Origin: Pseudomonas sp. GM78
Lineage (GTDB): Bacteria; Pseudomonadota; Gammaproteobacteria; Pseudomonadales; Pseudomonadaceae
Length of the DNA: 64,000 nt
NCBI RefSeq assembly: GCF_000282475.1
Contig: NZ_AKJF01000201.1
Coordinates: forward strand, 43,078-107,077
Reading direction: 5' to 3'
The notes below the pieces were generated by a model. The model was not told the origin of the DNA. It saw nothing but the letters and a program-made list of their open reading frames with translations, and did not search any database. Within the stretch, counting starts at the first letter, position 1. Each line of letters begins with the position of its first letter. Both the position numbers and the translations under genes were made by a program. Below, one piece after another: positions 1 to 64,000 of the stretch.

Positions 1-122
1 ACCTGGGTTTCGACTATCAAGTCATCAACGCTAACTCGGGAGAGCTTGAAACCCACAGCGTTGAAGAACTGAAAATTGCGGGAGCCGTAAACTTGTTCTT
101 TTCTAAGACCCAAACAATCTAA
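1..122 (+). CDS. 3' end of an unidentified gene (perhaps FkbM-type methyltransferase)
   Basis: Only the last 39 codons are in the window, ending with TAA at 120-122. The open frame begins at base 3 and ends in NLFFSKTQTI. The pattern of a final hydrophobic strand (AVNLFFSK) is reminiscent of the C-terminus of FkbM-family methyltransferases, but this is a weak resemblance. It lies 16 bases upstream of the N-acyltransferase gene on the same strand, so it probably belongs to the same polysaccharide operon. Confidence 0.5.
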   Translation, partial: LGFDYQVINANSGELETHSVEELKIAGAVNLFFSKTQTI

Positions 123-138
123 ACATTGGAAATACAGC

Positions 139-768
139 ATGAAGAGTGAGATTGTCATTATAGGTGCAGGCGGCCATGCAAAAGTTTGCATTGAGTTGCT
201 CAAGGCTCAAGGTGACTTAGTTGCTTTCTGTATCGGTTCCGCTGACAGCTCAGACACATGCCTGGGGGTTCCTGTCCTTAAATCCGACGAGCACCTCACA
301 ACGCTACGAAGAGAAGGCTACTCGAAAGTTTTCGTAGCCATTGGCTCGAATGCGCTGAGAAATCGTTTAGCCAAAACTGCTACCGACCTCGGTTACGAGC
401 TCGTGAACGCATTCAGTCCGAGTGCTGTAATTTCACCCTCGGCAAAGATTGGCAAAGGTGTAGCGATAATGGCGGGCGCGGTAGTAAACGCGGAAGCCAC
501 AATTGATGACTTGTGCATCATCAATACCGGGGCGACGGTTGATCACGACTGCCAAATCGGTCGCGCTGCTCACATCGCCCCACAATCAGCCCTTGCCGGC
601 AACGTACATATCGGTAAAGAGTCATTTGTGGGCATCGGCACCAAAATCATTCCGAGCATCTGTGTGGGCGAGTGCGTGATGATTGGTGCAGGGAGCGTGG
701 TAATATCGAATGTCGACTCGAAAACCACAGTCGTTGGCGTTCCAGCCAAAGCTATAAATATTATTTGA
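139..768 (+). CDS. NeuD/PglD-family sugar N- or O-acyltransferase
   Basis: This 209-residue protein has the two-part layout of the NeuD/PglD family. An N-terminal Rossmann-like domain carries the motif GAGGHAK (about residues 9-15), and a C-terminal left-handed beta-helix is built of hexapeptide repeats (about 95-200). A His-containing segment DHDCQIG near residue 136 matches the position of the general-base histidine of PglD. The family acetylates amino sugars bound to a nucleotide carrier, using acetyl-CoA. The next gene, 10 bases downstream, is a PLP sugar aminotransferase, the usual partner. I infer that the pair makes an N-acylated 4-amino-4,6-dideoxyhexose. The acyl group cannot be read from the sequence. 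Confidence 0.88.
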   Translation: MKSEIVIIGAGGHAKVCIELLKAQGDLVAFCIGSADSSDTCLGVPVLKSDEHLTTLRREGYSKVFVAIGSNALRNRLAKTATDLGYELVNAFSPSAVISPSAKIGKGVAIMAGAVVNAEATIDDLCIINTGATVDHDCQIGRAAHIAPQSALAGNVHIGKESFVGIGTKIIPSICVGECVMIGAGSVVISNVDSKTTVVGVPAKAINII

Positions 769-778
769 AGGATTAAGT

Positions 779-1879
779 ATGAAACGTATTTCTGTCGCAC
801 AACCGAAACTGGCTGGAAACGAACGAAAGTATGTACTCGATTGCCTTGATACCAACTGGATCTCGTCGAACGGCAAGTACATCGGTGCGTTTGAAGACAG
901 CTTCGCCAAATTCTGCGACGTCAAACATGCGATAGCCACAAATAATGGTACGACTGCACTACATCTCGCACTGGTGGCTCTGAACTTGCAGCCGGGTGAC
1001 GAAGTCATCATTCCGACCGTTACCTATATCGCCACGGCTAACGCTGTACGTTACTGCGGCGCTACCCCTGTTCTGGTCGACGTCTGCGCCGAGACCATGA
1101 ATATCGATCCGCTGGAAATCGAAAGCAAAATTACAACGAAAACAAAGGGTATTATTCCTGTTCATTTGTATGGTCACCCCGCTCAAATGGACCTGGTTAA
1201 CGAAATCGCTCGCAAGCACGGTCTCTGGGTTGTCGAGGATGCCGCAGAAGCACACGGCGCCGAAGTAAAAGGCAAGAAAGTCGGCACCTTGGGCACTTGT
1301 GCCACCTTTAGCTTCTTTGGTAACAAGATCATCACCACTGGTGAGGGTGGAATGGTCACGACTAATGACGATGAACTGGCCGCCAAGCTTCGACTGTTGC
1401 GCGGGCAAGGAATGGACCCGCAACGCCGTTATTGGTTCCCTGTTGTCGGTTACAACTATCGGATGACTAATATTCAAGCTGCTATTGGCTTGGCGCAAAT
1501 GGAAAACATCGATACCGCCCTTTCTGAGCGCAACCACCTCGCAGCGTGGTACAACGACGCACTTCAAGAATTGCAAGACAAGATCTTACTTCCCACTCAA
1601 GCGAGTTGGGCAAAGCAAGTATTCTGGATGTATAACATCTTCTTGCGCGACGGCGACGAGAACAAGCGTGATGCCGTGATGAAGATGCTGGACGACATGG
1701 GCATCGAAACGCGGCCAGTCTTCTATCCAATGCATGTATTACCACCTTACAAAGAAGACGGTATCTACCCTATTGCAGACCTTTGGTCTGGTCGTGGCAT
1801 TAACTTGCCAACGCACCAGGATTTGACTCAGGAAGATATCCTTCGTATCGCGGACACCTTGAAAAAGGTCCTATTGTAA
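779..1879 (+). CDS. DegT/DnrJ/EryC1-family sugar aminotransferase, perosamine-synthase-like
   Basis: This 366-residue PLP-dependent fold-type I aminotransferase has the PLP-binding lysine at Lys183 in FFGNKIITTGEGG. The cofactor-contacting segments NNGTTALHLAL and VEDAAEAHGA are also present. The run RYWFPVVGYNYRMTNIQAA is close to that of GDP-perosamine synthases (Per/RfbE), which transfer an amino group from glutamate to GDP-4-keto-6-deoxymannose. Assignment to GDP-sugar is supported by manC and manB elsewhere in the locus, but no gmd dehydratase is in the window. A good ribosome binding site (AAGGA) lies 7 bases before the ATG. Substrate is inferred; the family is clear. Confidence 0.88.
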   Translation: MKRISVAQPKLAGNERKYVLDCLDTNWISSNGKYIGAFEDSFAKFCDVKHAIATNNGTTALHLALVALNLQPGDEVIIPTVTYIATANAVRYCGATPVLVDVCAETMNIDPLEIESKITTKTKGIIPVHLYGHPAQMDLVNEIARKHGLWVVEDAAEAHGAEVKGKKVGTLGTCATFSFFGNKIITTGEGGMVTTNDDELAAKLRLLRGQGMDPQRRYWFPVVGYNYRMTNIQAAIGLAQMENIDTALSERNHLAAWYNDALQELQDKILLPTQASWAKQVFWMYNIFLRDGDENKRDAVMKMLDDMGIETRPVFYPMHVLPPYKEDGIYPIADLWSGRGINLPTHQDLTQEDILRIADTLKKVLL

Positions 1880-1881
1880 AA

Positions 1882-2916
1882 ATGAAGATCGCGCTGTGTT
1901 CTTCAATGGTGCCATTTGTGCGCGGCGGAAGTCGAAACATCGTGGAATGGCTTGCAACTACCCTACGTGAAGCAGGCCATCATGTTGAAATAGTCTATCT
2001 TCCTGAGGTTGATAATCCTGACACTTTATTTCAACAGATGATGGCATTCCGCTGGGTGGATCTTGAGTCCGCTGACCGGATAATCTGCTTCCGACCGCAA
2101 GCTCACTTGATTCCGCACCCACATAAAATTTTGTGGTTTATTCATCACGTGCGCATTTTTTATGACCTATGGGACTCCGAGTATCGCCCCTACCCCGACG
2201 ACGAAAAGTTCCGCGGCTTTCGCAACGCACTGTATTCCGTTGATGATCAAGCACTGCGTGAAGCAAGAGCCGTATTTACCAACTCGCAAGTCGTGTCGGC
2301 AAGACTTAAGCGTTACAACGGATTGGACAGCGAGGTTTTGTACCCTCCGGTTTTTCTACCTGAACGTTTTCATTGCTCAGGGCAAAGCGATGAAATTGTG
2401 TATATCTGCCGACTGGAACACCATAAACGCCAACACCTGCTGGTAGAGGCCATGGCGCATACCAAGACGCCGGTACGATTGAGGCTTATAGGCTCCAGTG
2501 GCGGAGCTGAATACCCCAACTCGATTGAAGAAAAGATCAAGGCGGCTGACCTTTCTGACCGGATTATGCTGGAAAACCGCTGGATTACCGAGGAAGAAAA
2601 AGTAGAACAGTTTGCAAAATGTCTCGCGGTGGCCTATTTACCGTTAGACGAAGACTCTTACGGCTATCCGAGCCTGGAAGCCAGCCATTCCTCTAAAGCG
2701 ATTTTGACCACGACGGATTCAGGCGGAGTTCTGGAGCTGGTGCAAGATGGTTTCAATGGTCTAATTGCCGATCCAACGCCAGAATCTCTCGCACAGGCAA
2801 TGGACAGGCTTTACCTGAATCGGGCGAACACTGAAGCCATGGGCGTCAATGCCAAACAACGCTTGGCTGACTTGAATATTTCCTGGAAACACGTTCTAGA
2901 GCGACTTCTAGCATGA
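1882..2916 (+). CDS. Glycosyltransferase family 4, first of a tandem pair
   Basis: This 344-residue cytosolic GT-B glycosyltransferase opens with MKIALCSSMVPFVRGG, the typical N-terminal strand and glycine-rich loop. The C-terminal half has the nucleotide-sugar binding region around YPSLEASHSSKAILTT (about residues 256-271), which holds the second glutamate of the GT4 E-x7-E pattern. It starts 3 bases after the aminotransferase stop, without a strong ribosome binding site, so translational coupling is likely. Its stop overlaps the next start (ATGA at 2913-2916). It resembles the next gene along its whole length, suggesting tandem duplication. Donor and acceptor are unknown. Confidence 0.85.
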   Translation: MKIALCSSMVPFVRGGSRNIVEWLATTLREAGHHVEIVYLPEVDNPDTLFQQMMAFRWVDLESADRIICFRPQAHLIPHPHKILWFIHHVRIFYDLWDSEYRPYPDDEKFRGFRNALYSVDDQALREARAVFTNSQVVSARLKRYNGLDSEVLYPPVFLPERFHCSGQSDEIVYICRLEHHKRQHLLVEAMAHTKTPVRLRLIGSSGGAEYPNSIEEKIKAADLSDRIMLENRWITEEEKVEQFAKCLAVAYLPLDEDSYGYPSLEASHSSKAILTTTDSGGVLELVQDGFNGLIADPTPESLAQAMDRLYLNRANTEAMGVNAKQRLADLNISWKHVLERLLA

Positions 2917-3950
2917 AAGTTTTGGTTGTCAACAACATGGCACCTTTCATATGGGGTGGTGCTGAGGAGCTCGCCGTCAATGTGCAAAAGCATCTGACTC
3001 TTGCAGGACACGAGTCCGAAATCTTGCGCATTCCGTTTCAATGGGAACCTTCGAACAAAATACCCTCCCAGATGTTGATGGCACGCGCACTTGAACTGAC
3101 GAATGTAGATCATGTAATCGCACTTAAGTTTCCAGCCTACTTGATTCCACATCCGAGAAAATCGTTGTGGCTTTTGCATCAGTATCGCCAGGCCTACGAT
3201 CTGTATGATGCAGGTCAAACAAATCTACCGCCCGGCCAGAGTGGAGACGATATTCGCTCCGCTATTCTGAATGCAGATAACGAATGCTTCTCCCAGAGCA
3301 GGCATATCTACACCAACTCAGAAGTAACCCGACAACGCCTTTTGAAATATAACGGCTTTGACTCAACGGTATTGCTGCCACCTGTCAATGATCCAGAATC
3401 ATTTATCAATGGCACCCACGGCGACTATATTTTCGCTGGAGGTAGAGTCAATGGCATGAAGCGCCAGTTCCTGCTCCTTCAGGCTTTGGCAAAGACCGAT
3501 AAGCGCGTCAAGTTGATTATTGCCGGACCGCCGGAGTCACCAGCGGATGCTGAGCAACTGATTGAGATGGCCCAGACACTGGGCGTAACGGACAGAGTTC
3601 GCTTGGATCTGCGCTTTTTGCCACGCTCGACCTATGTCGACTATGTAAACGGCGCGATGGCTGTGGCCTATATACCATTCGATGAAGATTCGCTGGGTTA
3701 TGTGGCCATGGAGGCCGCTACTGCCTCCAAGGCGCTGATCACTACTACTGACAGCGGCGGCATATTGGGATTGGTCAAGGACCGTGTTACCGGCTGGGTG
3801 GCGGAACCCACGGCTGAAGGCCTGGCTGCTGCCATGAGCGCTGTGGTCGTCAGTAAATCTACAACCGTCGAATATGGGGCTGCTGCACACGCACTGTGGA
3901 ATAGTCTGGGCGTCAATTGGAATGAAACCATCGAGGCGCTTCTGAAATGA
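2913..3950 (+). CDS. Glycosyltransferase family 4, second of a tandem pair
   Basis: This 345-residue protein is a paralogue of the preceding gene: matching opening (APFIWGGAEE), the AYLIPHPRKSLW segment against AHLIPHPHKILW, the YTNSEVTRQRL region, and FDEDSLGYVAMEAA with TTTDSGG in the donor domain. It is a GT-B family 4 enzyme, probably adding a sugar to the lipid-linked O-unit on the cytoplasmic face of the inner membrane. ATGA overlaps join it to both neighbours (2913-2916 and 3947-3950). Linkage specificity is not readable. Confidence 0.85.
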   Translation: MKVLVVNNMAPFIWGGAEELAVNVQKHLTLAGHESEILRIPFQWEPSNKIPSQMLMARALELTNVDHVIALKFPAYLIPHPRKSLWLLHQYRQAYDLYDAGQTNLPPGQSGDDIRSAILNADNECFSQSRHIYTNSEVTRQRLLKYNGFDSTVLLPPVNDPESFINGTHGDYIFAGGRVNGMKRQFLLLQALAKTDKRVKLIIAGPPESPADAEQLIEMAQTLGVTDRVRLDLRFLPRSTYVDYVNGAMAVAYIPFDEDSLGYVAMEAATASKALITTTDSGGILGLVKDRVTGWVAEPTAEGLAAAMSAVVVSKSTTVEYGAAAHALWNSLGVNWNETIEALLK

Positions 3951-5254
3951 AGTTTCTAATTTTCACTCCAGCCATTCAAACCTCAGCCATTGGCCGGATG
4001 ACAAGTTTGGTGACGCATGCTCTTGTGTCCCAAAAACATGAAGTCGTCGTAGTTCGCACTGAAATAATCGGGCTTCTTAATACCCAAACGCATGACTTCG
4101 GCTGCGATGTTACTTCCTGGATAGACACATCCGAGGTCCAGGCCAGCATAGAAAACGCCGATGTATGCATTCATCAGGTTGGAAACAGCTACGAATTCCA
4201 TCAAGGCAACATTGAGTGGCTAGCGCGCTCTAGTGGCATTATTTGTCTGCATGATTTTTTCCTTGGGCACCTGTTTTGGGGCTGGGCCCAAAATCATACT
4301 GAACAGGCACGAAAAGTATTAAGTACTTACTATTCGAATGAGGCTGCCGAGCGCTTTTTCAACATTAGTGGTAATGAAGCATTCATCGAACTCACCAAAG
4401 ATCAGTCCCCCATGACTGAGTGGATTTGCTCGATGGCATCCGGAGTGGTGACTCATAGCAATTGGGGCTGTGACAGAGTTTTGAGTTCCTGCCCAGGCCC
4501 TGTGCGGGTAGTGCCACTGGCTTATGACTGCCCCGGCCTTTCACTGGCTGGAACAAAGCAAAAACGTGTGCCAGCGACCAAGCTCAAGCTGCTAACCATC
4601 GGTCATGTTAACCCCAACAAGAGAGTCGAATCCTGCATCAAGGCCATCGCCGCTAACCCAACGCTTAGAGAAGCAGTGTCTTATCGATTGGTGGGGGCTA
4701 TTCAGCCTGATGTAAAAGTTAAAATCCTTGATCTCGCGCAAAGCCATGGCGTAGACATCGAGATTTCGGGAGAGGTTGACGGAACCACCTTGGCACTAGC
4801 CATAATTGATGCAGACATTATTAGCTGCTTGCGCTGGCCTAGCTTGGAAGCGGCGTCAGCCTCCGCAATCGAAGCAATGCTTTACGGAAAAACCACGATT
4901 GTCACCAATACAGGTTTTTACAGCGAGCTTCCCGAGCAATACGTTCTAAAAATAAACCATGATAAAGAAATCGAAGAGCTTGAAGCAACACTACTGTCTC
5001 TCCATGCAAACCCTGACCTTTTAGATGTAAAAGGCCAGCAAGCACAGGAATGGGCAAAATCGACCTTCACGGCTGAAAACTACGCCCGCCAGTTAGTCGA
5101 CATGAGCACCGCCTGCATTAGAACCAGTTCTACCCTGAAGGCGGCATCGTATTATGCTGGCATACTTCAGGGCTGGGGTGCCGACACCAACCTGTTGCAA
5201 AACAATGAGTCACTTGCTCCACTGGCTATTTTTAACGAGATCCATCCGCACTAA
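3947..5254 (+). CDS. Glycosyltransferase (GT-B fold)
   Basis: This 435-residue protein starts MKFLIFTPAIQTSAIGRM and has the C-terminal donor-domain signature LLTIGHVNPNKRVESCIKA (about residues 216-234), followed by ISCLRWPSLEAASASAIEA and TTIVTNTGFYSEL. It is somewhat longer than its two neighbours, with an extra C-terminal helix-rich segment. It is joined to the upstream glycosyltransferase by an ATGA overlap and is the last plus-strand gene of this operon; a 13-bp hairpin follows. Likely role: assembly of the surface polysaccharide repeat. Specificity unknown. Confidence 0.82.
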   Translation: MKFLIFTPAIQTSAIGRMTSLVTHALVSQKHEVVVVRTEIIGLLNTQTHDFGCDVTSWIDTSEVQASIENADVCIHQVGNSYEFHQGNIEWLARSSGIICLHDFFLGHLFWGWAQNHTEQARKVLSTYYSNEAAERFFNISGNEAFIELTKDQSPMTEWICSMASGVVTHSNWGCDRVLSSCPGPVRVVPLAYDCPGLSLAGTKQKRVPATKLKLLTIGHVNPNKRVESCIKAIAANPTLREAVSYRLVGAIQPDVKVKILDLAQSHGVDIEISGEVDGTTLALAIIDADIISCLRWPSLEAASASAIEAMLYGKTTIVTNTGFYSELPEQYVLKINHDKEIEELEATLLSLHANPDLLDVKGQQAQEWAKSTFTAENYARQLVDMSTACIRTSSTLKAASYYAGILQGWGADTNLLQNNESLAPLAIFNEIHPH

Positions 5255-5271
5255 TCAACTGCATTAGCTTT

Positions 5272-5307
5272 AGTGGTTCGACGGATATCCAAAGCCGTCG
5301 ATCCACT
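5272..5307. terminator. Hairpin between convergent operons
   Basis: A 13-base inverted repeat with one mismatch (5272-5284 paired with 5295-5307, loop of 10) lies 18 bases after the last glycosyltransferase gene and before the convergent GtrA-like gene. No clear U-run follows on either strand, so its action as a transcription terminator is an inference from position and stem length. Confidence 0.5.
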
Positions 5308-5425
5308 ACAAGCAGTGTTAGCCTTTGAGTAATCTACTGTCCATTCTTTCCAGTTGATCGGCTTGTATCGACTTTAATGGCGGCCACGTTCAACTCCAAT
5401 TCACTGAGTGCGCAAGCCTCCACCG

Positions 5426-5821
5426 TCATCGTGTGGGGGCAAATGCCCAGATTTTCATGACCAAGTAATTCAATACCGGCACCACAAGGATCACCATTAC
5501 CAAGCCAACACCGTAATGCCAACCAAGGTATTCAACTATGGAAGTGATCAAGAGCGTGAGTGCCAAAGAAACCAGGGATACCACAAGGAACCGTCGGTAG
5601 CCCAGGAAGCTTACGGGGGTCTTGAATGTAAACCGGCTGTTGAGCGCGTATGACATCAGATTGGCAAATACAAATGCCACCCCGTTAGCTACAAAGGCTG
5701 GTGGCGCGAAGATTTCCATCAATGCAATGACGATACTGGCATGCACTGCTGTGTTCGCTACGCCAACCAAGCCGAAGATTATGAATTCATGGTATTTCGC
5801 AGGAATGATCACGTTGTTCAC
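5426..5821 (-). CDS. GtrA-family membrane protein (putative lipid-linked sugar flippase)
   Basis: This 131-residue protein has four predicted membrane segments and the GtrA signature FIIFGLVGVANTAVH near the N-terminus, plus YALNSRFTFKT after the second helix. GtrA proteins are believed to move undecaprenyl-phosphate-linked glucose (or another hexose) across the inner membrane for O-antigen modification. Its start overlaps the stop of the GtrB-like gene (ATGA at 5818-5821). The order DUF6311-like, GtrB-like, GtrA is a closed three-gene operon, read towards the preceding plus-strand operon. Confidence 0.88.
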   Translation of the reverse strand: MNNVIIPAKYHEFIIFGLVGVANTAVHASIVIALMEIFAPPAFVANGVAFVFANLMSYALNSRFTFKTPVSFLGYRRFLVVSLVSLALTLLITSIVEYLGWHYGVGLVMVILVVPVLNYLVMKIWAFAPTR

Positions 5822-6762
5822 TTGATCACGTCACGTACGATATATACCGGCCGATTTTTGGACTCAGCAAAGATCCTGCCCACATATTCACCGAGAACAC
5901 CGATCCCGATCAGTTGTGCACCGCTGGCGAACAGCACAGTAATCATGATTGAGGCGTAGCCAGGAGTGTCAGCGCCAAAGAACAATGTCTTGATTAATAG
6001 ATAGGCTGCGTAAACAAATGACAAAGCTGAGATCGCGCCACCCAGATAGGTCCACACTCGAAGAGGTACAGAACTGAAGCTGGTAATACCTTCGAGCGCG
6101 AAGTTCCACAACTTCCAGGTGTTGAAGCTTGTGGTGCCGTGCTCACGAGGGGCCACCTTGTACTCCACCGTGGTGGTTCGGAAACCTACCCAGGCGAACA
6201 GGCCTTTCATGAAGCGGCGAGTCTCCGGCAGAGTCTTCAACGCTTCGACCACTTTGCGATCCATCAGGCGAAAATCACCGACATCGGCCGGGATATCGAT
6301 GTCGGAAATACGGTTGTGAAACTTGTAGAAGCAGTTGGCAGTCAGCTTTTGAAGGGCTCGGTCGGTTTCACGGTCGACTCGCTTCGCCAGTACCACCTCA
6401 GCGCCCTCCTCCCATTTTTCAATGAGTTCAATGACCACTTCGGGTGGATGCTGAAGATCGGAGTCAATCGGAATCACCGCGTCGCCAGTTGCGAAGTCCA
6501 GCCCCGCAGAAATGGCAGCCTCCTTACCAAAATTACGCGACAGGTCGACAATAGTCAGGTAGTGGTTTTTCACCTTGGCCTTGATCAGCTCCTCGTAGGT
6601 CTGATCACGGCTTCCATCGTTAATCGCGATGACTTCAAGATCGTACCGATCTGCCAGCGGACCAAACACTTCATTGATTCTATTGAAGAATGCCTGCACG
6701 CCCTTTTCTTCGTTGTAGAAAGGGGACACTAGGGAAATTTTGCGTTTTTCTGAGGTTATCAT
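5818..6762 (-). CDS. GtrB-like glycosyltransferase family 2 (polyprenyl-phosphate sugar synthase)
   Basis: This 314-residue protein has an N-terminal GT2 domain with SLVSPFYNEEKGVQAFF, AINDGSRDQT and the DSDLQHPPE catalytic DxD region (about residues 99-107). Two C-terminal membrane helices follow (about 230-295). That layout is characteristic of GtrB and dolichol-phosphate-mannose-type enzymes, which load a sugar from a nucleotide donor onto undecaprenyl phosphate at the cytoplasmic face. It overlaps both neighbours by ATGA. The sugar (glucose in the best-known Gtr systems) cannot be told from the sequence. Confidence 0.9.
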   Translation of the reverse strand: MITSEKRKISLVSPFYNEEKGVQAFFNRINEVFGPLADRYDLEVIAINDGSRDQTYEELIKAKVKNHYLTIVDLSRNFGKEAAISAGLDFATGDAVIPIDSDLQHPPEVVIELIEKWEEGAEVVLAKRVDRETDRALQKLTANCFYKFHNRISDIDIPADVGDFRLMDRKVVEALKTLPETRRFMKGLFAWVGFRTTTVEYKVAPREHGTTSFNTWKLWNFALEGITSFSSVPLRVWTYLGGAISALSFVYAAYLLIKTLFFGADTPGYASIMITVLFASGAQLIGIGVLGEYVGRIFAESKNRPVYIVRDVIK

Positions 6763-8399
6763 TGAAATTCACGCACCCGGTGATTAAGACGGCAGATATT
6801 GGCAAAGTCGACTTCTATACAGGTAGGCAGATACTTGTCAGGGAACAAGGCCTTCACCTGCTCCACTTGCGGATAGTCGCCTTTGACAAACACATATAAG
6901 GAGTGGTCCGGTGCTGATGCAGCAATTTCAGCCTTTGTGCTCTCGACGCTACAATTGGAATTCGCCCGCGCTACGTAGCCAGTATTGATCTTGATGCCAT
7001 GCACAGCGGCATAGCGCATCGTGGGCATCAAGGTATTGAGAATCAGCTCCGAACGCCCGCAGCGGAACTTCGGAAAGAAATACAGTTCCTTAATTTCGCT
7101 GGTGACTTGTTGATCCCATGCAGACTGCGTCAACACAAGAGAAGGCGGACGCTTGGCGGTATCGACAAGCCGATGGCGTAGGTTAGACAGGTCAGACACT
7201 TGCAGCAGCACCAATAGAACCATGCACCCTGAAAATAAAACCGGACCAAGCTTTTTGTACAGAGTCGCGATTGCAAAAATAACGATGCAGTATCCTACCG
7301 GCCAGAAGAAACGCCCAGACGCTCGGAACTGGGAAGTGATTTGATCCATGAAGGACGGATAGTTAATGGTTACTACTTGGTGGACGCCGTAATAAACGAT
7401 ATTGGACAACGCATAGGCAGTAAACAGAAACATTAGCCATGTCAATGCTCGGTGCTGCGAAAAACTCCCCACAGCGGCCTTGCGGTTGAGTACAACGCTC
7501 AATGCAAATGCCAGGAGTACGCCGAGGCCGATGTAATTGAATCCTTCATACTGGCCCGGCATTTCCGGATCGGGAAAATTCAGGTAATTTCCGCCATGAA
7601 AGGGCGATAGCAGATTCATCGAATAAATGCCAAACCCCCCCTCCTTGCCTACCGCAACTCGCTCCATCGGCAGTATGGTCAGGAATAAGCTCGCGCCGAT
7701 TATCAGGAACGGAATTAACGCCCGACCCAGTTCAGCTGGCTGAAATTTCGCACGGTTGCACAGGCAACTGACAATATAGATGGCACTTGCCATTACACAT
7801 AAGTAAATATTGATATAAAACGCCACCACCAGCAGCAGTGACCAGGCAAAACGCTGTGGTTCGTTGGTCCTTCTGCACCGGATGTACAGTGCCAAAGAGG
7901 ATAGTATGATCCAGTGCGACATCAGCGAAATATGGCCCAACCGCGTCGTCAGCGCCGGGAACGTCAACAAGCACACGGTCAAGGCTAGCAACGCAAGCCA
8001 TGACTTTATCTGCAGTTCCCGGAGTATCCACCACGCGCATATTGCCTGACCGACAAATGCCAGGGCTACCCAGAATCCAAACGGGTTGAATGGAGCAAAA
8101 CTGGCAGGTACGAAGAGCTTCAGTAATAGCGCGTACAGGGGTATCGCGTCTACAAATGTTACCCGGGTGCCTTGTGGATAATTAATGCTATCGAAGCTCA
8201 GCAGTGGATAACTGAACGGCGCGCTAAAAAAAGCATTGAAACCTGCAAAATACTGAGTGACGTCATCAACTTCGGTCAACCAATAAGAAGAGGTCCCTAA
8301 GACGAAACCGGTGGGAAAGTATCGCCATACAAAAAACAACCCAATCGCCAAAGCCACTGCAAAGCCGGCCCTGCCCGTTGAGTCAAGCTTGAAATCCAT
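6759..8399 (-). CDS. Polytopic membrane protein, DUF6311-like, candidate GtrC-type glycosyltransferase
   Basis: This 546-residue protein has about ten hydrophobic segments and a soluble C-terminal region. Early loops carry LTEVDDVTQYFAGFNAFF and SINYPQGTRVTFVDAIPLY, which I recognise as typical of the DUF6311 family. Acidic residues in the first periplasmic loop (EVDD) suit a GT-C fold. Its position directly before gtrB/gtrA-like genes, with ATGA overlap, is where the serotype-specific transferase GtrC lies in Gtr modules. I infer that it transfers the lipid-linked sugar to the O-polysaccharide in the periplasm. I chose the ATG at 8399; a TTG two codons upstream is possible. Confidence 0.72.
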   Translation of the reverse strand: MDFKLDSTGRAGFAVALAIGLFFVWRYFPTGFVLGTSSYWLTEVDDVTQYFAGFNAFFSAPFSYPLLSFDSINYPQGTRVTFVDAIPLYALLLKLFVPASFAPFNPFGFWVALAFVGQAICAWWILRELQIKSWLALLALTVCLLTFPALTTRLGHISLMSHWIILSSLALYIRCRRTNEPQRFAWSLLLVVAFYINIYLCVMASAIYIVSCLCNRAKFQPAELGRALIPFLIIGASLFLTILPMERVAVGKEGGFGIYSMNLLSPFHGGNYLNFPDPEMPGQYEGFNYIGLGVLLAFALSVVLNRKAAVGSFSQHRALTWLMFLFTAYALSNIVYYGVHQVVTINYPSFMDQITSQFRASGRFFWPVGYCIVIFAIATLYKKLGPVLFSGCMVLLVLLQVSDLSNLRHRLVDTAKRPPSLVLTQSAWDQQVTSEIKELYFFPKFRCGRSELILNTLMPTMRYAAVHGIKINTGYVARANSNCSVESTKAEIAASAPDHSLYVFVKGDYPQVEQVKALFPDKYLPTCIEVDFANICRLNHRVREFQ

Positions 8400-8437
8400 A
8401 ATCAAAACGTCCTGAAATTCATACTAGGTAATGGCTG

Positions 8438-8453
8438 GCGCGTTAAAACGCGC
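8438..8453. other. Perfect 7-bp hairpin at the end of the two-domain glycosyltransferase gene
   Basis: The arms GCGCGTT and AACGCGC are separated by two bases and overlap the stop codon at 8443. No U-run follows on the minus strand. It may slow the ribosome or protect the mRNA 3' region, or be chance in coding sequence. Confidence 0.35.
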
Positions 8454-10977
8454 ACTTATCAATCTCGCCAATGAGCTGCTGCGCACTGCCTTTCCAGGTC
8501 AGCCAAGGCATTTCTCCAGACTGCGGATGCTGCTTGAGTTCATACAACTTCAGCCATTCGGCCAAGCGGTCAGCAATATCCTGCGCAGTTGCCCCTTTGA
8601 AGTACCATGCGAATTCACCCGCCACTTCATGGAATACGGGCAGATCCCTCGCGATAATCGGCAGCTTGTATTGTGCCGCTTCGATTAATGGCAAGCCAAA
8701 GCCTTCGCCATACGAGGCGGCCACCAAGCAGTCGCAGTGGGTATAGAGATGCTCCAGGTATTCGTCGCTTACCCCTTCAAGCCAGAGCAGCCGCCGCCCC
8801 AATTCTGGATGATTAATAAGCCTGGTCGCAAGCTCATCCACCAGCCAGCCGTGCTTGCCTACAATGATCAGGTTTGCCTGGATACCAGCTGCCCAAAGCA
8901 GCTCAAAGGCATCAAGGGCCTGCGCGTGCCCTTTACGGGGCTCCAGTGTACCCACCATCAGAAAGTTCGGTGATGCCTCCAGCGACTCGATCCGCAGCGC
9001 AGGGTTCTCCGGAAAACCGGTGGAAGGCATTGATTGATCAATATCGGCGCCCAGATGGAACGCACCGATACGAAATGGACGCTTGCGTGGTGGCACATTT
9101 TTGTCCAGCCACTTACCTAGTTCGTCAGCGACTGCATGGGATATACATATCGCGCCGTCGTACTGGGCCACGGCATGAATCCATTTCATATAGTGCGCTT
9201 GCAGACTTTCAACAAAACAATGAGGAAGTTGCAGAATCAGGAGATCGTAGACCACGAAAAAAATGCTGACCCCATGGGCGCGCATCGTATCGAGGTAGGT
9301 TTGTTTGTACGGAATCACGTCCATGAGTAGATCCAGACACAGGTACACGTCCCCTGCCCGGTAGCTGATGGGCTCGTCCTGGCCTGCTTCGCTAGCGTCC
9401 TTACCCAGAAACATTGTGGCGAAATGCGACGCGTAGCGGTAAAAAGTCTCCCCCGATTTGGTGTACACCGGCTTGATTTCATAACCTTCGGGAGGATTGT
9501 TCAACCACTCCGCCAAAATGCTGCGCACGACTCGCTGAATGCCACTCTTGCCATCATGCTTGCACAACTCTGAGATATCGACGAACAGAGTTGGCTTGCC
9601 GGCCAGACCTTGCAGCGAATAATCGATAATCTTGGCTAGTCGCTGAATATCCACAGCGCCTGTGTGCAGGTGCCCGGTAGCAGCCAGTGCGTCGATCAGC
9701 ACTTGCGTACCGTCTCCTGATGACCGAGAGGTATCACTGCACTTCTCTGGCCGTTCGAAATTTGCAAAAGCTTGCTCGAACGCCGCTACAGCTGCCATGC
9801 CGGTACGGTCCCAGGAGAACTGCTCTGCACGCTGCAGACCATGTGTTACCAGTGCAGCACTGAAAGTATCGTCTGTCAGCGCCTGACGAAGTTTTCCACA
9901 AATGGCCTGGATATCAAACGGGTCGAAGGTCGCTTCTTCCCAACCAATCACTTCTGGCACGCTGGACTTATTTGCACCAATCACTGGAGCGCCACACTTC
10001 ATGGCCTCGAGCGGTGGCAGGCCAAAACCTTCATGCCATGAGGGGAACACATACAAACTGCACACATTGTACAGGGCGACCAACTCCGAGTCGGTAATGT
10101 AGCCCGTAAACACCAGGTCGGTTTGGCTCAGGCCTTGGTCGTGGGCAAGCTTCTGGAAGTTGTAGATGTGGAGCTCGGGCATTTTTCCCGCAAACACCAA
10201 CTGAATATCTTCCAGTTCCGCCTTTACAACGGCGAAGGCCTTGATTAGTTGCGGCAGGTTCTTGCGGTCATCGGCGCCACCGGAATACAGCACGAACTTT
10301 TGTCGCAGGCCGAATTTTTTATCGAGCGCGTCACGTTCATCCGAGCTGAGGGCAACCGGCCGGAAGACATCGTCCGCTGCGGTGGAGACGTTGACCACGT
10401 TCGCGCTGTCCAGCGGCAGCAACGACAAGGCTTCTTCTCGGGCGAAATCGGAAATGGAAAGCAGCAAACCGTAATCCTTGAAAGCGTCTACTTTTTCCAG
10501 GTAATGCTTTTTATAGCCGGGGTTGCCGTCCAGATACTGCTTCGGGGTGACCAGCGGGATGAGGTCATAGATTGTGGCACTGACAAGTGCATGAGTGTCC
10601 AGTAGAGGACTGCCGATGACCGCATCGTCCACGTAGCCTTCTATCGCGCTGGTGACATGTACAACGTCAGGCTTCAGGTCATCGATACAAGCTTGTCGAA
10701 TCCGTTGCGCCATTTGCTTTCTGGCACTGTTAGCTGGATCGTGTTCACACACTGGCCCTTGGCTGTACCACACGCGGATGTGGCTTTGCGGCAGGAGCCC
10801 AATGAAAGCTGTGCGGATTCGGTCAACGCTCTCGCTGAGCATACCGTTGAGCACCAGGTAAACTTCATTTTCGCCACGATTACGCACGATAGCTTGCGCC
10901 AGGGACAAGCTGTAGCGACCAATACCACGGAACTGGTTTTCAGTCTGTGCGCCCTGCATGTCAATTACGATACGCAT
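8443..10977 (-). CDS. Two-domain glycosyltransferase (tandem GT4 modules)
   Basis: At 844 residues this protein contains two complete GT-B family 4 modules. The first (about 1-385) begins MRIVIDMQGAQ with FRGIGRYS and has the E-x7-E element EGFGLPPLEA near residue 313. The second (about 440-840) begins FVDISELCKHDGKSGIQR and has EGFGLPLIEA near residue 757. Such tandem proteins (WbdA/WbpY-like) build homopolymers of mannose or D-rhamnose from GDP-sugars in ABC-transporter-dependent O-polysaccharide pathways. The adjoining methyltransferase, the wzt remnant and the GDP-mannose genes on the same strand fit that pathway. Its start overlaps the methyltransferase stop by one base (TAATG at 10975-10979). 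Confidence 0.88.
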   Translation of the reverse strand: MRIVIDMQGAQTENQFRGIGRYSLSLAQAIVRNRGENEVYLVLNGMLSESVDRIRTAFIGLLPQSHIRVWYSQGPVCEHDPANSARKQMAQRIRQACIDDLKPDVVHVTSAIEGYVDDAVIGSPLLDTHALVSATIYDLIPLVTPKQYLDGNPGYKKHYLEKVDAFKDYGLLLSISDFAREEALSLLPLDSANVVNVSTAADDVFRPVALSSDERDALDKKFGLRQKFVLYSGGADDRKNLPQLIKAFAVVKAELEDIQLVFAGKMPELHIYNFQKLAHDQGLSQTDLVFTGYITDSELVALYNVCSLYVFPSWHEGFGLPPLEAMKCGAPVIGANKSSVPEVIGWEEATFDPFDIQAICGKLRQALTDDTFSAALVTHGLQRAEQFSWDRTGMAAVAAFEQAFANFERPEKCSDTSRSSGDGTQVLIDALAATGHLHTGAVDIQRLAKIIDYSLQGLAGKPTLFVDISELCKHDGKSGIQRVVRSILAEWLNNPPEGYEIKPVYTKSGETFYRYASHFATMFLGKDASEAGQDEPISYRAGDVYLCLDLLMDVIPYKQTYLDTMRAHGVSIFFVVYDLLILQLPHCFVESLQAHYMKWIHAVAQYDGAICISHAVADELGKWLDKNVPPRKRPFRIGAFHLGADIDQSMPSTGFPENPALRIESLEASPNFLMVGTLEPRKGHAQALDAFELLWAAGIQANLIIVGKHGWLVDELATRLINHPELGRRLLWLEGVSDEYLEHLYTHCDCLVAASYGEGFGLPLIEAAQYKLPIIARDLPVFHEVAGEFAWYFKGATAQDIADRLAEWLKLYELKQHPQSGEMPWLTWKGSAQQLIGEIDKCAF

Positions 10978-12326
10978 TATTTCTGGTCCTTAATCATGGC
11001 TTCCCTGAGGGCACTCTCGATAGTACGACCCCGTTGAGTCAGTGGCGCGTGATCAATCTCACCGTCCTGAAGACTATGGGCAGTCGCTGCCGCAGCGGCG
11101 TTAAGAGTGCGCTGATGCAAACTTCGCAGCTTGGCCACAAGCCATGGACTGCGATTCAAGATCGCCATGAGCCGGCGCTGGATTACAGGGCGGCGAGCCA
11201 GATAGAGCCGAGCATGTGGAACTCCGCGGAGCAACACTTGGCTCAGCGGTGACCTGCTGGAACGAAATGGCCAGCGAATGGCGCGGACCATTAGGCGGAA
11301 TGGCGCGGTGATGCGCCAGGATGTGCTGTTGCGCACGGTTTCCAGCTGCTGCTCGTACGTAGTGGCGCGCAGTTCCCAGCTGTTTGCATTGCCAAGTGCT
11401 TTATTGAGTTCAGCCTGCAATGCATCCGTCTTGGCCAGTGCTGCATCCAAGCTGTTTTTGTAACGCTCCTGCATATGCATTAGCTGTTCGACTTGAAGAC
11501 GCTGGATGCTGTCCAATGCTTTCAGGTAATCCGCACGGCCTGTCGACATCTCATCCTCTATTTTTGAAAGTTGGCTTTCCAAAACGCAGTCGTCGCGAAC
11601 TGCCAGTTGATCGAGCGGTGCGCCTTGGGCCGCGTCAAATACAGGATTGAACACGCAGAGCAACTCGGGTGCTGCTTGCTTTTGCGCCACGACGGCACAG
11701 TCAGGGCGGGTAGTCGACAGCACTTGCCACATGCCATCCCTGCTGCTTTCATCCCGTAGCGCGGGTGCTTCCTGAAGAAGCACGATCCTGGATTTGGCAA
11801 AACCACTGTGCTCAGTCAAAAACGACAGCAGCAGGCTCGGCAACGGGCGCTGGTGGGCGGGGTCCATGTAGAAACGCTCGTCACCTACCACCACGCCTTC
11901 GACATTGGGGCTCTCAAGGATCAAAACCCCGGCAGGACGCAAAACCCTCAGCGCTTCAGCGATCAGTTTTTGCAAGACCGGGAATGAAACCTGCTCAGCG
12001 ATTTGGAAGCCGGTTACGGCAACAAGACTGTTATCAGGCAGCTTCTGCATAGCGCTGAGCGCGTCATCCTTGCGCACAGGCAGCTCCAGCATGCGACATG
12101 CTTCAAGCATACCGTCGTCGAGGTCTACCCCTGAAGGCGCAAAGCCTTCGCGGCCAAGCAGCTCAAGCCACTCGCCGCGTCCACACCGCAGGTCCAGGAT
12201 GGGGTAGTCTGGATACAGCTCTTTCAATGGCGCAAGAAATGGAAGGTACGCTTCAAGTCGCTGGCTGATCAGTTCTCTGGAACCGCGATTCTGCCCTTGA
12301 AAAGCTCTGGAAAAACCATAACCCAT
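10977..12326 (-). CDS. WbdD-like SAM methyltransferase with coiled-coil tail, altered catalytic motifs
   Basis: This 449-residue protein has an N-terminal class I methyltransferase fold (about 30-200), a coiled coil (about 250-330) and a C-terminal SWRITAPFR element. It has the layout of proteins that cap and measure O-polysaccharide chains, although the kinase domain of E. coli WbdD is absent. Two motifs look worn. The SAM loop reads DLRCGRGE where DLGCGRGE is usual, and the position normally reading HxxEH reads QIAEQ. The MDPAHQRPLP segment is retained. I chose the ATG at 12326 because its TGATG overlap with the decayed wzt stop is typical coupling; a GTG at 12335 is possible. Activity is doubtful. 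Confidence 0.75.
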   Translation of the reverse strand: MGYGFSRAFQGQNRGSRELISQRLEAYLPFLAPLKELYPDYPILDLRCGRGEWLELLGREGFAPSGVDLDDGMLEACRMLELPVRKDDALSAMQKLPDNSLVAVTGFQIAEQVSFPVLQKLIAEALRVLRPAGVLILESPNVEGVVVGDERFYMDPAHQRPLPSLLLSFLTEHSGFAKSRIVLLQEAPALRDESSRDGMWQVLSTTRPDCAVVAQKQAAPELLCVFNPVFDAAQGAPLDQLAVRDDCVLESQLSKIEDEMSTGRADYLKALDSIQRLQVEQLMHMQERYKNSLDAALAKTDALQAELNKALGNANSWELRATTYEQQLETVRNSTSWRITAPFRLMVRAIRWPFRSSRSPLSQVLLRGVPHARLYLARRPVIQRRLMAILNRSPWLVAKLRSLHQRTLNAAAAATAHSLQDGEIDHAPLTQRGRTIESALREAMIKDQK

Positions 12327-12900
12327 CAATTGCACTCCACGGCAGGAGGCATCCTGAAAAATCCGACAAACGTGCTTTGCGAACTATTGACTACGTTAAA
12401 CACTTGGATTGAACCCACCCACTCGTAATTACGTGATAAATGATTGTCCGCTGCATGTATTGCGACGACCACAGAATACGATCCCACACCCGGCTTCCTG
12501 ATCCACTTCGAGGTCATCAGCTTTGGAGCCCAAGTGCTGCGTGTTGTTGCCAAGCACTGGCTGCCCAAACCTGTCCTTGATCGGATAACCAACGACCAAC
12601 TCCGGGCTGGCACTGTGTAACCCTTGGCCGATGAGCAAGGATACGTTTTCTCCAGCTGATAGGTACTCGATACTAACATCACCGCTGCCGGATCGGGTCT
12701 GTATGGAGCCGGTGTGCAGCTCGCACCTGTACCATTGCGTTCAATTCTTTGGCAACGAAGGCGCCGTAGAAGTCCATGACTTCTCTTGTGCTGAAAGTAG
12801 CCGTCAGTGATCGACAGCGATTCGCCCACGATTAGATCCCCAAGACGAATTGTGCCGCGGCCACAGCGAAAGCAGCATGCACTGCATGCCATCGGAGCAG
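12326..12900 (-). pseudogene. wzt: Remnant of wzt, ABC-type O-polysaccharide exporter ATPase (C-terminal part)
   Basis: No intact frame spans this stretch, but three frames read in order give the C-terminal half of Wzt. Frame one (about 12725-12800) gives FSTREVMDFYGAFVAKELN, the usual end of the ATPase domain. Frame two (about 12480-12720) gives GSGDVSIEYL, PELVVGYPIKDRFGQPVL and NNTQHLG, the glycan-binding domain. Frame three (12326-12490) gives SYSVVVAIHAADNHLS and NYEWVGSIQVFNVVN up to the natural stop. At least two frameshifts separate them. The Walker A and B parts and the partner permease wzm are missing; manB begins 170 bases beyond. The natural stop still overlaps the methyltransferase start, so this was once the operon's exporter gene. 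Confidence 0.85.
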
Positions 12901-12930
12901 GTGTAGACAGGCTCGTCGAAATAATCGACT

Positions 12931-12970
12931 GCCTCGCCCTAACGCCCGATGCACCACATCGGGCGAGGCG
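12931..12970. repeat. Nested inverted repeats between manB and the wzt remnant
   Basis: Arms CGCCCGATG (12943-12951) and CATCGGGCG (12957-12965) form a 9-bp stem with a 5-base loop. GCCTCGCCC (12931-12939) can alternatively pair with GGGCGAGGC (12962-12970). The structure sits about 100 bases beyond the manB stop, where the missing front of wzt should be. It could be a manB terminator without a U-run, or debris from the deletion. Confidence 0.5.
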
Positions 12971-13066
12971 AATCACTGGAGTGTTCGCCTGATGGCCAAG
13001 TTTTCGCGGGTCACCGCCTGACAGGTGCGTCAGGTCGCGCGTCGACCACCGAAGAGCGCAGAGGCA

Positions 13067-14431
13067 TCAACCTTCTTTAATTAGCAACTCGATTTCTTTC
13101 AAGCGAGCCCACATCAGCTCCTGATTCCCCTTAGCCTCGACGTTGAGTCGTAACAATGGCTCGGTATTGGAACCCCGCAAATTGAAACGCCAATCCGCAA
13201 ACGAGATGCTGATGCCGTCTGTCCTATCGAGTTCAGGATTCTCAGGCAGGTAATGAGCCAAGACTTTCTGCAAGGTAGCAGCCACATCCTCAACCCGGTA
13301 GTTGATCTCGCCTGTGCATGGGTACGACTCGATACGCTCATCTACCAACTGCGCAAGAGTCTTACCCGTTGTCGACATCAATGCCGCAACCAACAACCAT
13401 GGAATCATCCCACTGTCGCAGTACGCAAAATCGCGGAAGTAGTGGTGAGCGCTCATCTCCCCGCCATACACCGCGTCTTCCTCGCGCATGCGTTCTTTGA
13501 TGAATGCATGTCCGGTTTTGCTCTGAACGGCGATACCGCCTGCCTGTTCGACCTGTTCGATGGTGTTCCAGGTCAGGCGCGGGTCGTGGATGATCTTGCT
13601 GCCTGGGTGTTGCTTAAGCAACATCTCAGCCAGCAGACCAACGAGGTAATAGCCCTCGATGAACCGACCATCGGCATCGAAGAAGAAGCAGCGATCGAAG
13701 TCACCGTCCCAGGCCAGGCCCATGTCGCACTGGTTGGACAGTAGCGCCTGACGAGTCAGTTCGCGGTTCTCGGGCAGCAATGGATTGGGTACGCCGTTCG
13801 GAAAGTGGCCATCGGGCACTTCATTGATGAACACAAATTGCAGCGGCAGTCGTGCAGCCAATGCCTGCATCACAGGGCCAGCAGCGCCATTGCCCGGGTC
13901 TGCGAGGATCTTGAGGGGCTTCAAGGCGCTGATGTCGACGTAGGTGAGCAAATGGTCGATGTAGGCGGTCTTGTCGAACGCTTGGCGTACCGCGCCTTTT
14001 TCTGTCGCAACGGTGCCAAGCTCACCTTGATCGACACGCTGACGGATAGCGTCGAGACCGGTATCGCCGCTGATTGGACGGGACTCGGCCTTGACCAACT
14101 TCATGCCGTTATAACCCTTGGGGTTATGGCTGGCGGTAATCATTACGCCGCCGTCGACCTTGTAGTGACTGGTGGCGAAGTAGACTTCCTCGGTGCCGCA
14201 CAGCCCGATGTCGATCACATCGGCACCTGCCTCGGTAATCCCGCGCAGCAGCGCTGCCGCCAAGGGTGGGCTTTCGAGCCTCATGTCCTGGCCCACCACG
14301 AAGGTTTTCCCCTGCAACTCAGCCACGAGCGCGCGACCTATGCGGTAGGCGATGTCTTCGTTAAGTTGAGCGGGAACCTGACCACGGATGTCATAGGCTT
14401 TGAAGCATTGCGTCACGATAGGAGAATACAT
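13067..14431 (-). CDS. manB: Phosphomannomutase/phosphoglucomutase (ManB/AlgC family)
   Basis: This 454-residue alpha-D-phosphohexomutase converts mannose-6-phosphate to mannose-1-phosphate for GDP-mannose synthesis. The phosphoserine loop is TASHNPKGYNG (near residue 100), the metal-binding loop is DGDFDRCFFFD (near 240), the sugar-specificity loop is GGEMSAHHYF (near 320), and the C-terminal phosphate-binding region is RGSNTEP. I start at the ATG at 14431, preceded by GTGAG; a GTG three codons upstream would give 457 residues. It follows manC on the same strand after a short spacer with a hairpin. The housekeeping algC is expected elsewhere; this is the O-antigen copy. Confidence 0.9.
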   Translation of the reverse strand: MYSPIVTQCFKAYDIRGQVPAQLNEDIAYRIGRALVAELQGKTFVVGQDMRLESPPLAAALLRGITEAGADVIDIGLCGTEEVYFATSHYKVDGGVMITASHNPKGYNGMKLVKAESRPISGDTGLDAIRQRVDQGELGTVATEKGAVRQAFDKTAYIDHLLTYVDISALKPLKILADPGNGAAGPVMQALAARLPLQFVFINEVPDGHFPNGVPNPLLPENRELTRQALLSNQCDMGLAWDGDFDRCFFFDADGRFIEGYYLVGLLAEMLLKQHPGSKIIHDPRLTWNTIEQVEQAGGIAVQSKTGHAFIKERMREEDAVYGGEMSAHHYFRDFAYCDSGMIPWLLVAALMSTTGKTLAQLVDERIESYPCTGEINYRVEDVAATLQKVLAHYLPENPELDRTDGISISFADWRFNLRGSNTEPLLRLNVEAKGNQELMWARLKEIELLIKEG

Positions 14432-14452
14432 ACTACTCACTAACTGAAAGTC

Positions 14453-14475
14453 CGCTGCCGCCCTGAGGCGGCAAC
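14453..14475. other. GC-rich hairpin in the manC-manB spacer
   Basis: The spacer between manC and manB contains GCCGCC-CTGA-GGCGGC, a tight 6-bp stem flanked by further complementary bases. It has no U-run. It may stabilise the upstream manC message or modulate manB translation; this is inferred from position only. Confidence 0.35.
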
Positions 14476-14556
14476 GGCAAGAATGAACCGCCAGGGCCTG
14501 ATGCCGCTGGCGTGCTGACCTCGTAAGGCGCGAGGCTCGCTTCGGGTTCAGTATTG

Positions 14557-15999
14557 TTACTTGTCGACGCGACCGTAGTTGTCTTCAAAACGAACGATGT
14601 CGTCTTCGCCGAGGTAGTCGCCGCTCTGCACTTCGATCAGCACCAGATCAATCACACCCGGGTTTTTCAGGCGGTGTTTATGACCTGCGCGAATGAAGGT
14701 CGATTCATTGGTATGCAGCATCAACTCTTTCTGGTCGTTGACGACGACAGCAGTACCGCTGACCACGATCCAGTGCTCACTGCGGTGGTGATGCATTTGC
14801 AGCGACAGGGATGCACCAGGCTTCACCACAATACGCTTGATCTTGAAGCGCTCACCGTTTTCCAGTGTCGTATAGGTACCCCAAGGACGGTGCACAGTGC
14901 GGTGGAGCAAATGCACGGTGTGGCTGGATGCCTTGAGCTGGTTGACGATATGTTTTACGTCTTGGGCGTGATCCTTGTGGGCAATCATCACCGCGTCGGG
15001 TGTATCGATCACCAGCAGGTCTTGCACGCCCACCAGCGCAGTCAGGCGACCCTCACTGTTCACATAGTTGTTACGCGAACCGTGGGACAGCACTTCACCT
15101 TCGAATCGGTTGCCGTTCTCGTCAGACTCGGTCAATTCACTGACCGCGTTCCAGGAGCCGATATCGCTCCAACCGATATCGCAGGGCACGGTAGCCACTT
15201 TGGACGAACGCTCCATCAATGCATAATCAATGGAAATGTCCGGCACTTCCGCGAATGCATCTGCATCAAGCGCCAGGCAACGGTACTTGTTAGATGAGGT
15301 CAGACGCGAAAGTTCGATTGTCCTGGCAACTGCCTCAACCACATCCGGAGCATGCTGGCGCAACTCTTCCAGCACCGTGCCCACCCGGAAACAGAACATC
15401 CCGGAATTCCAGAAGTAGTTACCTGCGCTGACATAGCCTTGCGCAGTGTTGAGATCTGGTTTTTCAACGAAGCGCGCGACCTTCAAACCACCCTTCAGTG
15501 GTGCATCTTTTTGCGCTTCGACGTAACCAAACCCGGTTTCAGGATAAGTCGGTTGAATACCGAACGTTACCAGCCATCCTTCAGCGGCAAGCTTCGTAGC
15601 GCTGACCACCGCTTCGGCAAAGGCTTTTTCGTCCTGGATCAGATGGTCGGCAGCCAGCACCAGCATCTGCGCATCCGGGCCATGCGTGGCTTCCAGCTGG
15701 AGCGCGGCAGCGGCGACGGCAGCAGCTGTGTTACGGCCGAAAGGCTCAAGAATGAAACCCTGAGCAAGCTTGGCTTTATTGACCGAACCGTACTCGTCTT
15801 CAGTCTTGAACAGGAGCTCACGGTTGGTCACCGTAAGAATCTCCACAACACCTTCCAGGCCTGAAGCGCGCAGGAAGGTTTTCTGGATCAGATTCTGACC
15901 ATCCGGCAGCTCCATGAACGGCTTTGGATGAGCTTCTCGAGAAACAGGCCACAACCGGCTACCTACTCCACCAGACAAAATTACGGGAATCAGTTCCAT
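14557..15999 (-). CDS. manC: Mannose-1-phosphate guanylyltransferase / mannose-6-phosphate isomerase
   Basis: This 480-residue bifunctional enzyme makes GDP-mannose from mannose-1-phosphate and GTP, and also interconverts fructose-6-phosphate and mannose-6-phosphate. The N-terminal nucleotidyltransferase domain has LSGGVGSRLWPVSRE (residues 8-22) and the FVEKPD motif near residue 173. The C-terminal cupin (about 350-475) has VVKPGASLSLQMHHHRSEHW with the metal-binding histidines, and WGTYTTLENG. It is the first gene of the minus-strand operon manC-manB-(wzt remnant)-methyltransferase-glycosyltransferase. Family members in Pseudomonas include AlgA, WbpW and PslB; I use manC for the O-antigen copy. 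Confidence 0.93.
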   Translation of the reverse strand: MELIPVILSGGVGSRLWPVSREAHPKPFMELPDGQNLIQKTFLRASGLEGVVEILTVTNRELLFKTEDEYGSVNKAKLAQGFILEPFGRNTAAAVAAAALQLEATHGPDAQMLVLAADHLIQDEKAFAEAVVSATKLAAEGWLVTFGIQPTYPETGFGYVEAQKDAPLKGGLKVARFVEKPDLNTAQGYVSAGNYFWNSGMFCFRVGTVLEELRQHAPDVVEAVARTIELSRLTSSNKYRCLALDADAFAEVPDISIDYALMERSSKVATVPCDIGWSDIGSWNAVSELTESDENGNRFEGEVLSHGSRNNYVNSEGRLTALVGVQDLLVIDTPDAVMIAHKDHAQDVKHIVNQLKASSHTVHLLHRTVHRPWGTYTTLENGERFKIKRIVVKPGASLSLQMHHHRSEHWIVVSGTAVVVNDQKELMLHTNESTFIRAGHKHRLKNPGVIDLVLIEVQSGDYLGEDDIVRFEDNYGRVDK

Positions 16000-16439
16000 G
16001 CTCTAAGTCCTTAATCCCCCCTCTGGCAGATGCAACCAGCAAGCGGGGCTCAGTTATGTTTCCAGTCATTCCTGCATCATAGTCACTAGCAGGATTGACA
16101 GCTCTACGTCGTTCCAGACCTTTCCAGCCTTGCCTGCACTCGCGCTTCCAACGTTCCTGCCCCCCGTGTGGAGGCTGTTCGGCAATTATGCCTTTTTCAA
16201 GAAAAAACAAGTCAGTTGAGATCGAGATGCAGCACCGAACCAGGGGCGAATACTTCTGCCGGCCATTCTACAGCTAGTACTGGGAATTAATAACTCATGC
16301 GCCGACAGGAGACAAAAAAATCATTTGAAAACAAATAAATACTTTCTTCCGAGCTATCAAAATAACATCAACCATCATCCAGCATCAAACCGCAGCGACT
16401 CGGCGCCTCCGGTAACTATTTGCAGGGAATCCCCCTATT
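16000..16439. other. AT-rich intergenic region upstream of manC
   Basis: About 440 bases without a convincing gene. The stretch 16300-16400 is clearly AT-rich against its surroundings, with A- and T-runs. It should contain the promoter of the minus-strand polysaccharide operon. A weak sigma70-like pair can be seen around 16190-16215 on the minus strand, but I would not rely on it. No JUMPstart/ops element was seen. Confidence 0.4.
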
Positions 16440-16835
16440 CGGTTTTTTCAAGTCAACCTGCTTGAATCGACAGCTGCCCTGCGAATCACCCAACACCAGG
16501 AAAATGAACGCAACTGCGACCTTACGCGCACCATCGCCGCAGACCGCTTCCAGCAAGGTGTATGCGCCAAAGAAATTGGTTTGGATGAATTCAGCCGACC
16601 CGGAGATCGAGCGATCTATATGAGACGGGGCGTCCAGATGCATGATGGCGTCGGGTTGGTACTGCTGCAGAATGCGGTCAACCCGCTCGAAAACATAGCG
16701 AGGTCTTTGGCCAACCTCAGCCAGGGAATAGAGATTTGCGGCGCAAGTCAGCTTTTCGGCGCTGACAATAGAGTCGCTGGCGGTGGAACCGGCCGAGCCA
16801 CAAGCAAGCAGCCTTTATGCCTCTACTGGCTCGAC
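16440..16835 (-). pseudogene. rmlB: Remnant of rmlB (dTDP-glucose 4,6-dehydratase)
   Basis: Reading the minus strand without a start codon gives DSIVSAEKLTCAANLYSLAEV, then RPRYVFERVD, RILQQYQPDAIMHLDAPSHI, DRSISGSAEFIQTNFFGAYT and LLEA. These follow the RmlB/RfbB sequence in order (normally VVNVDKLTYAGNLESL ... PDAIMHLAAESHVDRSI ... FIQTNIVGTYTLLEA). About ten residues are deleted between FERVD and RILQQ, the Rossmann GGAGFIG loop is unrecognisable, and the catalytic second half is missing. The intact enzyme makes dTDP-4-keto-6-deoxyglucose for L-rhamnose and related sugars. No rmlD, rmlA or rmlC follows. The remnant marks an earlier O-antigen cluster next to ihfB. Confidence 0.82.
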
Positions 16836-16880
16836 TAACGGATATGACAAGCACTGACGCGCATCACGCCCGTGCCGCAA

Positions 16881-17120
16881 TCAAACAAGGCGCTTGCGCG
16901 AGGCTCTGGAGGAGCGAGCCAGCAACCAGCTGATAACCGGACCAATCACCATGCCAACCAACAACGCAATCACCAAAACCACCGAAACAGGGAGTTGCGG
17001 CCCCGCCCATCCCAGGAACAGCAGCGCGACCGATTGCTGGTTCTCGAGAACGAACGCCAGGATCGCCAAAATCAGCAACAGAACGAATACCGCGAGCAAT
17101 ACGCGCTTGAGGTTATGCAT
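16881..17120 (-). CDS. LapA-domain inner membrane protein
   Basis: This 79-residue protein has two hydrophobic helices (about residues 7-26 and 42-66) flanked by basic residues and the FVLENQQSVALLFLGW segment typical of the LapA/DUF1049 domain. In E. coli, LapA works with LapB in control of lipopolysaccharide assembly. Here it follows ihfB by 27 bases on the same strand, the standard Pseudomonas arrangement. It marks the conserved border of the O-antigen locus. Confidence 0.88.
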   Translation of the reverse strand: MHNLKRVLLAVFVLLLILAILAFVLENQQSVALLFLGWAGPQLPVSVVLVIALLVGMVIGPVISWLLARSSRASRKRLV

Positions 17121-17147
17121 CAGGGCCTCCTTGAAGTGCAGCTGCCA

Positions 17148-17444
17148 TCAAACTCCCTCCTCCTCGTCCTCGTTCACACGATCGCGCAGCTCTTTACCCG
17201 GCTTGAAATGCGGAACGAATTTACCGTCGAGGCTGACAGATTGGCCAGTTTTTGGGTTGCGACCTACGCGCGGCGCGCGGTAGTGCAAGGAGAAGCTGCC
17301 AAACCCACGGATCTCGATGCGATCGCCGGTAGCCAGGCATTGGGACATTTGCTCAAGCATGGTCTTGATGGCCAGCTCCACATCCTTTGATGAGAGCAGC
17401 CCTTGATGGGTGACAATTCGTTCGATCAACTCCGACTTCGTCAT
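17148..17444 (-). CDS. ihfB: Integration host factor subunit beta
   Basis: This 98-residue protein has the standard HU/IHF fold with [10 protein letters not shown] at the N-terminus, the family signature [20 protein letters not shown] (about residues 47-66) and the DNA-intercalating arm RNPKTG. It forms a heterodimer with IhfA that sharply bends DNA and assists sigma54 promoters, replication and recombination. It lies downstream of rpsA as in other pseudomonads, and O-antigen clusters of the genus are commonly found beside it. Confidence 0.97.
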
Positions 17445-17575
17445 AATTTTCCCTTCTTTTTCAAGCAGCTAGATCAGCGCTTCAAAGGTTTTAGCATGCC
17501 CTGACAAATTTGAACAGCCCCATCCCGAACCCTGTTTTTTTCTCGCTCAGACACCGCAACCCCCAACCCGCCCAC

Positions 17576-17854
17576 TCACCTGCAGATAACCAACATCGTC
17601 CGCGTGCTAAAGCCCGCAGGATTGAGGCCTAAGAGAAACTCTTGCTCTTCCTTGGCGTCATCGGACCTTGCTACGACTTTGTAGCCTGCACCTTTGCATT
17701 CTTTGCCCGCGCGCTTTTGGCACCTCTCCCACCCCGATCCCAGCCCCGAGCAATCGACCTCGATACCACTGACCCCACGCACCGCATGCGTTCTTGTATT
17801 AGTTGTACAACTCACCAATGCCAGCATTGCCATCACGACAACGAGCCTTTTCAT
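17576..17854 (-). CDS. Small putative lipoprotein
   Basis: This 92-residue protein starts MKRLVVVMAMLALVSC, a signal peptide with a lipobox (LVSC, Cys16), followed by a short soluble domain with three more cysteines in VDCSGLGSGWERCQKRAGKEC. I chose the ATG at 17854 because AAGGA lies 6 bases upstream; the frame stays open to 17917. It sits between ihfB and rpsA on the same strand. Function unknown; probably outer-membrane anchored. Confidence 0.75.
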   Translation of the reverse strand: MKRLVVVMAMLALVSCTTNTRTHAVRGVSGIEVDCSGLGSGWERCQKRAGKECKGAGYKVVARSDDAKEEQEFLLGLNPAGFSTRTMLVICR

Positions 17855-18025
17855 TCGCATCCTTATGTCAGGCAGACTGCCCGACCGTCGCTTGCCCCAG
17901 ACTAAGACTAGCTGCAAATAAGCGATTGATCCTGCTAAGGAAAGAGACAGTTTTGGCGAGGAAATGTTTCGTGACTAGCCACACAGAAGATCGCGCCGAC
18001 GGCGGATCGGCCAAATTCCAGGCAC

Positions 18026-18055
18026 AAAAAAGGGCGACCGAAGTCGCCCTTTTTT
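18026..18055 (-). terminator. Rho-independent terminator of rpsA
   Basis: The stem GGGCGAC (18032-18038) with GTCGCCC (18043-18049), flanked by a six-base A-run on one side and a T-run on the other, lies 15 bases beyond the rpsA stop. The U-run is present on the minus strand. The flanking runs make it usable in both directions. Confidence 0.9.
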
Positions 18056-18070
18056 ACAGAAAGTCAGAAC

Positions 18071-19765
18071 TTAGTTCTGTTTTTCCGCTTGTGCAGCACG
18101 CAGCAGGTCACCCAGGGTGGTGGCTACTGGAGCGTCACCAGCTACTGGCTTGTCGCGCAGGCTCTGGATAGCTTCTTTCTCGTCTTCAACGTCTTTCGAC
18201 TTGATCGAGAGCTGGATTACGCGGCTCTTGCGATCAACGCTGATGATCTTGGCTTCTACTTCTTCGCCTTCTTTCAGAACGTTGCGCGCGTCTTCAACGC
18301 GGTCACGGCTGATTTCGGAGGCTTTCAGAGTCGCTTCGATATCGTCGGCCAGGGTGATGATGGCGCCTTTGGCGTCAACTTCTTTCACGATGCCCTTAAC
18401 GATTGCGCCTTTGTCGTTCTCTTGAACGTACTCGGAGAACGGATCGCTTTCCAGTTGCTTGATACCCAGGGAGATGCGCTCGCGCTCTGGGTCAACCGAC
18501 AGGATAACGGTGTCCAGCTCGTCGCCCTTCTTGAAACGACGAACAGCTTCTTCGCCAACTTCGTTCCAGGAAATGTCGGACAGGTGAACCAGGCCGTCGA
18601 TGCCGCCGTCCAGACCAATGAAGATACCGAAATCGGTGATCGACTTGATGGTGCCGGAGATTTTATCGCCCTTGTTGAACTGGCCAGAGAAATCTTCCCA
18701 TGGGTTAGATTTGCACTGCTTGATGCCCAGGGAGATACGACGACGCTCTTCGTCGATGTCCAGAACCATAACTTCCACTTCGTCGCCGACTTGTACGACT
18801 TTCGAAGGGTGGATGTTCTTGTTGGTCCAGTCCATTTCGGAAACGTGTACCAGGCCTTCAACGCCTTCTTCCAGCTCAGCGAAGCAGCCGTAGTCGGTCA
18901 GGTTGGTAACACGAGCGGTAACGCGAGTGCTTTCTGGGTAACGGGCTTTGATAGCAACCCATGGATCTTCGCCCAGTTGCTTCAGGCCCAGGGAAACACG
19001 ATTGCGCTCGCGATCGTACTTCAGAACCTTGACATCGATCTCGTCGCCAACGTTGACGATTTCGGAAGGATGCTTGATACGCTTCCAAGCCATGTCGGTA
19101 ATGTGCAGCAGGCCATCGACGCCACCCAGATCGACGAATGCGCCGTAATCGGTGAGGTTCTTGACGATACCTTTGACTTGTTGGCCTTCCTGCAGGGATT
19201 CCAGCAGAGCTTCGCGCTCGGCGGAGTTCTCGGCTTCCAGGACACTGCGACGGGAAACGACAACGTTGTTGCGCTTCTGGTCCAGCTTGATGACCTTGAA
19301 TTCCAGCTCTTTGCCTTCCAGGTGCGTGGTGTCGCGCACTGGACGGACGTCAACCAGAGAACCTGGCAGGAACGCACGGATGCCGTTAACGTCGACAGTG
19401 AAGCCGCCTTTAACCTTACCGTTGATAACGCCCTTGACCACTTCTTCGGCTGCGAAGGCTGCTTCCAGAACAATCCAGCATTCAGCGCGCTTGGCTTTTT
19501 CACGGGACAGCTTGGTTTCGCCAAAGCCGTCTTCAACCGAGTCCAGCGCAACGTGAACTTCGTCACCGACGTTGATAGTCAGGTCGCCAGCGTCGTTGTA
19601 GAACTGCTCAAGCGGGATGAGTGCTTCAGACTTCAGGCCAGCGTGAACGGTTACCCAGCGAGCTTGGTAATCGATATCAACGATAACACCGGTGATGATG
19701 GAGCCTGCCTGAAGGTTCAGGGTTTTTAGGCTTTCTTCAAAGAGTTCCGCAAAGCTTTCGCTCAT
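18071..19765 (-). CDS. rpsA: 30S ribosomal protein S1
   Basis: This 564-residue protein has six S1 (OB-fold) domains. The four C-terminal ones are close repeats ending in RISLGIKQ or RVSLGLKQ (for example near residues 259, 346 and 433). S1 binds mRNA and helps the 30S subunit load structured messages. I chose the ATG opening [13 protein letters not shown] at 19765 by homology, not the longer frame to 19810. It follows cmk after a 119-base spacer containing a stable hairpin (19805-19824), where S1 translational autoregulation could act. It is part of the serC-pheA-hisC-tyrA/aroA-cmk-rpsA supraoperon. Confidence 0.97.
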
Positions 19766-19804
19766 TTTAATTCCTGTTGATGAGGGCGAAGAATACGCCC
19801 ATCT

Positions 19805-19824
19805 CCACACCCCAGACGGTGTGG
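19805..19824 (-). promoter_or_regulatory. Hairpin in the rpsA leader
   Basis: Perfect 7-bp stem CCACACC/GGTGTGG with a 6-base loop, 40-60 bases upstream of the rpsA start. Escherichia coli S1 represses its own message through leader hairpins; this element is in the right place for a similar role. That is an inference. Confidence 0.45.
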
Positions 19825-19884
19825 GTTAGTTTCATTTAGAAGAAGCACCACAGAACTATGACTGGTCCCCTGCGGCCTTCTTGT

Positions 19885-20574
19885 TCACCCGGCGATATCG
19901 CGAATGGCGATCTCGCTCATGATGCGTTCCAGCACCTGCTCGATGGATAATTCCGTGGAATCCAGCTGTATGGCGTCAGCCGCCGGTTTGAGCGGGGCTA
20001 CCGCTCGCTGGGTGTCACGCTCATCGCGTGCACGTATCTCATCTAGCAGACTCGACAGACTAACATCCTCGACTTTGTCCTTCAACTGCAAATATCGACG
20101 ACGTGCCCGCTCCTCGGCGCTGGCGGTCAGGAAAATCTTCAGCGGCGCATCCGGAAACACCACCGTACCCATGTCGCGACCGTCGGCCACCAGGCCCGGC
20201 GCTTCCTGGAAGGCGCGCTGGCGCTGCAGCAGCGCCTCGCGCACCGCGGGCAACGCAGCCACCTGGGACGCACCCGAGCCGATGCTTTCGGTACGGATCA
20301 CATCGCTGACTTCGTCACCTTCCAGGATGATGCGCTGCAGCTGACCTTCGGTCGCCGCGATGAACTGCACATCCAGATGAGCGGCAAGTTTCTTCAGCAG
20401 CTCTTCATTGGTCAGGTCGACGCCATGGTTGTGGGCAGCGAAGGCCAGCAGACGGTACAGCGCACCGGAATCGAGCAGGTTCCAGCCCAGGCGATTGGCC
20501 AGGATCCCGGCGATCGTGCCTTTGCCCGAACCACTTGGACCATCGATGGTGATGACCGGTGCAGTGCTCTTCAC
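19885..20574 (-). CDS. cmk: Cytidylate kinase
   Basis: This 229-residue P-loop kinase phosphorylates CMP and dCMP. The Walker A motif GPSGSGKGT is at residues 11-19, [20 protein letters not shown] covers the CMP-binding and lid-preceding region, and [11 protein letters not shown] the lid. I chose the GTG at 20574 ([12 protein letters not shown]) because it overlaps the tyrA/aroA stop by GTGA, the usual coupling in this operon; an ATG at 20616 would overlap the neighbour by 46 bases. Confidence 0.95.
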
Positions 20575-22814
20575 GACTGAGCCTCTTGGGCAACGCGGAT
20601 ACCGACCTGCGCGCACAGCGCGAGGAAGTTGGGGAACGAGGTGGCGACGTTGGCGCAGTCATGGATGCGGATCGGTGCAGTGGCGCGCAGCGAGGCAACA
20701 CTGAAGGCCATGGCAATCCGGTGGTCGCCGTGACCGTGCACTTCTCCGCCGCCGATCTGGCCGCCGTCGATGATGATGCCATCCGGGGTCGGCTCACATT
20801 TTACGCCCAATGCCAGCAAGCCATCGGCCATGACCTGGATACGGTCCGACTCCTTGACTCGCAGCTCTTCGGCGCCGGTCAATACAGTGCGCCCTTCAGC
20901 ACAAGCAGCAGCCACGAACAGCACCGGGAATTCGTCGATGGCCAGCGGAACCAGCGCCTCGGGAATCTCGATACCCTTGAGTTTAGCTGCCCGCACGCGC
21001 AGGTCAGCTACTGGCTCGCCACCCACTTCACGCTGGTTTTCCAGAGTGATGTCCGCGCCCATCAGGCGCAGGATGTCGATGACACCGGTGCGGGTCGGGT
21101 TGATGCCGACATGCTCAAGCACCAACTCCGAACCTTCAGCAATAGAAGCGGCCACCAGGAAGAACGCCGACGACGAGATGTCGCCCGGCACTTCGATGTG
21201 GGTCGCGGCCAGCTTGCCGCCGGACTCGACCGAAGCCGTTGCACCGTCAACGGTCACCGGGTAGCCGAAGCCACGCAGCATGCGCTCGGTGTGGTCACGG
21301 GTTGGCGCAGGCTCGGTAACGGTAGTCTTGCCTTCGGCGTACAGCCCCGCCAGCAGCAGGCAGGATTTAACCTGGGCACTGGCCATCGGCATGGTGTAGG
21401 TCAGGCCCTTGAGCTTGTTGCCACCGCGAATGGTCATCGGTGGACGACCTTCAGCGGCGGTCTCGATCACGGCGCCCATCTCACGCAGCGGGTTGGCCAC
21501 GCGATTCATCGGGCGCTTGGACAGCGAAGCGTCGCCGGTCAGAGTGCTGTCGAAGTCTTGTGCGGCCAGCAGGCCGGACAACAGGCGCATCGACGTGCCG
21601 GAGTTACCCAGGTAGATCGGGCCCGGTGCTGGCTTGAGGCCATGCAGGCCGACGCCGTGAATGGTCACACGACCATGGTGCGGGCCTTCGATGACCACGC
21701 CCATGTCACGGAATGCCTGCAGGGTCGCCAGGGCGTCTTCGCCCTCGAGGAAGCCTTCGACTTCGGTGACGCCTTCGGCCAGGGAGCCCAGCATGATCGA
21801 ACGGTGGGAAATCGACTTGTCGCCTGGTACGCGAATCCGACCGGACAGGCGGCCACCAGGTTGAGCCAGGAAAATCAGATCGTTGGAATTCATAGCGTCC
21901 ACATAGGCCCGACGGGCCAGGATTTTACTGAAATGCTCGCGGGCAACCCGGGCGCGCGTGAAAACGCCCAACAATTGGTGCCCATCCCCTGCATCGACCG
22001 CGTCGCGCAAGGCGTCGAGGTCGCTGCGAAATGTATCGAGTGTGCGCAGGACAGCTTCGCGGTTAGCGAGGAAGATGTCATGCCACATGACCGGGTCGCT
22101 CCCGGCGATTCTTGTGAAATCGCGGAAACCGCCCGCAGCGTAACGGAAGATCTCAAGATTTTCATTGCGCTTGGCCAGCGAGTCGACCAGGCCGAATGCC
22201 AGCAAATGCGGCAGATGACTGGTGGCGGCCAACACTTCGTCGTGCCGCTCGACCTGCATGTGCTCGACATCAGCACCCAGCTCGCGCCACAAGCGGTCAA
22301 CCACGGCCAAGGCTTGCGGATCAGTCTGTTCCAGCGGTGTCAGGATCACTTTGTGGCGACGGAACAGTTCGGCATTGGAGGCTTCCACCCCGCTCTGCTC
22401 GGAACCGGCGATCGGATGCCCCGGCACGAAACGCGCCGGCATGCCGCCAAAAGCTTCGCTCGCCGCACGCACGACATTGCCCTTGGCGCTGCCGACGTCC
22501 GTCAGGATCGCTTGCCCCAAATCCATGCCGGCCAATCGGCCAAGCATTTTTTCCATGGCAAGGATCGGCACGGCCAGCTGGATTACGTCGGCCCCCTGGC
22601 AAGCGACCGCCAGGTCGTCCTCACAGCGATCCACCACACCCAGTTCGACCGCCAGCTTGCGCGACTGCGGGTCGAGGTCGACCCCGACCACTTCGCGGCA
22701 CACGCCACTTTCGCGCAAACCCTTGGCAAACGAACCGCCGATCAACCCCAGGCCGACCACCACCAGGCGACCGACCAAGGGTTCAGCAGATTGCGGCACA
22801 GTCACATCAACCAC
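20571..22814 (-). CDS. Fused prephenate/arogenate dehydrogenase and EPSP synthase
   Basis: This 747-residue fusion has two domains. Residues 1-295 are a TyrA-type dehydrogenase with the NAD-binding loop [16 protein letters not shown] and the [13 protein letters not shown] motif (tyrosine branch). Residues about 300-740 are 5-enolpyruvylshikimate-3-phosphate synthase with [30 protein letters not shown] and the [10 protein letters not shown] region. The two activities flank chorismate: one makes its precursor and the other acts on the chorismate-derived product prephenate (or arogenate). The fusion is known in Pseudomonas and is usually labelled tyrA/aroA or tyrAc-aroF. The start is a GTG at 22814 inside the end of hisC; a GTG three codons later is an alternative. 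Confidence 0.95.
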
Positions 22815-23919
22815 GGGCCATAACCTTGGTCAGCGCCTCGAGGAAGCGGCTGTTCTCCGTCGGCAGGCCGATGGTGACGCGCAAGTGGTTCGGCATGCCG
22901 TAGTTGGCCACCGGACGCACGATCACGCCTTCGCGCAGCAAGCCCTGGAACACCGGAGCCGCTTCGCGGCCCAGATCAACGCAGATGAAGTTGCCTTTGG
23001 ATGGAATCCAGCTCAGCCCCAGCTCGCGGAAACCCGCTTCCAGTTGCTGCATGCCCGACTCGTTCAAGCGACGACTTTCAGCCAGGTATTCGGCGTCTTG
23101 CAGCGCAGCGCACGCAGCGGCCAAGGCCAGGCTGTTGACGTTGAACGGCTGGCGCACGCGGTTCAGCACATCGGCGACCACGGCGGTAGACAAGCCATAA
23201 CCGACGCGCAATGCCGCCAGGCCGTAGGCCTTGGAGAAGGTGCGCGACACCAGCAGGTTCGGGTAGGCCGCCAGGAAGTCCAGGCCGTCCGGCAAGTCGC
23301 TGCCTTCGGCGTATTCGATGTAGGCCTCGTCCAGCACCACCAGCACGTGCTCCGGCACGTCCTGGAGGAATTCGTCCAGCGCCTCGGTATCGAACCAGGT
23401 CCCGGTCGGGTTGTTCGGGTTGGCGATGAAGACGACGCGGGTATCGGCGTCGATCGCCGCCAGCATGGCCGGCAGGTCATGCCCCCAATCCTTGGCCGGG
23501 ATCACTTTGGCCTGGGCGCCGACGGCCTGGGTCACGATCGGGTAGACCGCGAACGCATGCTCGCTGAACACCGCATTCAGGCCCGGCGCCAGGTAGGCAC
23601 GAGCGACCAGCTCCAGGATGTCGTTGGAGCCGTTGCCCAGTGTCACCTGATTGAGCTCGACGCGGCACTGTTCGGCCAGCAGGGTCTTGAGCGCAAAACC
23701 GTTGCCGTCCGGATAACGGGTCAGCTCGACCAGGGCATCACGGATGGCGGCCAGGGCCTTGGGGCTCGCGCCCAGCGGGTTTTCGTTGCTGGCCAGCTTG
23801 ACGATGCTGGCCGGATCGAGATCCAGCTCACGCGCCAGTTCGTCCACGGGCTTGCCCGGAACGTAAGGCGAAAGTTGTTGCACGCCCGGCTGTGCCAGAG
23901 CGAGGAAATTGCCACTCAT
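22807..23919 (-). CDS. hisC: Histidinol-phosphate aminotransferase (HisC2/aromatic aminotransferase)
   Basis: This 370-residue fold-type I PLP enzyme has the PLP lysine in SRTFSKAYGLAALRVGYG (near residue 228), GNGSNDILELVARAYL for phosphate binding, and FIANPNNPTGTWF. In this supraoperon position (the hisHb copy of the literature) the enzyme is thought to serve mainly as an aromatic aminotransferase in phenylalanine and tyrosine synthesis, besides histidinol phosphate. It lies 13 bases after pheA and overlaps the next gene. Confidence 0.93.
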   Translation of the reverse strand: MSGNFLALAQPGVQQLSPYVPGKPVDELARELDLDPASIVKLASNENPLGASPKALAAIRDALVELTRYPDGNGFALKTLLAEQCRVELNQVTLGNGSNDILELVARAYLAPGLNAVFSEHAFAVYPIVTQAVGAQAKVIPAKDWGHDLPAMLAAIDADTRVVFIANPNNPTGTWFDTEALDEFLQDVPEHVLVVLDEAYIEYAEGSDLPDGLDFLAAYPNLLVSRTFSKAYGLAALRVGYGLSTAVVADVLNRVRQPFNVNSLALAAACAALQDAEYLAESRRLNESGMQQLEAGFRELGLSWIPSKGNFICVDLGREAAPVFQGLLREGVIVRPVANYGMPNHLRVTIGLPTENSRFLEALTKVMARG

Positions 23920-23932
23920 TTGCTACCGCCCC

Positions 23933-25027
23933 TTAGAGAACTGCTTTCGGGTAGGAACCCAGCACTTTGAGTGCTACTGCTTCCTGACTGATCTTTTCCA
24001 GCACACCTTTTACCAGCGGGTCGCGGTGGTGGCCGACGAAGTCGATGAAGAACACGTAGGTCCATTTACCGCTGCGCGACGGACGGGTCTCGATGCGCGT
24101 CAGGTCGATGCCGTTGTCGTGGAACGGCACCAGCAATTCGTGCAGCGCGCCCGGCTTGTTGCTCATCGAGACGATGATCGAGGTCTTGTCGTCGCCGGTC
24201 GGCGGCACTTCCTGGTTACCGATCATGAGGAAGCGCGTGGAGTTGTCCGGACGGTCCTCGATTTTCTCGGCCAGTCGGGTCAGCCCGTAGAGGCCGGCTG
24301 CCATGTCGCCGGCGATCGCCGCCGAGTTCCACTCACCCTTGACCCGCTTGGCCGCTTCGGCGTTGCTGGACACCGCCACGCGCTCGACATTCGGGTAATG
24401 GGCGTCCAGCCACTTGCGGCACTGGGCCAGGGACTGGGCGTGGGAATAGATACGGCTGATGCTGTCGGTCTTGGTGTTCTCACCGACCAACAGGTGGTGG
24501 TGGATCCGCAGCTCGACTTCACCACAGATCACCATGTCGTGCTCAAGGAAGCTGTCGAGGGTGTGGTTGACTGCGCCTTCGGTGGAGTTTTCCACCGGGA
24601 CCACGCCAAAGTTCACCGCACCGGCCGCCACTTCGCGGAACACTTCGTCGATGGCCGCCATCGGCTTGCTGATCACGGCGTGACCGAAGTGTTTCATGGC
24701 CGCGGCCTGGGTGAAGGTACCTTCAGGGCCGAGGTACGCCACTTTCAGCGGCTGCTCGAGGGCCAGGCACGAGGACATGATTTCGCGGAACAACCGCGCC
24801 ATCTCTTCGTTGCCCAGCGGCCCCTGGTTGCGCTCCATGACACGCTTGAGCACCTGAGCTTCGCGCTCGGGACGATAGAACACCGGCACTTCGCCTTCGG
24901 CCAGCGAGGCCATCTTTACCCGCGCAACTTCCTGGGCGCAGCGTGCGCGCTCACTGATCAACTCCAGGACCTTTTCGTCCAGGGCATCAATGCGCAGGCG
25001 CAGTGCCTTGAGTTCTTGCTCAGACAT
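23933..25027 (-). CDS. pheA: Chorismate mutase / prephenate dehydratase (P-protein)
   Basis: This 364-residue bifunctional enzyme has an N-terminal AroQ chorismate mutase helix bundle (about 1-90: LRLRIDALDEKVLELISERA). A prephenate dehydratase domain follows (about 95-275, beginning VAYLGPEGTFTQAA and containing the catalytic TRF in DNSTRFLMIG). The C-terminal ACT domain for phenylalanine feedback (about 285-360) has GALHELL and the IETRPS motif. It converts chorismate to phenylpyruvate. The start overlaps the serC stop by one base, and the gene sits in the serC-cmk supraoperon. Confidence 0.96.
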   Translation of the reverse strand: MSEQELKALRLRIDALDEKVLELISERARCAQEVARVKMASLAEGEVPVFYRPEREAQVLKRVMERNQGPLGNEEMARLFREIMSSCLALEQPLKVAYLGPEGTFTQAAAMKHFGHAVISKPMAAIDEVFREVAAGAVNFGVVPVENSTEGAVNHTLDSFLEHDMVICGEVELRIHHHLLVGENTKTDSISRIYSHAQSLAQCRKWLDAHYPNVERVAVSSNAEAAKRVKGEWNSAAIAGDMAAGLYGLTRLAEKIEDRPDNSTRFLMIGNQEVPPTGDDKTSIIVSMSNKPGALHELLVPFHDNGIDLTRIETRPSRSGKWTYVFFIDFVGHHRDPLVKGVLEKISQEAVALKVLGSYPKAVL

Positions 25028-26112
25028 TAGCCGTGTTCCTTCTCGAACTCTGCCATGTACGCCACCAGCGCGTTGATCGCGCTGATGTCGACGGCGTTAT
25101 AGATGGAGGCGCGCATGCCGCCCACGGAACGGTGGCCCTTGAGGTTCAGCAGGCCACGCTCGTCGGCACCGGCCAGGAACGGCTTGTCCAGACGGTCGTC
25201 GGCCAGGCGGAACGGTACGTTCATCCACGAGCGGTCCGACTTGTTGATCGGGTTGCTGTAGAGACCGCTGGCGTCGATGAAGTCGTACAGCGTGCGCTGC
25301 TTGACGTCATTGAGCTTGCCGATAGCCTCGACACCGCCCTGCTCTTTCAGCCACTCGAACACCAGGCCGGACAGGTACCAGGCCAGGGTCGGCGGGGTGT
25401 TGTACATCGAGCCGTTGTCGGCCGCGACCTTGTAGTTGAGCATGGTCGGGCAAATGGAACGGGCGTTACCCAACAGGTCTTCGCGAACGATATTGACCAC
25501 GATGCCGCTCGGGCCGATGTTCTTCTGGGCGCCGGCGTAGATCATGCCGAAACGCGAAACATCGATCGGGCGCGACAGGATGTCCGAAGACATGTCGGCG
25601 ACCAGCGGAACATCGCCGGTTTCCGGAACCCACTGGAATTCCAGACCGCCGATGGTTTCGTTCGGCGCGTAGTGGACGTAGGCCGCATCTGCAGACAGCT
25701 TCCATTCGTTCTGGCCGGGAATGGCGAAATAGTCGTAGGGCTTGGCGGTGGCGGCAACATTGACGTTGCCGAAGCGCGACGCTTCCTCGATGGCTTTCTG
25801 CGACCAGATACCGGTGTCGATATAGTCGGCGGTACCGCTTTCAGGCAACAGGTTCAGGGGAATCTGGGCGAACTGCTGGCTGGCGCCACCTTGCAGGAAC
25901 AGCACTTTGTAGTTCGACGGGATATTCAGCAGATCACGCAGATCCTGCTCGGCCTTGGTGGCGATGGACACGAACTCATCGCTGCGATGGCTCATTTCCA
26001 TGACCGACAGGCCCTTGCCGTGCCAGTCGAGAAGTTCACCCTGGGCGCGCTGCAGGACAGCTTCGGGAAGCGCCGCAGGACCGGCACAGAAGTTATAGGC
26101 TCTCTTGCTCAC
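25027..26112 (-). CDS. serC: Phosphoserine aminotransferase
   Basis: This 361-residue PLP enzyme makes 3-phosphoserine from 3-phosphohydroxypyruvate and also acts in pyridoxal phosphate synthesis. It begins RAYNFCAGPAALPEAVL; the PLP lysine lies in MIYAGAQKNIGPSG (near residue 197). I chose the GTG at 26112, which gives the length usual in the family; a TTG two codons upstream is possible. It is the first gene of the aromatic supraoperon and is separated from gyrA by a REP pair and a terminator. Confidence 0.95.
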   Translation of the reverse strand: MSKRAYNFCAGPAALPEAVLQRAQGELLDWHGKGLSVMEMSHRSDEFVSIATKAEQDLRDLLNIPSNYKVLFLQGGASQQFAQIPLNLLPESGTADYIDTGIWSQKAIEEASRFGNVNVAATAKPYDYFAIPGQNEWKLSADAAYVHYAPNETIGGLEFQWVPETGDVPLVADMSSDILSRPIDVSRFGMIYAGAQKNIGPSGIVVNIVREDLLGNARSICPTMLNYKVAADNGSMYNTPPTLAWYLSGLVFEWLKEQGGVEAIGKLNDVKQRTLYDFIDASGLYSNPINKSDRSWMNVPFRLADDRLDKPFLAGADERGLLNLKGHRSVGGMRASIYNAVDISAINALVAYMAEFEKEHG

Positions 26113-26195
26113 ATCCAATCTCGCTCTGATTTGGTGGTATCACGCAATAAATCACAACATCAATCGACACAGAGTCCCTGCTGAAGCACAGCTTT

Positions 26196-26283
26196 TGTAG
26201 GAGTGAGCCTGCTCGCGATTGCATCACCGCGATGTGTCAGACATACCGCGGCGCCTGCATCGCGAGCAGGCTCACTCCTACAA
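26196..26283. repeat. REP pair (GTAGGAGTGAGCCTGCTCGC type)
   Basis: Two inverted copies of a palindromic element, starting TGTAGGAGTGAGCCTGCTCG and ending CGAGCAGGCTCACTCCTACA, are separated by about 38 bases. Each can form its own hairpin and the two can pair with each other. The element lies between gyrA and serC. Such elements in fluorescent pseudomonads stabilise or end transcripts and are targets of RAYT transposases. Confidence 0.9.
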
Positions 26284-26320
26284 GGGACTCCATGGGTGTC
26301 GAATTTTTCATTCAGGACAA

Positions 26321-26351
26321 ACAACAAGGGGGCGAATTTTCATCCGCCCCC
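26321..26351 (-). terminator. Terminator downstream of gyrA
   Basis: Stem GGGGGCG (26328-26334) with CGCCCCC (26345-26351), 11 bases beyond the gyrA stop, followed on the minus strand by the U-rich run TTGTTGTTTG. Good intrinsic-terminator form, apart from the interrupted U-run. Confidence 0.8.
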
Positions 26352-26362
26352 TGCTTACCCGC

Positions 26363-29017
26363 TTATTCCTGTGGTTCTTCGTCAGCAGCGGCGTCGAGTT
26401 GCTGGTCGTCGACGATGTCGTCGATCACGACATTGCTGTCGAACTCGGCACCTTCTTCACCTTCGAGCTCTTCACCCTCGACTTCCGATGGCTCCTGGAC
26501 CCGCTCCAGACCGACCAGCGTTTCATCATTGGCCAGCTTGATCAGGGTCACGCCCTGGGTGTTACGACCCAGGCTGGACACTTCGTCGACACGGGTACGC
26601 ACCAGGGTGCCCTGGTCGGAAATCAGCATGATCTCCTCGCCATCAAGTACTTGGACCGCACCGACCAGACGGCCGTTACGCTCGTTGCTGACCATCGCGA
26701 TAACGCCCTGGCCGCCACGCTTGTACTCAGGGAACTCGGTGATCGCCGTGCGCTTGCCAAAACCACGTTCGGAAGCGGTGAGGATCTGGCTGCCTTCTTC
26801 CGGGATCAGCATGGAAATTAGCTTCTGCCCTTCCGGCAGACGCATGCCGCGCACACCGCGGGCGGTACGGCCCATGGCGCGAACGTCGGATTCCTTGAAG
26901 CGGGTGACCTTGCCACCATCGGAGAACAGCATGACTTCGCGCTCGCCATCGGTAATGGCCGCGGAAATCAGCACGTCGCCTTCGTCCAGCTCCAGCGCGA
27001 TCAGGCCGACGCTGCGTTGACGGCTGAAGGATTCCAGCGGGGTCTTCTTCACGGTGCCGTTGGCGGTGGCCATGAAGATGAAGTGACCTTCGGTGTATTC
27101 CTCGACCGGCAACATGGTAGTGATGTATTCACCGTCATCCAGCGGCAGCAGGTTGACCAGCGGACGACCACGGGCGGCACGGGAGGCTTCCGGGATTTCG
27201 TAGGTTTTCAGCCAGTACACCTTGCCCTTGCTGGAGAACAACAGCAGCGTGGTGTGGCTGTTGGCAACCAGCAGGTGAGCGATGTAGTCCTCATCCTTGA
27301 CGCCGGTCGCCGACTTGCCTTTACCGCCACGACGCTGGGCCTGGTAGGCCGCCAGCGGCTGGGTCTTGGCGTAGCCACCGTGGGAAATGGTCACGACGCG
27401 ATCTTCTTCCGGGATCATGTCGCCCAGGGTCAGGTCCAGACGCGCATCGAGGATTTCGGTACGACGCACGTCGCCGTATTCGGCGCGGATCACTTCCAGC
27501 TCTTCGCGGATCACTTCCATCAGGCGCGTGGCGCTGTTGAGGATGCGGATCAGCTCGCCGATCTGGTTGAGGATCTCTTGATACTCGGCCAGCAGCTTTT
27601 CGTGTTCCAGGCCGGTCAGACGGTGCAGACGCAGTTCCAGGATGGCTTGCGCCTGCTCTGGCGACAGGAAGTACTTGCCGTCGCGCAGGCCGTATTGCGG
27701 ATCGAGGTTTTCCGGACGGCACGAATCGGCACCGGCACGCTCCACCATCGCCACTACCGCCGAGGACTCCCAAGGGGTGCTGACCAGCGCTTCCTTGGCT
27801 TCCGACGGGGTCGGCGAGGCCTTGATCAGGGCGATGACCGGGTCGATGTTCGACAGGGCAACCGCTTGACCTTCGAGGATGTGGCCACGTTCGCGCGCCT
27901 TGCGCAGTTCGAACACGGTACGGCGGGTGACGACTTCGCGACGGTGACGCACGAAGGCTTCCAGCAGGTCCTTGAGGTTCAGGATGCGTGGACGGCCGTC
28001 GATCAGCGCGACGATGTTGATACCGAACACCGCTTGCAGCTGGGTCTGGGCGTAGAGGTTGTTGAGGATCACCTCAGGCACTTCGCCGCGACGCAGCTCG
28101 ATCACGACGCGCATACCGTCCTTGTCGGACTCGTCGCGCAGTTCGGTGATGCCTTCGAGTTTCTTCTCCTTGACCAGCTCGGCGATCTTCTCGATCAGAC
28201 GGGCCTTGTTCAGCTGGTAAGGCAGTTCGGTGATGACGATCTGCTGGCGACCACCGACCTTGTCGATGTCTTCGATCATCGAGCGGGCACGCATGTAGAT
28301 GCGCCCGCGACCGGTGCGGTAGGCCTCGATGATGCCGGCGCGACCGTTGATGATCGCGGCGGTCGGGAAGTCCGGACCCGGGATGTACTGCATCAGCTCG
28401 TCGACGGTCAGCTCGGGGTTGTCGATGAGCGCCAGGCAACCGTCGATGACTTCACCGAGGTTGTGCGGCGGAATGTTGGTCGCCATGCCCACGGCGATAC
28501 CGCTGGAGCCGTTGACCAGCAGGTTGGGAATACGGGTCGGCATGACCGCCGGGATCATTTCGGTGCCGTCGTAGTTCGGCACCCAGTCCACGGTTTCTTT
28601 ATGCAGGTCAGCCAGCAGCTCGTGCGCCAGCTTGGTCATGCGCACTTCGGTGTATCGCATGGCCGCGGCGTTGTCGCCGTCCACCGAACCAAAGTTGCCC
28701 TGGCCGTCTACCAGCAGGTAGCGCAGGGAAAATGGCTGCGCCATCCGAACGATGGTGTCGTACACCGCGGTATCACCGTGCGGGTGATACTTACCGATCA
28801 CGTCACCGACAACACGGGCAGATTTCTTGTACGGCTTGTTGAAGTCGTTGCCCAGCTCGCTCATCGCGAACAGTACGCGCCGGTGCACGGGCTTCAAGCC
28901 ATCGCGCGCATCCGGCAGTGCCCGCCCGACAATTACGCTCATCGCGTAGTCGAGATAGGACTGCTTCAGCTCGTCTTCGATATTGACCGGGAGGATTTCT
29001 TTGGCCAGTTCGCCCAT
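26363..29017 (-). CDS. gyrA: DNA gyrase subunit A
   Basis: This 884-residue protein introduces negative supercoils together with GyrB. The catalytic tyrosine is Tyr122 in [11 protein letters not shown]. The quinolone region reads [10 protein letters not shown] with Thr83 and Asp87, the usual wild-type Pseudomonas residues. The C-terminal beta-pinwheel carries the GyrA box QRRGGKG (near residue 565) and ends in an acidic tail ([15 protein letters not shown]). AAGGAA lies upstream of the ATG. The gene is separately transcribed from serC. Confidence 0.98.
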
Positions 29018-29342
29018 GAGAAGCCTGATTCCTTTTTCTGGTGAAACTTCGTCTCATCCATATGGGACGAACGAAGCTCGCCGCTGCAGGCTGAGTGCCG
29101 TGCACCGACTTACGACAAATCAACGAGTTATGCCATGGATCTGCGCAGTAAAGGTCGCCCCGCGGAGCAACCTTGGAAACCGCCGGATGTTATCACAAGA
29201 GCCGCCACGCACCTATCCCCCTGATGCGCATGGAGCATAGTTAGTTGACCGATGACAGGCTTGAAGGGGACGAGAGAGGCTTAGAGCTGTTGCGAATGCA
29301 GAATTCGGGGCCAAATTATGGATGTTTATTGACTTTCAGGCC
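29018..29342 (-). promoter_or_regulatory. gyrA leader and upstream region
   Basis: No gene is visible in these 325 bases. Close to gyrA an imperfect inverted repeat (CTTCGTCTCATCC against GGGACGAACGAAG, about 29048-29077) can fold in the leader. The gyrA promoter must lie here; I could not fix its -35 and -10 boxes with confidence. Gyrase promoters are normally sensitive to supercoiling. Confidence 0.45.
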
Positions 29343-29421
29343 CTCATCGCCAGCAGGCTGGCTCCCACAGTTGAATTGTGCCGATCACGAACCCTGTGGG
29401 AGCCAGCCTGCTGGCGATGGC
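29343..29421. repeat. REP pair (CAGCAGGCTGGCTCCCACAG type)
   Basis: Inverted copies of CGCCAGCAGGCTGGCTCCCA and its complement, about 25 bases apart, lie 24 bases beyond the mtnA stop. This is a different sequence type from the pair next to serC. Its place at the end of mtnA suits transcript end protection. Confidence 0.88.
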
Positions 29422-29444
29422 GCCCTATCAAACACCACAGCCCA

Positions 29445-30521
29445 TCAATGCAGGCGCTTGCGGCACATCAACTGCGTCATCTTCGCCGTATCCGGCCGCT
29501 CGACGATGCCTTTTTCGGTGACGATCGCATCGATCAGGTCCGCCGGGGTCACGTCGAACACCGGGTTGAACGCATCGACACCCGCCCCAAGCCGCTGGCC
29601 ACCCACTTCCAGTAACTCACGCCCGTCTCGCTCCTCGAGCACAATGTCGTCGCCACTGGCCAGTTCCATGTCGATGGTCGAACTCGGCGCCACCACCATG
29701 AAGCGCACCCCGTGGTGCATGGCATTGACCGCCAGCTGATAGGTGCCGATCTTGTTGGCCACGTCGCCATTGGCGGTGATGCGGTCCGCGCCGACAATGA
29801 CCCAGGTGACGCCCTTGATTTTCATGATGTGCGCGGCGGCGGAGTCGGCATGCAGGGTCACCGGTATGCCTTCGTTGGCCAGCTCCCAGGCGGTCAGGCG
29901 CGAGCCTTGCAGCCATGGACGGGTTTCGCTGGCATACACGCGCTCGACCATACCCTCGATGAAGGCGCCGCGAATCACCCCCAGCGCCGTGCCGAAGCCA
30001 CCGGTGGCCAGCGCTCCGGTATTGCAGTGGGTCAGGATCGCCTGGGCGTTGCCCTGGTGCTTGCGGATCAGGTCGACGCCCAGTTGCGCCATCGTCAGGT
30101 TGGCTTCGCGGTCGCTTTCGTGAATGGCCAGGGCCTCGGCTTCCAGCACGGACAAAGGGTCCGCGTGCTTTTTCAGCCGCGCCAGGCGCTCGCGCATGCG
30201 GCCCAGCGCCCAGAACAGATTGACCGCGGTCGGACGAGCATCGGCGAGCAACGTGAAATCCTCCTCCAGCGCTGCCTGCCAGTGGCCGCCCTCGGCGAAC
30301 CGGGCGCGCGCCGCCAGCACAACGCCATAGGCGGCACTGATGCCAATGGCCGGCGCGCCGCGCACCACCATCGAGCGAATGGCCTCGGCCACGCCCGCCG
30401 CGCTGGTGCAGGCGATCCAGGTTTGCTCGAACGGTAAAACACGCTGATCCAGCAGGTACAAGGTGCCATCACGCCAATCGATGGCCTTTACCTTCTCAGC
30501 AGCCAACAGTCGATCGCGCAT
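29445..30521 (-). CDS. mtnA: Methylthioribose-1-phosphate isomerase
   Basis: This 358-residue eIF2B-like isomerase converts methylthioribose-1-phosphate to methylthioribulose-1-phosphate in methionine salvage. It has [18 protein letters not shown] (near residue 49), [18 protein letters not shown] with the catalytic cysteine (near 160) and [19 protein letters not shown] with the catalytic aspartate (near 240). I chose the ATG opening [10 protein letters not shown] at 30521. It is divergent from the MTA deaminase gene, with 108 bases between. In P. aeruginosa this pair works through methylthioinosine (MTA deaminase, then phosphorylase, then MtnA). Confidence 0.96.
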
Positions 30522-30629
30522 CCCACACCCCGCAGTCAGAAACAAAAGCCGCCGATTATAGCGATCCCCCAGCCAAGACGCTCGGGTATACTTCGCCATC
30601 CTTTACAAAAGCCCTGGAACCGAACCTCG

Positions 30630-31964
30630 ATGCCGAACACTGCCGTTGCGCTCGATCTGTTGTTGCTGCCGACCTGGCTGGTACCCGTCGAACCCGCTGG
30701 CGTCGTGCTCAAGGATCATGGCCTGGGCATCCGTGACGGGCGCATCGCTTTCATCGGTCCACGCCGCGATGCCCTGCAGCTTAACGCAACCGAAGTGCGC
30801 GAACTGCCTGACATCCTGCTCAGCCCAGGCCTGATCAATGCCCACGGGCATGCGGCAATGACCCTGTTCCGCGGCCTGGCTGACGATCTGCCGCTGATGA
30901 CCTGGCTGGAAAACCACATCTGGCCGGCCGAAGCCAAGTGGGTCGACGAGGAATTCGTACGCGACGGCACGGACCTGGCCATCGCCGAACAGCTCAAGGG
31001 CGGCATCACTTGCTTCTCTGACATGTATTTCTTCCCGAAGGTTGCCAGCGAGCGCGTGCACAACAGCGGCATTCGCGCACAAATCGCGATTCCGATCCTC
31101 GATTTCCCGATCCCGGGCGCCAGCACGGCGGACGACGCGATTCGCCAGGGTGTCGAGCTGTTTGGCGACCTCAAGCATCACGAACGGATCAAAATCACCT
31201 TCGGCCCCCATGCACCCTACACCGTGGGCGATGAAAACCTGGAAAAAATCCGGGTGATCGCCGAAGAGCTGGACGCGTCGATCCACATGCATGTGCACGA
31301 AACCGCTTTCGAAGTGCAGCAAGCGCTCGAACAACGGGGTGAACGGCCGCTGGCCCGCCTGGCGCGCCTGGGCCTGCTGGGGCCACGTTTCCAGGCGGTG
31401 CATATGACCCAGATCAGCGAGGAAGACCTGGTGTTGCTGGTAGAAAGCAACACCCATGTCATTCACTGCCCGGAGTCGAACCTGAAGCTGGCCAGCGGTT
31501 TCTGCCCGGTGGAGCGTTTGTGGCAGGCCGGGGTCAACGTGGCCCTCGGCACCGACGGCGCCGCCAGCAACAATGACCTGGACCTGCTGGGCGAAACCCG
31601 TACCGCCGCCCTGCTGGCCAAGGCCGTCGCGGGCTCGGCCACCGCACTGGACGCCCACAGCGCCTTGCGCATGGCCACCCTCAACGGTGCACGCGCACTG
31701 GGGATCGAAACCGAGGTGGGTTCGCTGGAACTTGGCAAGGCCGCCGACATCGTGGCGTTCGACCTCTCGGGCCTGGCCCAGCAACCGGTCTACGACCCGG
31801 TTTCGCAGCTTATATATGCCAGCGGTCGCGATTGCGTGAAACACCTTTGGGTCGCGGGCAAGCAACTGCTCGACGACCGCCGCCTGACGCGCCTGGATGA
31901 ACAACAACTCATCGCCACCGCCAAGGCCTGGGGCCAGCGCATCAGCGGCCGCAAAGAATCGTAA
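30630..31964 (+). CDS. mtaD: 5'-methylthioadenosine deaminase (TRZ/ATZ amidohydrolase family)
   Basis: This 444-residue metal-dependent amidohydrolase has the metal-binding [13 protein letters not shown] (near residue 69), the His pair in HMHVHET (near 218) and [17 protein letters not shown] with the metal-binding aspartate (near 308). Family members deaminate methylthioadenosine or S-adenosylhomocysteine. The P. aeruginosa gene next to mtnA (PA3170, from memory) was shown to prefer MTA, giving methylthioinosine. Position and divergence from mtnA support the same role here. ubiG follows after 58 bases. Confidence 0.88.
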
Positions 31965-32022
31965 GCCCCCCGGACTCAACACCGGGGCTACAGGATTTTT
32001 CAAGTTTTAGAGGACTTAAACC

Positions 32023-32721
32023 ATGAGCAACGTCGACTACGCCGAAATCGCCAAATTCGAAGCCCTGGCCCATCGCTGGTGGGACCGCGAGAGCGAATTC
32101 AAACCGCTGCACGACATCAATCCGCTGCGCGTCAACTGGATTGACGAACGCGTCAACCTGGCCGGCAAGAAAGTCCTCGACGTTGGGTGCGGCGGCGGCA
32201 TCCTCAGTGAGGCCATGGCCCAGCGCGGCGCGACCGTGACCGGCATCGACATGGGCGAAGCGCCACTGGCGGTGGCCCAACTGCATCAGCTGGAATCGGG
32301 CGTGAACGTCGAATACCGGCAGATCACCGCCGAAGCCTTGGCCGAGGAAATGCCCGAGCAGTTCGACGTGGTCACCTGCCTGGAAATGCTTGAACACGTA
32401 CCTGACCCATCCTCGGTGATCCGCGCGTGCTTCCGCATGGTCAAGCCGGGCGGCCAGGTGTTCTTCTCCACCATCAACCGCAACCCGAAGGCTTACCTGT
32501 TCGCCATCGTCGGCGCCGAATACATCATGAAGTTGCTGCCACGCGGCACCCACGACTTCAAGAAATTCATCCGCCCTTCCGAGCTCGGCGCCTGGAGCCG
32601 CATGGCCGGCCTGACCGTCAAGGATATCATCGGCCTGACCTACAACCCGCTGACCAAGCATTACAAACTGGCGTCCGACGTGGACGTCAACTACATGATC
32701 CAGACCCTGCGCGAGGAGTAA
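32023..32721 (+). CDS. ubiG: Ubiquinone biosynthesis O-methyltransferase
   Basis: This 232-residue class I SAM methyltransferase carries out both O-methylations of the ubiquinone ring. The SAM-binding motif is [16 protein letters not shown] (near residues 51-66), and [17 protein letters not shown] at the N-terminus and [13 protein letters not shown]-like [17 protein letters not shown] near 175 are typical of UbiG. The mupP phosphatase gene follows after 4 bases, the arrangement known from Pseudomonas. Confidence 0.97.
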
Positions 32722-32725
32722 GCCG

Positions 32726-33397
32726 ATGCGTATCAGAGCAGTTCTTTTCGACATGGACGGCACCCTGCTCGACACCGCGCCGGACTTCATTGCGATTTGC
32801 CAGGCGATGCGTGCCGACCGCGGTTTGCCGCCGATCAACGACAAGCATATCCGCGACGAAATCTCCGGTGGTGCCAAGGCGATGGTCGCCGTGACCTTCT
32901 CCATGGACCCGGAGTCACCAGGTTTCGAGGAATTGCGCCTGGAGTTCCTCGAGCGCTACCTGGTGGGCTGCGCGGTACACAGCAAGCTGTTCGACGGCAT
33001 GGGTGAACTGTTGGCCGACATCGAGAAGGCCAACCTGATCTGGGGCGTGGTCACCAACAAGCCGCTGCGTTTCGCCGAGCCGATCATGCAGCAGCTGGGG
33101 CTGGCCGAGCGCTCGGCACTGCTGATCTGCCCGGATCACGTGAAGAACAGCAAGCCCGACCCGGAACCGTTGATCCTCGCCTGCAAGATGCTCGACCTCG
33201 ATCCGGCCAGCGTCTTGTTCGTGGGCGATGACCTGCGCGATATCGAATCGGGGCGCGATGCCGGTACCCGGACGGCCGCCGTGACGTTTGGCTATATCCA
33301 CCCGGACGACAATCCGCGGCATTGGGGGGCGGACGTGGTGGTTGATCATCCGTTTGAGTTGCGCAAGGTGCTTGATAGCGCGCTCTGTGGTTGCTAA
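32726..33397 (+). CDS. mupP: N-acetylmuramic acid 6-phosphate phosphatase
   Basis: This 223-residue HAD-superfamily phosphatase has the nucleophile motif DMDGTLLDT (residues 9-17), TNKPLRF as motif II (near 111) and the metal-binding [15 protein letters not shown] (near 171-185). In Pseudomonas the gene between ubiG and yciK encodes MupP, which feeds MurNAc into the anabolic recycling route to UDP-MurNAc and contributes to intrinsic fosfomycin resistance. It is often misannotated as phosphoglycolate phosphatase (gph). The call rests on synteny as well as family. Confidence 0.88.
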
Positions 33398-33440
33398 GAG
33401 TCCACACCCCTTTTTTGGAATGCGGCGCTAATGCTGACGC

Positions 33441-33530
33441 CTTCGCGGGCAAGCCCGCTCCCACAGGGTCCGGGGTGATCACAAATTTTGTATCCTCAAC
33501 AGGACCTGTGGGAGCGGGCTTGCCCGCGAA
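33441..33530. repeat. REP pair (CGCGGGCAAGCCCGCTCCCA type)
   Basis: Inverted copies of TTCGCGGGCAAGCCCGCTCC and its complement, separated by about 35 bases, lie between mupP and yciK. The same type recurs at 44378-44468 and 55298-55392. Each arm is itself a hairpin. Confidence 0.92.
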
Positions 33531-33572
33531 TGGCCGCGCCGCGATCTGTCGTCTGTTTTCGTGAGGTTTTTT

Positions 33573-34313
33573 ATGTTTGATTACTCCGCCCGCCCCGATC
33601 TGCTCAAGGACCGGGTCATCCTGGTCACCGGTGCCGGTCGTGGCATTGGCGCTGCCGCCGCCAAAACCTATGCCGCCCATGGCGCCACCGTCCTGTTGCT
33701 GGGCAAGACCGAAGCCAACCTGATCCAGGTCTACGACGAGATCGAAGCCGCCGGCCATCCGCAACCGGCCGTAATCCCTTTCAACCTGGAAACCGCCCTG
33801 CCCCATCAATACGATGAGCTGGCCGCGATGATCGAAAGCGAATTCGGCCACCTGGATGGCTTGTTGCACAACGCGTCGATCATCGGCCCACGCACCCCGA
33901 TCGAACAGCTGTCCGGCGAAAACTTCATGCGTGTCATGCAGGTCAACGTCAACGCCATGTTCATGTTGACCAGCACCCTGCTGCCACTGCTCAAGCTGTC
34001 CCAGGACGCCTCTGTGGTGTTCACCTCCAGCAGCGTCGGGCGCAAGGGTCGCGCATACTGGGGCGCTTACGGGGTTTCGAAATTCGCCACCGAAGGCTTG
34101 ATGCAAACCCTGGCCGACGAAGTCGACAGCGTGGCGCCGGTCCGCTCCAACAGCATCAATCCGGGGGCCACTCGCACCAGCATGCGCGCCCAGGCGTATC
34201 CGGGTGAAAACCCGCTGAACAACCCTACGCCCGAGGAGATCATGCCGGTCTACCTCTACCTGATGGGCCCGGACAGCAGCGGTATCAACGGCCAGGCGTT
34301 CAACGCCCAGTAA
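33573..34313 (+). CDS. yciK: YciK-family short-chain dehydrogenase/reductase
   Basis: This 246-residue classical SDR has the cofactor loop VTGAGRGIGAAAA (near residues 18-30), NASIIG (the NNAG-like strand), the catalytic Ser in TSSSVGR and the YxxxK motif YGVSKFATEG (near 167). The substrate is not established. I chose the ATG opening MFDYSARPDLLKDR at 33573 because GTGAGG is its ribosome binding site; a GTG at 33561 lies within that site. It follows mupP, as in other pseudomonads, with a REP pair inserted between. Confidence 0.9.
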   Translation: MFDYSARPDLLKDRVILVTGAGRGIGAAAAKTYAAHGATVLLLGKTEANLIQVYDEIEAAGHPQPAVIPFNLETALPHQYDELAAMIESEFGHLDGLLHNASIIGPRTPIEQLSGENFMRVMQVNVNAMFMLTSTLLPLLKLSQDASVVFTSSSVGRKGRAYWGAYGVSKFATEGLMQTLADEVDSVAPVRSNSINPGATRTSMRAQAYPGENPLNNPTPEEIMPVYLYLMGPDSSGINGQAFNAQ

Positions 34314-34330
34314 TACCGTCCGTCGCTTTT

Positions 34331-34358
34331 GTGCCGCGTCGACTTCCCGACGCGGCAC
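34331..34358. terminator. Hairpin downstream of yciK
   Basis: Perfect 11-bp stem (34331-34341 paired with 34348-34358, loop of 6), 17 bases after the yciK stop. There is no U-run on the plus strand. Probably ends or protects the yciK transcript. The remaining 300 bases up to the diguanylate cyclase gene show no gene; they hold an AT-rich stretch (34420-34460) likely to include the next promoter. Confidence 0.55.
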
Positions 34359-34673
34359 AACAACGACAACGTGCATTCAGTCAAACAACCGTCGAAAAAT
34401 TCCCCTCGCCAACTTTAACCACCATCAATCTATTGATATATAAGGGTTTTTGCTAAATCCAGCTAAATGGCACGACTTTCGCTCCACATTTGTCCGAACC
34501 AGCTGTGGGAAAGCCGAGGTTGCGAGGCCAAATTGCCGATTACTAATCTGCGATAAAGCAGATTAAGCTTGTACGAAATGTCCTACGGGACTGACGGACC
34601 AGTATGACGCGCGGCCTGGAGCCGCTCGCACCCAGCTTGTAAGACAGCCTTACTGCTTAAGGGCGCACGCCAT

Positions 34674-35600
34674 ATGAAACCACCTTCCCAGACCAACGCA
34701 ATTGACTTTGACAGCGCCAAATTGCAACGCCTGGGCTTTGGTCAGCAGCCACCGATACTGGAGAGGCCCGTCAGCCTCGCGCAGATGCGTCAGCAATTGA
34801 ACCTGCAGCTGCAAACCAGCCTTGAGCCGCAACGCATACTCGGGCTGTTCTACCGCGAAATCCAACGACTGGTCCCCCTTGATGCCTTGAGCTACCTGCA
34901 CAAGAGCAGCGACTTGCGCCTGGAGTTCGGCCTTCGGGGCCACCACTCGATCAGCTACAGCCTGAGCCACGAAGGCGAGCACCTGGGCGAACTGATCTTT
35001 CGTCGCAACCAGCGTTTCAGCGAACAGGAACAGGCCAACCTCGAGTCCCTGCTGGCCGCCCTGCTCTTCCCGATGCGCAATACCCTGCTGTACCGCGCCG
35101 CCACCCAGAGTGCATTGCGCGATCCGCTGACGGACACTGGCAATCGCATCGCCATGGACCAGACGCTGCAGCGGGAAATCGAACTGGCACGACGGCATAT
35201 GCAGCCCCTGTCGCTGTTGATGCTGGACATCGATCACTTCAAGCAGATCAACGACACCCATGGGCACAGCGCCGGTGATGACGTGCTCAAGGCGGTGGCC
35301 GCCTCGATCAAGAACCAGCTGCGTAATGTCGACATGGTGTTTCGCTACGGCGGCGAAGAGTTCCTGATCCTGCTGTCCAACACCAGCCGGGAAGCGGCGG
35401 CCCTGGTCGGCGAACGCCTGCGGTTCGCAGCGCAGACCGAGGATTATCCAGCCGATGGCCGCACCGTTGAGCTCACGGTCAGCCTCGGCTGCTCGACCCT
35501 GCTGCCCGGCGAATCCGCCGAGAGCCTGTTGCGCAGGGCCGACAGCGCATTGTACGTCGCCAAGCGCGAGGGGCGTAACCGGCTGACGATGGCGGGGTGA
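34674..35600 (+). CDS. GGDEF-domain diguanylate cyclase
   Basis: This 308-residue protein has an N-terminal sensor-like region (about 1-135, GAF-like; no membrane helix) followed by a GGDEF domain (about 145-305). The catalytic signature is intact as GGEEF in FRYGGEEFLILL (near residue 225), and DIDHFKQINDTHGH for metal binding is present, so active synthesis of cyclic di-GMP is expected. No inhibitory-site RxxD is evident in the usual position. Its position near yciK suggests it is the counterpart of P. aeruginosa PA3177, but that is from memory. It is convergent with the next gene, with an 8-base gap. Confidence 0.88.
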   Translation: MKPPSQTNAIDFDSAKLQRLGFGQQPPILERPVSLAQMRQQLNLQLQTSLEPQRILGLFYREIQRLVPLDALSYLHKSSDLRLEFGLRGHHSISYSLSHEGEHLGELIFRRNQRFSEQEQANLESLLAALLFPMRNTLLYRAATQSALRDPLTDTGNRIAMDQTLQREIELARRHMQPLSLLMLDIDHFKQINDTHGHSAGDDVLKAVAASIKNQLRNVDMVFRYGGEEFLILLSNTSREAAALVGERLRFAAQTEDYPADGRTVELTVSLGCSTLLPGESAESLLRRADSALYVAKREGRNRLTMAG

Positions 35601-35608
35601 TATCCGGG

Positions 35609-37483
35609 TCAGCGCACCGCGCCACGCAGTTCACCCACCATTGCCTGTAGCTTGGCCGGCTGCGCCGCTTCAACGGCCACCATCGGTCCCGCCACCAGCG
35701 TCACCCGCGACCACAAGCGGCGAAACAGCCCCTTGCCCGGATCGCGGCTGAAGAAGCTGCCCCACAACCCCTGCAATGCCAGGGGAATGACCGGCACCGG
35801 GGTTTCTTCGAGAATACGCGTGAGCCCGCCCTTGAACTCGTTGATCTCGCCATCGGCGGTCAACTTGCCCTCGGGGAAGATGCACACCAACTCTCCGTCC
35901 TTCAGATATTGCGCGATGCGCGTGAAGGCCTTTTCGTAGATCTGGATGTCTTCCTGACGACCCGCGATCGGTATCGTCCCCGCGGTACGAAAGATGAAAT
36001 TGAGCACCGGCAAGTTGTAGATCCTGTAGTACATCACGAAGCGGATCGGCCGACGCACCGCACCGCCAATCAGCAAGGCATCGACGAACGACACGTGATT
36101 GCACACCAGCAACGCCGCCCCCTCATCGGGAATCAGGTCGAGGTTGCGATGCTCCACGCGGTACATGGAATGGCTGAGCAGCCAGATCATGAAACGCATG
36201 GTGAACTCGGGAACGATCCTGAAGATGTAGGCGTTGACGCCGATGTTCAGCAACGACACCACCAGGAACAATTGCGGGATCGACAGCTTGACCAGGCTCA
36301 GCAGGATGATCGAGACGATCGCCGACACCACCATGAACAGCGCGTTGAGAATGTTGTTGGCGGCGATCACCCGGGCCCGTTCGTTCTCGGCGGTGCGTGA
36401 CTGGATCAGGGCATACAGCGGCACGATGTAGAAACCGCCGAACACCCCCAGGCCGAGGATGTCGAGCAACACCAGCCAGGCGTGGCCAAACCCGAGGATC
36501 TCGAGCCAGCCATGGCCCAGGGCATTGTCAGGAATCCCGCCGGAATGCCACCACAGCAACAGGCCAAACACGGTCAACCCGAAAGAACCGAACGGCACCA
36601 GGCCGATTTCGACTTTGCGCCCGGAGAGTTTCTCGCAGAGCATCGAACCCACGGCGATGCCGACCGAGAATACCGTCAGGATCAGGGTCACGACGGTTTC
36701 GTCGCCGTGCATCCACTCCTTGGCATAGGCCGGGATCTGCGTCAGGTAGATCGCCCCGACAAACCAGAACCAGGAGTTGCCGACAATCGAACGCGACACC
36801 GCCGGGGTCTGCCCAAGGCCCAGTTTCAACGTGGCCCAGGACTGGCTGAAGATGTTCCAGTTCAAGCGCATTTGCGGTGAGGCCGCCGCCGCCCGTGGAA
36901 TACCGCGGCTGGCCAGGTAACCGAGCACGGCGATAGCGATGATCGCGGTGGACACCACTGGCGCGTAGTGACTGGACGACATCATGATGCCGGCACCGAT
37001 GGTCCCGGCCAGGATTGCCAGGAAAGTGCCCATTTCCACCAGGCCGTTGCCACCCACCAGCTCATCTTCACGCAGGGCCTGGGGCAGGATCGAATACTTC
37101 ACCGGCCCGAACAGCGCCGAGTGTGTGCCCATGGCGAACAGCGCCAGCAGCATCAACGACAGGTGATCGAACAGGAAGCCCACCGCGCCCACCGCCATGA
37201 TGACGATCTCCCCGAGCTTGATCAGGCGGATCAGCGCGTCCTTGGCGAATTTCTCACCGAACTGCCCGGCCAGCGCCGAGAACAGGAAAAACGGCAGGAT
37301 GAACAGCAGCGCGCACAGATTGACCCAGATCGAACGGTCACCTTCGATCGACAGCTTGTACAGGATGGCAAGGATCAACGACTGCTTGAAGATGTTGTCG
37401 TTGAACGCCCCGAGGGACTGGGTCACGAAGAACGGCAGGAAGCGCCGGGTGCGCAGCAAGGTGAACTGTGAAGGGTGACTCAT
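35609..37483 (-). CDS. MFS transporter fused to PlsC-type acyltransferase
   Basis: This 624-residue protein has a 12-helix MFS domain (about residues 1-420) and a glycerolipid acyltransferase domain (about 430-624). The acyltransferase carries NHVSFVD (the HX4D catalytic motif) and FPEGKLTADGE for glycerophosphate binding. The layout resembles LplT joined to Aas, which import lysophospholipid and re-acylate it, but without the AMP-binding acyl-ACP synthetase domain of Aas. I infer a role in phospholipid repair or remodelling at the inner membrane. I chose the ATG opening MSHPSQFTLLRTR at 37483. Confidence 0.85.
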   Translation of the reverse strand: MSHPSQFTLLRTRRFLPFFVTQSLGAFNDNIFKQSLILAILYKLSIEGDRSIWVNLCALLFILPFFLFSALAGQFGEKFAKDALIRLIKLGEIVIMAVGAVGFLFDHLSLMLLALFAMGTHSALFGPVKYSILPQALREDELVGGNGLVEMGTFLAILAGTIGAGIMMSSSHYAPVVSTAIIAIAVLGYLASRGIPRAAAASPQMRLNWNIFSQSWATLKLGLGQTPAVSRSIVGNSWFWFVGAIYLTQIPAYAKEWMHGDETVVTLILTVFSVGIAVGSMLCEKLSGRKVEIGLVPFGSFGLTVFGLLLWWHSGGIPDNALGHGWLEILGFGHAWLVLLDILGLGVFGGFYIVPLYALIQSRTAENERARVIAANNILNALFMVVSAIVSIILLSLVKLSIPQLFLVVSLLNIGVNAYIFRIVPEFTMRFMIWLLSHSMYRVEHRNLDLIPDEGAALLVCNHVSFVDALLIGGAVRRPIRFVMYYRIYNLPVLNFIFRTAGTIPIAGRQEDIQIYEKAFTRIAQYLKDGELVCIFPEGKLTADGEINEFKGGLTRILEETPVPVIPLALQGLWGSFFSRDPGKGLFRRLWSRVTLVAGPMVAVEAAQPAKLQAMVGELRGAVR

Positions 37484-37587
37484 CTTCCATGTGTCCCTGA
37501 AGCTTATGAGTGGGTAGCGAGTGGCCTGGATACAGTCTTGGAATGTCGCACGTCGATCCAGGCCACACATTACCTAATCTTTGCCGG

Positions 37588-38739
37588 TTATTTCTTCAAT
37601 CCTGCAATGCACGGCGAGACAAACAGCTCGCCGCGCCAGGCACCTTGCACCGTACGCTTGGCGACGATCAGCCACATCACGATCAGCAGGCTCACCAGCA
37701 CACACCCAAAGACACTGAAAAACGTCAGGTGCAGCGTGCTGGCCAGTTTCAACGTTGCCAAAGAATAGACGCCCAACGGAAAGGTGAAACCCCACCAGCC
37801 GAGATTGAAAGGAATGCCTGCGCGCAGATAACGCAGGGTGATCAGCACGGCCATCAGCATCCACCACAGGCCAAAGCCCCACAGGGTGATCCCGGCGACC
37901 AGGCCCAGCCCCGCGGCAATTTCACCGACACCCGGCAAACCGTTGGCGGTAAAGATGACCGGTGAATCGGCGCCCAATAGCAACATGCCCAGCGCACCGG
38001 TACCAATCGGTCCGAGTGCCAGCCAGCTCGACGCGGCCATGTTTTCGTGGGGCAGTTTATGCAGCGCCATGCGCAGCAGCAGAATCGTCAGGATGCTGAA
38101 CGCCACCGGCAGGGAAAATGCCCAGAGCACGTAGCTGGTCACCAGCATCACCAGTTGCCCATGGGCATCGGCCAGGTGCGGCGCCAGCAAGCCACCGCTG
38201 GCGGCCGCCACTTCCGCTGCCACCACCGGCAACAGCCAGACCGCGGTCATCTGATCGATGCTGTGCTCCTGGCGAGTGAACATCAGGAAGGGAATCAGCA
38301 CCCCGCACGCCACCGACATCGCCACGTCCAGCCACCACAAGGCCTCGGCAAGGTGGATCACGCCGTCGCCCCAGCGCGGCAAGCCGAACAGCAGAAAGCC
38401 GTTGATGATGGTCGCCAGGCCCATGGGGATCGTGCCGAAAAACATCGATACCGTGGAGTGGCCAAAAATCCGCCGCGCCTCATCGAAAAACATCACCCAG
38501 CGCGCCGCGTACAGCGCCGTGAACAACAGGAACAGCACGATATTGAACAGCCAAAGGGCTTCGGCAATGGCGTGCAGCACTGGACTGGCAACGGGTAATT
38601 GCACCAGCGCCAAGGCCAGCACCCCGGTGCCCATGGTGGCGGCGAACCAGTTGGGGGTGAATTGGCGAATGACTTCGCGCGGGTGCTGCAAATGGCTAAA
38701 CGGTTTGAAACCGGGCTTGAGGGTATTGGGGCATGTCAT
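37588..38739 (-). CDS. TDT/SLAC1-family anion channel or transporter
   Basis: This 383-residue protein has ten predicted membrane segments and begins the transport domain with FTPNWFAATMGTGVLALAL, the family's typical first helix. TehA (tellurite resistance), Mae1 (malate) and Ssu1 (sulfite) belong here. The substrate cannot be read from sequence. The gene stands alone; about 100 bases separate it from each neighbour. Confidence 0.8.
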   Translation of the reverse strand: MTCPNTLKPGFKPFSHLQHPREVIRQFTPNWFAATMGTGVLALALVQLPVASPVLHAIAEALWLFNIVLFLLFTALYAARWVMFFDEARRIFGHSTVSMFFGTIPMGLATIINGFLLFGLPRWGDGVIHLAEALWWLDVAMSVACGVLIPFLMFTRQEHSIDQMTAVWLLPVVAAEVAAASGGLLAPHLADAHGQLVMLVTSYVLWAFSLPVAFSILTILLLRMALHKLPHENMAASSWLALGPIGTGALGMLLLGADSPVIFTANGLPGVGEIAAGLGLVAGITLWGFGLWWMLMAVLITLRYLRAGIPFNLGWWGFTFPLGVYSLATLKLASTLHLTFFSVFGCVLVSLLIVMWLIVAKRTVQGAWRGELFVSPCIAGLKK

Positions 38740-38844
38740 GGCGAACTCCTGTCCTCTCGTGAGGTGGAGCCCATGTTAGATCCGAATCGAATATCTATAT
38801 AACGGGTAATTTCTCTAACTGTTATCTATTTTACAGATAAACAA

Positions 38845-40035
38845 TCAATCACATGCAACGCACACCCGGGCCCTGCGTTGCCGCAACGACATCAGCAAGG
38901 CGCCGACGGACAGGATGATCAGCCCCGCACCATAGCCATCGGCAGTCGCCACCAGGCCGAACGTATGCGTCAGGTTTCCGGCCAGGAACGACGGCAGGCA
39001 GAACGCCAGGTAACTGAGCACGTAATACGCCGACATCAATCCAGCCCGCTCATGGGGCAAGGCCAGGGGCACCAGGCTGCGTACGGCACCAAGGAATCCG
39101 GCACCGAAACCACAGCCGGCCACGAGTGTGCCCAGGAAAAACAGGGGCAGACTGGCGCTGTGCACACCCAGCAGGATCAGGACGATACCCGTCGGCAGCA
39201 AACTGGTGCCCAACTGCAGCGCTTTGCCGGCGGGTTGGTTACGCAGGGTGAAAATCATCGAGGCACCGGTCAACGTCAAGGCCGCGACCGTAGCTCCGCC
39301 AATCAGGTTCGAGGTCGAACCGGTGGCCGTACGCACCAGCGACGGTGCCAGCGATGCGTAAAAACCGCCAAGCGCCCAGGTCGCCACGTTGAGCGGCAAT
39401 ACCCGCCACAGGGTCGAACGCGCTTGAACAGGCACATGCAATGTCGGGCGCAACGATGCCCAGGCCCCGGCCTGGGGCGATACGCTCTCTGGCAAACGCC
39501 AGACATACACGGCCTGCAACGCAAACAGGGCGAGGAGCAGCCAGTAAGTCAACTGCAGGGGCGCGGGTGCGAACTGCGCCAACAAGCCGCAACCCATGCC
39601 GCCCATAGCCATGCCGAGCAAGGGCGCAACGCTGTTGATCAGCGGCCCCTGCTGGCGATCGACATCCAGCAAGGTGGCACTGAGCACGGCGGTCGCCATG
39701 CCGGTGGCGAAACCTTGCAGCACCCGGGCACCAATCAACCAGGCGACGCTATCGGCGTAAATGAACAACAGCATCGCCACGCTATTGAGCACGACAGCAG
39801 TGAAAATCACCGGCTTGCGTCCCAGGTAGTCCGAGAGCGAACCCACGGTCAGCAGCGCGGCCAGCAGGCTGAGGGCATAGACGCCGAAAATCAGGGTGAG
39901 CATGGCAGCGGAAAATTGCAGCTGCTCCTGATACAAGTGATACAACGGCGTCGGCGCCGTGGAAGCCGCCAGAAAACTGAGCAAGGTGATGGCCAGGAAC
40001 CCCAAGCTTGCACGGTGTGAATGAGAACTGGACAT
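38845..40035 (-). CDS. MFS efflux-type transporter
   Basis: This 396-residue protein has 12 predicted helices and the MFS loop element GSLSDYLGRKPVIF between helices 2 and 3. The N-terminus after the start reads MSSSHSHRASLGFLAITLLS. I chose the ATG at 40035. It is divergent from a TetR regulator gene, and a 39-bp inverted repeat begins 6 bases upstream of its start, so repression by that TetR is likely. Probably a drug-type exporter; the substrate is unknown. Confidence 0.83.
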   Translation of the reverse strand: MSSSHSHRASLGFLAITLLSFLAASTAPTPLYHLYQEQLQFSAAMLTLIFGVYALSLLAALLTVGSLSDYLGRKPVIFTAVVLNSVAMLLFIYADSVAWLIGARVLQGFATGMATAVLSATLLDVDRQQGPLINSVAPLLGMAMGGMGCGLLAQFAPAPLQLTYWLLLALFALQAVYVWRLPESVSPQAGAWASLRPTLHVPVQARSTLWRVLPLNVATWALGGFYASLAPSLVRTATGSTSNLIGGATVAALTLTGASMIFTLRNQPAGKALQLGTSLLPTGIVLILLGVHSASLPLFFLGTLVAGCGFGAGFLGAVRSLVPLALPHERAGLMSAYYVLSYLAFCLPSFLAGNLTHTFGLVATADGYGAGLIILSVGALLMSLRQRRARVCVACD

Positions 40036-40040
40036 GGGCA

Positions 40041-40079
40041 ACACTCCACAAAAGCTAATTTTTTGCTTTTGCGGAGTGT
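40041..40079. promoter_or_regulatory. Long inverted repeat, candidate TetR operator
   Basis: Arms ACACTCCACAAAAGC (40041-40055) and GCTTTTGCGGAGTGT (40065-40079) match in 14 of 15 positions, with a 9-base centre. The repeat lies in the divergent MFS/TetR region just upstream of the MFS start, the expected place for an operator controlling the exporter. Confidence 0.75.
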
Positions 40080-40164
40080 GCTACCGACTGGCGCTTAAAG
40101 CAAATTCTTTGTGTTAAGGTCAGATGCATGGCCCTACAGAGCCCCGCGAAACAGGAAACACGCA

Positions 40165-40701
40165 ATGACAGCGCCCACTTTACGTCCCGGCGGCCGCAGC
40201 GCCCGGGTACAGGAATCGATCCATACCGCGGTGCGCGAACTGCTCGAAGAGCAAGACCGCGCCAGCGTCACCGTGCCGCAAATCGCCGCGCGCGCGGGGG
40301 TCACGCCTTCGACCATTTATCGGCGCTGGGGGGATCTGTCGGCGCTGCTGGCGGACGTCGCCCTGGCCCGCATGCAACCGGAAACCGAGTCGCCCAACAC
40401 CGGCAGCCTGCTGGGCGATGTGCGGGCCTGGGCGGATCAGTACCTGGACGAAATGAGCTCCGCCCCTGGGCGCAACATGCTGCGCGACGTGCAATCGAGC
40501 CTCAAGCCCAGCTATTGCGCGACGATCATCGGCGGGCAACTGCAGGTCATCCTCGATCGCTACCCGGACCAACCCAAACCTGATGTCGACCGGCTGATCA
40601 ACATGGTGGCTGCGCCTATTGTGTTTCGCATCCTGTTTTCCGAGGCGCCGCTGGAGTTTGAGGAGTTGCATCGGTTGATCGAGATTGCGTTGAGTCAGTG
40701 A
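40165..40701 (+). CDS. TetR-family transcriptional regulator
   Basis: This 178-residue repressor has an N-terminal helix-turn-helix domain (about residues 12-58, with VTVPQIAARAGVTPSTIYRR) and a C-terminal ligand-binding domain. I chose the ATG opening MTAPTLRPGGRSAR at 40165, preceded by AGGAAA. It is divergent from the MFS transporter gene, and the shared spacer has a long inverted repeat, so it most likely represses that exporter and itself. The inducer is unknown. Confidence 0.88.
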   Translation: MTAPTLRPGGRSARVQESIHTAVRELLEEQDRASVTVPQIAARAGVTPSTIYRRWGDLSALLADVALARMQPETESPNTGSLLGDVRAWADQYLDEMSSAPGRNMLRDVQSSLKPSYCATIIGGQLQVILDRYPDQPKPDVDRLINMVAAPIVFRILFSEAPLEFEELHRLIEIALSQ

Positions 40702-40704
40702 GGC

Positions 40705-40732
40705 CGCCTTCGCGAGCCTGCTCGCGATGAGG
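40705..40732. repeat. Single degenerate REP-like hairpin
   Basis: TCGCGAGCCTGCTCGCGA forms a perfect 7-bp stem just after the TetR stop. It has the core of the GAGCCTGCTCGC type of REP but lacks the CTCCTAC flank and a partner copy, so it is a remnant or solo element. Confidence 0.65.
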
Positions 40733-40868
40733 GCAGCACAGGCACCATCAATCTGCTGCGACACCCCGCCACGCCACGACCTTGGTCGACACTGACTAAC
40801 CCCGGCCATCGTGCGAGACTGTCAGTCCGGGCGGGAGGCCCGGGTGTCTTTGGTTGCCTGGAGTTCCC

Positions 40869-43800
40869 ATGTCGCTGTCCAGCGGGCTGATTGCCGTCGT
40901 CGCCCTGGCCTATATGGCCATTATGTTCGCCATCGCCTTCTACGGCGACCGTCGCAGCGCGCCCTTGCCGCCGCGGATGCGGGCCTGGGTGTACAGCCTT
41001 TCGCTGGCGGTCTACTGCACCAGCTGGACCTTCTTCGGCGCGGTAGGCCAGGCGGCCGAGCAGCTGTGGTCCTTCCTGCCAATCTACCTCGGGCCGATCC
41101 TGCTGTTGATCGGTGCGCCGTGGGTTCTGCAGAAAATGGTGATGATCAGCAAGCAGGAGAACATCACCTCCATTGCCGACTTCATCGCCGCCCGCTATGG
41201 CAAATCGCAATCCCTGGCGGTGGTGGTGGCCCTGATCTGCCTGGTCGGCGTGCTGCCCTACATCGCGTTGCAGCTCAAGGGCATCGTGCTCGGCGTGAAC
41301 CTGTTGATCGGCGCCGGCGCCGATGCCATGGGGGTTCGCGCGCAGGACACCGCGCTGGTGGTGTCCCTGGTCCTGGCGTTGTTCACCATTGTCTTCGGCA
41401 CGCGCAACCTCGACGCCACGGAACACCACCGCGGCATGGTGTTGGCGATTGCGTTCGAGTCGCTGGTCAAGCTGTTCGCTTTCCTCGCGGTTGGCGCCTA
41501 CGTGACCTTCGGCCTGTACGACGGCTTCGATGACCTGTTCGACCAGGCCATGCTCGCCCCGCGCCTCGAGGAATACTGGAAAGAGACCATTAACTGGCCA
41601 TCGATGGTGGTGCAGACCGGCGTGGCAATGATGGCGATCATCTGCCTGCCGCGGCAGTTCCACGTGACCGTGGTCGAGAACATCGACCCGCAGGATCTGC
41701 GCCTGGCCAAATGGGTGTTCCCGGCCTACCTGGCCCTGGCGGCCCTGTTCGTCGTGCCGATCGCGCTGGCGGGGCAGATGATGCTGCCCAGTTCCGTGCT
41801 GCCGGACTCCTTCGTCATCAGCCTCCCGCTGGCCCAGGCTCACCCTGCCCTGGCGTTGCTGGCCTTTATCGGCGGCGCATCGGCGGCCACCGGCATGGTG
41901 ATCGTGGCCAGCGTGGCGCTGTCGACCATGGTCTCCAACGACATGCTGCTGCCCTGGCTACTGCGGCGCAACAATGCCGAGCGCCCGTTCGAGGTGTTCC
42001 GCCAGTGGATGCTGTCGGTGCGCCGCGTGACCATCGTGGTCATCCTGCTGCTGGCCTACGTCAGTTATCGCCTGCTGGGATCGACCGCCAGCCTGGCGAC
42101 CATCGGCCAGATCGCCTTCGCCGCCGTGACGCAACTGGCACCGGCGATGCTCGGCGCGCTGTACTGGAAACAGGCCAACCGCCGCGGCGTATTTGCCGGC
42201 CTCGCCGCCGGTACCTTTCTCTGGTTCTACACGCTGATCCTGCCGATTGCCGCCCACAGCCTCGGTTTGTCCCTGAGCAGTTTCCCGGGCCTGGCCTGGC
42301 TGCACAGCAACCCGCTGAACCTGCCGATCACCCCGCTGACCCAGGGCGTGGTGCTGTCGCTGGCGGGCAACTTCACACTGTTCGCCTGGGTCTCGGTGCT
42401 GTCGCGCACCCGCGTGTCGGAGCACTGGCAGGCCGGGCGCTTCATCGGCCAGGAAATCAGCGCCCGGCCCAGCGCACGCTCGCTGCTCGCGGTACAGATC
42501 GACGATCTGCTGCAACTGGCCGCACGCTTCGTCGGTGAAGAACGCGCGCGGCAGAGCTTCATCCGTTTTGCCTACCGCCAGGGCAAGGGCTTCAATCCGA
42601 ACCAGAACGCCGATGGTGAATGGATCGCCCACACCGAACGATTGCTCGCGGGTGTACTGGGCGCTTCATCGACTCGCGCCGTGGTGAAAGCCGCCATTGA
42701 AGGCCGGGAGATGCAGCTCGAAGACGTCGTGCGCATCGCCGACGAAGCCTCGGAAGTCCTGCAATTCAACCGCGCGCTGCTGCAAGGCGCGATCGAGAAC
42801 ATCACCCAGGGCATCAGCGTGGTCGACCAGTCGCTGAAACTGGTGGCCTGGAACCGCCGCTACCTGGAGCTGTTCAACTACCCGGACGGCCTGATCAGCG
42901 TCGGCCGGCCGATTGCTGACATCATCCGCTACAACGCCGAGCGCGGCCTGTGCGGGCCCGGCGAAGCCGAAGTGCACGTCGCGCGACGCCTGCACTGGAT
43001 GCGCCAGGGTCGGGCGCATACTTCCGAGCGGCTGTTTCCCAATGGCCGGGTGATCGAACTGATCGGCAACCCGATGCCCGGTGGCGGTTTCGTCATGAGT
43101 TTCACCGACATCACCGCGTTCCGCGAAGCCGAGCAGGCGTTGACCGAGGCCAACGAAGGCCTGGAGCAGCGCGTCACCGAACGCACCCACGAGCTGTCGC
43201 AACTCAACGTGGCCCTCACCGAAGCCAAGGGCACCGCCGAGGCGGCGAACCAGTCGAAAACCAGGTTCCTGGCAGCCGTCAGCCATGACCTCATGCAACC
43301 GTTGAACGCCGCGCGCCTGTTCTCCGCCGCCCTGACGCACCAGGACGACGGCTTGTCCACCGAGGCGCAAAAACTGGTCCAGCACCTGGACAGTTCGCTG
43401 CGCTCGGCCGAAGACCTGATCAGCGATTTGCTGGATATTTCCCGCCTGGAAAACGGCAAGATCAACCCGGATGCCAAGCCGTTCGCGCTCGATGAGTTGT
43501 TCACCACCCTGGGTGCCGAGTTCAAGGCGCTGGCGCGGGACCAGGGCCTGGAATTTCGCGTCAGGAGCAGCAAGTTGCGCATCGACAGCGACATAAAGCT
43601 GTTGCGCCGCATCCTGCAGAATTTCCTGACCAACGCGTTCCGCTATGCCAAAGGGCCGGTGCTGCTGGGCGTGCGTCGTCGCCAGGGCGAGGTGTGCTTG
43701 GAAGTGTGGGACCGTGGGCCAGGCATACCGGAAGACAAGCAACAGGTGATCTTCGAAGAATTCAAACGCCTCGACAGCCATCAGACCCGCGCCGAAAAAG

Positions 43801-44339
43801 GGCTTGGGCTGGGGCTGGCGATCGCCGACGGATTATGTCGCGTGCTGGGGCACACGTTGCGCGTACGCTCGTGGCCGGGGCGCGGCAGCGTGTTCAGCGT
43901 CACCGTGCCCCTGGCCCGCGCGCAAGCCGCGCTGCCGAACAAGGCGATCGAACTCAATGGCAAGCTACCCAGCGGCGCCCATGTGCTGTGCATCGACAAC
44001 GAAGACAGCATCCTGATCGGCATGAACAGCCTGCTTACCCGCTGGGGCTGCCAGGTCTGGACCGCGCGCAACCGCCAGGAGTGCATGGCCCTGCTCGGCG
44101 ATGGCTTGCGCCCGCAACTGGCGCTGGTGGATTACCACCTGGACGACGGCGAAACCGGGACCGAGCTGATGGCCTGGCTGCGCACACGATTGGGCGAGCC
44201 GGTGCCCGGCGTGGTGATCAGCGCCGACGGTCGGCCCGAGACCATGGCCCAGGTGCATGCGGCGGGGTTGGATTATTTGGCCAAGCCGGTGAAACCGGCG
44301 GCGTTGCGGGCGTTGTTGAGTCGGCATTTGCCGTTGTAA
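40869..44339 (+). CDS. Sodium:solute symporter-linked hybrid sensor histidine kinase
   Basis: This 1156-residue protein combines a 12-13 helix SSS-family transporter domain (about 1-510), a PAS domain (about 635-750), a short coiled coil, a HisKA domain with the phospho-acceptor His806 in AVSHDLMQPLNAARLF, an HATPase domain (about 910-1030, with GLGLGLAIADG) and a C-terminal receiver domain with Asp1088 in LALVDYHLDDGE. The architecture resembles CbrA and related sensors, whose transporter part may both move and sense a solute. No response-regulator gene is adjacent, so the output partner is elsewhere. The ATG at 40869 has GGAG upstream. Confidence 0.88.
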   Translation: MSLSSGLIAVVALAYMAIMFAIAFYGDRRSAPLPPRMRAWVYSLSLAVYCTSWTFFGAVGQAAEQLWSFLPIYLGPILLLIGAPWVLQKMVMISKQENITSIADFIAARYGKSQSLAVVVALICLVGVLPYIALQLKGIVLGVNLLIGAGADAMGVRAQDTALVVSLVLALFTIVFGTRNLDATEHHRGMVLAIAFESLVKLFAFLAVGAYVTFGLYDGFDDLFDQAMLAPRLEEYWKETINWPSMVVQTGVAMMAIICLPRQFHVTVVENIDPQDLRLAKWVFPAYLALAALFVVPIALAGQMMLPSSVLPDSFVISLPLAQAHPALALLAFIGGASAATGMVIVASVALSTMVSNDMLLPWLLRRNNAERPFEVFRQWMLSVRRVTIVVILLLAYVSYRLLGSTASLATIGQIAFAAVTQLAPAMLGALYWKQANRRGVFAGLAAGTFLWFYTLILPIAAHSLGLSLSSFPGLAWLHSNPLNLPITPLTQGVVLSLAGNFTLFAWVSVLSRTRVSEHWQAGRFIGQEISARPSARSLLAVQIDDLLQLAARFVGEERARQSFIRFAYRQGKGFNPNQNADGEWIAHTERLLAGVLGASSTRAVVKAAIEGREMQLEDVVRIADEASEVLQFNRALLQGAIENITQGISVVDQSLKLVAWNRRYLELFNYPDGLISVGRPIADIIRYNAERGLCGPGEAEVHVARRLHWMRQGRAHTSERLFPNGRVIELIGNPMPGGGFVMSFTDITAFREAEQALTEANEGLEQRVTERTHELSQLNVALTEAKGTAEAANQSKTRFLAAVSHDLMQPLNAARLFSAALTHQDDGLSTEAQKLVQHLDSSLRSAEDLISDLLDISRLENGKINPDAKPFALDELFTTLGAEFKALARDQGLEFRVRSSKLRIDSDIKLLRRILQNFLTNAFRYAKGPVLLGVRRRQGEVCLEVWDRGPGIPEDKQQVIFEEFKRLDSHQTRAEKGLGLGLAIADGLCRVLGHTLRVRSWPGRGSVFSVTVPLARAQAALPNKAIELNGKLPSGAHVLCIDNEDSILIGMNSLLTRWGCQVWTARNRQECMALLGDGLRPQLALVDYHLDDGETGTELMAWLRTRLGEPVPGVVISADGRPETMAQVHAAGLDYLAKPVKPAALRALLSRHLPL

Positions 44340-44377
44340 TGTTGCTGGCTTTAATCCCGTGGCATAGCTTCTGACGC

Positions 44378-44468
44378 CTTCGCGGGCAAGCCCGCTCCCA
44401 CAGGTTTTGCGTTGGACGCAGATTATGTGAACGACCCTTAACCCTGTGGGAGCGGGCTTGCCCGCGAT
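44378..44468. repeat. REP pair (CGCGGGCAAGCCCGCTCCCA type)
   Basis: Inverted pair between the convergent kinase gene and rmuC, arms about 35 bases apart; same type as at 33441-33530. Its place between convergent genes fits a bidirectional end-of-transcript role. Confidence 0.92.
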
Positions 44469-44478
44469 GCTTTTTGGT

Positions 44479-45972
44479 TTATTCCGGCAACTCGACCAAG
44501 CCGTCCACATCGGTCATCGCCCGCTCCAGCAAATCCGCCGGCAAGCTCTTGCTCGCCCGCGCCCCCAGCAACTTGAGCTGCTCGCTGCGGCTGACCAGGT
44601 TGCCGCGGCCTTCTGTCAGTTTGTTGCGCGCCGAGCTGTAGGCCTTGTCCAGTTGCTGCAAGCGATTGCCCACCTCGTCCAGATCCTGGATGAACAGCAC
44701 GAACTTGTCGTACAGCCAGCCGGCCCGCTCGGCGATTTCCCGGGCGTTCTGGCTTTGCCGCTCCTGTTTCCACAGGCTGTCGATGACACGCAGGGTCGCC
44801 AGCAGCGTGGTCGGGCTGACGATCACGATGTTGCGGTCGAAGGCTTCCTGGAACAGCGTGGGCTCAGCCTGCAACGCGGCGGAAAACGCCGCTTCGATCG
44901 GCACGAACAACAGGACGAAATCCAGGCTGTGCAAGCCGTCCAGACGTTTGTAGTCCTTGCCGGCCAAGCCCTTGACGTGATTGCGCAGCGACAGCACGTG
45001 CTGCTTGATGGCGATCTGGCCGATGGCTTCGTCTTCGGCCGCCACGTACTGCTGATAGGCCGTCAGGCTGACCTTGGAATCGACCACCACCTGCTTGTCG
45101 CCCGGCAGGTAGATGATCACGTCGGGCTGGAAACGCTCGCCGTCCGGGCCCTTGAGATTGACCTGGGTCTGGTACTCGCGCCCCTTCTCAAGCCCCGCGT
45201 GCTCAAGCACGCGCTCCAGAATCAACTCGCCCCAGTTGCCCTGGGTCTTCTGTCCTTTCAAGGCGCGGGTCAGGTTGGTGGCTTCGTCGCTCAGGCGCAG
45301 GTTGAGCTGTTGCAGGCGCTCCAGTTCCTTGGCCAGGGAAAAGCGCTCCCGGGCTTCGGCCTGATAACTTTCCTCGACGCGTTTTTCAAACGACTGGATG
45401 CGCTCCTTCAATGGATCGAGCAATTGCCCCAGGCGCTGCTGGCTGGTTTCGGCAAAACGCTGCTCGCGCTCATCGAAGATTTTCCCCGCCAACTCGGCGA
45501 ACTGCGCACGCAACTCGTCTCGCGAGCCCTGCAGGTCGTTGAGGCGCTGCTGATGGCTTTCCTGTTGCTCACGCAACTCGGCATTGAGGGACGCGGCCTG
45601 GGCGTCGAGGCGGCGCAGTTCGGCTTCTTTGCCGGCGCGTTCGATGTTCCAGGCGTGGGCCGCATCGCGGGCATCGTCACGCTCGATCTGCAGCAACTCG
45701 ACCTCACGCCGCACGGCGGCGAGGTCCGCCTGTTTGGCAGCGTTGGCCTGACCCAGGTCAGCGATTTCATCGCGACAAGCCTCGAGTTGCGCATTCAGGC
45801 CATCCTGCGCCAGATGCGCCGTGGCCAGGCGTTCTTCCAGCAGCGACGCCTGGGCCTGAGCGGTGCTCGCCCGGCGCTGCAGTTGCCAGGCCAACACCAG
45901 CAACGGCAGCGCCGCGCCCGCCAGCCCCAGCAATGCGCTGGTCAAGTCCATAGCCATAGCCACTCCTGCCAT
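44479..45972 (-). CDS. rmuC: DNA recombination protein RmuC
   Basis: This 497-residue protein has an N-terminal membrane helix (about residues 9-27), a long coiled coil (about 35-210) and a C-terminal nuclease-like domain with the YQTQVNLKGPDGERFQPDVI and VVVDSKVSLTAYQQY segments. These carry the D and the DxK residues of the PD-(D/E)XK fold. RmuC limits rearrangements at inverted repeats. A later ATG (M6 or M8) is an alternative start. Confidence 0.93.
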   Translation of the reverse strand: MAGVAMAMDLTSALLGLAGAALPLLVLAWQLQRRASTAQAQASLLEERLATAHLAQDGLNAQLEACRDEIADLGQANAAKQADLAAVRREVELLQIERDDARDAAHAWNIERAGKEAELRRLDAQAASLNAELREQQESHQQRLNDLQGSRDELRAQFAELAGKIFDEREQRFAETSQQRLGQLLDPLKERIQSFEKRVEESYQAEARERFSLAKELERLQQLNLRLSDEATNLTRALKGQKTQGNWGELILERVLEHAGLEKGREYQTQVNLKGPDGERFQPDVIIYLPGDKQVVVDSKVSLTAYQQYVAAEDEAIGQIAIKQHVLSLRNHVKGLAGKDYKRLDGLHSLDFVLLFVPIEAAFSAALQAEPTLFQEAFDRNIVIVSPTTLLATLRVIDSLWKQERQSQNAREIAERAGWLYDKFVLFIQDLDEVGNRLQQLDKAYSSARNKLTEGRGNLVSRSEQLKLLGARASKSLPADLLERAMTDVDGLVELPE

Positions 45973-46018
45973 TGAAATAAAGCCTGAAGGTTAACCAAGG
46001 CGTCAGGTCTTGGACAGC

Positions 46019-46342
46019 TCAGTCTTCGAGCAAACCCAGTTCCTGCTGCGCACGCAGGTCCCCTGCCCGCGCGGCCTGACGCAAGAGATCCTGGCCAATC
46101 CGGCGATCCCGGGCGTTGCCGCATTCACGGCACATCAGTTGCCCCAGCCGGCTCTGCGCAGCGACGACGCCCTCACGGGCCGGTTGCTTGAGCAAACGTC
46201 CGGCGATGTGTTTGACGTTGGGGTTTTCGCCCAGGCGCGGGCTGTCCAGCAACCACTCGGCCACCCGCATCGAAAAGCGCTTGGGGGAGGCAACCGTGGA
46301 CGATTTGGCGGAAGAGGAAGGAGGTGGTGTACGAAACTTCAT
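46019..46342 (-). CDS. Small Sel1-repeat-like protein
   Basis: This 107-residue protein begins MKFRTPPPSSS; its C-terminal half reads as one to two degenerate Sel1/TPR-like helical repeats (VVAAQSRLGQLMCREC and LLRQAARAGDLRAQQELGLL). Such repeats mediate protein contacts. The frame is open to an upstream ATG at 46375, which would add a CPQC-containing N-terminus; ribosome binding sites are weak for both. Conserved in pseudomonads as far as I recall; function unknown. Confidence 0.65.
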   Translation of the reverse strand: MKFRTPPPSSSAKSSTVASPKRFSMRVAEWLLDSPRLGENPNVKHIAGRLLKQPAREGVVAAQSRLGQLMCRECGNARDRRIGQDLLRQAARAGDLRAQQELGLLED

Positions 46343-46375
46343 AAAACACTGTGGGCAGATCGGAAGGCGCGCCAC

Positions 46376-47313
46376 TCTACTCTCTTTTTCTTACAGGTAA
46401 AGCCGAAAAAAACCCGGCACGCCCGTCCTAGAGCAAGCGCTCGGGACAATCCACAGAAGCTGTGGATAACTCAGTGGACAACCGTCATTGAACTCGCGCA
46501 AAGGCTTATGGAATGGGGCCTGCAGTCAAACTGACGATTTTTTCACCAGTTAAAAAAAGCGATGTTTTTCATTGACTTAAATTTTGGTTACAGGCACCCA
46601 CTGCGCTTGAAGGCTGGATGACAGCACGGTGACAGTCCGCGCAACTAATGTGCACAACTACCTTCTGGACGGTTATATCACCGGGTTTTTTCGGCGCAAT
46701 TTTCTTGATTACTGGGGATAACCCCCCGGCAAACCCGCGCCCCAGCACGCTTTCAGCGATGACCGCCGGTCGGATTGCGCGCGATGACCGAACAGTTTCC
46801 AAGCCTCGTCCAGTTGCCAGCGAAGGAAGCTGCCAAGCGAACATCCAGGATTTTTTGCCAACGCCCTTCCCTTTGCCTGTTCAATCCGTTAGTATCCGCG
46901 GCGTTAGTACCAAGCTGAAAGTCAATTCTGGTCGAACAAATCCCCCCGGCGCAGCCTTCCCACAGGAAGCCGCTACCGAAAAAGCGGGATCGGCCACCTC
47001 GATGGTTTCCAGGTAAATCTTGCGCCAACACAGCCTTTGAATCGAAAGCAAAGGGTGTTGCCAGGCTCGCTTACTCTGACCGAACCAGCCTGCAAATTGA
47101 TCAGGATCTTCACCCCGGGCCCAGAACCTTTGCCCTTGATGTGCTGCCTGCCCTCCTAAGTACCTACCTGCCAGCCCAAGCGCGCCAATTATCAGCGCTT
47201 CAAACTGGCTGCTTTGTTCCAGTCGGGTTCTTCGTTCGACCAACGGTGGTCGTCGTTACTGGAACGTTTTAATTTTGCACGGCTCTTATCCGTGTCGCTT
47301 GTAGGAACACCCA
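46376..47313. other. Long intergenic region (938 bases), candidate leader or small-RNA locus
   Basis: No convincing protein gene occurs here on either strand. The left part has a perfect DnaA-box-like 9-mer TGTGGATAA (46461-46469) next to a near match CAATCCACA. The middle (46560-46700) is AT-richer. The right end has a strong hairpin followed by a T-rich run (47216-47276) just before the 76-codon gene. The length and the hairpin suggest a long 5' leader or a separate non-coding RNA. Confidence 0.45.
47216..47276 (+). terminator. Terminator-like hairpin ahead of the 76-codon gene
   Basis: Outer stem GTTCCAGT (47216-47223) with ACTGGAAC (47258-47265), inner stem CGACCA (47237-47242) with TGGTCG (47247-47252), followed by GTTTTAATTTT. 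It lies 38 bases before the start at 47314. It could end a small RNA or attenuate the downstream gene. Confidence 0.6.
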
Positions 47314-47544
47314 ATGACTATGTCTACTCAAATCCACACCCAGGATGCTATCCGCACCCTTACCAACGCTTTTGCACCGATGAACTGCCTGATCATGGCC
47401 GCTCGCAAAGGCTGTTTCAGCTTTACCCTGGTCAACGAACACGGCATCGCCCGTCACAGCGAACGCCTGTACCCCGACCAGTACTCCAGCGCCGAACCGC
47501 TGCAGGCGGTGATCGAGCGTACGCGCCAGGCCCTGGTCGCCTGA
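47314..47544 (+). CDS. Conserved small protein of unknown function
   Basis: This 76-residue protein begins MTMSTQIHTQDAIRTL, has no signal or membrane segment and carries a compact middle MNCLIMAARKGCFSFTLVNE suggestive of a small alpha/beta fold. It is followed by a clear terminator. An AGGA-containing site lies upstream of the ATG; a second ATG two codons in is also possible. Coding is supported by the tidy leader, terminator and codon use; function is not recognised. Confidence 0.75.
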   Translation: MTMSTQIHTQDAIRTLTNAFAPMNCLIMAARKGCFSFTLVNEHGIARHSERLYPDQYSSAEPLQAVIERTRQALVA

Positions 47545-47572
47545 AACGCCCGCAAGGCTGAAACACTCAAGA

Positions 47573-47598
47573 GCCCCGCCCGAAAAGCGGGGCTTTTT
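47573..47598 (+). terminator. Rho-independent terminator
   Basis: Stem GCCCCGC (47573-47579) with GCGGGGC (47587-47593), 7-base loop and a five-base T-run. It ends the 76-codon transcription unit 28 bases after its stop. Confidence 0.92.
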
Positions 47599-47806
47599 GT
47601 TGCCCCACGTTTCACGATGACTAAGCACGGATAGATATAAGGTTTATAACTCGCAGGCACAAATATTTTAAAAACAGTCCTTTACGCGGTGAATATGACA
47701 CTAGACTTCAACTCAAGCGGCTTGATCCGCTTCCGACGAGCCTGAGTCGATTCACCGCTGCCAAAGCCTTTCAGGTTCGTCGCCAAATTGATGTATCGAG
47801 GGTTTT

Positions 47807-48289
47807 ATGGGTATCGCTGCCAGCGAACTGTGCCGCTTTGTGATCCGTCCGACCTTGATCTACCTTGGACGCCATAGCGCAACCGCCGAATCCCTGCTGC
47901 TAGGCATCGCCGCCAGCCAGTCAGCCCTTGGTTCCGCCCTGCATGACCGCCGTGGACACGGCCTGTACCGAATCGCCGAACCCCGCCACCAGGCACTCTG
48001 GGACCATTACCTGGCACTCGATCCGGAACGCGCAAGCCTGGTCCGAGGCCTGGCCAGCCAACATGCATTCCTCAGCGGCCCGCACCTGGAATTGACCGTC
48101 AACCTGCGTTACGCCACCGCCATCGCCTGGCTGCTGGTCGAAGAACAGAACACCCCCCTCCCCGAAGCAGACGACCTGCTGGGCATGGCCCGAATCTGGC
48201 GCCAGACTTTCCAGCCCCAGGGGCGCCTGAGAGACTTCACCTGCGCCTGGCAAACCTGTGTTGCACCGATGAATCTGGTCGCCTGCTGA
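47807..48289 (+). CDS. Conserved hypothetical protein upstream of the FadL-family gene
   Basis: This 160-residue, probably soluble helical protein opens MGIAASELCRFVIRPTLIYL. GAGG precedes the ATG by 4 to 7 bases. It lies 146 bases before the FadL-family gene on the same strand, the same neighbour as PA1289 next to PA1288 in P. aeruginosa (from memory). Motifs include LRYATAIAWLLVEEQN and LGMARIWRQTFQP. I do not recognise an enzymatic signature. Confidence 0.78.
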   Translation: MGIAASELCRFVIRPTLIYLGRHSATAESLLLGIAASQSALGSALHDRRGHGLYRIAEPRHQALWDHYLALDPERASLVRGLASQHAFLSGPHLELTVNLRYATAIAWLLVEEQNTPLPEADDLLGMARIWRQTFQPQGRLRDFTCAWQTCVAPMNLVAC

Positions 48290-48435
48290 AATCCCTGGAT
48301 CCAAAGATCGCTCAACTGGCAGCGAATCTGGTCGGATTGTCCTACAAAACCGCTCTAAATCAAGCATTACAGCCTATGGCGCTGGGACGAAAATGTTGGT
48401 AATTTTCGCCCCGGTGATCACCAGGAGTTCTAATA

Positions 48436-49713
48436 ATGAAAAAAGTAATGCTCAAAACCACCATTAGCCTCGCCGTTGCCTTGGCATCCACCCAACTCTT
48501 CGCAAGTGGTTTTGCCCTCAACGAACAAAGCATCAGCGGGATGGGGACAGGTTTTGCCGGGCGATCTTCTTCTGCCGACGACGCATCCACCGTTTTTGGC
48601 AACCCTGCCGGCATGTCTCGCCTCAAGCGCGAACAAGTGACCGGTGGCGTTGCATTCATTGACGCACACGCTGACATCAGTGATGCCAGCTCCCGCCCCA
48701 ATAGCGGCACCAACAAAGGTGACATGGTCCCTTTCATGGGCGTGCCCATGGGCTACTACGTAAAGCCACTCGATGACCAGTGGGCAGTCGGCTTCGGCGT
48801 CTATGCTCCATTCGGCCTGGTGACCGACTACGAGAACGGCTTCGCCGGTAAATACTTTGGCAGCAAGAGTGAAGTCACGATCGTGACCCTGCAGCCAACC
48901 GTCAGCTACGCCTTCAACGACAAGGTGTCGATCGGTTTCGGTCCGACCATCAACCGCATTGACGGCAAGCTGGAATCGAACCTGTCGCTGAACCCGCGCG
49001 CACCGGATGGCGAAGTCAAGATCAAGGGCGACGACACCGCTCTGGGCTACAACATCGGTATCCTGGTGCAAGCCACCGACAGCACTCGCGTCGGCCTGAC
49101 CTACCACTCGAAAGTGAAGTACAAACTCGAGGGTGACACCAAGGTCAACTATGGCTTCCTCACGAACCTGCGTCAGAACCCGAACCAGAAGTACGACGCT
49201 TCGCTGGACATCACCACGCCTGAGTCGGTCGACTTTTCGGTTACTCATCAACTGGACGACCAATGGACCCTCTACGCAGGCAGCACCTGGACTCGCTGGA
49301 GCCGCTTGAAAGAAATCAGCGTTGAGAACAGCGGTGTTCCAGCGACCTTGACCCCCCTGTTCGGCACCATCACTGAAGAGCAAAACTGGCACGACACCTG
49401 GGCTCACGCCATCGGCGCTTCCTACCAGTTGAACAAGCAGTGGGTGCTGCGTACCGGTCTGTCCGTCGACCAGTCGCCGACCAACAATGAAAACCGCTCT
49501 CCACGCATCCCGACTGGCGATCGCAAGATTTTCAGCCTGGGCGCCGGCTGGAGCCCGACCGACGACCTGACCATCGACTTGGCGTACTCGTACCTGCGTG
49601 AAGAGTCAGTCAAGGTCAACAACAGCAACGGCGCTCCACGCAACCAGGCCTACAGCGCCAAGTACGAAAACTGGGCGAACGGTTTCGGTATCGGCGCGAC
49701 TTACCGCTTCTGA
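48436..49713 (+). CDS. FadL/OmpP1/TodX-family outer membrane protein
   Basis: This 425-residue outer membrane beta-barrel has a signal peptide of about 23 residues (MKKVMLKTTISLAVALAST...LFA) and the family's mature N-terminus SGFALNEQSISGMGTGFAG, which forms the plug. NPAGMSRL near residue 56 is the conserved NPA element. The protein ends in phenylalanine (GATYRF), as barrel proteins do. The family transports long-chain fatty acids or hydrophobic compounds across the outer membrane. A clear terminator follows. Confidence 0.92.
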   Translation: MKKVMLKTTISLAVALASTQLFASGFALNEQSISGMGTGFAGRSSSADDASTVFGNPAGMSRLKREQVTGGVAFIDAHADISDASSRPNSGTNKGDMVPFMGVPMGYYVKPLDDQWAVGFGVYAPFGLVTDYENGFAGKYFGSKSEVTIVTLQPTVSYAFNDKVSIGFGPTINRIDGKLESNLSLNPRAPDGEVKIKGDDTALGYNIGILVQATDSTRVGLTYHSKVKYKLEGDTKVNYGFLTNLRQNPNQKYDASLDITTPESVDFSVTHQLDDQWTLYAGSTWTRWSRLKEISVENSGVPATLTPLFGTITEEQNWHDTWAHAIGASYQLNKQWVLRTGLSVDQSPTNNENRSPRIPTGDRKIFSLGAGWSPTDDLTIDLAYSYLREESVKVNNSNGAPRNQAYSAKYENWANGFGIGATYRF

Positions 49714-49751
49714 TGAGCGTCGGCGAGCCTGAAACACTCGCCGCCTGAATC

Positions 49752-49792
49752 AAAAAAGCCCCGCGATCTTCGGCAGAACGCGGGGCTTTTTT
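49752..49792. terminator. Terminator of the FadL-family gene (bidirectional)
   Basis: Stem GCCCCGCG (49758-49765) with CGCGGGGC (49779-49786), with six A before and six T after. The U-runs on both strands make it usable for the convergent glutathione peroxidase transcript too. Confidence 0.93.
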
Positions 49793-49891
49793 GTAGGAGC
49801 GAGCCTGCTCGCGATGGACGTCAACGATAATGCGTGAAGCCTGGCACCCCGCGGCGCTCTCAAGTCCATCGCGAGCAGGCTCGCTCCTACA
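49792..49891. repeat. REP pair (GTAGGAGCGAGCCTGCTCGC type)
   Basis: Left arm TGTAGGAGCGAGCCTGCTCG and right arm CGAGCAGGCTCGCTCCTACA, about 45 bases apart, between the convergent FadL-family and glutathione peroxidase genes. Same general type as the serC-gyrA pair with one base changed in the flank. Confidence 0.92.
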
Positions 49892-49940
49892 GAGAGCGCG
49901 GGGCTTTTGGGTATTTCGCGAGCGAGCCCTATCCCACAGA

Positions 49941-50507
49941 TCAGGGGGTGGAAGCCAATGGTGGCGAAGCCAGGGCCTTCTCCACCGCCTCAATGAACTC
50001 GGGATCATCGGGCTTGGTCAGGCTGGAGAAACTGGCAACCACCTTGCCTTGGCGATCGACAACGTACTTGTAGAAATTCCACTTCGGCGCGCTGCTCTGT
50101 GTGGCGAGTACCTTGAACAGGTGCGTTGCATCGTCACCACGGACTTTTTGCGGCTCGGTCATGGTGAAAGTCACGCCGTAGTTCACGTAGCAGACCTTGG
50201 CTGTTTCGGCGCCGTCCTTGGACTCCTGCTTGAAGTCATTGGATGGCACACCGATCACTTCCAGTCCCTGCTCCTTGTAACGCTGATTGAGCGCCTCAAG
50301 GCTTTTGAACTGCGGGGCAAACCCACAGAAGCTGGCGGTATTGACCACCACCAGCGGCTTGCCGGCGAAGCGCTGGCACAGATCGATGGATTCATTGGCA
50401 CGCAACTTGGGCAACGAGCCTTGCAGCAGCGTCGGGCACTCTTGCGCCTGAGCCAATCCGGTAAAGGCTACCAGTAACGCGGGAACCGCCAACCAGCGCA
50501 TCAGCAT
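49941..50507 (-). CDS. Periplasmic glutathione peroxidase family protein
   Basis: This 188-residue thioredoxin-fold peroxidase has the active-site Cys61 in [26 protein letters not shown] near residue 142 with the conserved Trp-Asn, and a signal peptide cleaved near LAQA-QE (residues 18-23). It reduces peroxides, probably with thioredoxin-type donors in the periplasm. The ATG at 50507 has AGGA upstream; a second ATG lies two codons in. It matches the gene order with the FadL-family gene in P. aeruginosa. Confidence 0.9.
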
Positions 50508-50574
50508 ATCGGTGCTTCCTTGAGAATTCGTGTGAGATTGAAGTTACTCGCCCTCACTTCCTCCTAGCAAGTCT

Positions 50575-50697
50575 CTAGCACACCCCCATACCCAGCTGCA
50601 TCAACGCCAGGCCGCCCTGATGCCAGCCCCACCAGGCCAGGGTCAGCAACAAGGCGCAGGCAGCGATGATCAGGGCCCGCGGCCAGAGCCTGTTCAT
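50575..50697 (-). CDS. 40-residue membrane peptide overlapping the MFS gene
   Basis: This short frame starts with ATG at 50697 inside the MFS stop (ATGA at 50694-50697) and encodes MNRLWPRALIIAACALLLT followed by LAWWGWHQGGLALMQLGMGV and a final cysteine. It has one membrane helix (about residues 8-25) with a basic N-terminus. The exact ATGA coupling and bias against rare codons support translation. Single-helix partners of transporters are known in other systems; a role with the MFS protein is inferred. Confidence 0.72.
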   Translation of the reverse strand: MNRLWPRALIIAACALLLTLAWWGWHQGGLALMQLGMGVC

Positions 50698-51902
50698 GTT
50701 GCACTCATCTGGCTTTGCAGGCGCGCCACCGGCCGCTCACGCACGGGCCAGTTCAGGGCCGCCGCCATCAGGCTCAAGAGAATCGCCACCTGCCAGATCA
50801 AGTCGTAGCTCCCGGTCCGGTCATACACCACCCCGCCCAGCCAGCCACCGAGAAACGACCCGAGCTGGTGAAACAGGAAAACAATCCCACCGAGCATGGA
50901 CAGGTTTCGTACGCCGAACAAGGTGGCCACGGTGCCGTTGGTCAAGGGAACGGTCGACAACCACAGGAACCCCATGGCCATGCCGAACAGGTAGGCGCTG
51001 GTCGTCGTCACCGGCGCCCACAGGAACAGTGCGATCACCACGGCTCGCAACAAGTACAGGCCAGTCAACAAACGCGGCTTGGACATGCGTCCACCGAGCC
51101 AGCCGGCAGTGTAGGTGCCGAAGATGTTGAACAGGCCGATCAGCGCCAGCACCGTGGTGCCCACCGTCGCCGGCAGATGTTGATCCACCAGGTAGGCCGG
51201 CAGGTGCACGCCAATGAACACCACCTGGAAGCCACAGACAAAAAAGCCGAACGCCAGCAGCCAGAATCCCGAATGGGAACAGGCCTCGCGCAGTGCTTCA
51301 GAAAGGGTCTGTTCGTGGCCCATGACCGGCAGCGGCTTGTCCTTGAGCATGCCCACCAGCGGCACGATCAGCGCCACCAGCAGACCCAGCGCCAGCAACG
51401 CCGCCGACCAGCCGAGCCAGCCGATCAACCCGAGCGTGCCGGGCAGCATCGCGAACTGGCCGAACGAACCGGCGGCACTGGCGATACCCATGCCCATGCT
51501 GCGTTTTTCCGGCGGCACCGCGCGCCCGACCACGCCGAGGATCACCGAGAAGGACGTGCCGGACAGGCCGATCCCGATCAGCAGGCCGGCGCTCAGGGAC
51601 AAGGTCACCGCCGAGTCGGAAAGCCCCATGCACACCAAACCCGCCGCGTACAGGACACCGCCGACCAGCACCACTTTCGCCGCGCCAAAGCGGTCGGCCA
51701 GGGCACCGGTGAAGGGTTGCGCCAGGCCCCAGATCAGGTTTTGCAGGGCGATGGCGAAGGCGAAGACCTCACGCCCCCAGCCGAACTCGGCGCTCATAGG
51801 CGCCAGGAACAGCCCGAAGCCGTGTCGCACCCCCAGGGACAACGCCAGGATCAGCGCACTTCCCAGCAAAACCCAACCGCACGTACGCCACATCGAGGTC
51901 AT
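50694..51902 (-). CDS. MFS transporter of the MarR-controlled operon
   Basis: This 402-residue protein has 12 predicted helices and the loop GALADRFGAAKVVLVGG between helices 2 and 3. It starts MTSMWRTCGWVLLGSALILA. GGAGAAC lies before the ATG, and a perfect 16-bp palindrome lies 16 bases upstream. It follows marR by 52 bases on the same strand. The fold resembles monocarboxylate or oxalate/formate-type MFS members; the substrate is unknown. Confidence 0.85.
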   Translation of the reverse strand: MTSMWRTCGWVLLGSALILALSLGVRHGFGLFLAPMSAEFGWGREVFAFAIALQNLIWGLAQPFTGALADRFGAAKVVLVGGVLYAAGLVCMGLSDSAVTLSLSAGLLIGIGLSGTSFSVILGVVGRAVPPEKRSMGMGIASAAGSFGQFAMLPGTLGLIGWLGWSAALLALGLLVALIVPLVGMLKDKPLPVMGHEQTLSEALREACSHSGFWLLAFGFFVCGFQVVFIGVHLPAYLVDQHLPATVGTTVLALIGLFNIFGTYTAGWLGGRMSKPRLLTGLYLLRAVVIALFLWAPVTTTSAYLFGMAMGFLWLSTVPLTNGTVATLFGVRNLSMLGGIVFLFHQLGSFLGGWLGGVVYDRTGSYDLIWQVAILLSLMAAALNWPVRERPVARLQSQMSAT

Positions 51903-51917
51903 TTTTGTTCTCCATAC

Positions 51918-51933
51918 GCGGGTATATACCCGC
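51918..51933. promoter_or_regulatory. Palindromic operator upstream of the MFS gene
   Basis: GCGGGTATATACCCGC is a perfect 16-bp palindrome in the 52-base gap between marR and the MFS gene. A 14 of 16 copy lies just upstream of marR. It is the natural candidate for the MarR binding site. Confidence 0.85.
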
Positions 51934-51954
51934 TTAAAATCGAAAAAACTGGCC

Positions 51955-52359
51955 TCAGGCCAGTTCGTCCAGCAATTTCAGTAAGGTCTCACGCTTTTCC
52001 GCGCCCAGGCGATCGACCAATCGCTGTTGCGCCGCTTCCCAGGCCGGCAAGGCGGCTTTCAGGCGCTCGGCGCCCGCCTCGGTCAACAGGACGATGCGAT
52101 TGCGCATGTCCTCGCCTTCGACCAGGGTCACCAGCCCTTCGCCTTCCAGCACCCGCAGATTGCGCCCGAGGGTGCTGCGATCCAGGCCCATGGCCTCGGC
52201 GAGGGTGGAAATACTCGGTTGATCCAGGCGCTGCAGGTTGCACAGCAAAGAATACTGCGCAACGTTGATCCCGAAGCCATCGAGGGCGCCGTCGTAATGC
52301 CTGCTGACGCCACGGGCGGCGCGACGCAGGTTGATGCATAAACATTGGGAGTCGAGCAT
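51955..52359 (-). CDS. MarR-family transcriptional regulator
   Basis: This 134-residue winged-helix regulator has the recognition region SISTLAEAMGLDRSTLGRNL (about residues 49-68) and the wing VLEGEGLVTLVEGEDMRNRI. Its N-terminal LDSQCLCINLRRAARG carries two cysteines (Cys6 and Cys8) of the kind used for redox or ligand sensing in some MarR proteins, including OhrR; this is inference. Matching palindromes lie upstream of it and of the next gene, so it probably represses its own operon. Confidence 0.9.
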   Translation of the reverse strand: MLDSQCLCINLRRAARGVSRHYDGALDGFGINVAQYSLLCNLQRLDQPSISTLAEAMGLDRSTLGRNLRVLEGEGLVTLVEGEDMRNRIVLLTEAGAERLKAALPAWEAAQQRLVDRLGAEKRETLLKLLDELA

Positions 52360-52362
52360 GGT

Positions 52363-52378
52363 GCGTGTATATACCCGT
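52363..52378. promoter_or_regulatory. Second copy of the palindromic operator, upstream of marR
   Basis: GCGTGTATATACCCGT matches the perfect palindrome at 51918-51933 in 14 of 16 positions and lies 4 bases before the marR start and 3 bases after the end of cobS. Autoregulation of marR is the simplest reading. Confidence 0.8.
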
Positions 52379-52380
52379 GG

Positions 52381-53112
52381 TTAGATAAGTGCAAGTCCTG
52401 CGAGGATCGCAACTTCCAGCAATTCCAGCAACGCCCCCGCCGTGTCGCCTGTCGTGCCGCCCAATCGGCGCAGCATCACCTGCCTCAACCAGGCAAACAT
52501 CAGCGCCGCGAGCAGCAGCGCCCAAACACCGTTGAGTCCAGAGATCAGCACGCACAGCAAGGCACTGCCCGCCAACACCTGCTTGCCCGCCAATCGCGGA
52601 AGATGATCGGCCAGGGCCTGGCCCAAGCCGCCGGGACGCACATAGGGCGTGGTCAGGAACAGCCCCAGCAACGCACTGCGGCTGATCAAGGGAACGAAGA
52701 TCAGGGCCAAGGCCTGCTGCTGTTCGATCAGCGCGACCAGCGCGGCAAACTTCAGCAGCAACACCAACACCAGCGTGACCACGGCGATCGGTCCGCTACG
52801 CGGATCCTTCATGATCGTCAGCGTGCGCTCGCGGTCGCCGAATCCGCCCAGCCAGGCGTCGGCGCTGTCGGCCAGGCCGTCCAGGTGCAGCCCGCCGCTG
52901 AGCAGCACCCACGTCGTCAGCAACAGTGCCGCATGCAGCAACAGTGGCGCGCCCAGCAGCAACCCGTTCAACCCCCACAGAATGCCGCCGAACAGCAAGC
53001 CCACCAGCGGATAAAACAGCAGCGAGCGTCCCAGCTCCTCCGGCGTCGGCATGCCAGGCAGACGAATCGGCAGGCTGCTGAGAAATTGCAGGGCGATCCA
53101 GAATGGCAACAT
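52381..53112 (-). CDS. cobS: Adenosylcobinamide-GDP ribazoletransferase (cobalamin synthase)
   Basis: This 243-residue inner membrane enzyme joins adenosylcobinamide-GDP and alpha-ribazole. It has six or seven hydrophobic segments, and the signature GGLHLDGLADSADAWLGG (near residues 73-90) has the metal-binding acidic residues. It is the last gene of the cobalamin operon, 2 bases after cobC. Named cobV in the P. denitrificans scheme. Confidence 0.95.
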   Translation of the reverse strand: MLPFWIALQFLSSLPIRLPGMPTPEELGRSLLFYPLVGLLFGGILWGLNGLLLGAPLLLHAALLLTTWVLLSGGLHLDGLADSADAWLGGFGDRERTLTIMKDPRSGPIAVVTLVLVLLLKFAALVALIEQQQALALIFVPLISRSALLGLFLTTPYVRPGGLGQALADHLPRLAGKQVLAGSALLCVLISGLNGVWALLLAALMFAWLRQVMLRRLGGTTGDTAGALLELLEVAILAGLALI

Positions 53113-53114
53113 GT

Positions 53115-53690
53115 TCAGCGCACTTCCTTCAAGACGCCACCGGGCTCGACCGACAACGAGAACAGCGCGCCATGAGCCACTTCGACATTGAGCAACTGCT
53201 CGCGCGGCAAGCCACGGGCGTGAGCCAGCAACAGGCGCATGACCCCGCCATGACTGACCAGCAGCACGCGTTCGCCAGCGTACTGCGCATGCAAACGCGC
53301 CACCGCCGCCAGCACCCGCGCGGAAAAGTCCGCGACCGGTTCACCCTCAGGCGGGGTAAACGAGTAAGGATCAGCCCAGAACAAACCCAGGGCCTGGGCG
53401 TCGGTTTCCATCAGTACCGCAGCGCTCTGCCCTTCCCAGGCACCGAAGTGCAGTTCCTGCAGGTTTTTGTCCAGCTCGATCGGCAGTCCTGATTGCGCCG
53501 CCAGCTCTTCGGCGAAGCGCGCACAGCGCTGCAACGGCGAACTGACCAGGCGATCCCAAGGCCCCTGCTCCGCCACCGCCTGGCGCATCTGCGCCCAGCC
53601 CTTGTCCGTCAGCGCATCGTCGAGGCTGCCGCGCAGGCCGCCGCCGAGCTCGGTTTCACCGTGACGCAACAGATCCAGATGCAAGATCAT
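53115..53690 (-). CDS. cobC: Alpha-ribazole phosphatase, histidine phosphatase family
   Basis: This 191-residue phosphoglycerate-mutase-like phosphatase has the catalytic [11 protein letters not shown] (near residues 7-17) and [16 protein letters not shown] (near 147). It removes phosphate from alpha-ribazole-5'-phosphate or from adenosylcobalamin-5'-phosphate. I chose the ATG at 53690 ([12 protein letters not shown]), overlapping the cobT stop by ATGA; a longer frame to 53987 runs through cobT. Confidence 0.93.
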
Positions 53691-54742
53691 GCCGGGCGAT
53701 CCGCCACCGCCGCTTCGGCGAACGTCGCCATCTGCCCGTGCAGGTCGCAGGCCAGGCGCAGCAATGGCACGGCCAACGCCGCGCCACTGCCCTCGCCCAG
53801 GCGCAAGCCGAGGTCCAGCAAGGGTTCGGCCTTCAGGGTTTCCAGCACATGACGATGCCCCGGCTCGGCGCCGCGATGAGCGAACAACAGCCATGGCCGG
53901 CACGATGGATTCAAGCGCACCGCCACCAACGCCGCGACACTGCAGATGAACCCGTCCACCAACACCGCAACGCCTTGCTGGGCGCACGCCAGGTAGGCGC
54001 CGACCAGTGCGGCGACTTCAAACCCACCGAGATTGAACAGGGTCTGCAGCGCATCGCCACGCTGAGCGCCGTGCAGTACCAACGCGCGTTCAATTACCTG
54101 CGCTTTATGGCTGACACCCGTCGCATCCAGCCCCGTGCCCGGCCCGGTCAGGTGCGCCACCGGGCAATCCAGCAAGGCACAGGCCAGGGCGCTGGCGGCC
54201 GTGGTGTTGCCGATGCCCATTTCGCCACCGATGAACAGTTGCGCGCCCGTCGCGATGGCACGCTGCACGCTGTCGTGACCGGCCAGCAACGCTTGTTCAC
54301 CTTGCGCCACGGTCATCGCCGGCCCCTGGGCAAAATTCGCCGTGCCGGGCCCAATGTTCAGGTGCCGCACACCCGCCAGGCTCAACGACGGTGTGATGGT
54401 GCCCAGGTCGACCACTTCCAGGGAGGCGCCCAACTGCCGCGCCAATACGCTGATCGCCGCACCGCCGCTGACGAAGTTGTGCAGCATCTGCCCGGTGACT
54501 TCCTGGGGGTAGGCCGACACGCCCTCGGCCACCACACCATGGTCACCGGCAAAAATCGCGATCGACACCCGCGCAAGACTCGGCTTGACCTGCCCCTGGA
54601 GTCCGGCCAGTTGTACCGCCACCGACTCAAGTTGACCGAGGGAGCCGGCCGGCTTGGTCAGTTGCTGTTGACGGGCTTGCGCCTGCTCGACAGCCTGGGC
54701 GTCGATCGGTTGGCACGGGTTCAGCCACCAGGATGAGGTCAT
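53687..54742 (-). CDS. cobT: Nicotinate-nucleotide-dimethylbenzimidazole phosphoribosyltransferase
   Basis: This 351-residue enzyme makes alpha-ribazole-5'-phosphate from 5,6-dimethylbenzimidazole. It has [20 protein letters not shown] (near residue 70), [14 protein letters not shown] (near 175) and a C-terminal catalytic glutamate region [13 protein letters not shown] chose the ATG opening [10 protein letters not shown] at 54742, overlapping the cobU stop by ATGA. Named cobU in the P. denitrificans scheme. Confidence 0.96.
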
Positions 54743-55260
54743 AACGCAGTTCCTTTCAAAGTCAGGGGCAGGCCGGCGACGGTCAGGACGACACGCTGAC
54801 AACGCTCGGCCAGGGCTTGATGCAGCCAACCGGCTTCATCGACATAGCGGCGAGTCAATTCGCCCAGCGGCACGACACCCATTCCGGTCTCGTTGCTGAC
54901 AAAAATGATTTCACCCGGCAACGACGCCAGGCATTCGAGCAAGGCTTCGCGTTCGGCCGCCAGACGCTCGCTGTCCTTGAGCATCAGCAGATTGGTCATC
55001 CACAGCGTCAGGCAATCCACCAGCAGACAGCGCTCGGCGCGGGCGTTTTCGCACAGGACGCGGGCCAGTTCCACGGGCTCTTCGATCAACGCCCATTCGG
55101 CCGGACGGCGGGCGCGGTGATGGGCGACGCGCTCGTTCATTTCACCGTCCAGGGGTTGGCTGGTGGCGATGTAGGTCACTTGCAGCTGGCTGTCTGTTGC
55201 CAGTTTTTCTGCCAGGCGACTCTTGCCGGAGCGGGCGCCGCCGAGGATCAGTTGGAGCAT
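54739..55260 (-). CDS. cobU: Bifunctional adenosylcobinamide kinase / guanylyltransferase
   Basis: This 173-residue enzyme has the P-loop [12 protein letters not shown] (residues 7-18), [16 protein letters not shown] with the guanylylated histidine (near 47) and [14 protein letters not shown] (near 79). It phosphorylates adenosylcobinamide and transfers GMP. The REP pair upstream separates it from cobQ within the operon. Named cobP in the P. denitrificans scheme. Confidence 0.95.
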
Positions 55261-55297
55261 TGTTTATTCCTTCAAATCTTCAGTGAGGCAACGGACC

Positions 55298-55392
55298 TCT
55301 TCGCGGGCAAGCCCGCTCCCACAGGGATCTTTGGTGTCAAAAAATGTGTGTTTCAACTCGGACACTGTGGGAGCGGGCTTGCCCGCGAAGAG
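55298..55392. repeat. REP pair (CGCGGGCAAGCCCGCTCCCA type) inside the cob operon
   Basis: Inverted arms about 38 bases apart lie in the 147-base gap between cobQ and cobU. It is the same type as at 33441 and 44378. Placed within an operon, it may lower expression of cobU-cobS relative to cobO-cobQ. Confidence 0.92.
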
Positions 55393-55407
55393 GGCGGCAC
55401 AGCCACC

Positions 55408-56859
55408 TCAAAAACCACAGAGCTCCCGCAACAGCCGGGTATCCAGATGTTTCTCCACCAAATCCGCCAACCGTTCGATATCCCGATCGCGCAACCCGTG
55501 GTAATCCACCTCCTGCACCGCCTGCAAACCCGCCCATCGCAACAGCGCACTACACGCCGCCGGGGATTCGAACAGGCCATGCAAATAGGTGCCGAAAATC
55601 TGCCCATCGACACTCTGCGCGCCATCGCAGCGACCGTCGTCCAGCTGCACGGCGGCGTTCTCCAGGGCCGGGCCGGTGGTCACGCCAGCGTGGATCTCGT
55701 AGCCGCTGACTTGCGCATTCTCCAGCGCCAGGCGCCCGCGCACATTGCGCAGTTGCTTGTGTTCTTCGAGCTGCGTGGTGAATGCCAGCAGGCCCAAGCC
55801 GTCACTAGACCCCGGCGCGCCTTCAAGGCCCAGCGGGTCATGCACTTGCTGCCCGAGCATCTGCAGGCCGCCGCAGATGCCCAGCACTTTGCCGCCATAG
55901 CGCAGGTGTCGCGAGATCGCGGTTTCCCAGCCATTGGCGCGCAGATAGGCCAGGTCGCTGCGCACGCTTTTCGAGCCTGGCAGAATGATCAGGTCGGCCG
56001 CCGGAATCGCCTGGCCGGGGCCGATGAATTGCAGGTCCACTTGCGGGTGCAGGCGCAGTGGATCGAAATCGGTGTGGTTGCTGATGCGCGGCAACACCGG
56101 CACCACCACTTTGAGCACCTGCTCGGCCTTGTCGGCCTGGCGCTGGTCGATACCGTCCTCGGCCTCCAGGTGCAAGTCCATCACGTACGGCAGCACCCCG
56201 ATCACCGGCTTGCCGGTACGCGCCTCAAGCCAGTCGAGGCCGGGTTGCAGCAGGGCGATATCACCGCGAAAACGGTTGATGATGAAGCCTTTGACCCGCG
56301 CCTGCTCGGTGGGCGACAGCAGTTCCAGGGTGCCCACCAGGTGGGCGAACACCCCGCCCCGATTGATGTCGGCGATCAGCACCACCGGGCAATCCACCGC
56401 TTCGGCGAAGCCCATGTTGGCGATGTCACCAGCGCGCAGGTTGATCTCGGCCGGTGAGCCCGCGCCCTCGACCATCACCACCGGATAGGCCGCGCTCAAG
56501 CGTTCATGGGAGGCCAGCACCGCTTGCATCGCGATGGCCTTGTAGTCGTGATAGGCCACGGCGTTCATCGTGGTGACCGCACGCCCATGGATGATCACCT
56601 GGGCGCCGGTATCGCTGTTGGGCTTGAGCAGCACCGGATTCATGTCGGTGTGAGGTTCAAGAAAGGCGGCCTGGGCCTGCACGGCTTGCGCGCGACCGAT
56701 CTCGCCACCGTCGGCAGTCACCGCGCTGTTGAGCGCCATGTTCTGCGGCTTGAACGGCACCACGCTGACACCCTGGCGCGTCACCCAGCGGCACAGTGCC
56801 GTCACCAGCGTGCTTTTACCGGCGTCGGACGTGGTGCCCTGCACCATCAAGGTGGTCAT
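55408..56859 (-). CDS. cobQ: Cobyric acid synthase
   Basis: This 483-residue amidotransferase amidates four side chains of adenosylcobyrinic acid a,c-diamide with glutamine and ATP. The N-terminal dethiobiotin-synthetase-like domain has [16 protein letters not shown] (residues 8-23), and the C-terminal class I glutamine amidotransferase has [15 protein letters not shown] with the catalytic cysteine (near 330) and a late His in [11 protein letters not shown]. It overlaps cobD by ATGA. Confidence 0.96.
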
Positions 56860-57848
56860 TGGTATTCCCTGGTGAAGGCGTCGAATGCTGCATCCAGCCG
56901 TGCCCAGTCGGCTTCATCGCCAGGCAGGCCGAAACGCAGGCTGCTGTTGTGGGTGAACAGGCGCAACAGGATGCCGCGCCGGGCCATGAATTCGTGCAGC
57001 ACTTCGGCGCGCTCGGTGATCAGCCATTGGAACAGGGCGCAACCGCCTTGGGGCTGGAAGCCGTGCCGGGTCAACAAGGTTGCCAGACGCTCACTGGCCT
57101 CATCGGCCCGTACCCGCTGTCGCACGTGTCCTTCGGTGTCGCGCAGGCACGCCTGGCCCAGCACCCGGGTCGGCCCGCTGACCGCCCACGGCCCCACCTG
57201 CTCGGCGAGCAATTTGAGCAACTTGCGCTCAGCCAGGACAAACCCCAGGCGCACGCCGGCCAGGCCGAAAAACTTGCCAAAGGAACGCAGCACGATCAAG
57301 CCGACCTGATGAGCAAACGGCGCCACACTCAGGTGCGGCGTGTTGTCCATGAAAGCCTCGTCCACCACCAGCCAGCCACCGCGCGGTGCCAGACGCGAAT
57401 GCCAGTCAAGCAGCCGGGCGGGCGTCAGGTTCAACCCGGTCGGATTGTTCGGGTTGACCACCACCAGCACGTCGAGGCTGTCGACGAAGAAGTCGACCTC
57501 CTGCTCCAGCACCTCACGCACGATATAGCCATTGCGGCGCCACGCCTCGGCATGCTCGGCGTAACAGGGCGACAGCACGCCAACCTTGCCCGCCCGGCGC
57601 AAACGCGGCAGCAACTGGATGGCCATCTGCGAACCGGCGACCGGCAGTGCCTGCAGGGTTCCGTAGTAATCGCAGGCCGCCTGCTCCAGGCCGTCATCGG
57701 TTTCCGGCAACCGTGCCCAGGCCCGTTGCGGGATGTCCGGCACGGGAAACGGCCAGGGCGCCAGGCCGCTGGACAGGTCGAGCCAATCGGCTTCGTCGAT
57801 GCCGTAATCGTGCGCCGCCTTGCGCAATCGTCCGCCGTGCTCAAGCAT
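56856..57848 (-). CDS. cobD: L-threonine-O-3-phosphate decarboxylase
   Basis: This 330-residue PLP enzyme of the HisC-like fold makes (R)-1-amino-2-propanol-O-2-phosphate, the linker of the lower cobalamin loop. It has [11 protein letters not shown] at the N-terminus, [12 protein letters not shown] (near 150) and the PLP lysine in [18 protein letters not shown] (near 210). It overlaps cbiB by 8 bases and cobQ by ATGA. Named cobC in P. denitrificans and in P. aeruginosa annotations. Confidence 0.93.
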
Positions 57849-58749
57849 AAAATTCAGACCCCACGCACAGAATCAGCAGCCACAACCATACCCCACGCTG
57901 CACCAGCTGCCAGCCGCGGTCGATGGCGTCGGCATCCGCCGGCACGCCCTCGCCCAGCGTCGGGCGCTGATGCAGTTCACCGTGATAAATCGCCGGCCCG
58001 CCCAGCTCGACGCCCAACGCACCGGCACCCGCCGCCATCACCGGACCGGCATTCGGGCTGTCCCAGGTCGGCCCCTGGGTGCGCCAGCATTTCAACGCCA
58101 GGCGGGTTTTGCCCAGCAGCGCATAGGTCAGCGCCACCAGGCGCGCCGGAATGTAATTGAGCACGTCGTCGATCTTCGCCGCCGCCCAGCCGAAACGCTC
58201 GAAGCGTTCGTTGCGATAGCCCCACATCGCGTCCAGGGTGTTGCTCAAACGGTAGAGCACCACGCCCGGCGCACCGGCAACGGCAAACCAGAACAGCGCG
58301 GCGAACACCGCGTCGCTGCCGTTTTCCAGCACCGACTCCGTAGCAGCACGAGCCACGGCAGTTTCATCCAGATCACTGGTTTTGCGGCTGACCAGGTAAC
58401 TCACACGCTGGCGCGCCTCTTCAAGATCACCGCTGCGCAAGGCCTTGGCCACCGGCGTGACGTGCTCGCCGAGGCTGCGCATGCCCAGGGCGCAATAGAG
58501 CGCGAGAATCTCGACGATCCAGCCGACGTAAGGCGCCCATGAAAACGCCGTGGCCAACAGGGTCAGCGGCAACACGGCGATCACCCACGCGGTTACCCCA
58601 TGGCTGCGCCAGCCGCGACCGCCGCCATTGAAACGTTGCTCGATGCGCTCGGCAAAACGGCCGAACGCCACCAGCGGATGCCAGCGTTTGGGTTCACCCA
58701 GCAGCGCATCCAGCGCTACCGCGGCGACACTCAACAACGCCACACTCAT
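57841..58749 (-). CDS. cbiB: Adenosylcobinamide-phosphate synthase
   Basis: This 302-residue inner membrane enzyme attaches the aminopropanol phosphate arm to adenosylcobyric acid. It has four to five hydrophobic segments, and family signatures [20 protein letters not shown] (near residues 13-32) and [16 protein letters not shown] chose the ATG at 58749 ([14 protein letters not shown]), which overlaps the bluB stop by ATGA. Named cobD in the P. denitrificans scheme. Confidence 0.95.
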
Positions 58750-59396
58750 TGACTCACTCCCCAATAATTTTCATACAACAGCTCACTCAGCGGACGTGAC
58801 TGCGCCCAGCCTTCGAGTACCAGCATCGGCGCCGGATAGAAGGCCTTGACCGGGCCCAGGCAGAGAATGGCCAAGGGCTTGGCGCCAGGCGGAAGACCCA
58901 GCAGGTCTGCCAGGGCCTGTGGTTCGAACAGCGAGACCCAGCCCATGCCCAGCCCTTCGGCGCGGGACGCCAGCCAGAGGTTCTGGATCGCGCAGGACAA
59001 CGAGGCCAGGTCCATTTCCGGCAAGGTGCGACGACCGAAAATATGCCGTTCGCGATCGTCCATCAGGGCGGCGACCAGTACCTCGGCGCAATCGTTGATG
59101 CCTTCGACCTTGAGCTGCATGAATTCGTCGGTGCGCTCACCCAGGGCCTCGGCGGTGCGGATACGTTCCTGCTCCACCAGCCGTTGGATCTGGCTGCGCA
59201 AGGCGGGGTCGCTGATGCGGATGAAGCGCCAGGGCTGCATCAGGCCGACACTCGGTGCCTGATGCGCGGCCTCGAGCAGGCGCCGCAGCAATTCAGGCTC
59301 GACCGTGCCGCCGGCGAAGTGACGCATGTCGCGACGTTCGCCGATGGCGCGGTAGACCGCTGCGCGTTCGGCCGGGCTGAAGGCGTTGTCAGTCAT
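58746..59396 (-). CDS. bluB: 5,6-dimethylbenzimidazole synthase
   Basis: This 216-residue flavin destructase of the nitroreductase fold breaks down FMNH2 with oxygen to give the lower ligand of cobalamin. It has [20 protein letters not shown] (residues 17-36), [15 protein letters not shown] (near 52) and [20 protein letters not shown]-like [15 protein letters not shown] (near 135). Its presence shows aerobic ligand synthesis in this organism. The start overlaps the cobB stop by ATGA. Confidence 0.94.
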
Positions 59397-60775
59397 GGCC
59401 TCATCGCTGGCAAGCCAGCTCCCACAGGGGTTAGGTGATCAACTGTAGGAGTGAGCCTGCTCGCGGTGGCGTCCGCACAGTCAGGTACAAATAGAGCAGC
59501 TATCGCCGACGGGTTGGACGGGAAATAAAAATGCACATAAGAGGCCGTCATCCGCCCCTCACGATAAACCGCTTCGGCCCCGCGCCCGCCGTTAGGACTC
59601 AGGCCACGGGCAATCGGCTCAAGCTCGGTACTGGTCAGCGAATGATGATAGGTGTGCCCACGCAGGGACCCTTCCGGCAGCTCCACCGCTTGCAGAGCCA
59701 ACGCAGCCAGGCGCTTCTGCATCACCGCATCACCTTTCAACAAACCGACCAGCTCTGCACGCGTACCCTCGACATCGGTCAACGAATCGAGCAGATAAAG
59801 CATGCCGCCGCATTCGGCCAGCAAGGGTTTGCCCGCCGCGTGGTGCGCGCGGATGGCGCTGAGCATGGCGGTGTTCTGCGCCAAAGCCACGTGGTGCAAT
59901 TCCGGATAGCCGCCCGGCAGGTACAGGCTGTCTGCCTCTGGCAAACCCGCATCACGGATCGGCGAGAAAAACCGCAGTTCGGCGCCCATCGCCCGCAGCA
60001 AATCGAGGCTGGCGCCATAGGTAAAGGCAAACGCTTCGTCGCGGGCCACGGCAATGCGCACGCCCGCCAGCAAGGGTTCGACCGTCACTGCATCCGGCGC
60101 AGCGAACTCCACCGCCGGCGGCAGCGCGACTTCACAACTGCTGGCCAGGGCGTCGGCCGCCGCATCGAGGCGCGCATCGAGGTCGTTCAATTCACTGGCC
60201 TGCACCAGGCCCAGGTGTCGACTCGGCAATTCGATCCCGGTCTCCCGGGACAAGGCGCCGTACCAGCGCAGGCCTTCGGTCAGGCTGCCTTCGAGCAGTT
60301 GCGCGTGACGCAGGGTGCCCACGCGGTTGGCCAGCACGCCGGCAAACGGCAAGTCCGGCTGATAACGCGCCAGGCCCAGGGCCAGTGCGCCAAAGGTCTG
60401 GGCCATCGCGGTGCCGTCGATCACAGCGAGCACCGGCACGCCGAAATGCCGCGCCAGATCAGCGCTGGACGGCGTACCGTCGAACAGCCCCATGACGCCT
60501 TCGATCAGGATCAGGTCGGCGTCGCAGGCGGCCTCCCACAACAGGCGACGACTGTCCTGCTCGCCGACCATCCACATGTCCAGCTGATACACCGGCGCAC
60601 CGCTGGCGCGTTCGAGGATCATCGGATCGAGAAAGTCCGGGCCGCACTTGAACACGCGAACCTTGCGTCCCTGGTTACGATGCAACCGGGCCAGCGCGGC
60701 GGTCACGGTGGTCTTGCCCTGACCGGACGCCGGCGCGGCAATCAGCACCGCCGGGCAATGTCGAGGCTGGTTCAC
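59393..60775 (-). CDS. cobB: Cobyrinic acid a,c-diamide synthase, with REP-derived C-terminal tail
   Basis: This 460-residue glutamine amidotransferase amidates the a and c side chains of (hydrogeno)cobyrinic acid. It has ASGQGKTTVTAALARLHR (P-loop, residues 15-32), VLANRVGTLRH (near 168) and KPLLAECGGMLYLLD with the catalytic cysteine (near 318). The family normally ends soon after HFYFPSNPSAIAALF (near 428). Here about 30 further residues (DCADATASRLTPTVDHLTPV and onward) are encoded by a REP pair at 59401-59470. The stop still overlaps bluB by ATGA, so the pair entered the gene end without breaking translation. Confidence 0.94.
   Translation of the reverse strand: MNQPRHCPAVLIAAPASGQGKTTVTAALARLHRNQGRKVRVFKCGPDFLDPMILERASGAPVYQLDMWMVGEQDSRRLLWEAACDADLILIEGVMGLFDGTPSSADLARHFGVPVLAVIDGTAMAQTFGALALGLARYQPDLPFAGVLANRVGTLRHAQLLEGSLTEGLRWYGALSRETGIELPSRHLGLVQASELNDLDARLDAAADALASSCEVALPPAVEFAAPDAVTVEPLLAGVRIAVARDEAFAFTYGASLDLLRAMGAELRFFSPIRDAGLPEADSLYLPGGYPELHHVALAQNTAMLSAIRAHHAAGKPLLAECGGMLYLLDSLTDVEGTRAELVGLLKGDAVMQKRLAALALQAVELPEGSLRGHTYHHSLTSTELEPIARGLSPNGGRGAEAVYREGRMTASYVHFYFPSNPSAIAALFVPDCADATASRLTPTVDHLTPVGAGLPAMRP
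59401..59470. repeat. Mixed REP pair lying in the cobB coding sequence
   Basis: The first arm (TCGCTGGCAAGCCAGCTCCC) belongs to one REP type and the second (GTAGGAGTGAGCCTGCTCGC) to another, so they are not a homotypic inverted pair like the others in this window. It encodes the last residues of CobB and ends 5 bases before bluB. Confidence 0.85.
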
Positions 60776-61383
60776 AGCTCGACGCCTTTTTGCGCCTTGA
60801 TACCGGCCTGGAAGGCGTGTTTGATCATGCCCATTTCGGTGACGGTATCGGCCAGCTCGACCATCTCCGGCTTGGCGCCGCGACCGGTGACCACTACATG
60901 CTGCATGGGCGGGCGCGCTTGCAAATCGCTGAGCACCTGATCGAGATCGAGGTAGCCGTGCTTGAGGGCGATGTTCAGTTCGTCCAGCACCACCAGGCCG
61001 ATCGATGGATCGCGCAGCAGTTGCTGCGACACTGCCCAGGCCGCTTCGGCAGCGGCGATATCGCGCTGGCGGTCCTGGGTCTCCCAGGTGAAGCCCTCGC
61101 CCATCACATGAAAACGCACCTGCTCGGGGAAGCGCCGGAAGAACAACTCCTCGCCGGTGCTATTGCGCCCCTTGATGAACTGCACCACGCCGCACTGCAT
61201 GCCATGCCCCATGGCACGCGCAAGCATGCCGAACGCCGAGCTGCTCTTGCCTTTGCCGTTGCCGGTCAGCACCAGCAGCAGACCGCATTCGTTCGGGGAA
61301 TTGGCGATGCGCTCGTCGATCACGGCTTTTTTGCGCAGCATGCGCGCCAGATGACGTTCGTCACGATCAGGGGTATCAGACAT
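60772..61383 (-). CDS. cobO: Cob(I)yrinic acid a,c-diamide adenosyltransferase
   Basis: This 203-residue CobA/CobO-type enzyme adenosylates the corrin cobalt. The P-loop reads VLTGNGKGKSSSAFGML (near residues 34-50), and LVVLDELNIALKHGYLD (near 132) is typical. I chose the ATG opening MSDTPDRDERH at 61383 with GGAGAG upstream; the longer frame runs into the riboswitch. It is the first gene of the cobalamin operon and overlaps cobB by 4 bases. Confidence 0.96.
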   Translation of the reverse strand: MSDTPDRDERHLARMLRKKAVIDERIANSPNECGLLLVLTGNGKGKSSSAFGMLARAMGHGMQCGVVQFIKGRNSTGEELFFRRFPEQVRFHVMGEGFTWETQDRQRDIAAAEAAWAVSQQLLRDPSIGLVVLDELNIALKHGYLDLDQVLSDLQARPPMQHVVVTGRGAKPEMVELADTVTEMGMIKHAFQAGIKAQKGVEL

Positions 61384-61477
61384 GGGGGAGCTCTCCGTTG
61401 AGGCAGGATTAACGGCGGGCAGGCACAAGAATAGACGGCAAGAAGCCTGGCATCGCCCACCGTGATGCCGCTTGGAT

Positions 61478-61660
61478 GGATCAGGCCGGTCTCCGGGCTC
61501 ATGAGCGGCGTGATGCCTGACTGCGCGCCTTCCCGCATCAATGATCGACGCAGTGGCTTCAGACGCAGTTTTCACTCATTTACCGTTGCGGGGGCAGCGC
61601 CGGGATCGCAGGGCTTCATCAACTGAAGCGCTCACTCACCGGCTTCCCTGTTTCACTCTG
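61478..61660 (-). ncRNA. Cobalamin (AdoCbl) riboswitch
   Basis: Read on the minus strand, the leader of cobO has the conserved elements of the B12 riboswitch in order: GAAACAGGGAAGCCGGTG (about 61637-61654), the B12 box GCGCTGCCCCCGCAACGGTA (about 61580-61600) and GCCCGGAGACCGGCC (about 61484-61498). It lies 95 bases before the cobO ATG, so binding of adenosylcobalamin is expected to repress the cobO-cobS operon, most likely at translation initiation or by termination. Confidence 0.95.
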
Positions 61661-61852
61661 TCGACCCAAGCCACAGAGCACCTGAAACAAGCGGCGAAGG
61701 TTAGAGGGTTGGGGGTGGAGCGTCAATTGAAGACAAGGTGTCGGAACGAATAACTGCCATCCATCCATAAAATGACGTCAATCTTGTGTCACACTCACAG
61801 CAGCGATATCAAATAGCCACGACCTCACAACACAATAATAAGGGTGAGCCCC

Positions 61853-62437
61853 ATGCAAGGCATGATCATCAGCAATCCGAAGCTGGAATTCCTGAGTCCG
61901 GTACTGGAACGCTGGTTCGACTGTATCGACCGCTACAACGCCGTGCGCGGCGACAGCGAGACACCCTACTGGCTCGACGAAAAAGCCAACCTCGGCCTGC
62001 TCTCTGCCGCCGCATGGATGGCCGAGATGATCACGCTGCAACAATCGCCCACGCGCAAACAGGTCGAGGAAGGCGAACGCAATGGCCGCGCCGATCTGTT
62101 CATCGCCACGACCGAAGCACGCGCCTGGCTGCAGACCACCCAACGCTGGCCGCGGGTCAACAGCCTGAACCTGACCCAAGCCCTGCAGGACATCACCAGC
62201 GACGCGAAAAAAATCAGCTACGCCAGCGACCTGAAAATTGGCTGCCTGTTCGTCGCTCCGCACAAGAGCCAACAAGGTGCCACCCCCGAAGAACTGCAGG
62301 ACATGGTCGATGACCTGCAAAAGGAGCACTGCTGCGCCGTGGCCTGGTATTTCCCGTATGCCTATCGCAAATTGCGCAACGAAGCCGGTCACTATCACCC
62401 CGGTATTGCCGTGCTGCTCAAGGAAGCCCGGGGCTGA
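61853..62437 (+). CDS. Conserved hypothetical protein
   Basis: This 194-residue soluble protein begins MQGMIISNPKLEFLSPVLER. I chose the ATG at 61853, with AGGGTGA 5 bases upstream; a GTG at 61844 lies inside that site. The middle holds IATTEARAWLQTTQRWPRVN, and a Cys-Cys pair lies in EEHCCAVAWYFPY-like KEHCCAVAWYFPYAYRK (near 157). The length and codon use look genuine. I do not recognise the family. It lies divergently from the cobalamin operon and 67 bases before a dehydrogenase gene. Confidence 0.75.
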   Translation: MQGMIISNPKLEFLSPVLERWFDCIDRYNAVRGDSETPYWLDEKANLGLLSAAAWMAEMITLQQSPTRKQVEEGERNGRADLFIATTEARAWLQTTQRWPRVNSLNLTQALQDITSDAKKISYASDLKIGCLFVAPHKSQQGATPEELQDMVDDLQKEHCCAVAWYFPYAYRKLRNEAGHYHPGIAVLLKEARG

Positions 62438-62504
62438 GGTTGAACCATCGGGCTGTCACGCTTCTCTATGATTTAAGTCACCTCACTCATAGGGAAGGTC
62501 AGCA

Positions 62505-63818
62505 ATGCGCACGTCCCAACTGGTTTTCGTTATCGCATTAGCGGGAGGGCTCGCCGCCTGTGGCGAAACCGCCCGCTTGCAAGTCATCGACGGCACCGGG
62601 CCGTCCCCCAAGCTCCCGGAACCGAACAAGACACTGTTCCCGACGATGAACATCGCCCCGGCCATCGGCTGGGCGGACGGCGCAAAACCCGTCGCGGCCA
62701 GCGGCACTCAGGTCGGCGCATTTGCCGAGAACCTCGATCATCCGCGCTGGCTGTACGTGCTGCCCAATGGCGACGTGCTGGTCGCCGAAACCAATGCCCC
62801 GCCCAAACCCGATGACAACAAAGGCATCAAGGGCTGGATCACCAAAAAAGTCATGGGCCGCGCCGGTGCCGCCGTCCCGAGCCCGAACCGCATCACACTG
62901 CTACGCGATTCCGACCACGACGGCATTGCCGAAACCCGCACGGTATTCCTGGAAAACCTCAACTCGCCCTTTGGCATGACCTTGGTCGGTAATGACCTGT
63001 ACGTTGCCGACACCGACCGCCTGCTGCGCTTCCACTATGAAAACGGCGACACGGCCATCAAGACAAAACCGATCAAGGTCGTCGACCTGCCGGGGGGAAC
63101 CCTGAATCACCACTGGACCAAAAACGTCATCGCCAGCAAGGACGGCAGCAAGCTGTACGTCACGGTGGGCTCCAACAGCAACATCGGCGAAAACGGCATG
63201 GACCAGGAGCAAGGTCGCGCGGCGATCTGGGAAGTGGACCGCGCCACCGGCAACCACCGGATCTTCGCATCGGGCCTGCGCAACCCCAACGGCATGGCCT
63301 GGGAGCCACGAAGTGGTGCGCTGTGGACGGCCGTCAACGAGCGAGACGAAATCGGCAGCGACCTGGTGCCGGACTACATCACTTCGGTGAAAGATGGCGC
63401 TTTCTATGGCTGGCCGTTCAGTTATTACGGCCAGCACGTCGACGTGCGCGTCGAACCGCAAAACCCCGACCTGGTGGCCAGGGCGATTGCCCCGGACTAC
63501 GCGGTGGGCCCCCACACCGCCTCACTGGGCCTCACGTTTGCCGAAGGCAACAGGTTGCCGGCGCAGTTCAAGGAAGGCGCGTTCATCGGCCAGCATGGCT
63601 CATGGAATCGCAAGCCGCACAGCGGCTACAAAGTGATTTTCGTGCCCTTCAGCGGCGGCAAGCCGAACGGGCAACCGGTGGATGTGCTCACCGGCTTCCT
63701 CAATGACGAGGAAAAAGCCATGGGCCGGCCGGTGGGTGTGGTGATTGATCAGCAAGGGGATTTGTTGGTGGCCGATGATGTGGGGAACAAGGTGTGGCGG
63801 GTGTCGGCAGCGCAATAA
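62505..63818 (+). CDS. PQQ-type sugar (sorbosone-like) dehydrogenase lipoprotein
   Basis: This 437-residue protein has a lipoprotein signal [19 protein letters not shown] with the lipid-modified Cys19, then a six-bladed beta-propeller typical of soluble quinoprotein glucose/sorbosone dehydrogenases: [20 protein letters not shown] (blade 1, near residues 79-98), [19 protein letters not shown] (near 259) and [17 protein letters not shown] (near 298). PQQ as cofactor is inferred from the family. It would oxidise sugars or aldehydes at the periplasmic face of a membrane. A GGGAAGG ribosome binding site precedes the ATG. Confidence 0.86.
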
Positions 63819-63851
63819 CCTGCACTTGAAAAACAGGTCGACCGGTCGGCT

Positions 63852-63881
63852 TTTGCGTTTGCGTTTGCGTTTGCGTTTGCG
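63852..63881. repeat. Five perfect tandem copies of a hexanucleotide
   Basis: The unit TTTGCG is repeated exactly five times (30 bases), 34 bases after the dehydrogenase stop, in a gap with no recognised gene. Such short repeats can change copy number by slippage. Bases 63882-64000 show no recognisable gene or signal. Confidence 0.9.
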
Positions 63882-64000
63882 GGGCTTTAGATCTTGATTT
63901 TCTTGCCCCCTCACACCCTGAGCCGTCAACCTGTGACGACCTCCATCGGAGCCTCTACCAACGTTGATCCATGCCGCATCGAAGCTTGTTGTGGGAGATT

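What the first reader, a model, noticed from the sequence alone, without database searches (positions are those of the whole stretch)
12326..12900. Decayed wzt next to intact polymerising glycosyltransferase and capping methyltransferase
Three reading frames on the minus strand spell the end of a Wzt ATPase domain and its glycan-binding domain in the correct order, with at least two frameshifts. The adjacent genes (two-domain GT4, WbdD-like methyltransferase, manB, manC) belong to the ABC-transporter type of O-polysaccharide synthesis, but wzm and the front of wzt are gone. Either the exporter is supplied from elsewhere, or the pathway is dead and the locus is changing serotype by adopting the plus-strand cluster.
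Basis: partly seen in the sequence, partly recalled or inferred. Interest (0 to 1): 0.72.

Follow-up and report, generated by a model that had tools for sequence, protein, structure and literature searches.

The report
Broken sugar exporter in hybrid locus
A surface-sugar exporter gene in this Pseudomonas has decayed beside scraps of mobile DNA, in a locus that fuses two different surface-sugar gene clusters; the other cluster still has an intact exporter, so the cell may have switched exporter rather than simply lost one.

Summary
Minus-strand 12329-12929 is a wzt pseudogene: ordered pieces in several frames, residues 1 to about 135 (with Walker A) and about 184-229 missing, wzm gone, and fragments of IS630- and IS3-type transposase genes in the gap.

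The interpretation changes. Relatives carry two separate loci: manC-manB-wzm-wzt-MT-GT-gtr, and a cluster in which wzm-wzt and further genes converge on GT464-GT410-manB-manC. The window fuses them, with a GT464 stub at the seam. The second cluster keeps an intact wzm/wzt without a glycan-binding domain, 1.4-3.0 kb left of the window, the only Wzm-like permease found in the genome.

The methyltransferase frame is open but its catalytic domain departs from 10 of 69 near-invariant columns (highest of 82 sequences; mean of others 1.09), including G50R in the SAM motif. The glycosyltransferase (3 of 169), manB (1 of 187) and manC (1 of 183) look conserved.

Best reading: a chimeric O-antigen locus that lost its cap-and-recognise module, export passing to the domain-less transporter. 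The fusion and the lesions are shown; the exporter switch is inferred.

The parts
12329..12929 (-). wzt pseudogene: about residues 136-183 and 230-404 of a 404-residue Wzt, in several frames; Walker A half missing
12332..12490 (-). best-kept piece, Wzt residues 351-403 (glycan-binding domain)
   Evidence: E 8.8e-26, 70% to L052
12507..12722 (-). Wzt residues 251-335 with an internal 13-residue gap (glycan-binding domain)
   Evidence: E 7.0e-28
12721..12783 (-). Wzt residues 230-250, end of the ATPase domain
   Evidence: E 1.7e-8
12934..12965 (-). fragment of the 3' tail of an IS3-type transposase gene, abutting wzt
   Evidence: (94% over 32 bp); core pattern once in window, 0 expected
12965..13036 (+). 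fragment of an IS630-type transposase gene in the place of wzm
   Evidence: 82%, E 5.5e-13; frame in L009-L011
10977..12335 (-). WbdD-like protein (methyltransferase, no kinase domain found), 452 aa; frame open, catalytic domain eroded, C-terminal domain near normal
8443..10977 (-). two-domain GT4 glycosyltransferase, 844 aa, conserved
6759..8405 (-). DUF6311 protein, gtrC-like by position
   Evidence: colinear in L039 and G065
5818..6762 (-). GT2 glycosyltransferase, gtrB-like
5426..5821 (-). GtrA-type membrane protein
5319..5402 (-). stub of the 3' end of the GT464 glycosyltransferase gene: the seam between the two clusters (start approximate)
   Evidence: peptide at 5344-5370, E 2e-5 to G150
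13067..14440 (-). manB, phosphomannomutase, conserved
14557..15999 (-). manC, mannose-1-phosphate guanylyltransferase, conserved
139..5254 (+). plus-strand cluster (PglD-like, DegT, three GT4); its wzm (about C201:40065-40886) and its wzt without glycan-binding domain (C201:40902-41642) lie left of the window

Best explanation
This is a wzt pseudogene inside a chimeric O-antigen locus of a Pseudomonas. Shown: two ABC-transporter-type clusters that lie in different genomes among the relatives examined are joined here. The minus-strand cluster has lost wzm and the ATP-binding half of wzt at a place that now holds transposase scraps; what is left of its Wzt, glycan-binding domain included, is broken; the catalytic domain of its methyltransferase has lost residues that are near-invariant elsewhere; its polymerising glycosyltransferase, manB and manC are conserved. 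The plus-strand cluster keeps an intact wzm/wzt whose Wzt has no glycan-binding domain, and lacks two glycosyltransferases (GT464, GT410) that its four closest counterparts carry in this slot. Inferred: the methyltransferase's cap and the Wzt domain that reads it became useless together once export passed to the transporter that needs no cap, and the minus-strand glycosyltransferase was kept because it now builds glycan in the hybrid pathway in place of the lost two. GDP-mannose from manC/manB feeds gmd and, perhaps, that glycosyltransferase.
For: Ordered Wzt pieces and transposase scraps. The only Wzt_C matches in the genome are the remnant; of the three ABC2-type permeases found, one is Wzm-like, the others best match PRK15066 and PedC. 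Both cluster types open in relatives: L039 and G065 against G150, G053, G034, G347. GT464 stub at the seam. Methyltransferase 10/69 near-invariant columns lost, rank 1 of 82; GT 3/169, rank 12 of 28; on the same 26 taxa 11/68 against 3/172, Fisher p 8e-5. Tip-branch ratio methyltransferase/GT 2.60, highest of 26 in free trees. C-terminal domain of the methyltransferase 2/30. GC climbs from about 0.49 in the plus-strand cluster to 0.54-0.57 over 10-16 kb, as for parts of different origin. In print: a CBM-less Klebsiella transporter can export the O3a antigen in an engineered recombinant, and accumulating unexported chains may carry a fitness cost (PMC11231755, passages).
Against: Export of the GT844 product by the other transporter is untested. 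Transporters deprived of the domain fail to export their capped substrates (PMC9445017, passages), though that concerns transporters that normally carry it. With the GT topology imposed, L037 has a higher branch ratio than the window, 3.71 against 2.67, and in the ten-sequence close set L037 shows 10/92 catalytic departures with an intact wzt (window 18/100), so these methyltransferases also vary without exporter loss. The contrast between catalytic and C-terminal domain was not tested for significance. dS is high or saturated in most pairs, so selection on GT could not be measured that way. GT could have been renewed by recombination after the methyltransferase decayed. The promoter scan found fewer sites than shuffles, so nothing supports separate expression of GT.
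Confidence: 0.6

Rival explanations
1. Dead pathway in ordinary decay: the minus-strand cluster is non-functional, the plus-strand cluster makes the O-antigen alone, and the glycosyltransferase merely has not yet been hit.
For: Exporter gone, methyltransferase eroded; complete second exporter.
Against: At the methyltransferase's rate about 28 departures would be expected in the glycosyltransferase's 172 columns; 3 are seen (p 8e-5). The plus-strand cluster lacks the GT464 and GT410 of its four counterparts, so it is not obviously complete alone.
Confidence: 0.25
2. The minus-strand glycosyltransferase, with the gtr-like genes, serves another glycan (a side-chain or core modification) that needs no Wzm/Wzt.
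For: gtrA-, gtrB- and gtrC-like genes follow it and are open; such modules add sugars after export (recalled).
Against: In the close set (L036, L037, L039-L046, G065) the glycosyltransferase directly follows wzm, wzt and the methyltransferase, and two GT4 domains fit a polymerase. More distant loci such as L096 and L108 have a homologue placed elsewhere.
Confidence: 0.12
3. Assembly artefact: a misjoin or sequencing errors make the frameshifts and the chimera.
For: Draft genome of 235 contigs.
Against: Lesions of different kinds, large deletions, transposase scraps, erosion in the neighbour, and a seam with a real stub of the displaced gene.
Confidence: 0.03

Closest known systems
E. coli O9a/O8 and Klebsiella O3/O5 capped O-antigen export (WbdD, WbdA, Wzm, Wzt with carbohydrate-binding module)
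   Same: Gene set and logic of the minus-strand cluster in relatives: manC/manB, wzm, wzt with Wzt_C, methyltransferase, two-domain GT4
   Different: Here wzm and half of wzt are gone and the methyltransferase is eroded; no kinase domain found; no WbdD structure among the matches
Klebsiella O1/O2 galactan exporter (Wzt without CBM)
   Same: The plus-strand wzm and wzt match NF050109 and NF050108 best of the NCBIfam models, and no Wzt_C is found there
   Different: Both score below the curated equivalog cut-offs (292.6 of 380; 301.7 of 400), so they are not certified members
Hybrid O-antigen loci of Burkholderia cenocepacia IST439 and Xanthomonas oryzae pv. oryzicola BLS256; plastic OBC3 cluster of P. 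protegens
   Same: Chimeric or rearranged O-antigen loci with signs of horizontal transfer (PMC5462993, PMC2238763, PMC10715155; passages)
   Different: The passages that I saw describe no pair of exporters, one dead and one alive, with loss of cap and cap-reader together

Membership tests
Wzt with carbohydrate-binding domain | C-terminal Wzt_C domain | tested here: met
   As broken pieces only, each below the Pfam cut-off (26.7 and 25.9 of 30.4), order kept
Wzt with carbohydrate-binding domain | Intact ATPase domain with Walker A in one open frame | tested here: not met
   Residues 1 to about 135 and about 184-229 absent; several frames
Capped ABC-dependent O-antigen locus | wzm beside wzt | tested here: not met
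   No wzm match in window 1-20000; wzm within 8 kb of the methyltransferase in 71 of 82 other loci
WbdD-type terminator | Methyltransferase plus coiled coil next to wzt | tested here: inconclusive
   Methyltransferase domain by Pfam; no WbdD among PDB matches, best 3dli; coiled coil judged by eye only
WbdD-type terminator | Family-conserved catalytic-domain residues | tested here: not met
   10 of 69 near-invariant columns changed, including G50R
CBM-less (galactan-type) O-antigen exporter | Wzm/Wzt pair, Wzt without Wzt_C | tested here: met
   C201:40065-41642
CBM-less (galactan-type) O-antigen exporter | Exports uncapped chains | not testable with these tools
   Needs LPS analysis

The most novel reading that the evidence does not exclude
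A natural exporter switch: a cap-dependent O-antigen system lost its capping activity and its cap-reading domain together after fusion with a cluster whose transporter needs no cap, while its polymerase and the C-terminal (by analogy polymerase-docking) end of the former capping protein stayed under selection. The half-dead capping protein would survive as a scaffold.
Probability: 0.3. Interest if true: 0.62.

Novelty: new variant of a known kind. Interest (0 to 1): 0.42.

Why it matters
Capped and uncapped O-antigen export are treated as two separate systems. An engineered Klebsiella recombinant shows that a domain-less transporter can carry another O-antigen (PMC11231755, passages), but whether evolution makes that switch is, as far as I saw, open. 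A locus caught with cap and cap-reader decaying and polymerase kept would let the question be tested by gene removal. It also shows two O-antigen clusters fused at one site.

Tried and rejected
Pairwise dN/dS was of little use: dS was high or saturated in most pairs. A search of the genome for another Wzt_C or another Wzm-like permease as an 'exporter from elsewhere' found only the plus-strand pair; in a draft of 235 contigs a broken or missing gene could escape. Mutual exclusion of the two cluster types: GT844 in 21 and the CBM-less wzt in 22 of 398 genus genomes at the E-values asked, only the window's genome in both, but about 1.2 overlaps are expected by chance, so no claim is made. Direction of the fusion: the GT464 stub marks the seam without saying which side moved; manC/manB are nearer to L050, a manC-manB-wzm locus (94 and 86%), than to G150 (92 and 81%); left open. 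A nearer relative with the same lesion: none seen among 398 genus genomes drawn from a larger group; the genus members listed by the 'relatives' search bore handles already in that sample. Of 13 genomes whose CBM-less wzt is 71% or more alike, only 4 (G150, G053, G034, G347) carry the same cluster, FkbM not being matched in G034; the other 9 showed only wzt/wzm matches of over 100 residues in the 20 kb fetched. Promoter and terminator scan: uninformative.

Rows: the 82-row methyltransferase alignment holds the window plus 81 of 83 loci (two dropped by the coverage or frame-length filter) and counts P. baltica twice (L038 = L054); the GT alignment kept 28 rows of full length and at least 40% identity, manB 19 and manC 32 rows of at least 55%; 26 taxa are shared by the first two. 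L038 was skipped in the neighbour count, which examined 82 loci. In one search the wzt query was mis-extracted; one search repaired that.

Papers: passages only of PMC5462993, PMC2238763, PMC11231755, PMC6286764, PMC9445017, PMC10715155, PMC3482155; everything else only as search listings. I saw no report of a natural switch to a CBM-less exporter in those six listings; that is a narrow search.

Full report
Where it is. The window is C201:43078-107077 of a 7.29 Mb draft genome. Neighbours that read as rpsA, cmk and tyrA-aroA by Pfam and a frame that I recognise as ihfB mark a site beside which relatives also carry O-antigen clusters.

The remnant. Pfam Wzt_C is hit by two separate pieces, each below the curated cut-off. 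A DNA search of 398 genomes of the genus shows a mosaic: 12965-13036 match an IS630-type transposase gene on the plus strand (82%, 5.5e-13), 12934-12965 the 3' tail of an IS3-type transposase gene (94% over 32 bp, 4.4e-6), and the rest matches wzt (IS family names are mine). The palindromic core of the IS3 tail occurs once in the window, 0 expected; the genome's own relatives of that transposase are distant, 31-38% identity. The Wzt pieces, searched apart, give residues 136-151, 230-250, 251-335 and 351-403 of 404. No wzm match is found in window 1-20000. Relatives keep manC-manB-wzm-wzt-MT-GT in that order (L039-L046, and L054 with a more distant GT); of 82 methyltransferase loci examined, 71 have wzm and 70 a Wzt with its C-terminal part nearby.

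Two clusters, one seam. Type B: manC, manB, wzm, wzt, MT, GT844, gtrC, gtrB, seen in L039 (P. capeferrum) and G065; in L039 the DNA is colinear with window 5435-11392 at 73%, gtrA included. The window has type A up to 5402, then type B from about 5426. Between the last plus-strand GT and gtrA the tail of GT464 survives as a stub: DNA homology to G150 runs to 5402 and the peptide at 5344-5370 matches GT464 (E 2e-5). GC is about 0.48-0.51 over 1-8 kb and 0.54-0.57 over 10-16 kb. G264, of the same species, carries a different cluster at this site with a wzm-like gene and a 472-residue frame that I read as wzt.

Exporters left. Three ABC2-type permeases were found. One belongs to the type A cluster (Wzm NF050109 E 2.9e-87, Wzt NF050108 E 3e-90, both below the curated cut-off); the other two best match PRK15066 and PedC. 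The only Wzt_C matches are the remnant itself. A Wzx-like and a Wzy/WaaL-like gene lie together on contig C128, and a second Wzy/WaaL-like gene on C40; their roles were not followed.

What is still under constraint. Columns conserved in 95% or more of the other sequences and lost in the window: methyltransferase catalytic domain 10 of 69 (rank 1 of 82; mean of others 1.09; next highest 5), GT844 3 of 169 (rank 12 of 28; mean 4.44), manB 1 of 187 (rank 5 of 19), manC 1 of 183 (rank 15 of 32). On the same 26 taxa the contrast is 11/68 against 3/172, Fisher p 8e-5; at fully invariant columns 7/54 against 2/131, p 0.003. The losses include the first glycine of DLGCGRGEW and both histidines of FHIAEH. 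In a set of ten close sequences the window has 18/100 in the catalytic and 2/30 in the C-terminal domain; L037 has 10/92 and 4/32 and L036 2/84 and 6/34, both with open wzt, so part of this is ordinary divergence. The window's tip branch is 2.6 times longer in the methyltransferase than in GT844, the highest ratio of 26 in free trees; under the GT topology L037 is higher (3.71 against 2.67). Type A genes of the window have dN/dS of 0.03-0.15 against G150 where it could be measured.

Reading. The pattern of loss fits the known logic of capped export: the terminator adds a cap, the CBM of Wzt reads it, and in WbdD a C-terminal region recruits the polymerase (PMC11231755, PMC6286764, PMC3482155; passages). 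If export passes to a transporter that needs no cap, cap and cap-reader fall free together and the polymerase does not. That a CBM-less transporter can carry another O-antigen was reported for an engineered Klebsiella recombinant (PMC11231755). Against it, transporters deprived of their own CBD fail to export capped chains (PMC9445017). The chimera and the broken exporter are shown; the switch is inference, and ordinary decay remains possible at about one in four.

Which cluster came second is open. The GT464 stub shows where the seam is, not which side moved; manC/manB resemble those of a wzm-type locus (L050) slightly more than type A.

Noticed in passing
window 5269-5308: An inverted-repeat-like sequence between the converging gene ends at the seam is shared with G150; the terminator scan lists nothing there.
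   Followed up: partly
L033-L034 (G264): A genome of the same species has a different O-antigen cluster at the same site, with a wzm-like gene and a 472-residue wzt-like frame.
   Followed up: partly
L179, L192 (G065): The methyltransferase match of G065 is flagged with one TAA though wzm, wzt and GT are present; could be a second eroded case or just the end of the gene.
   Followed up: no
L168 (G034): GT464 is matched only from residue 143 in G034, as if the gene were broken or mis-sequenced.
   Followed up: no
G000:C128:40653-42896: A Wzx-like and a Wzy/WaaL-like gene lie together, perhaps another polysaccharide cluster.
   Followed up: no
L026:2047-5505: Genes that read as rmlBDAC sit at the far side of the cluster here, but between manC and ihfB in G150: a further rearrangement.
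   Followed up: no
L060, L079, L084, L086, L102, L109, L115, L118: Loci with the methyltransferase but no Wzt or Wzm match nearby; some are cut by contig ends, others may be natural exporter-less cases.
   Followed up: no
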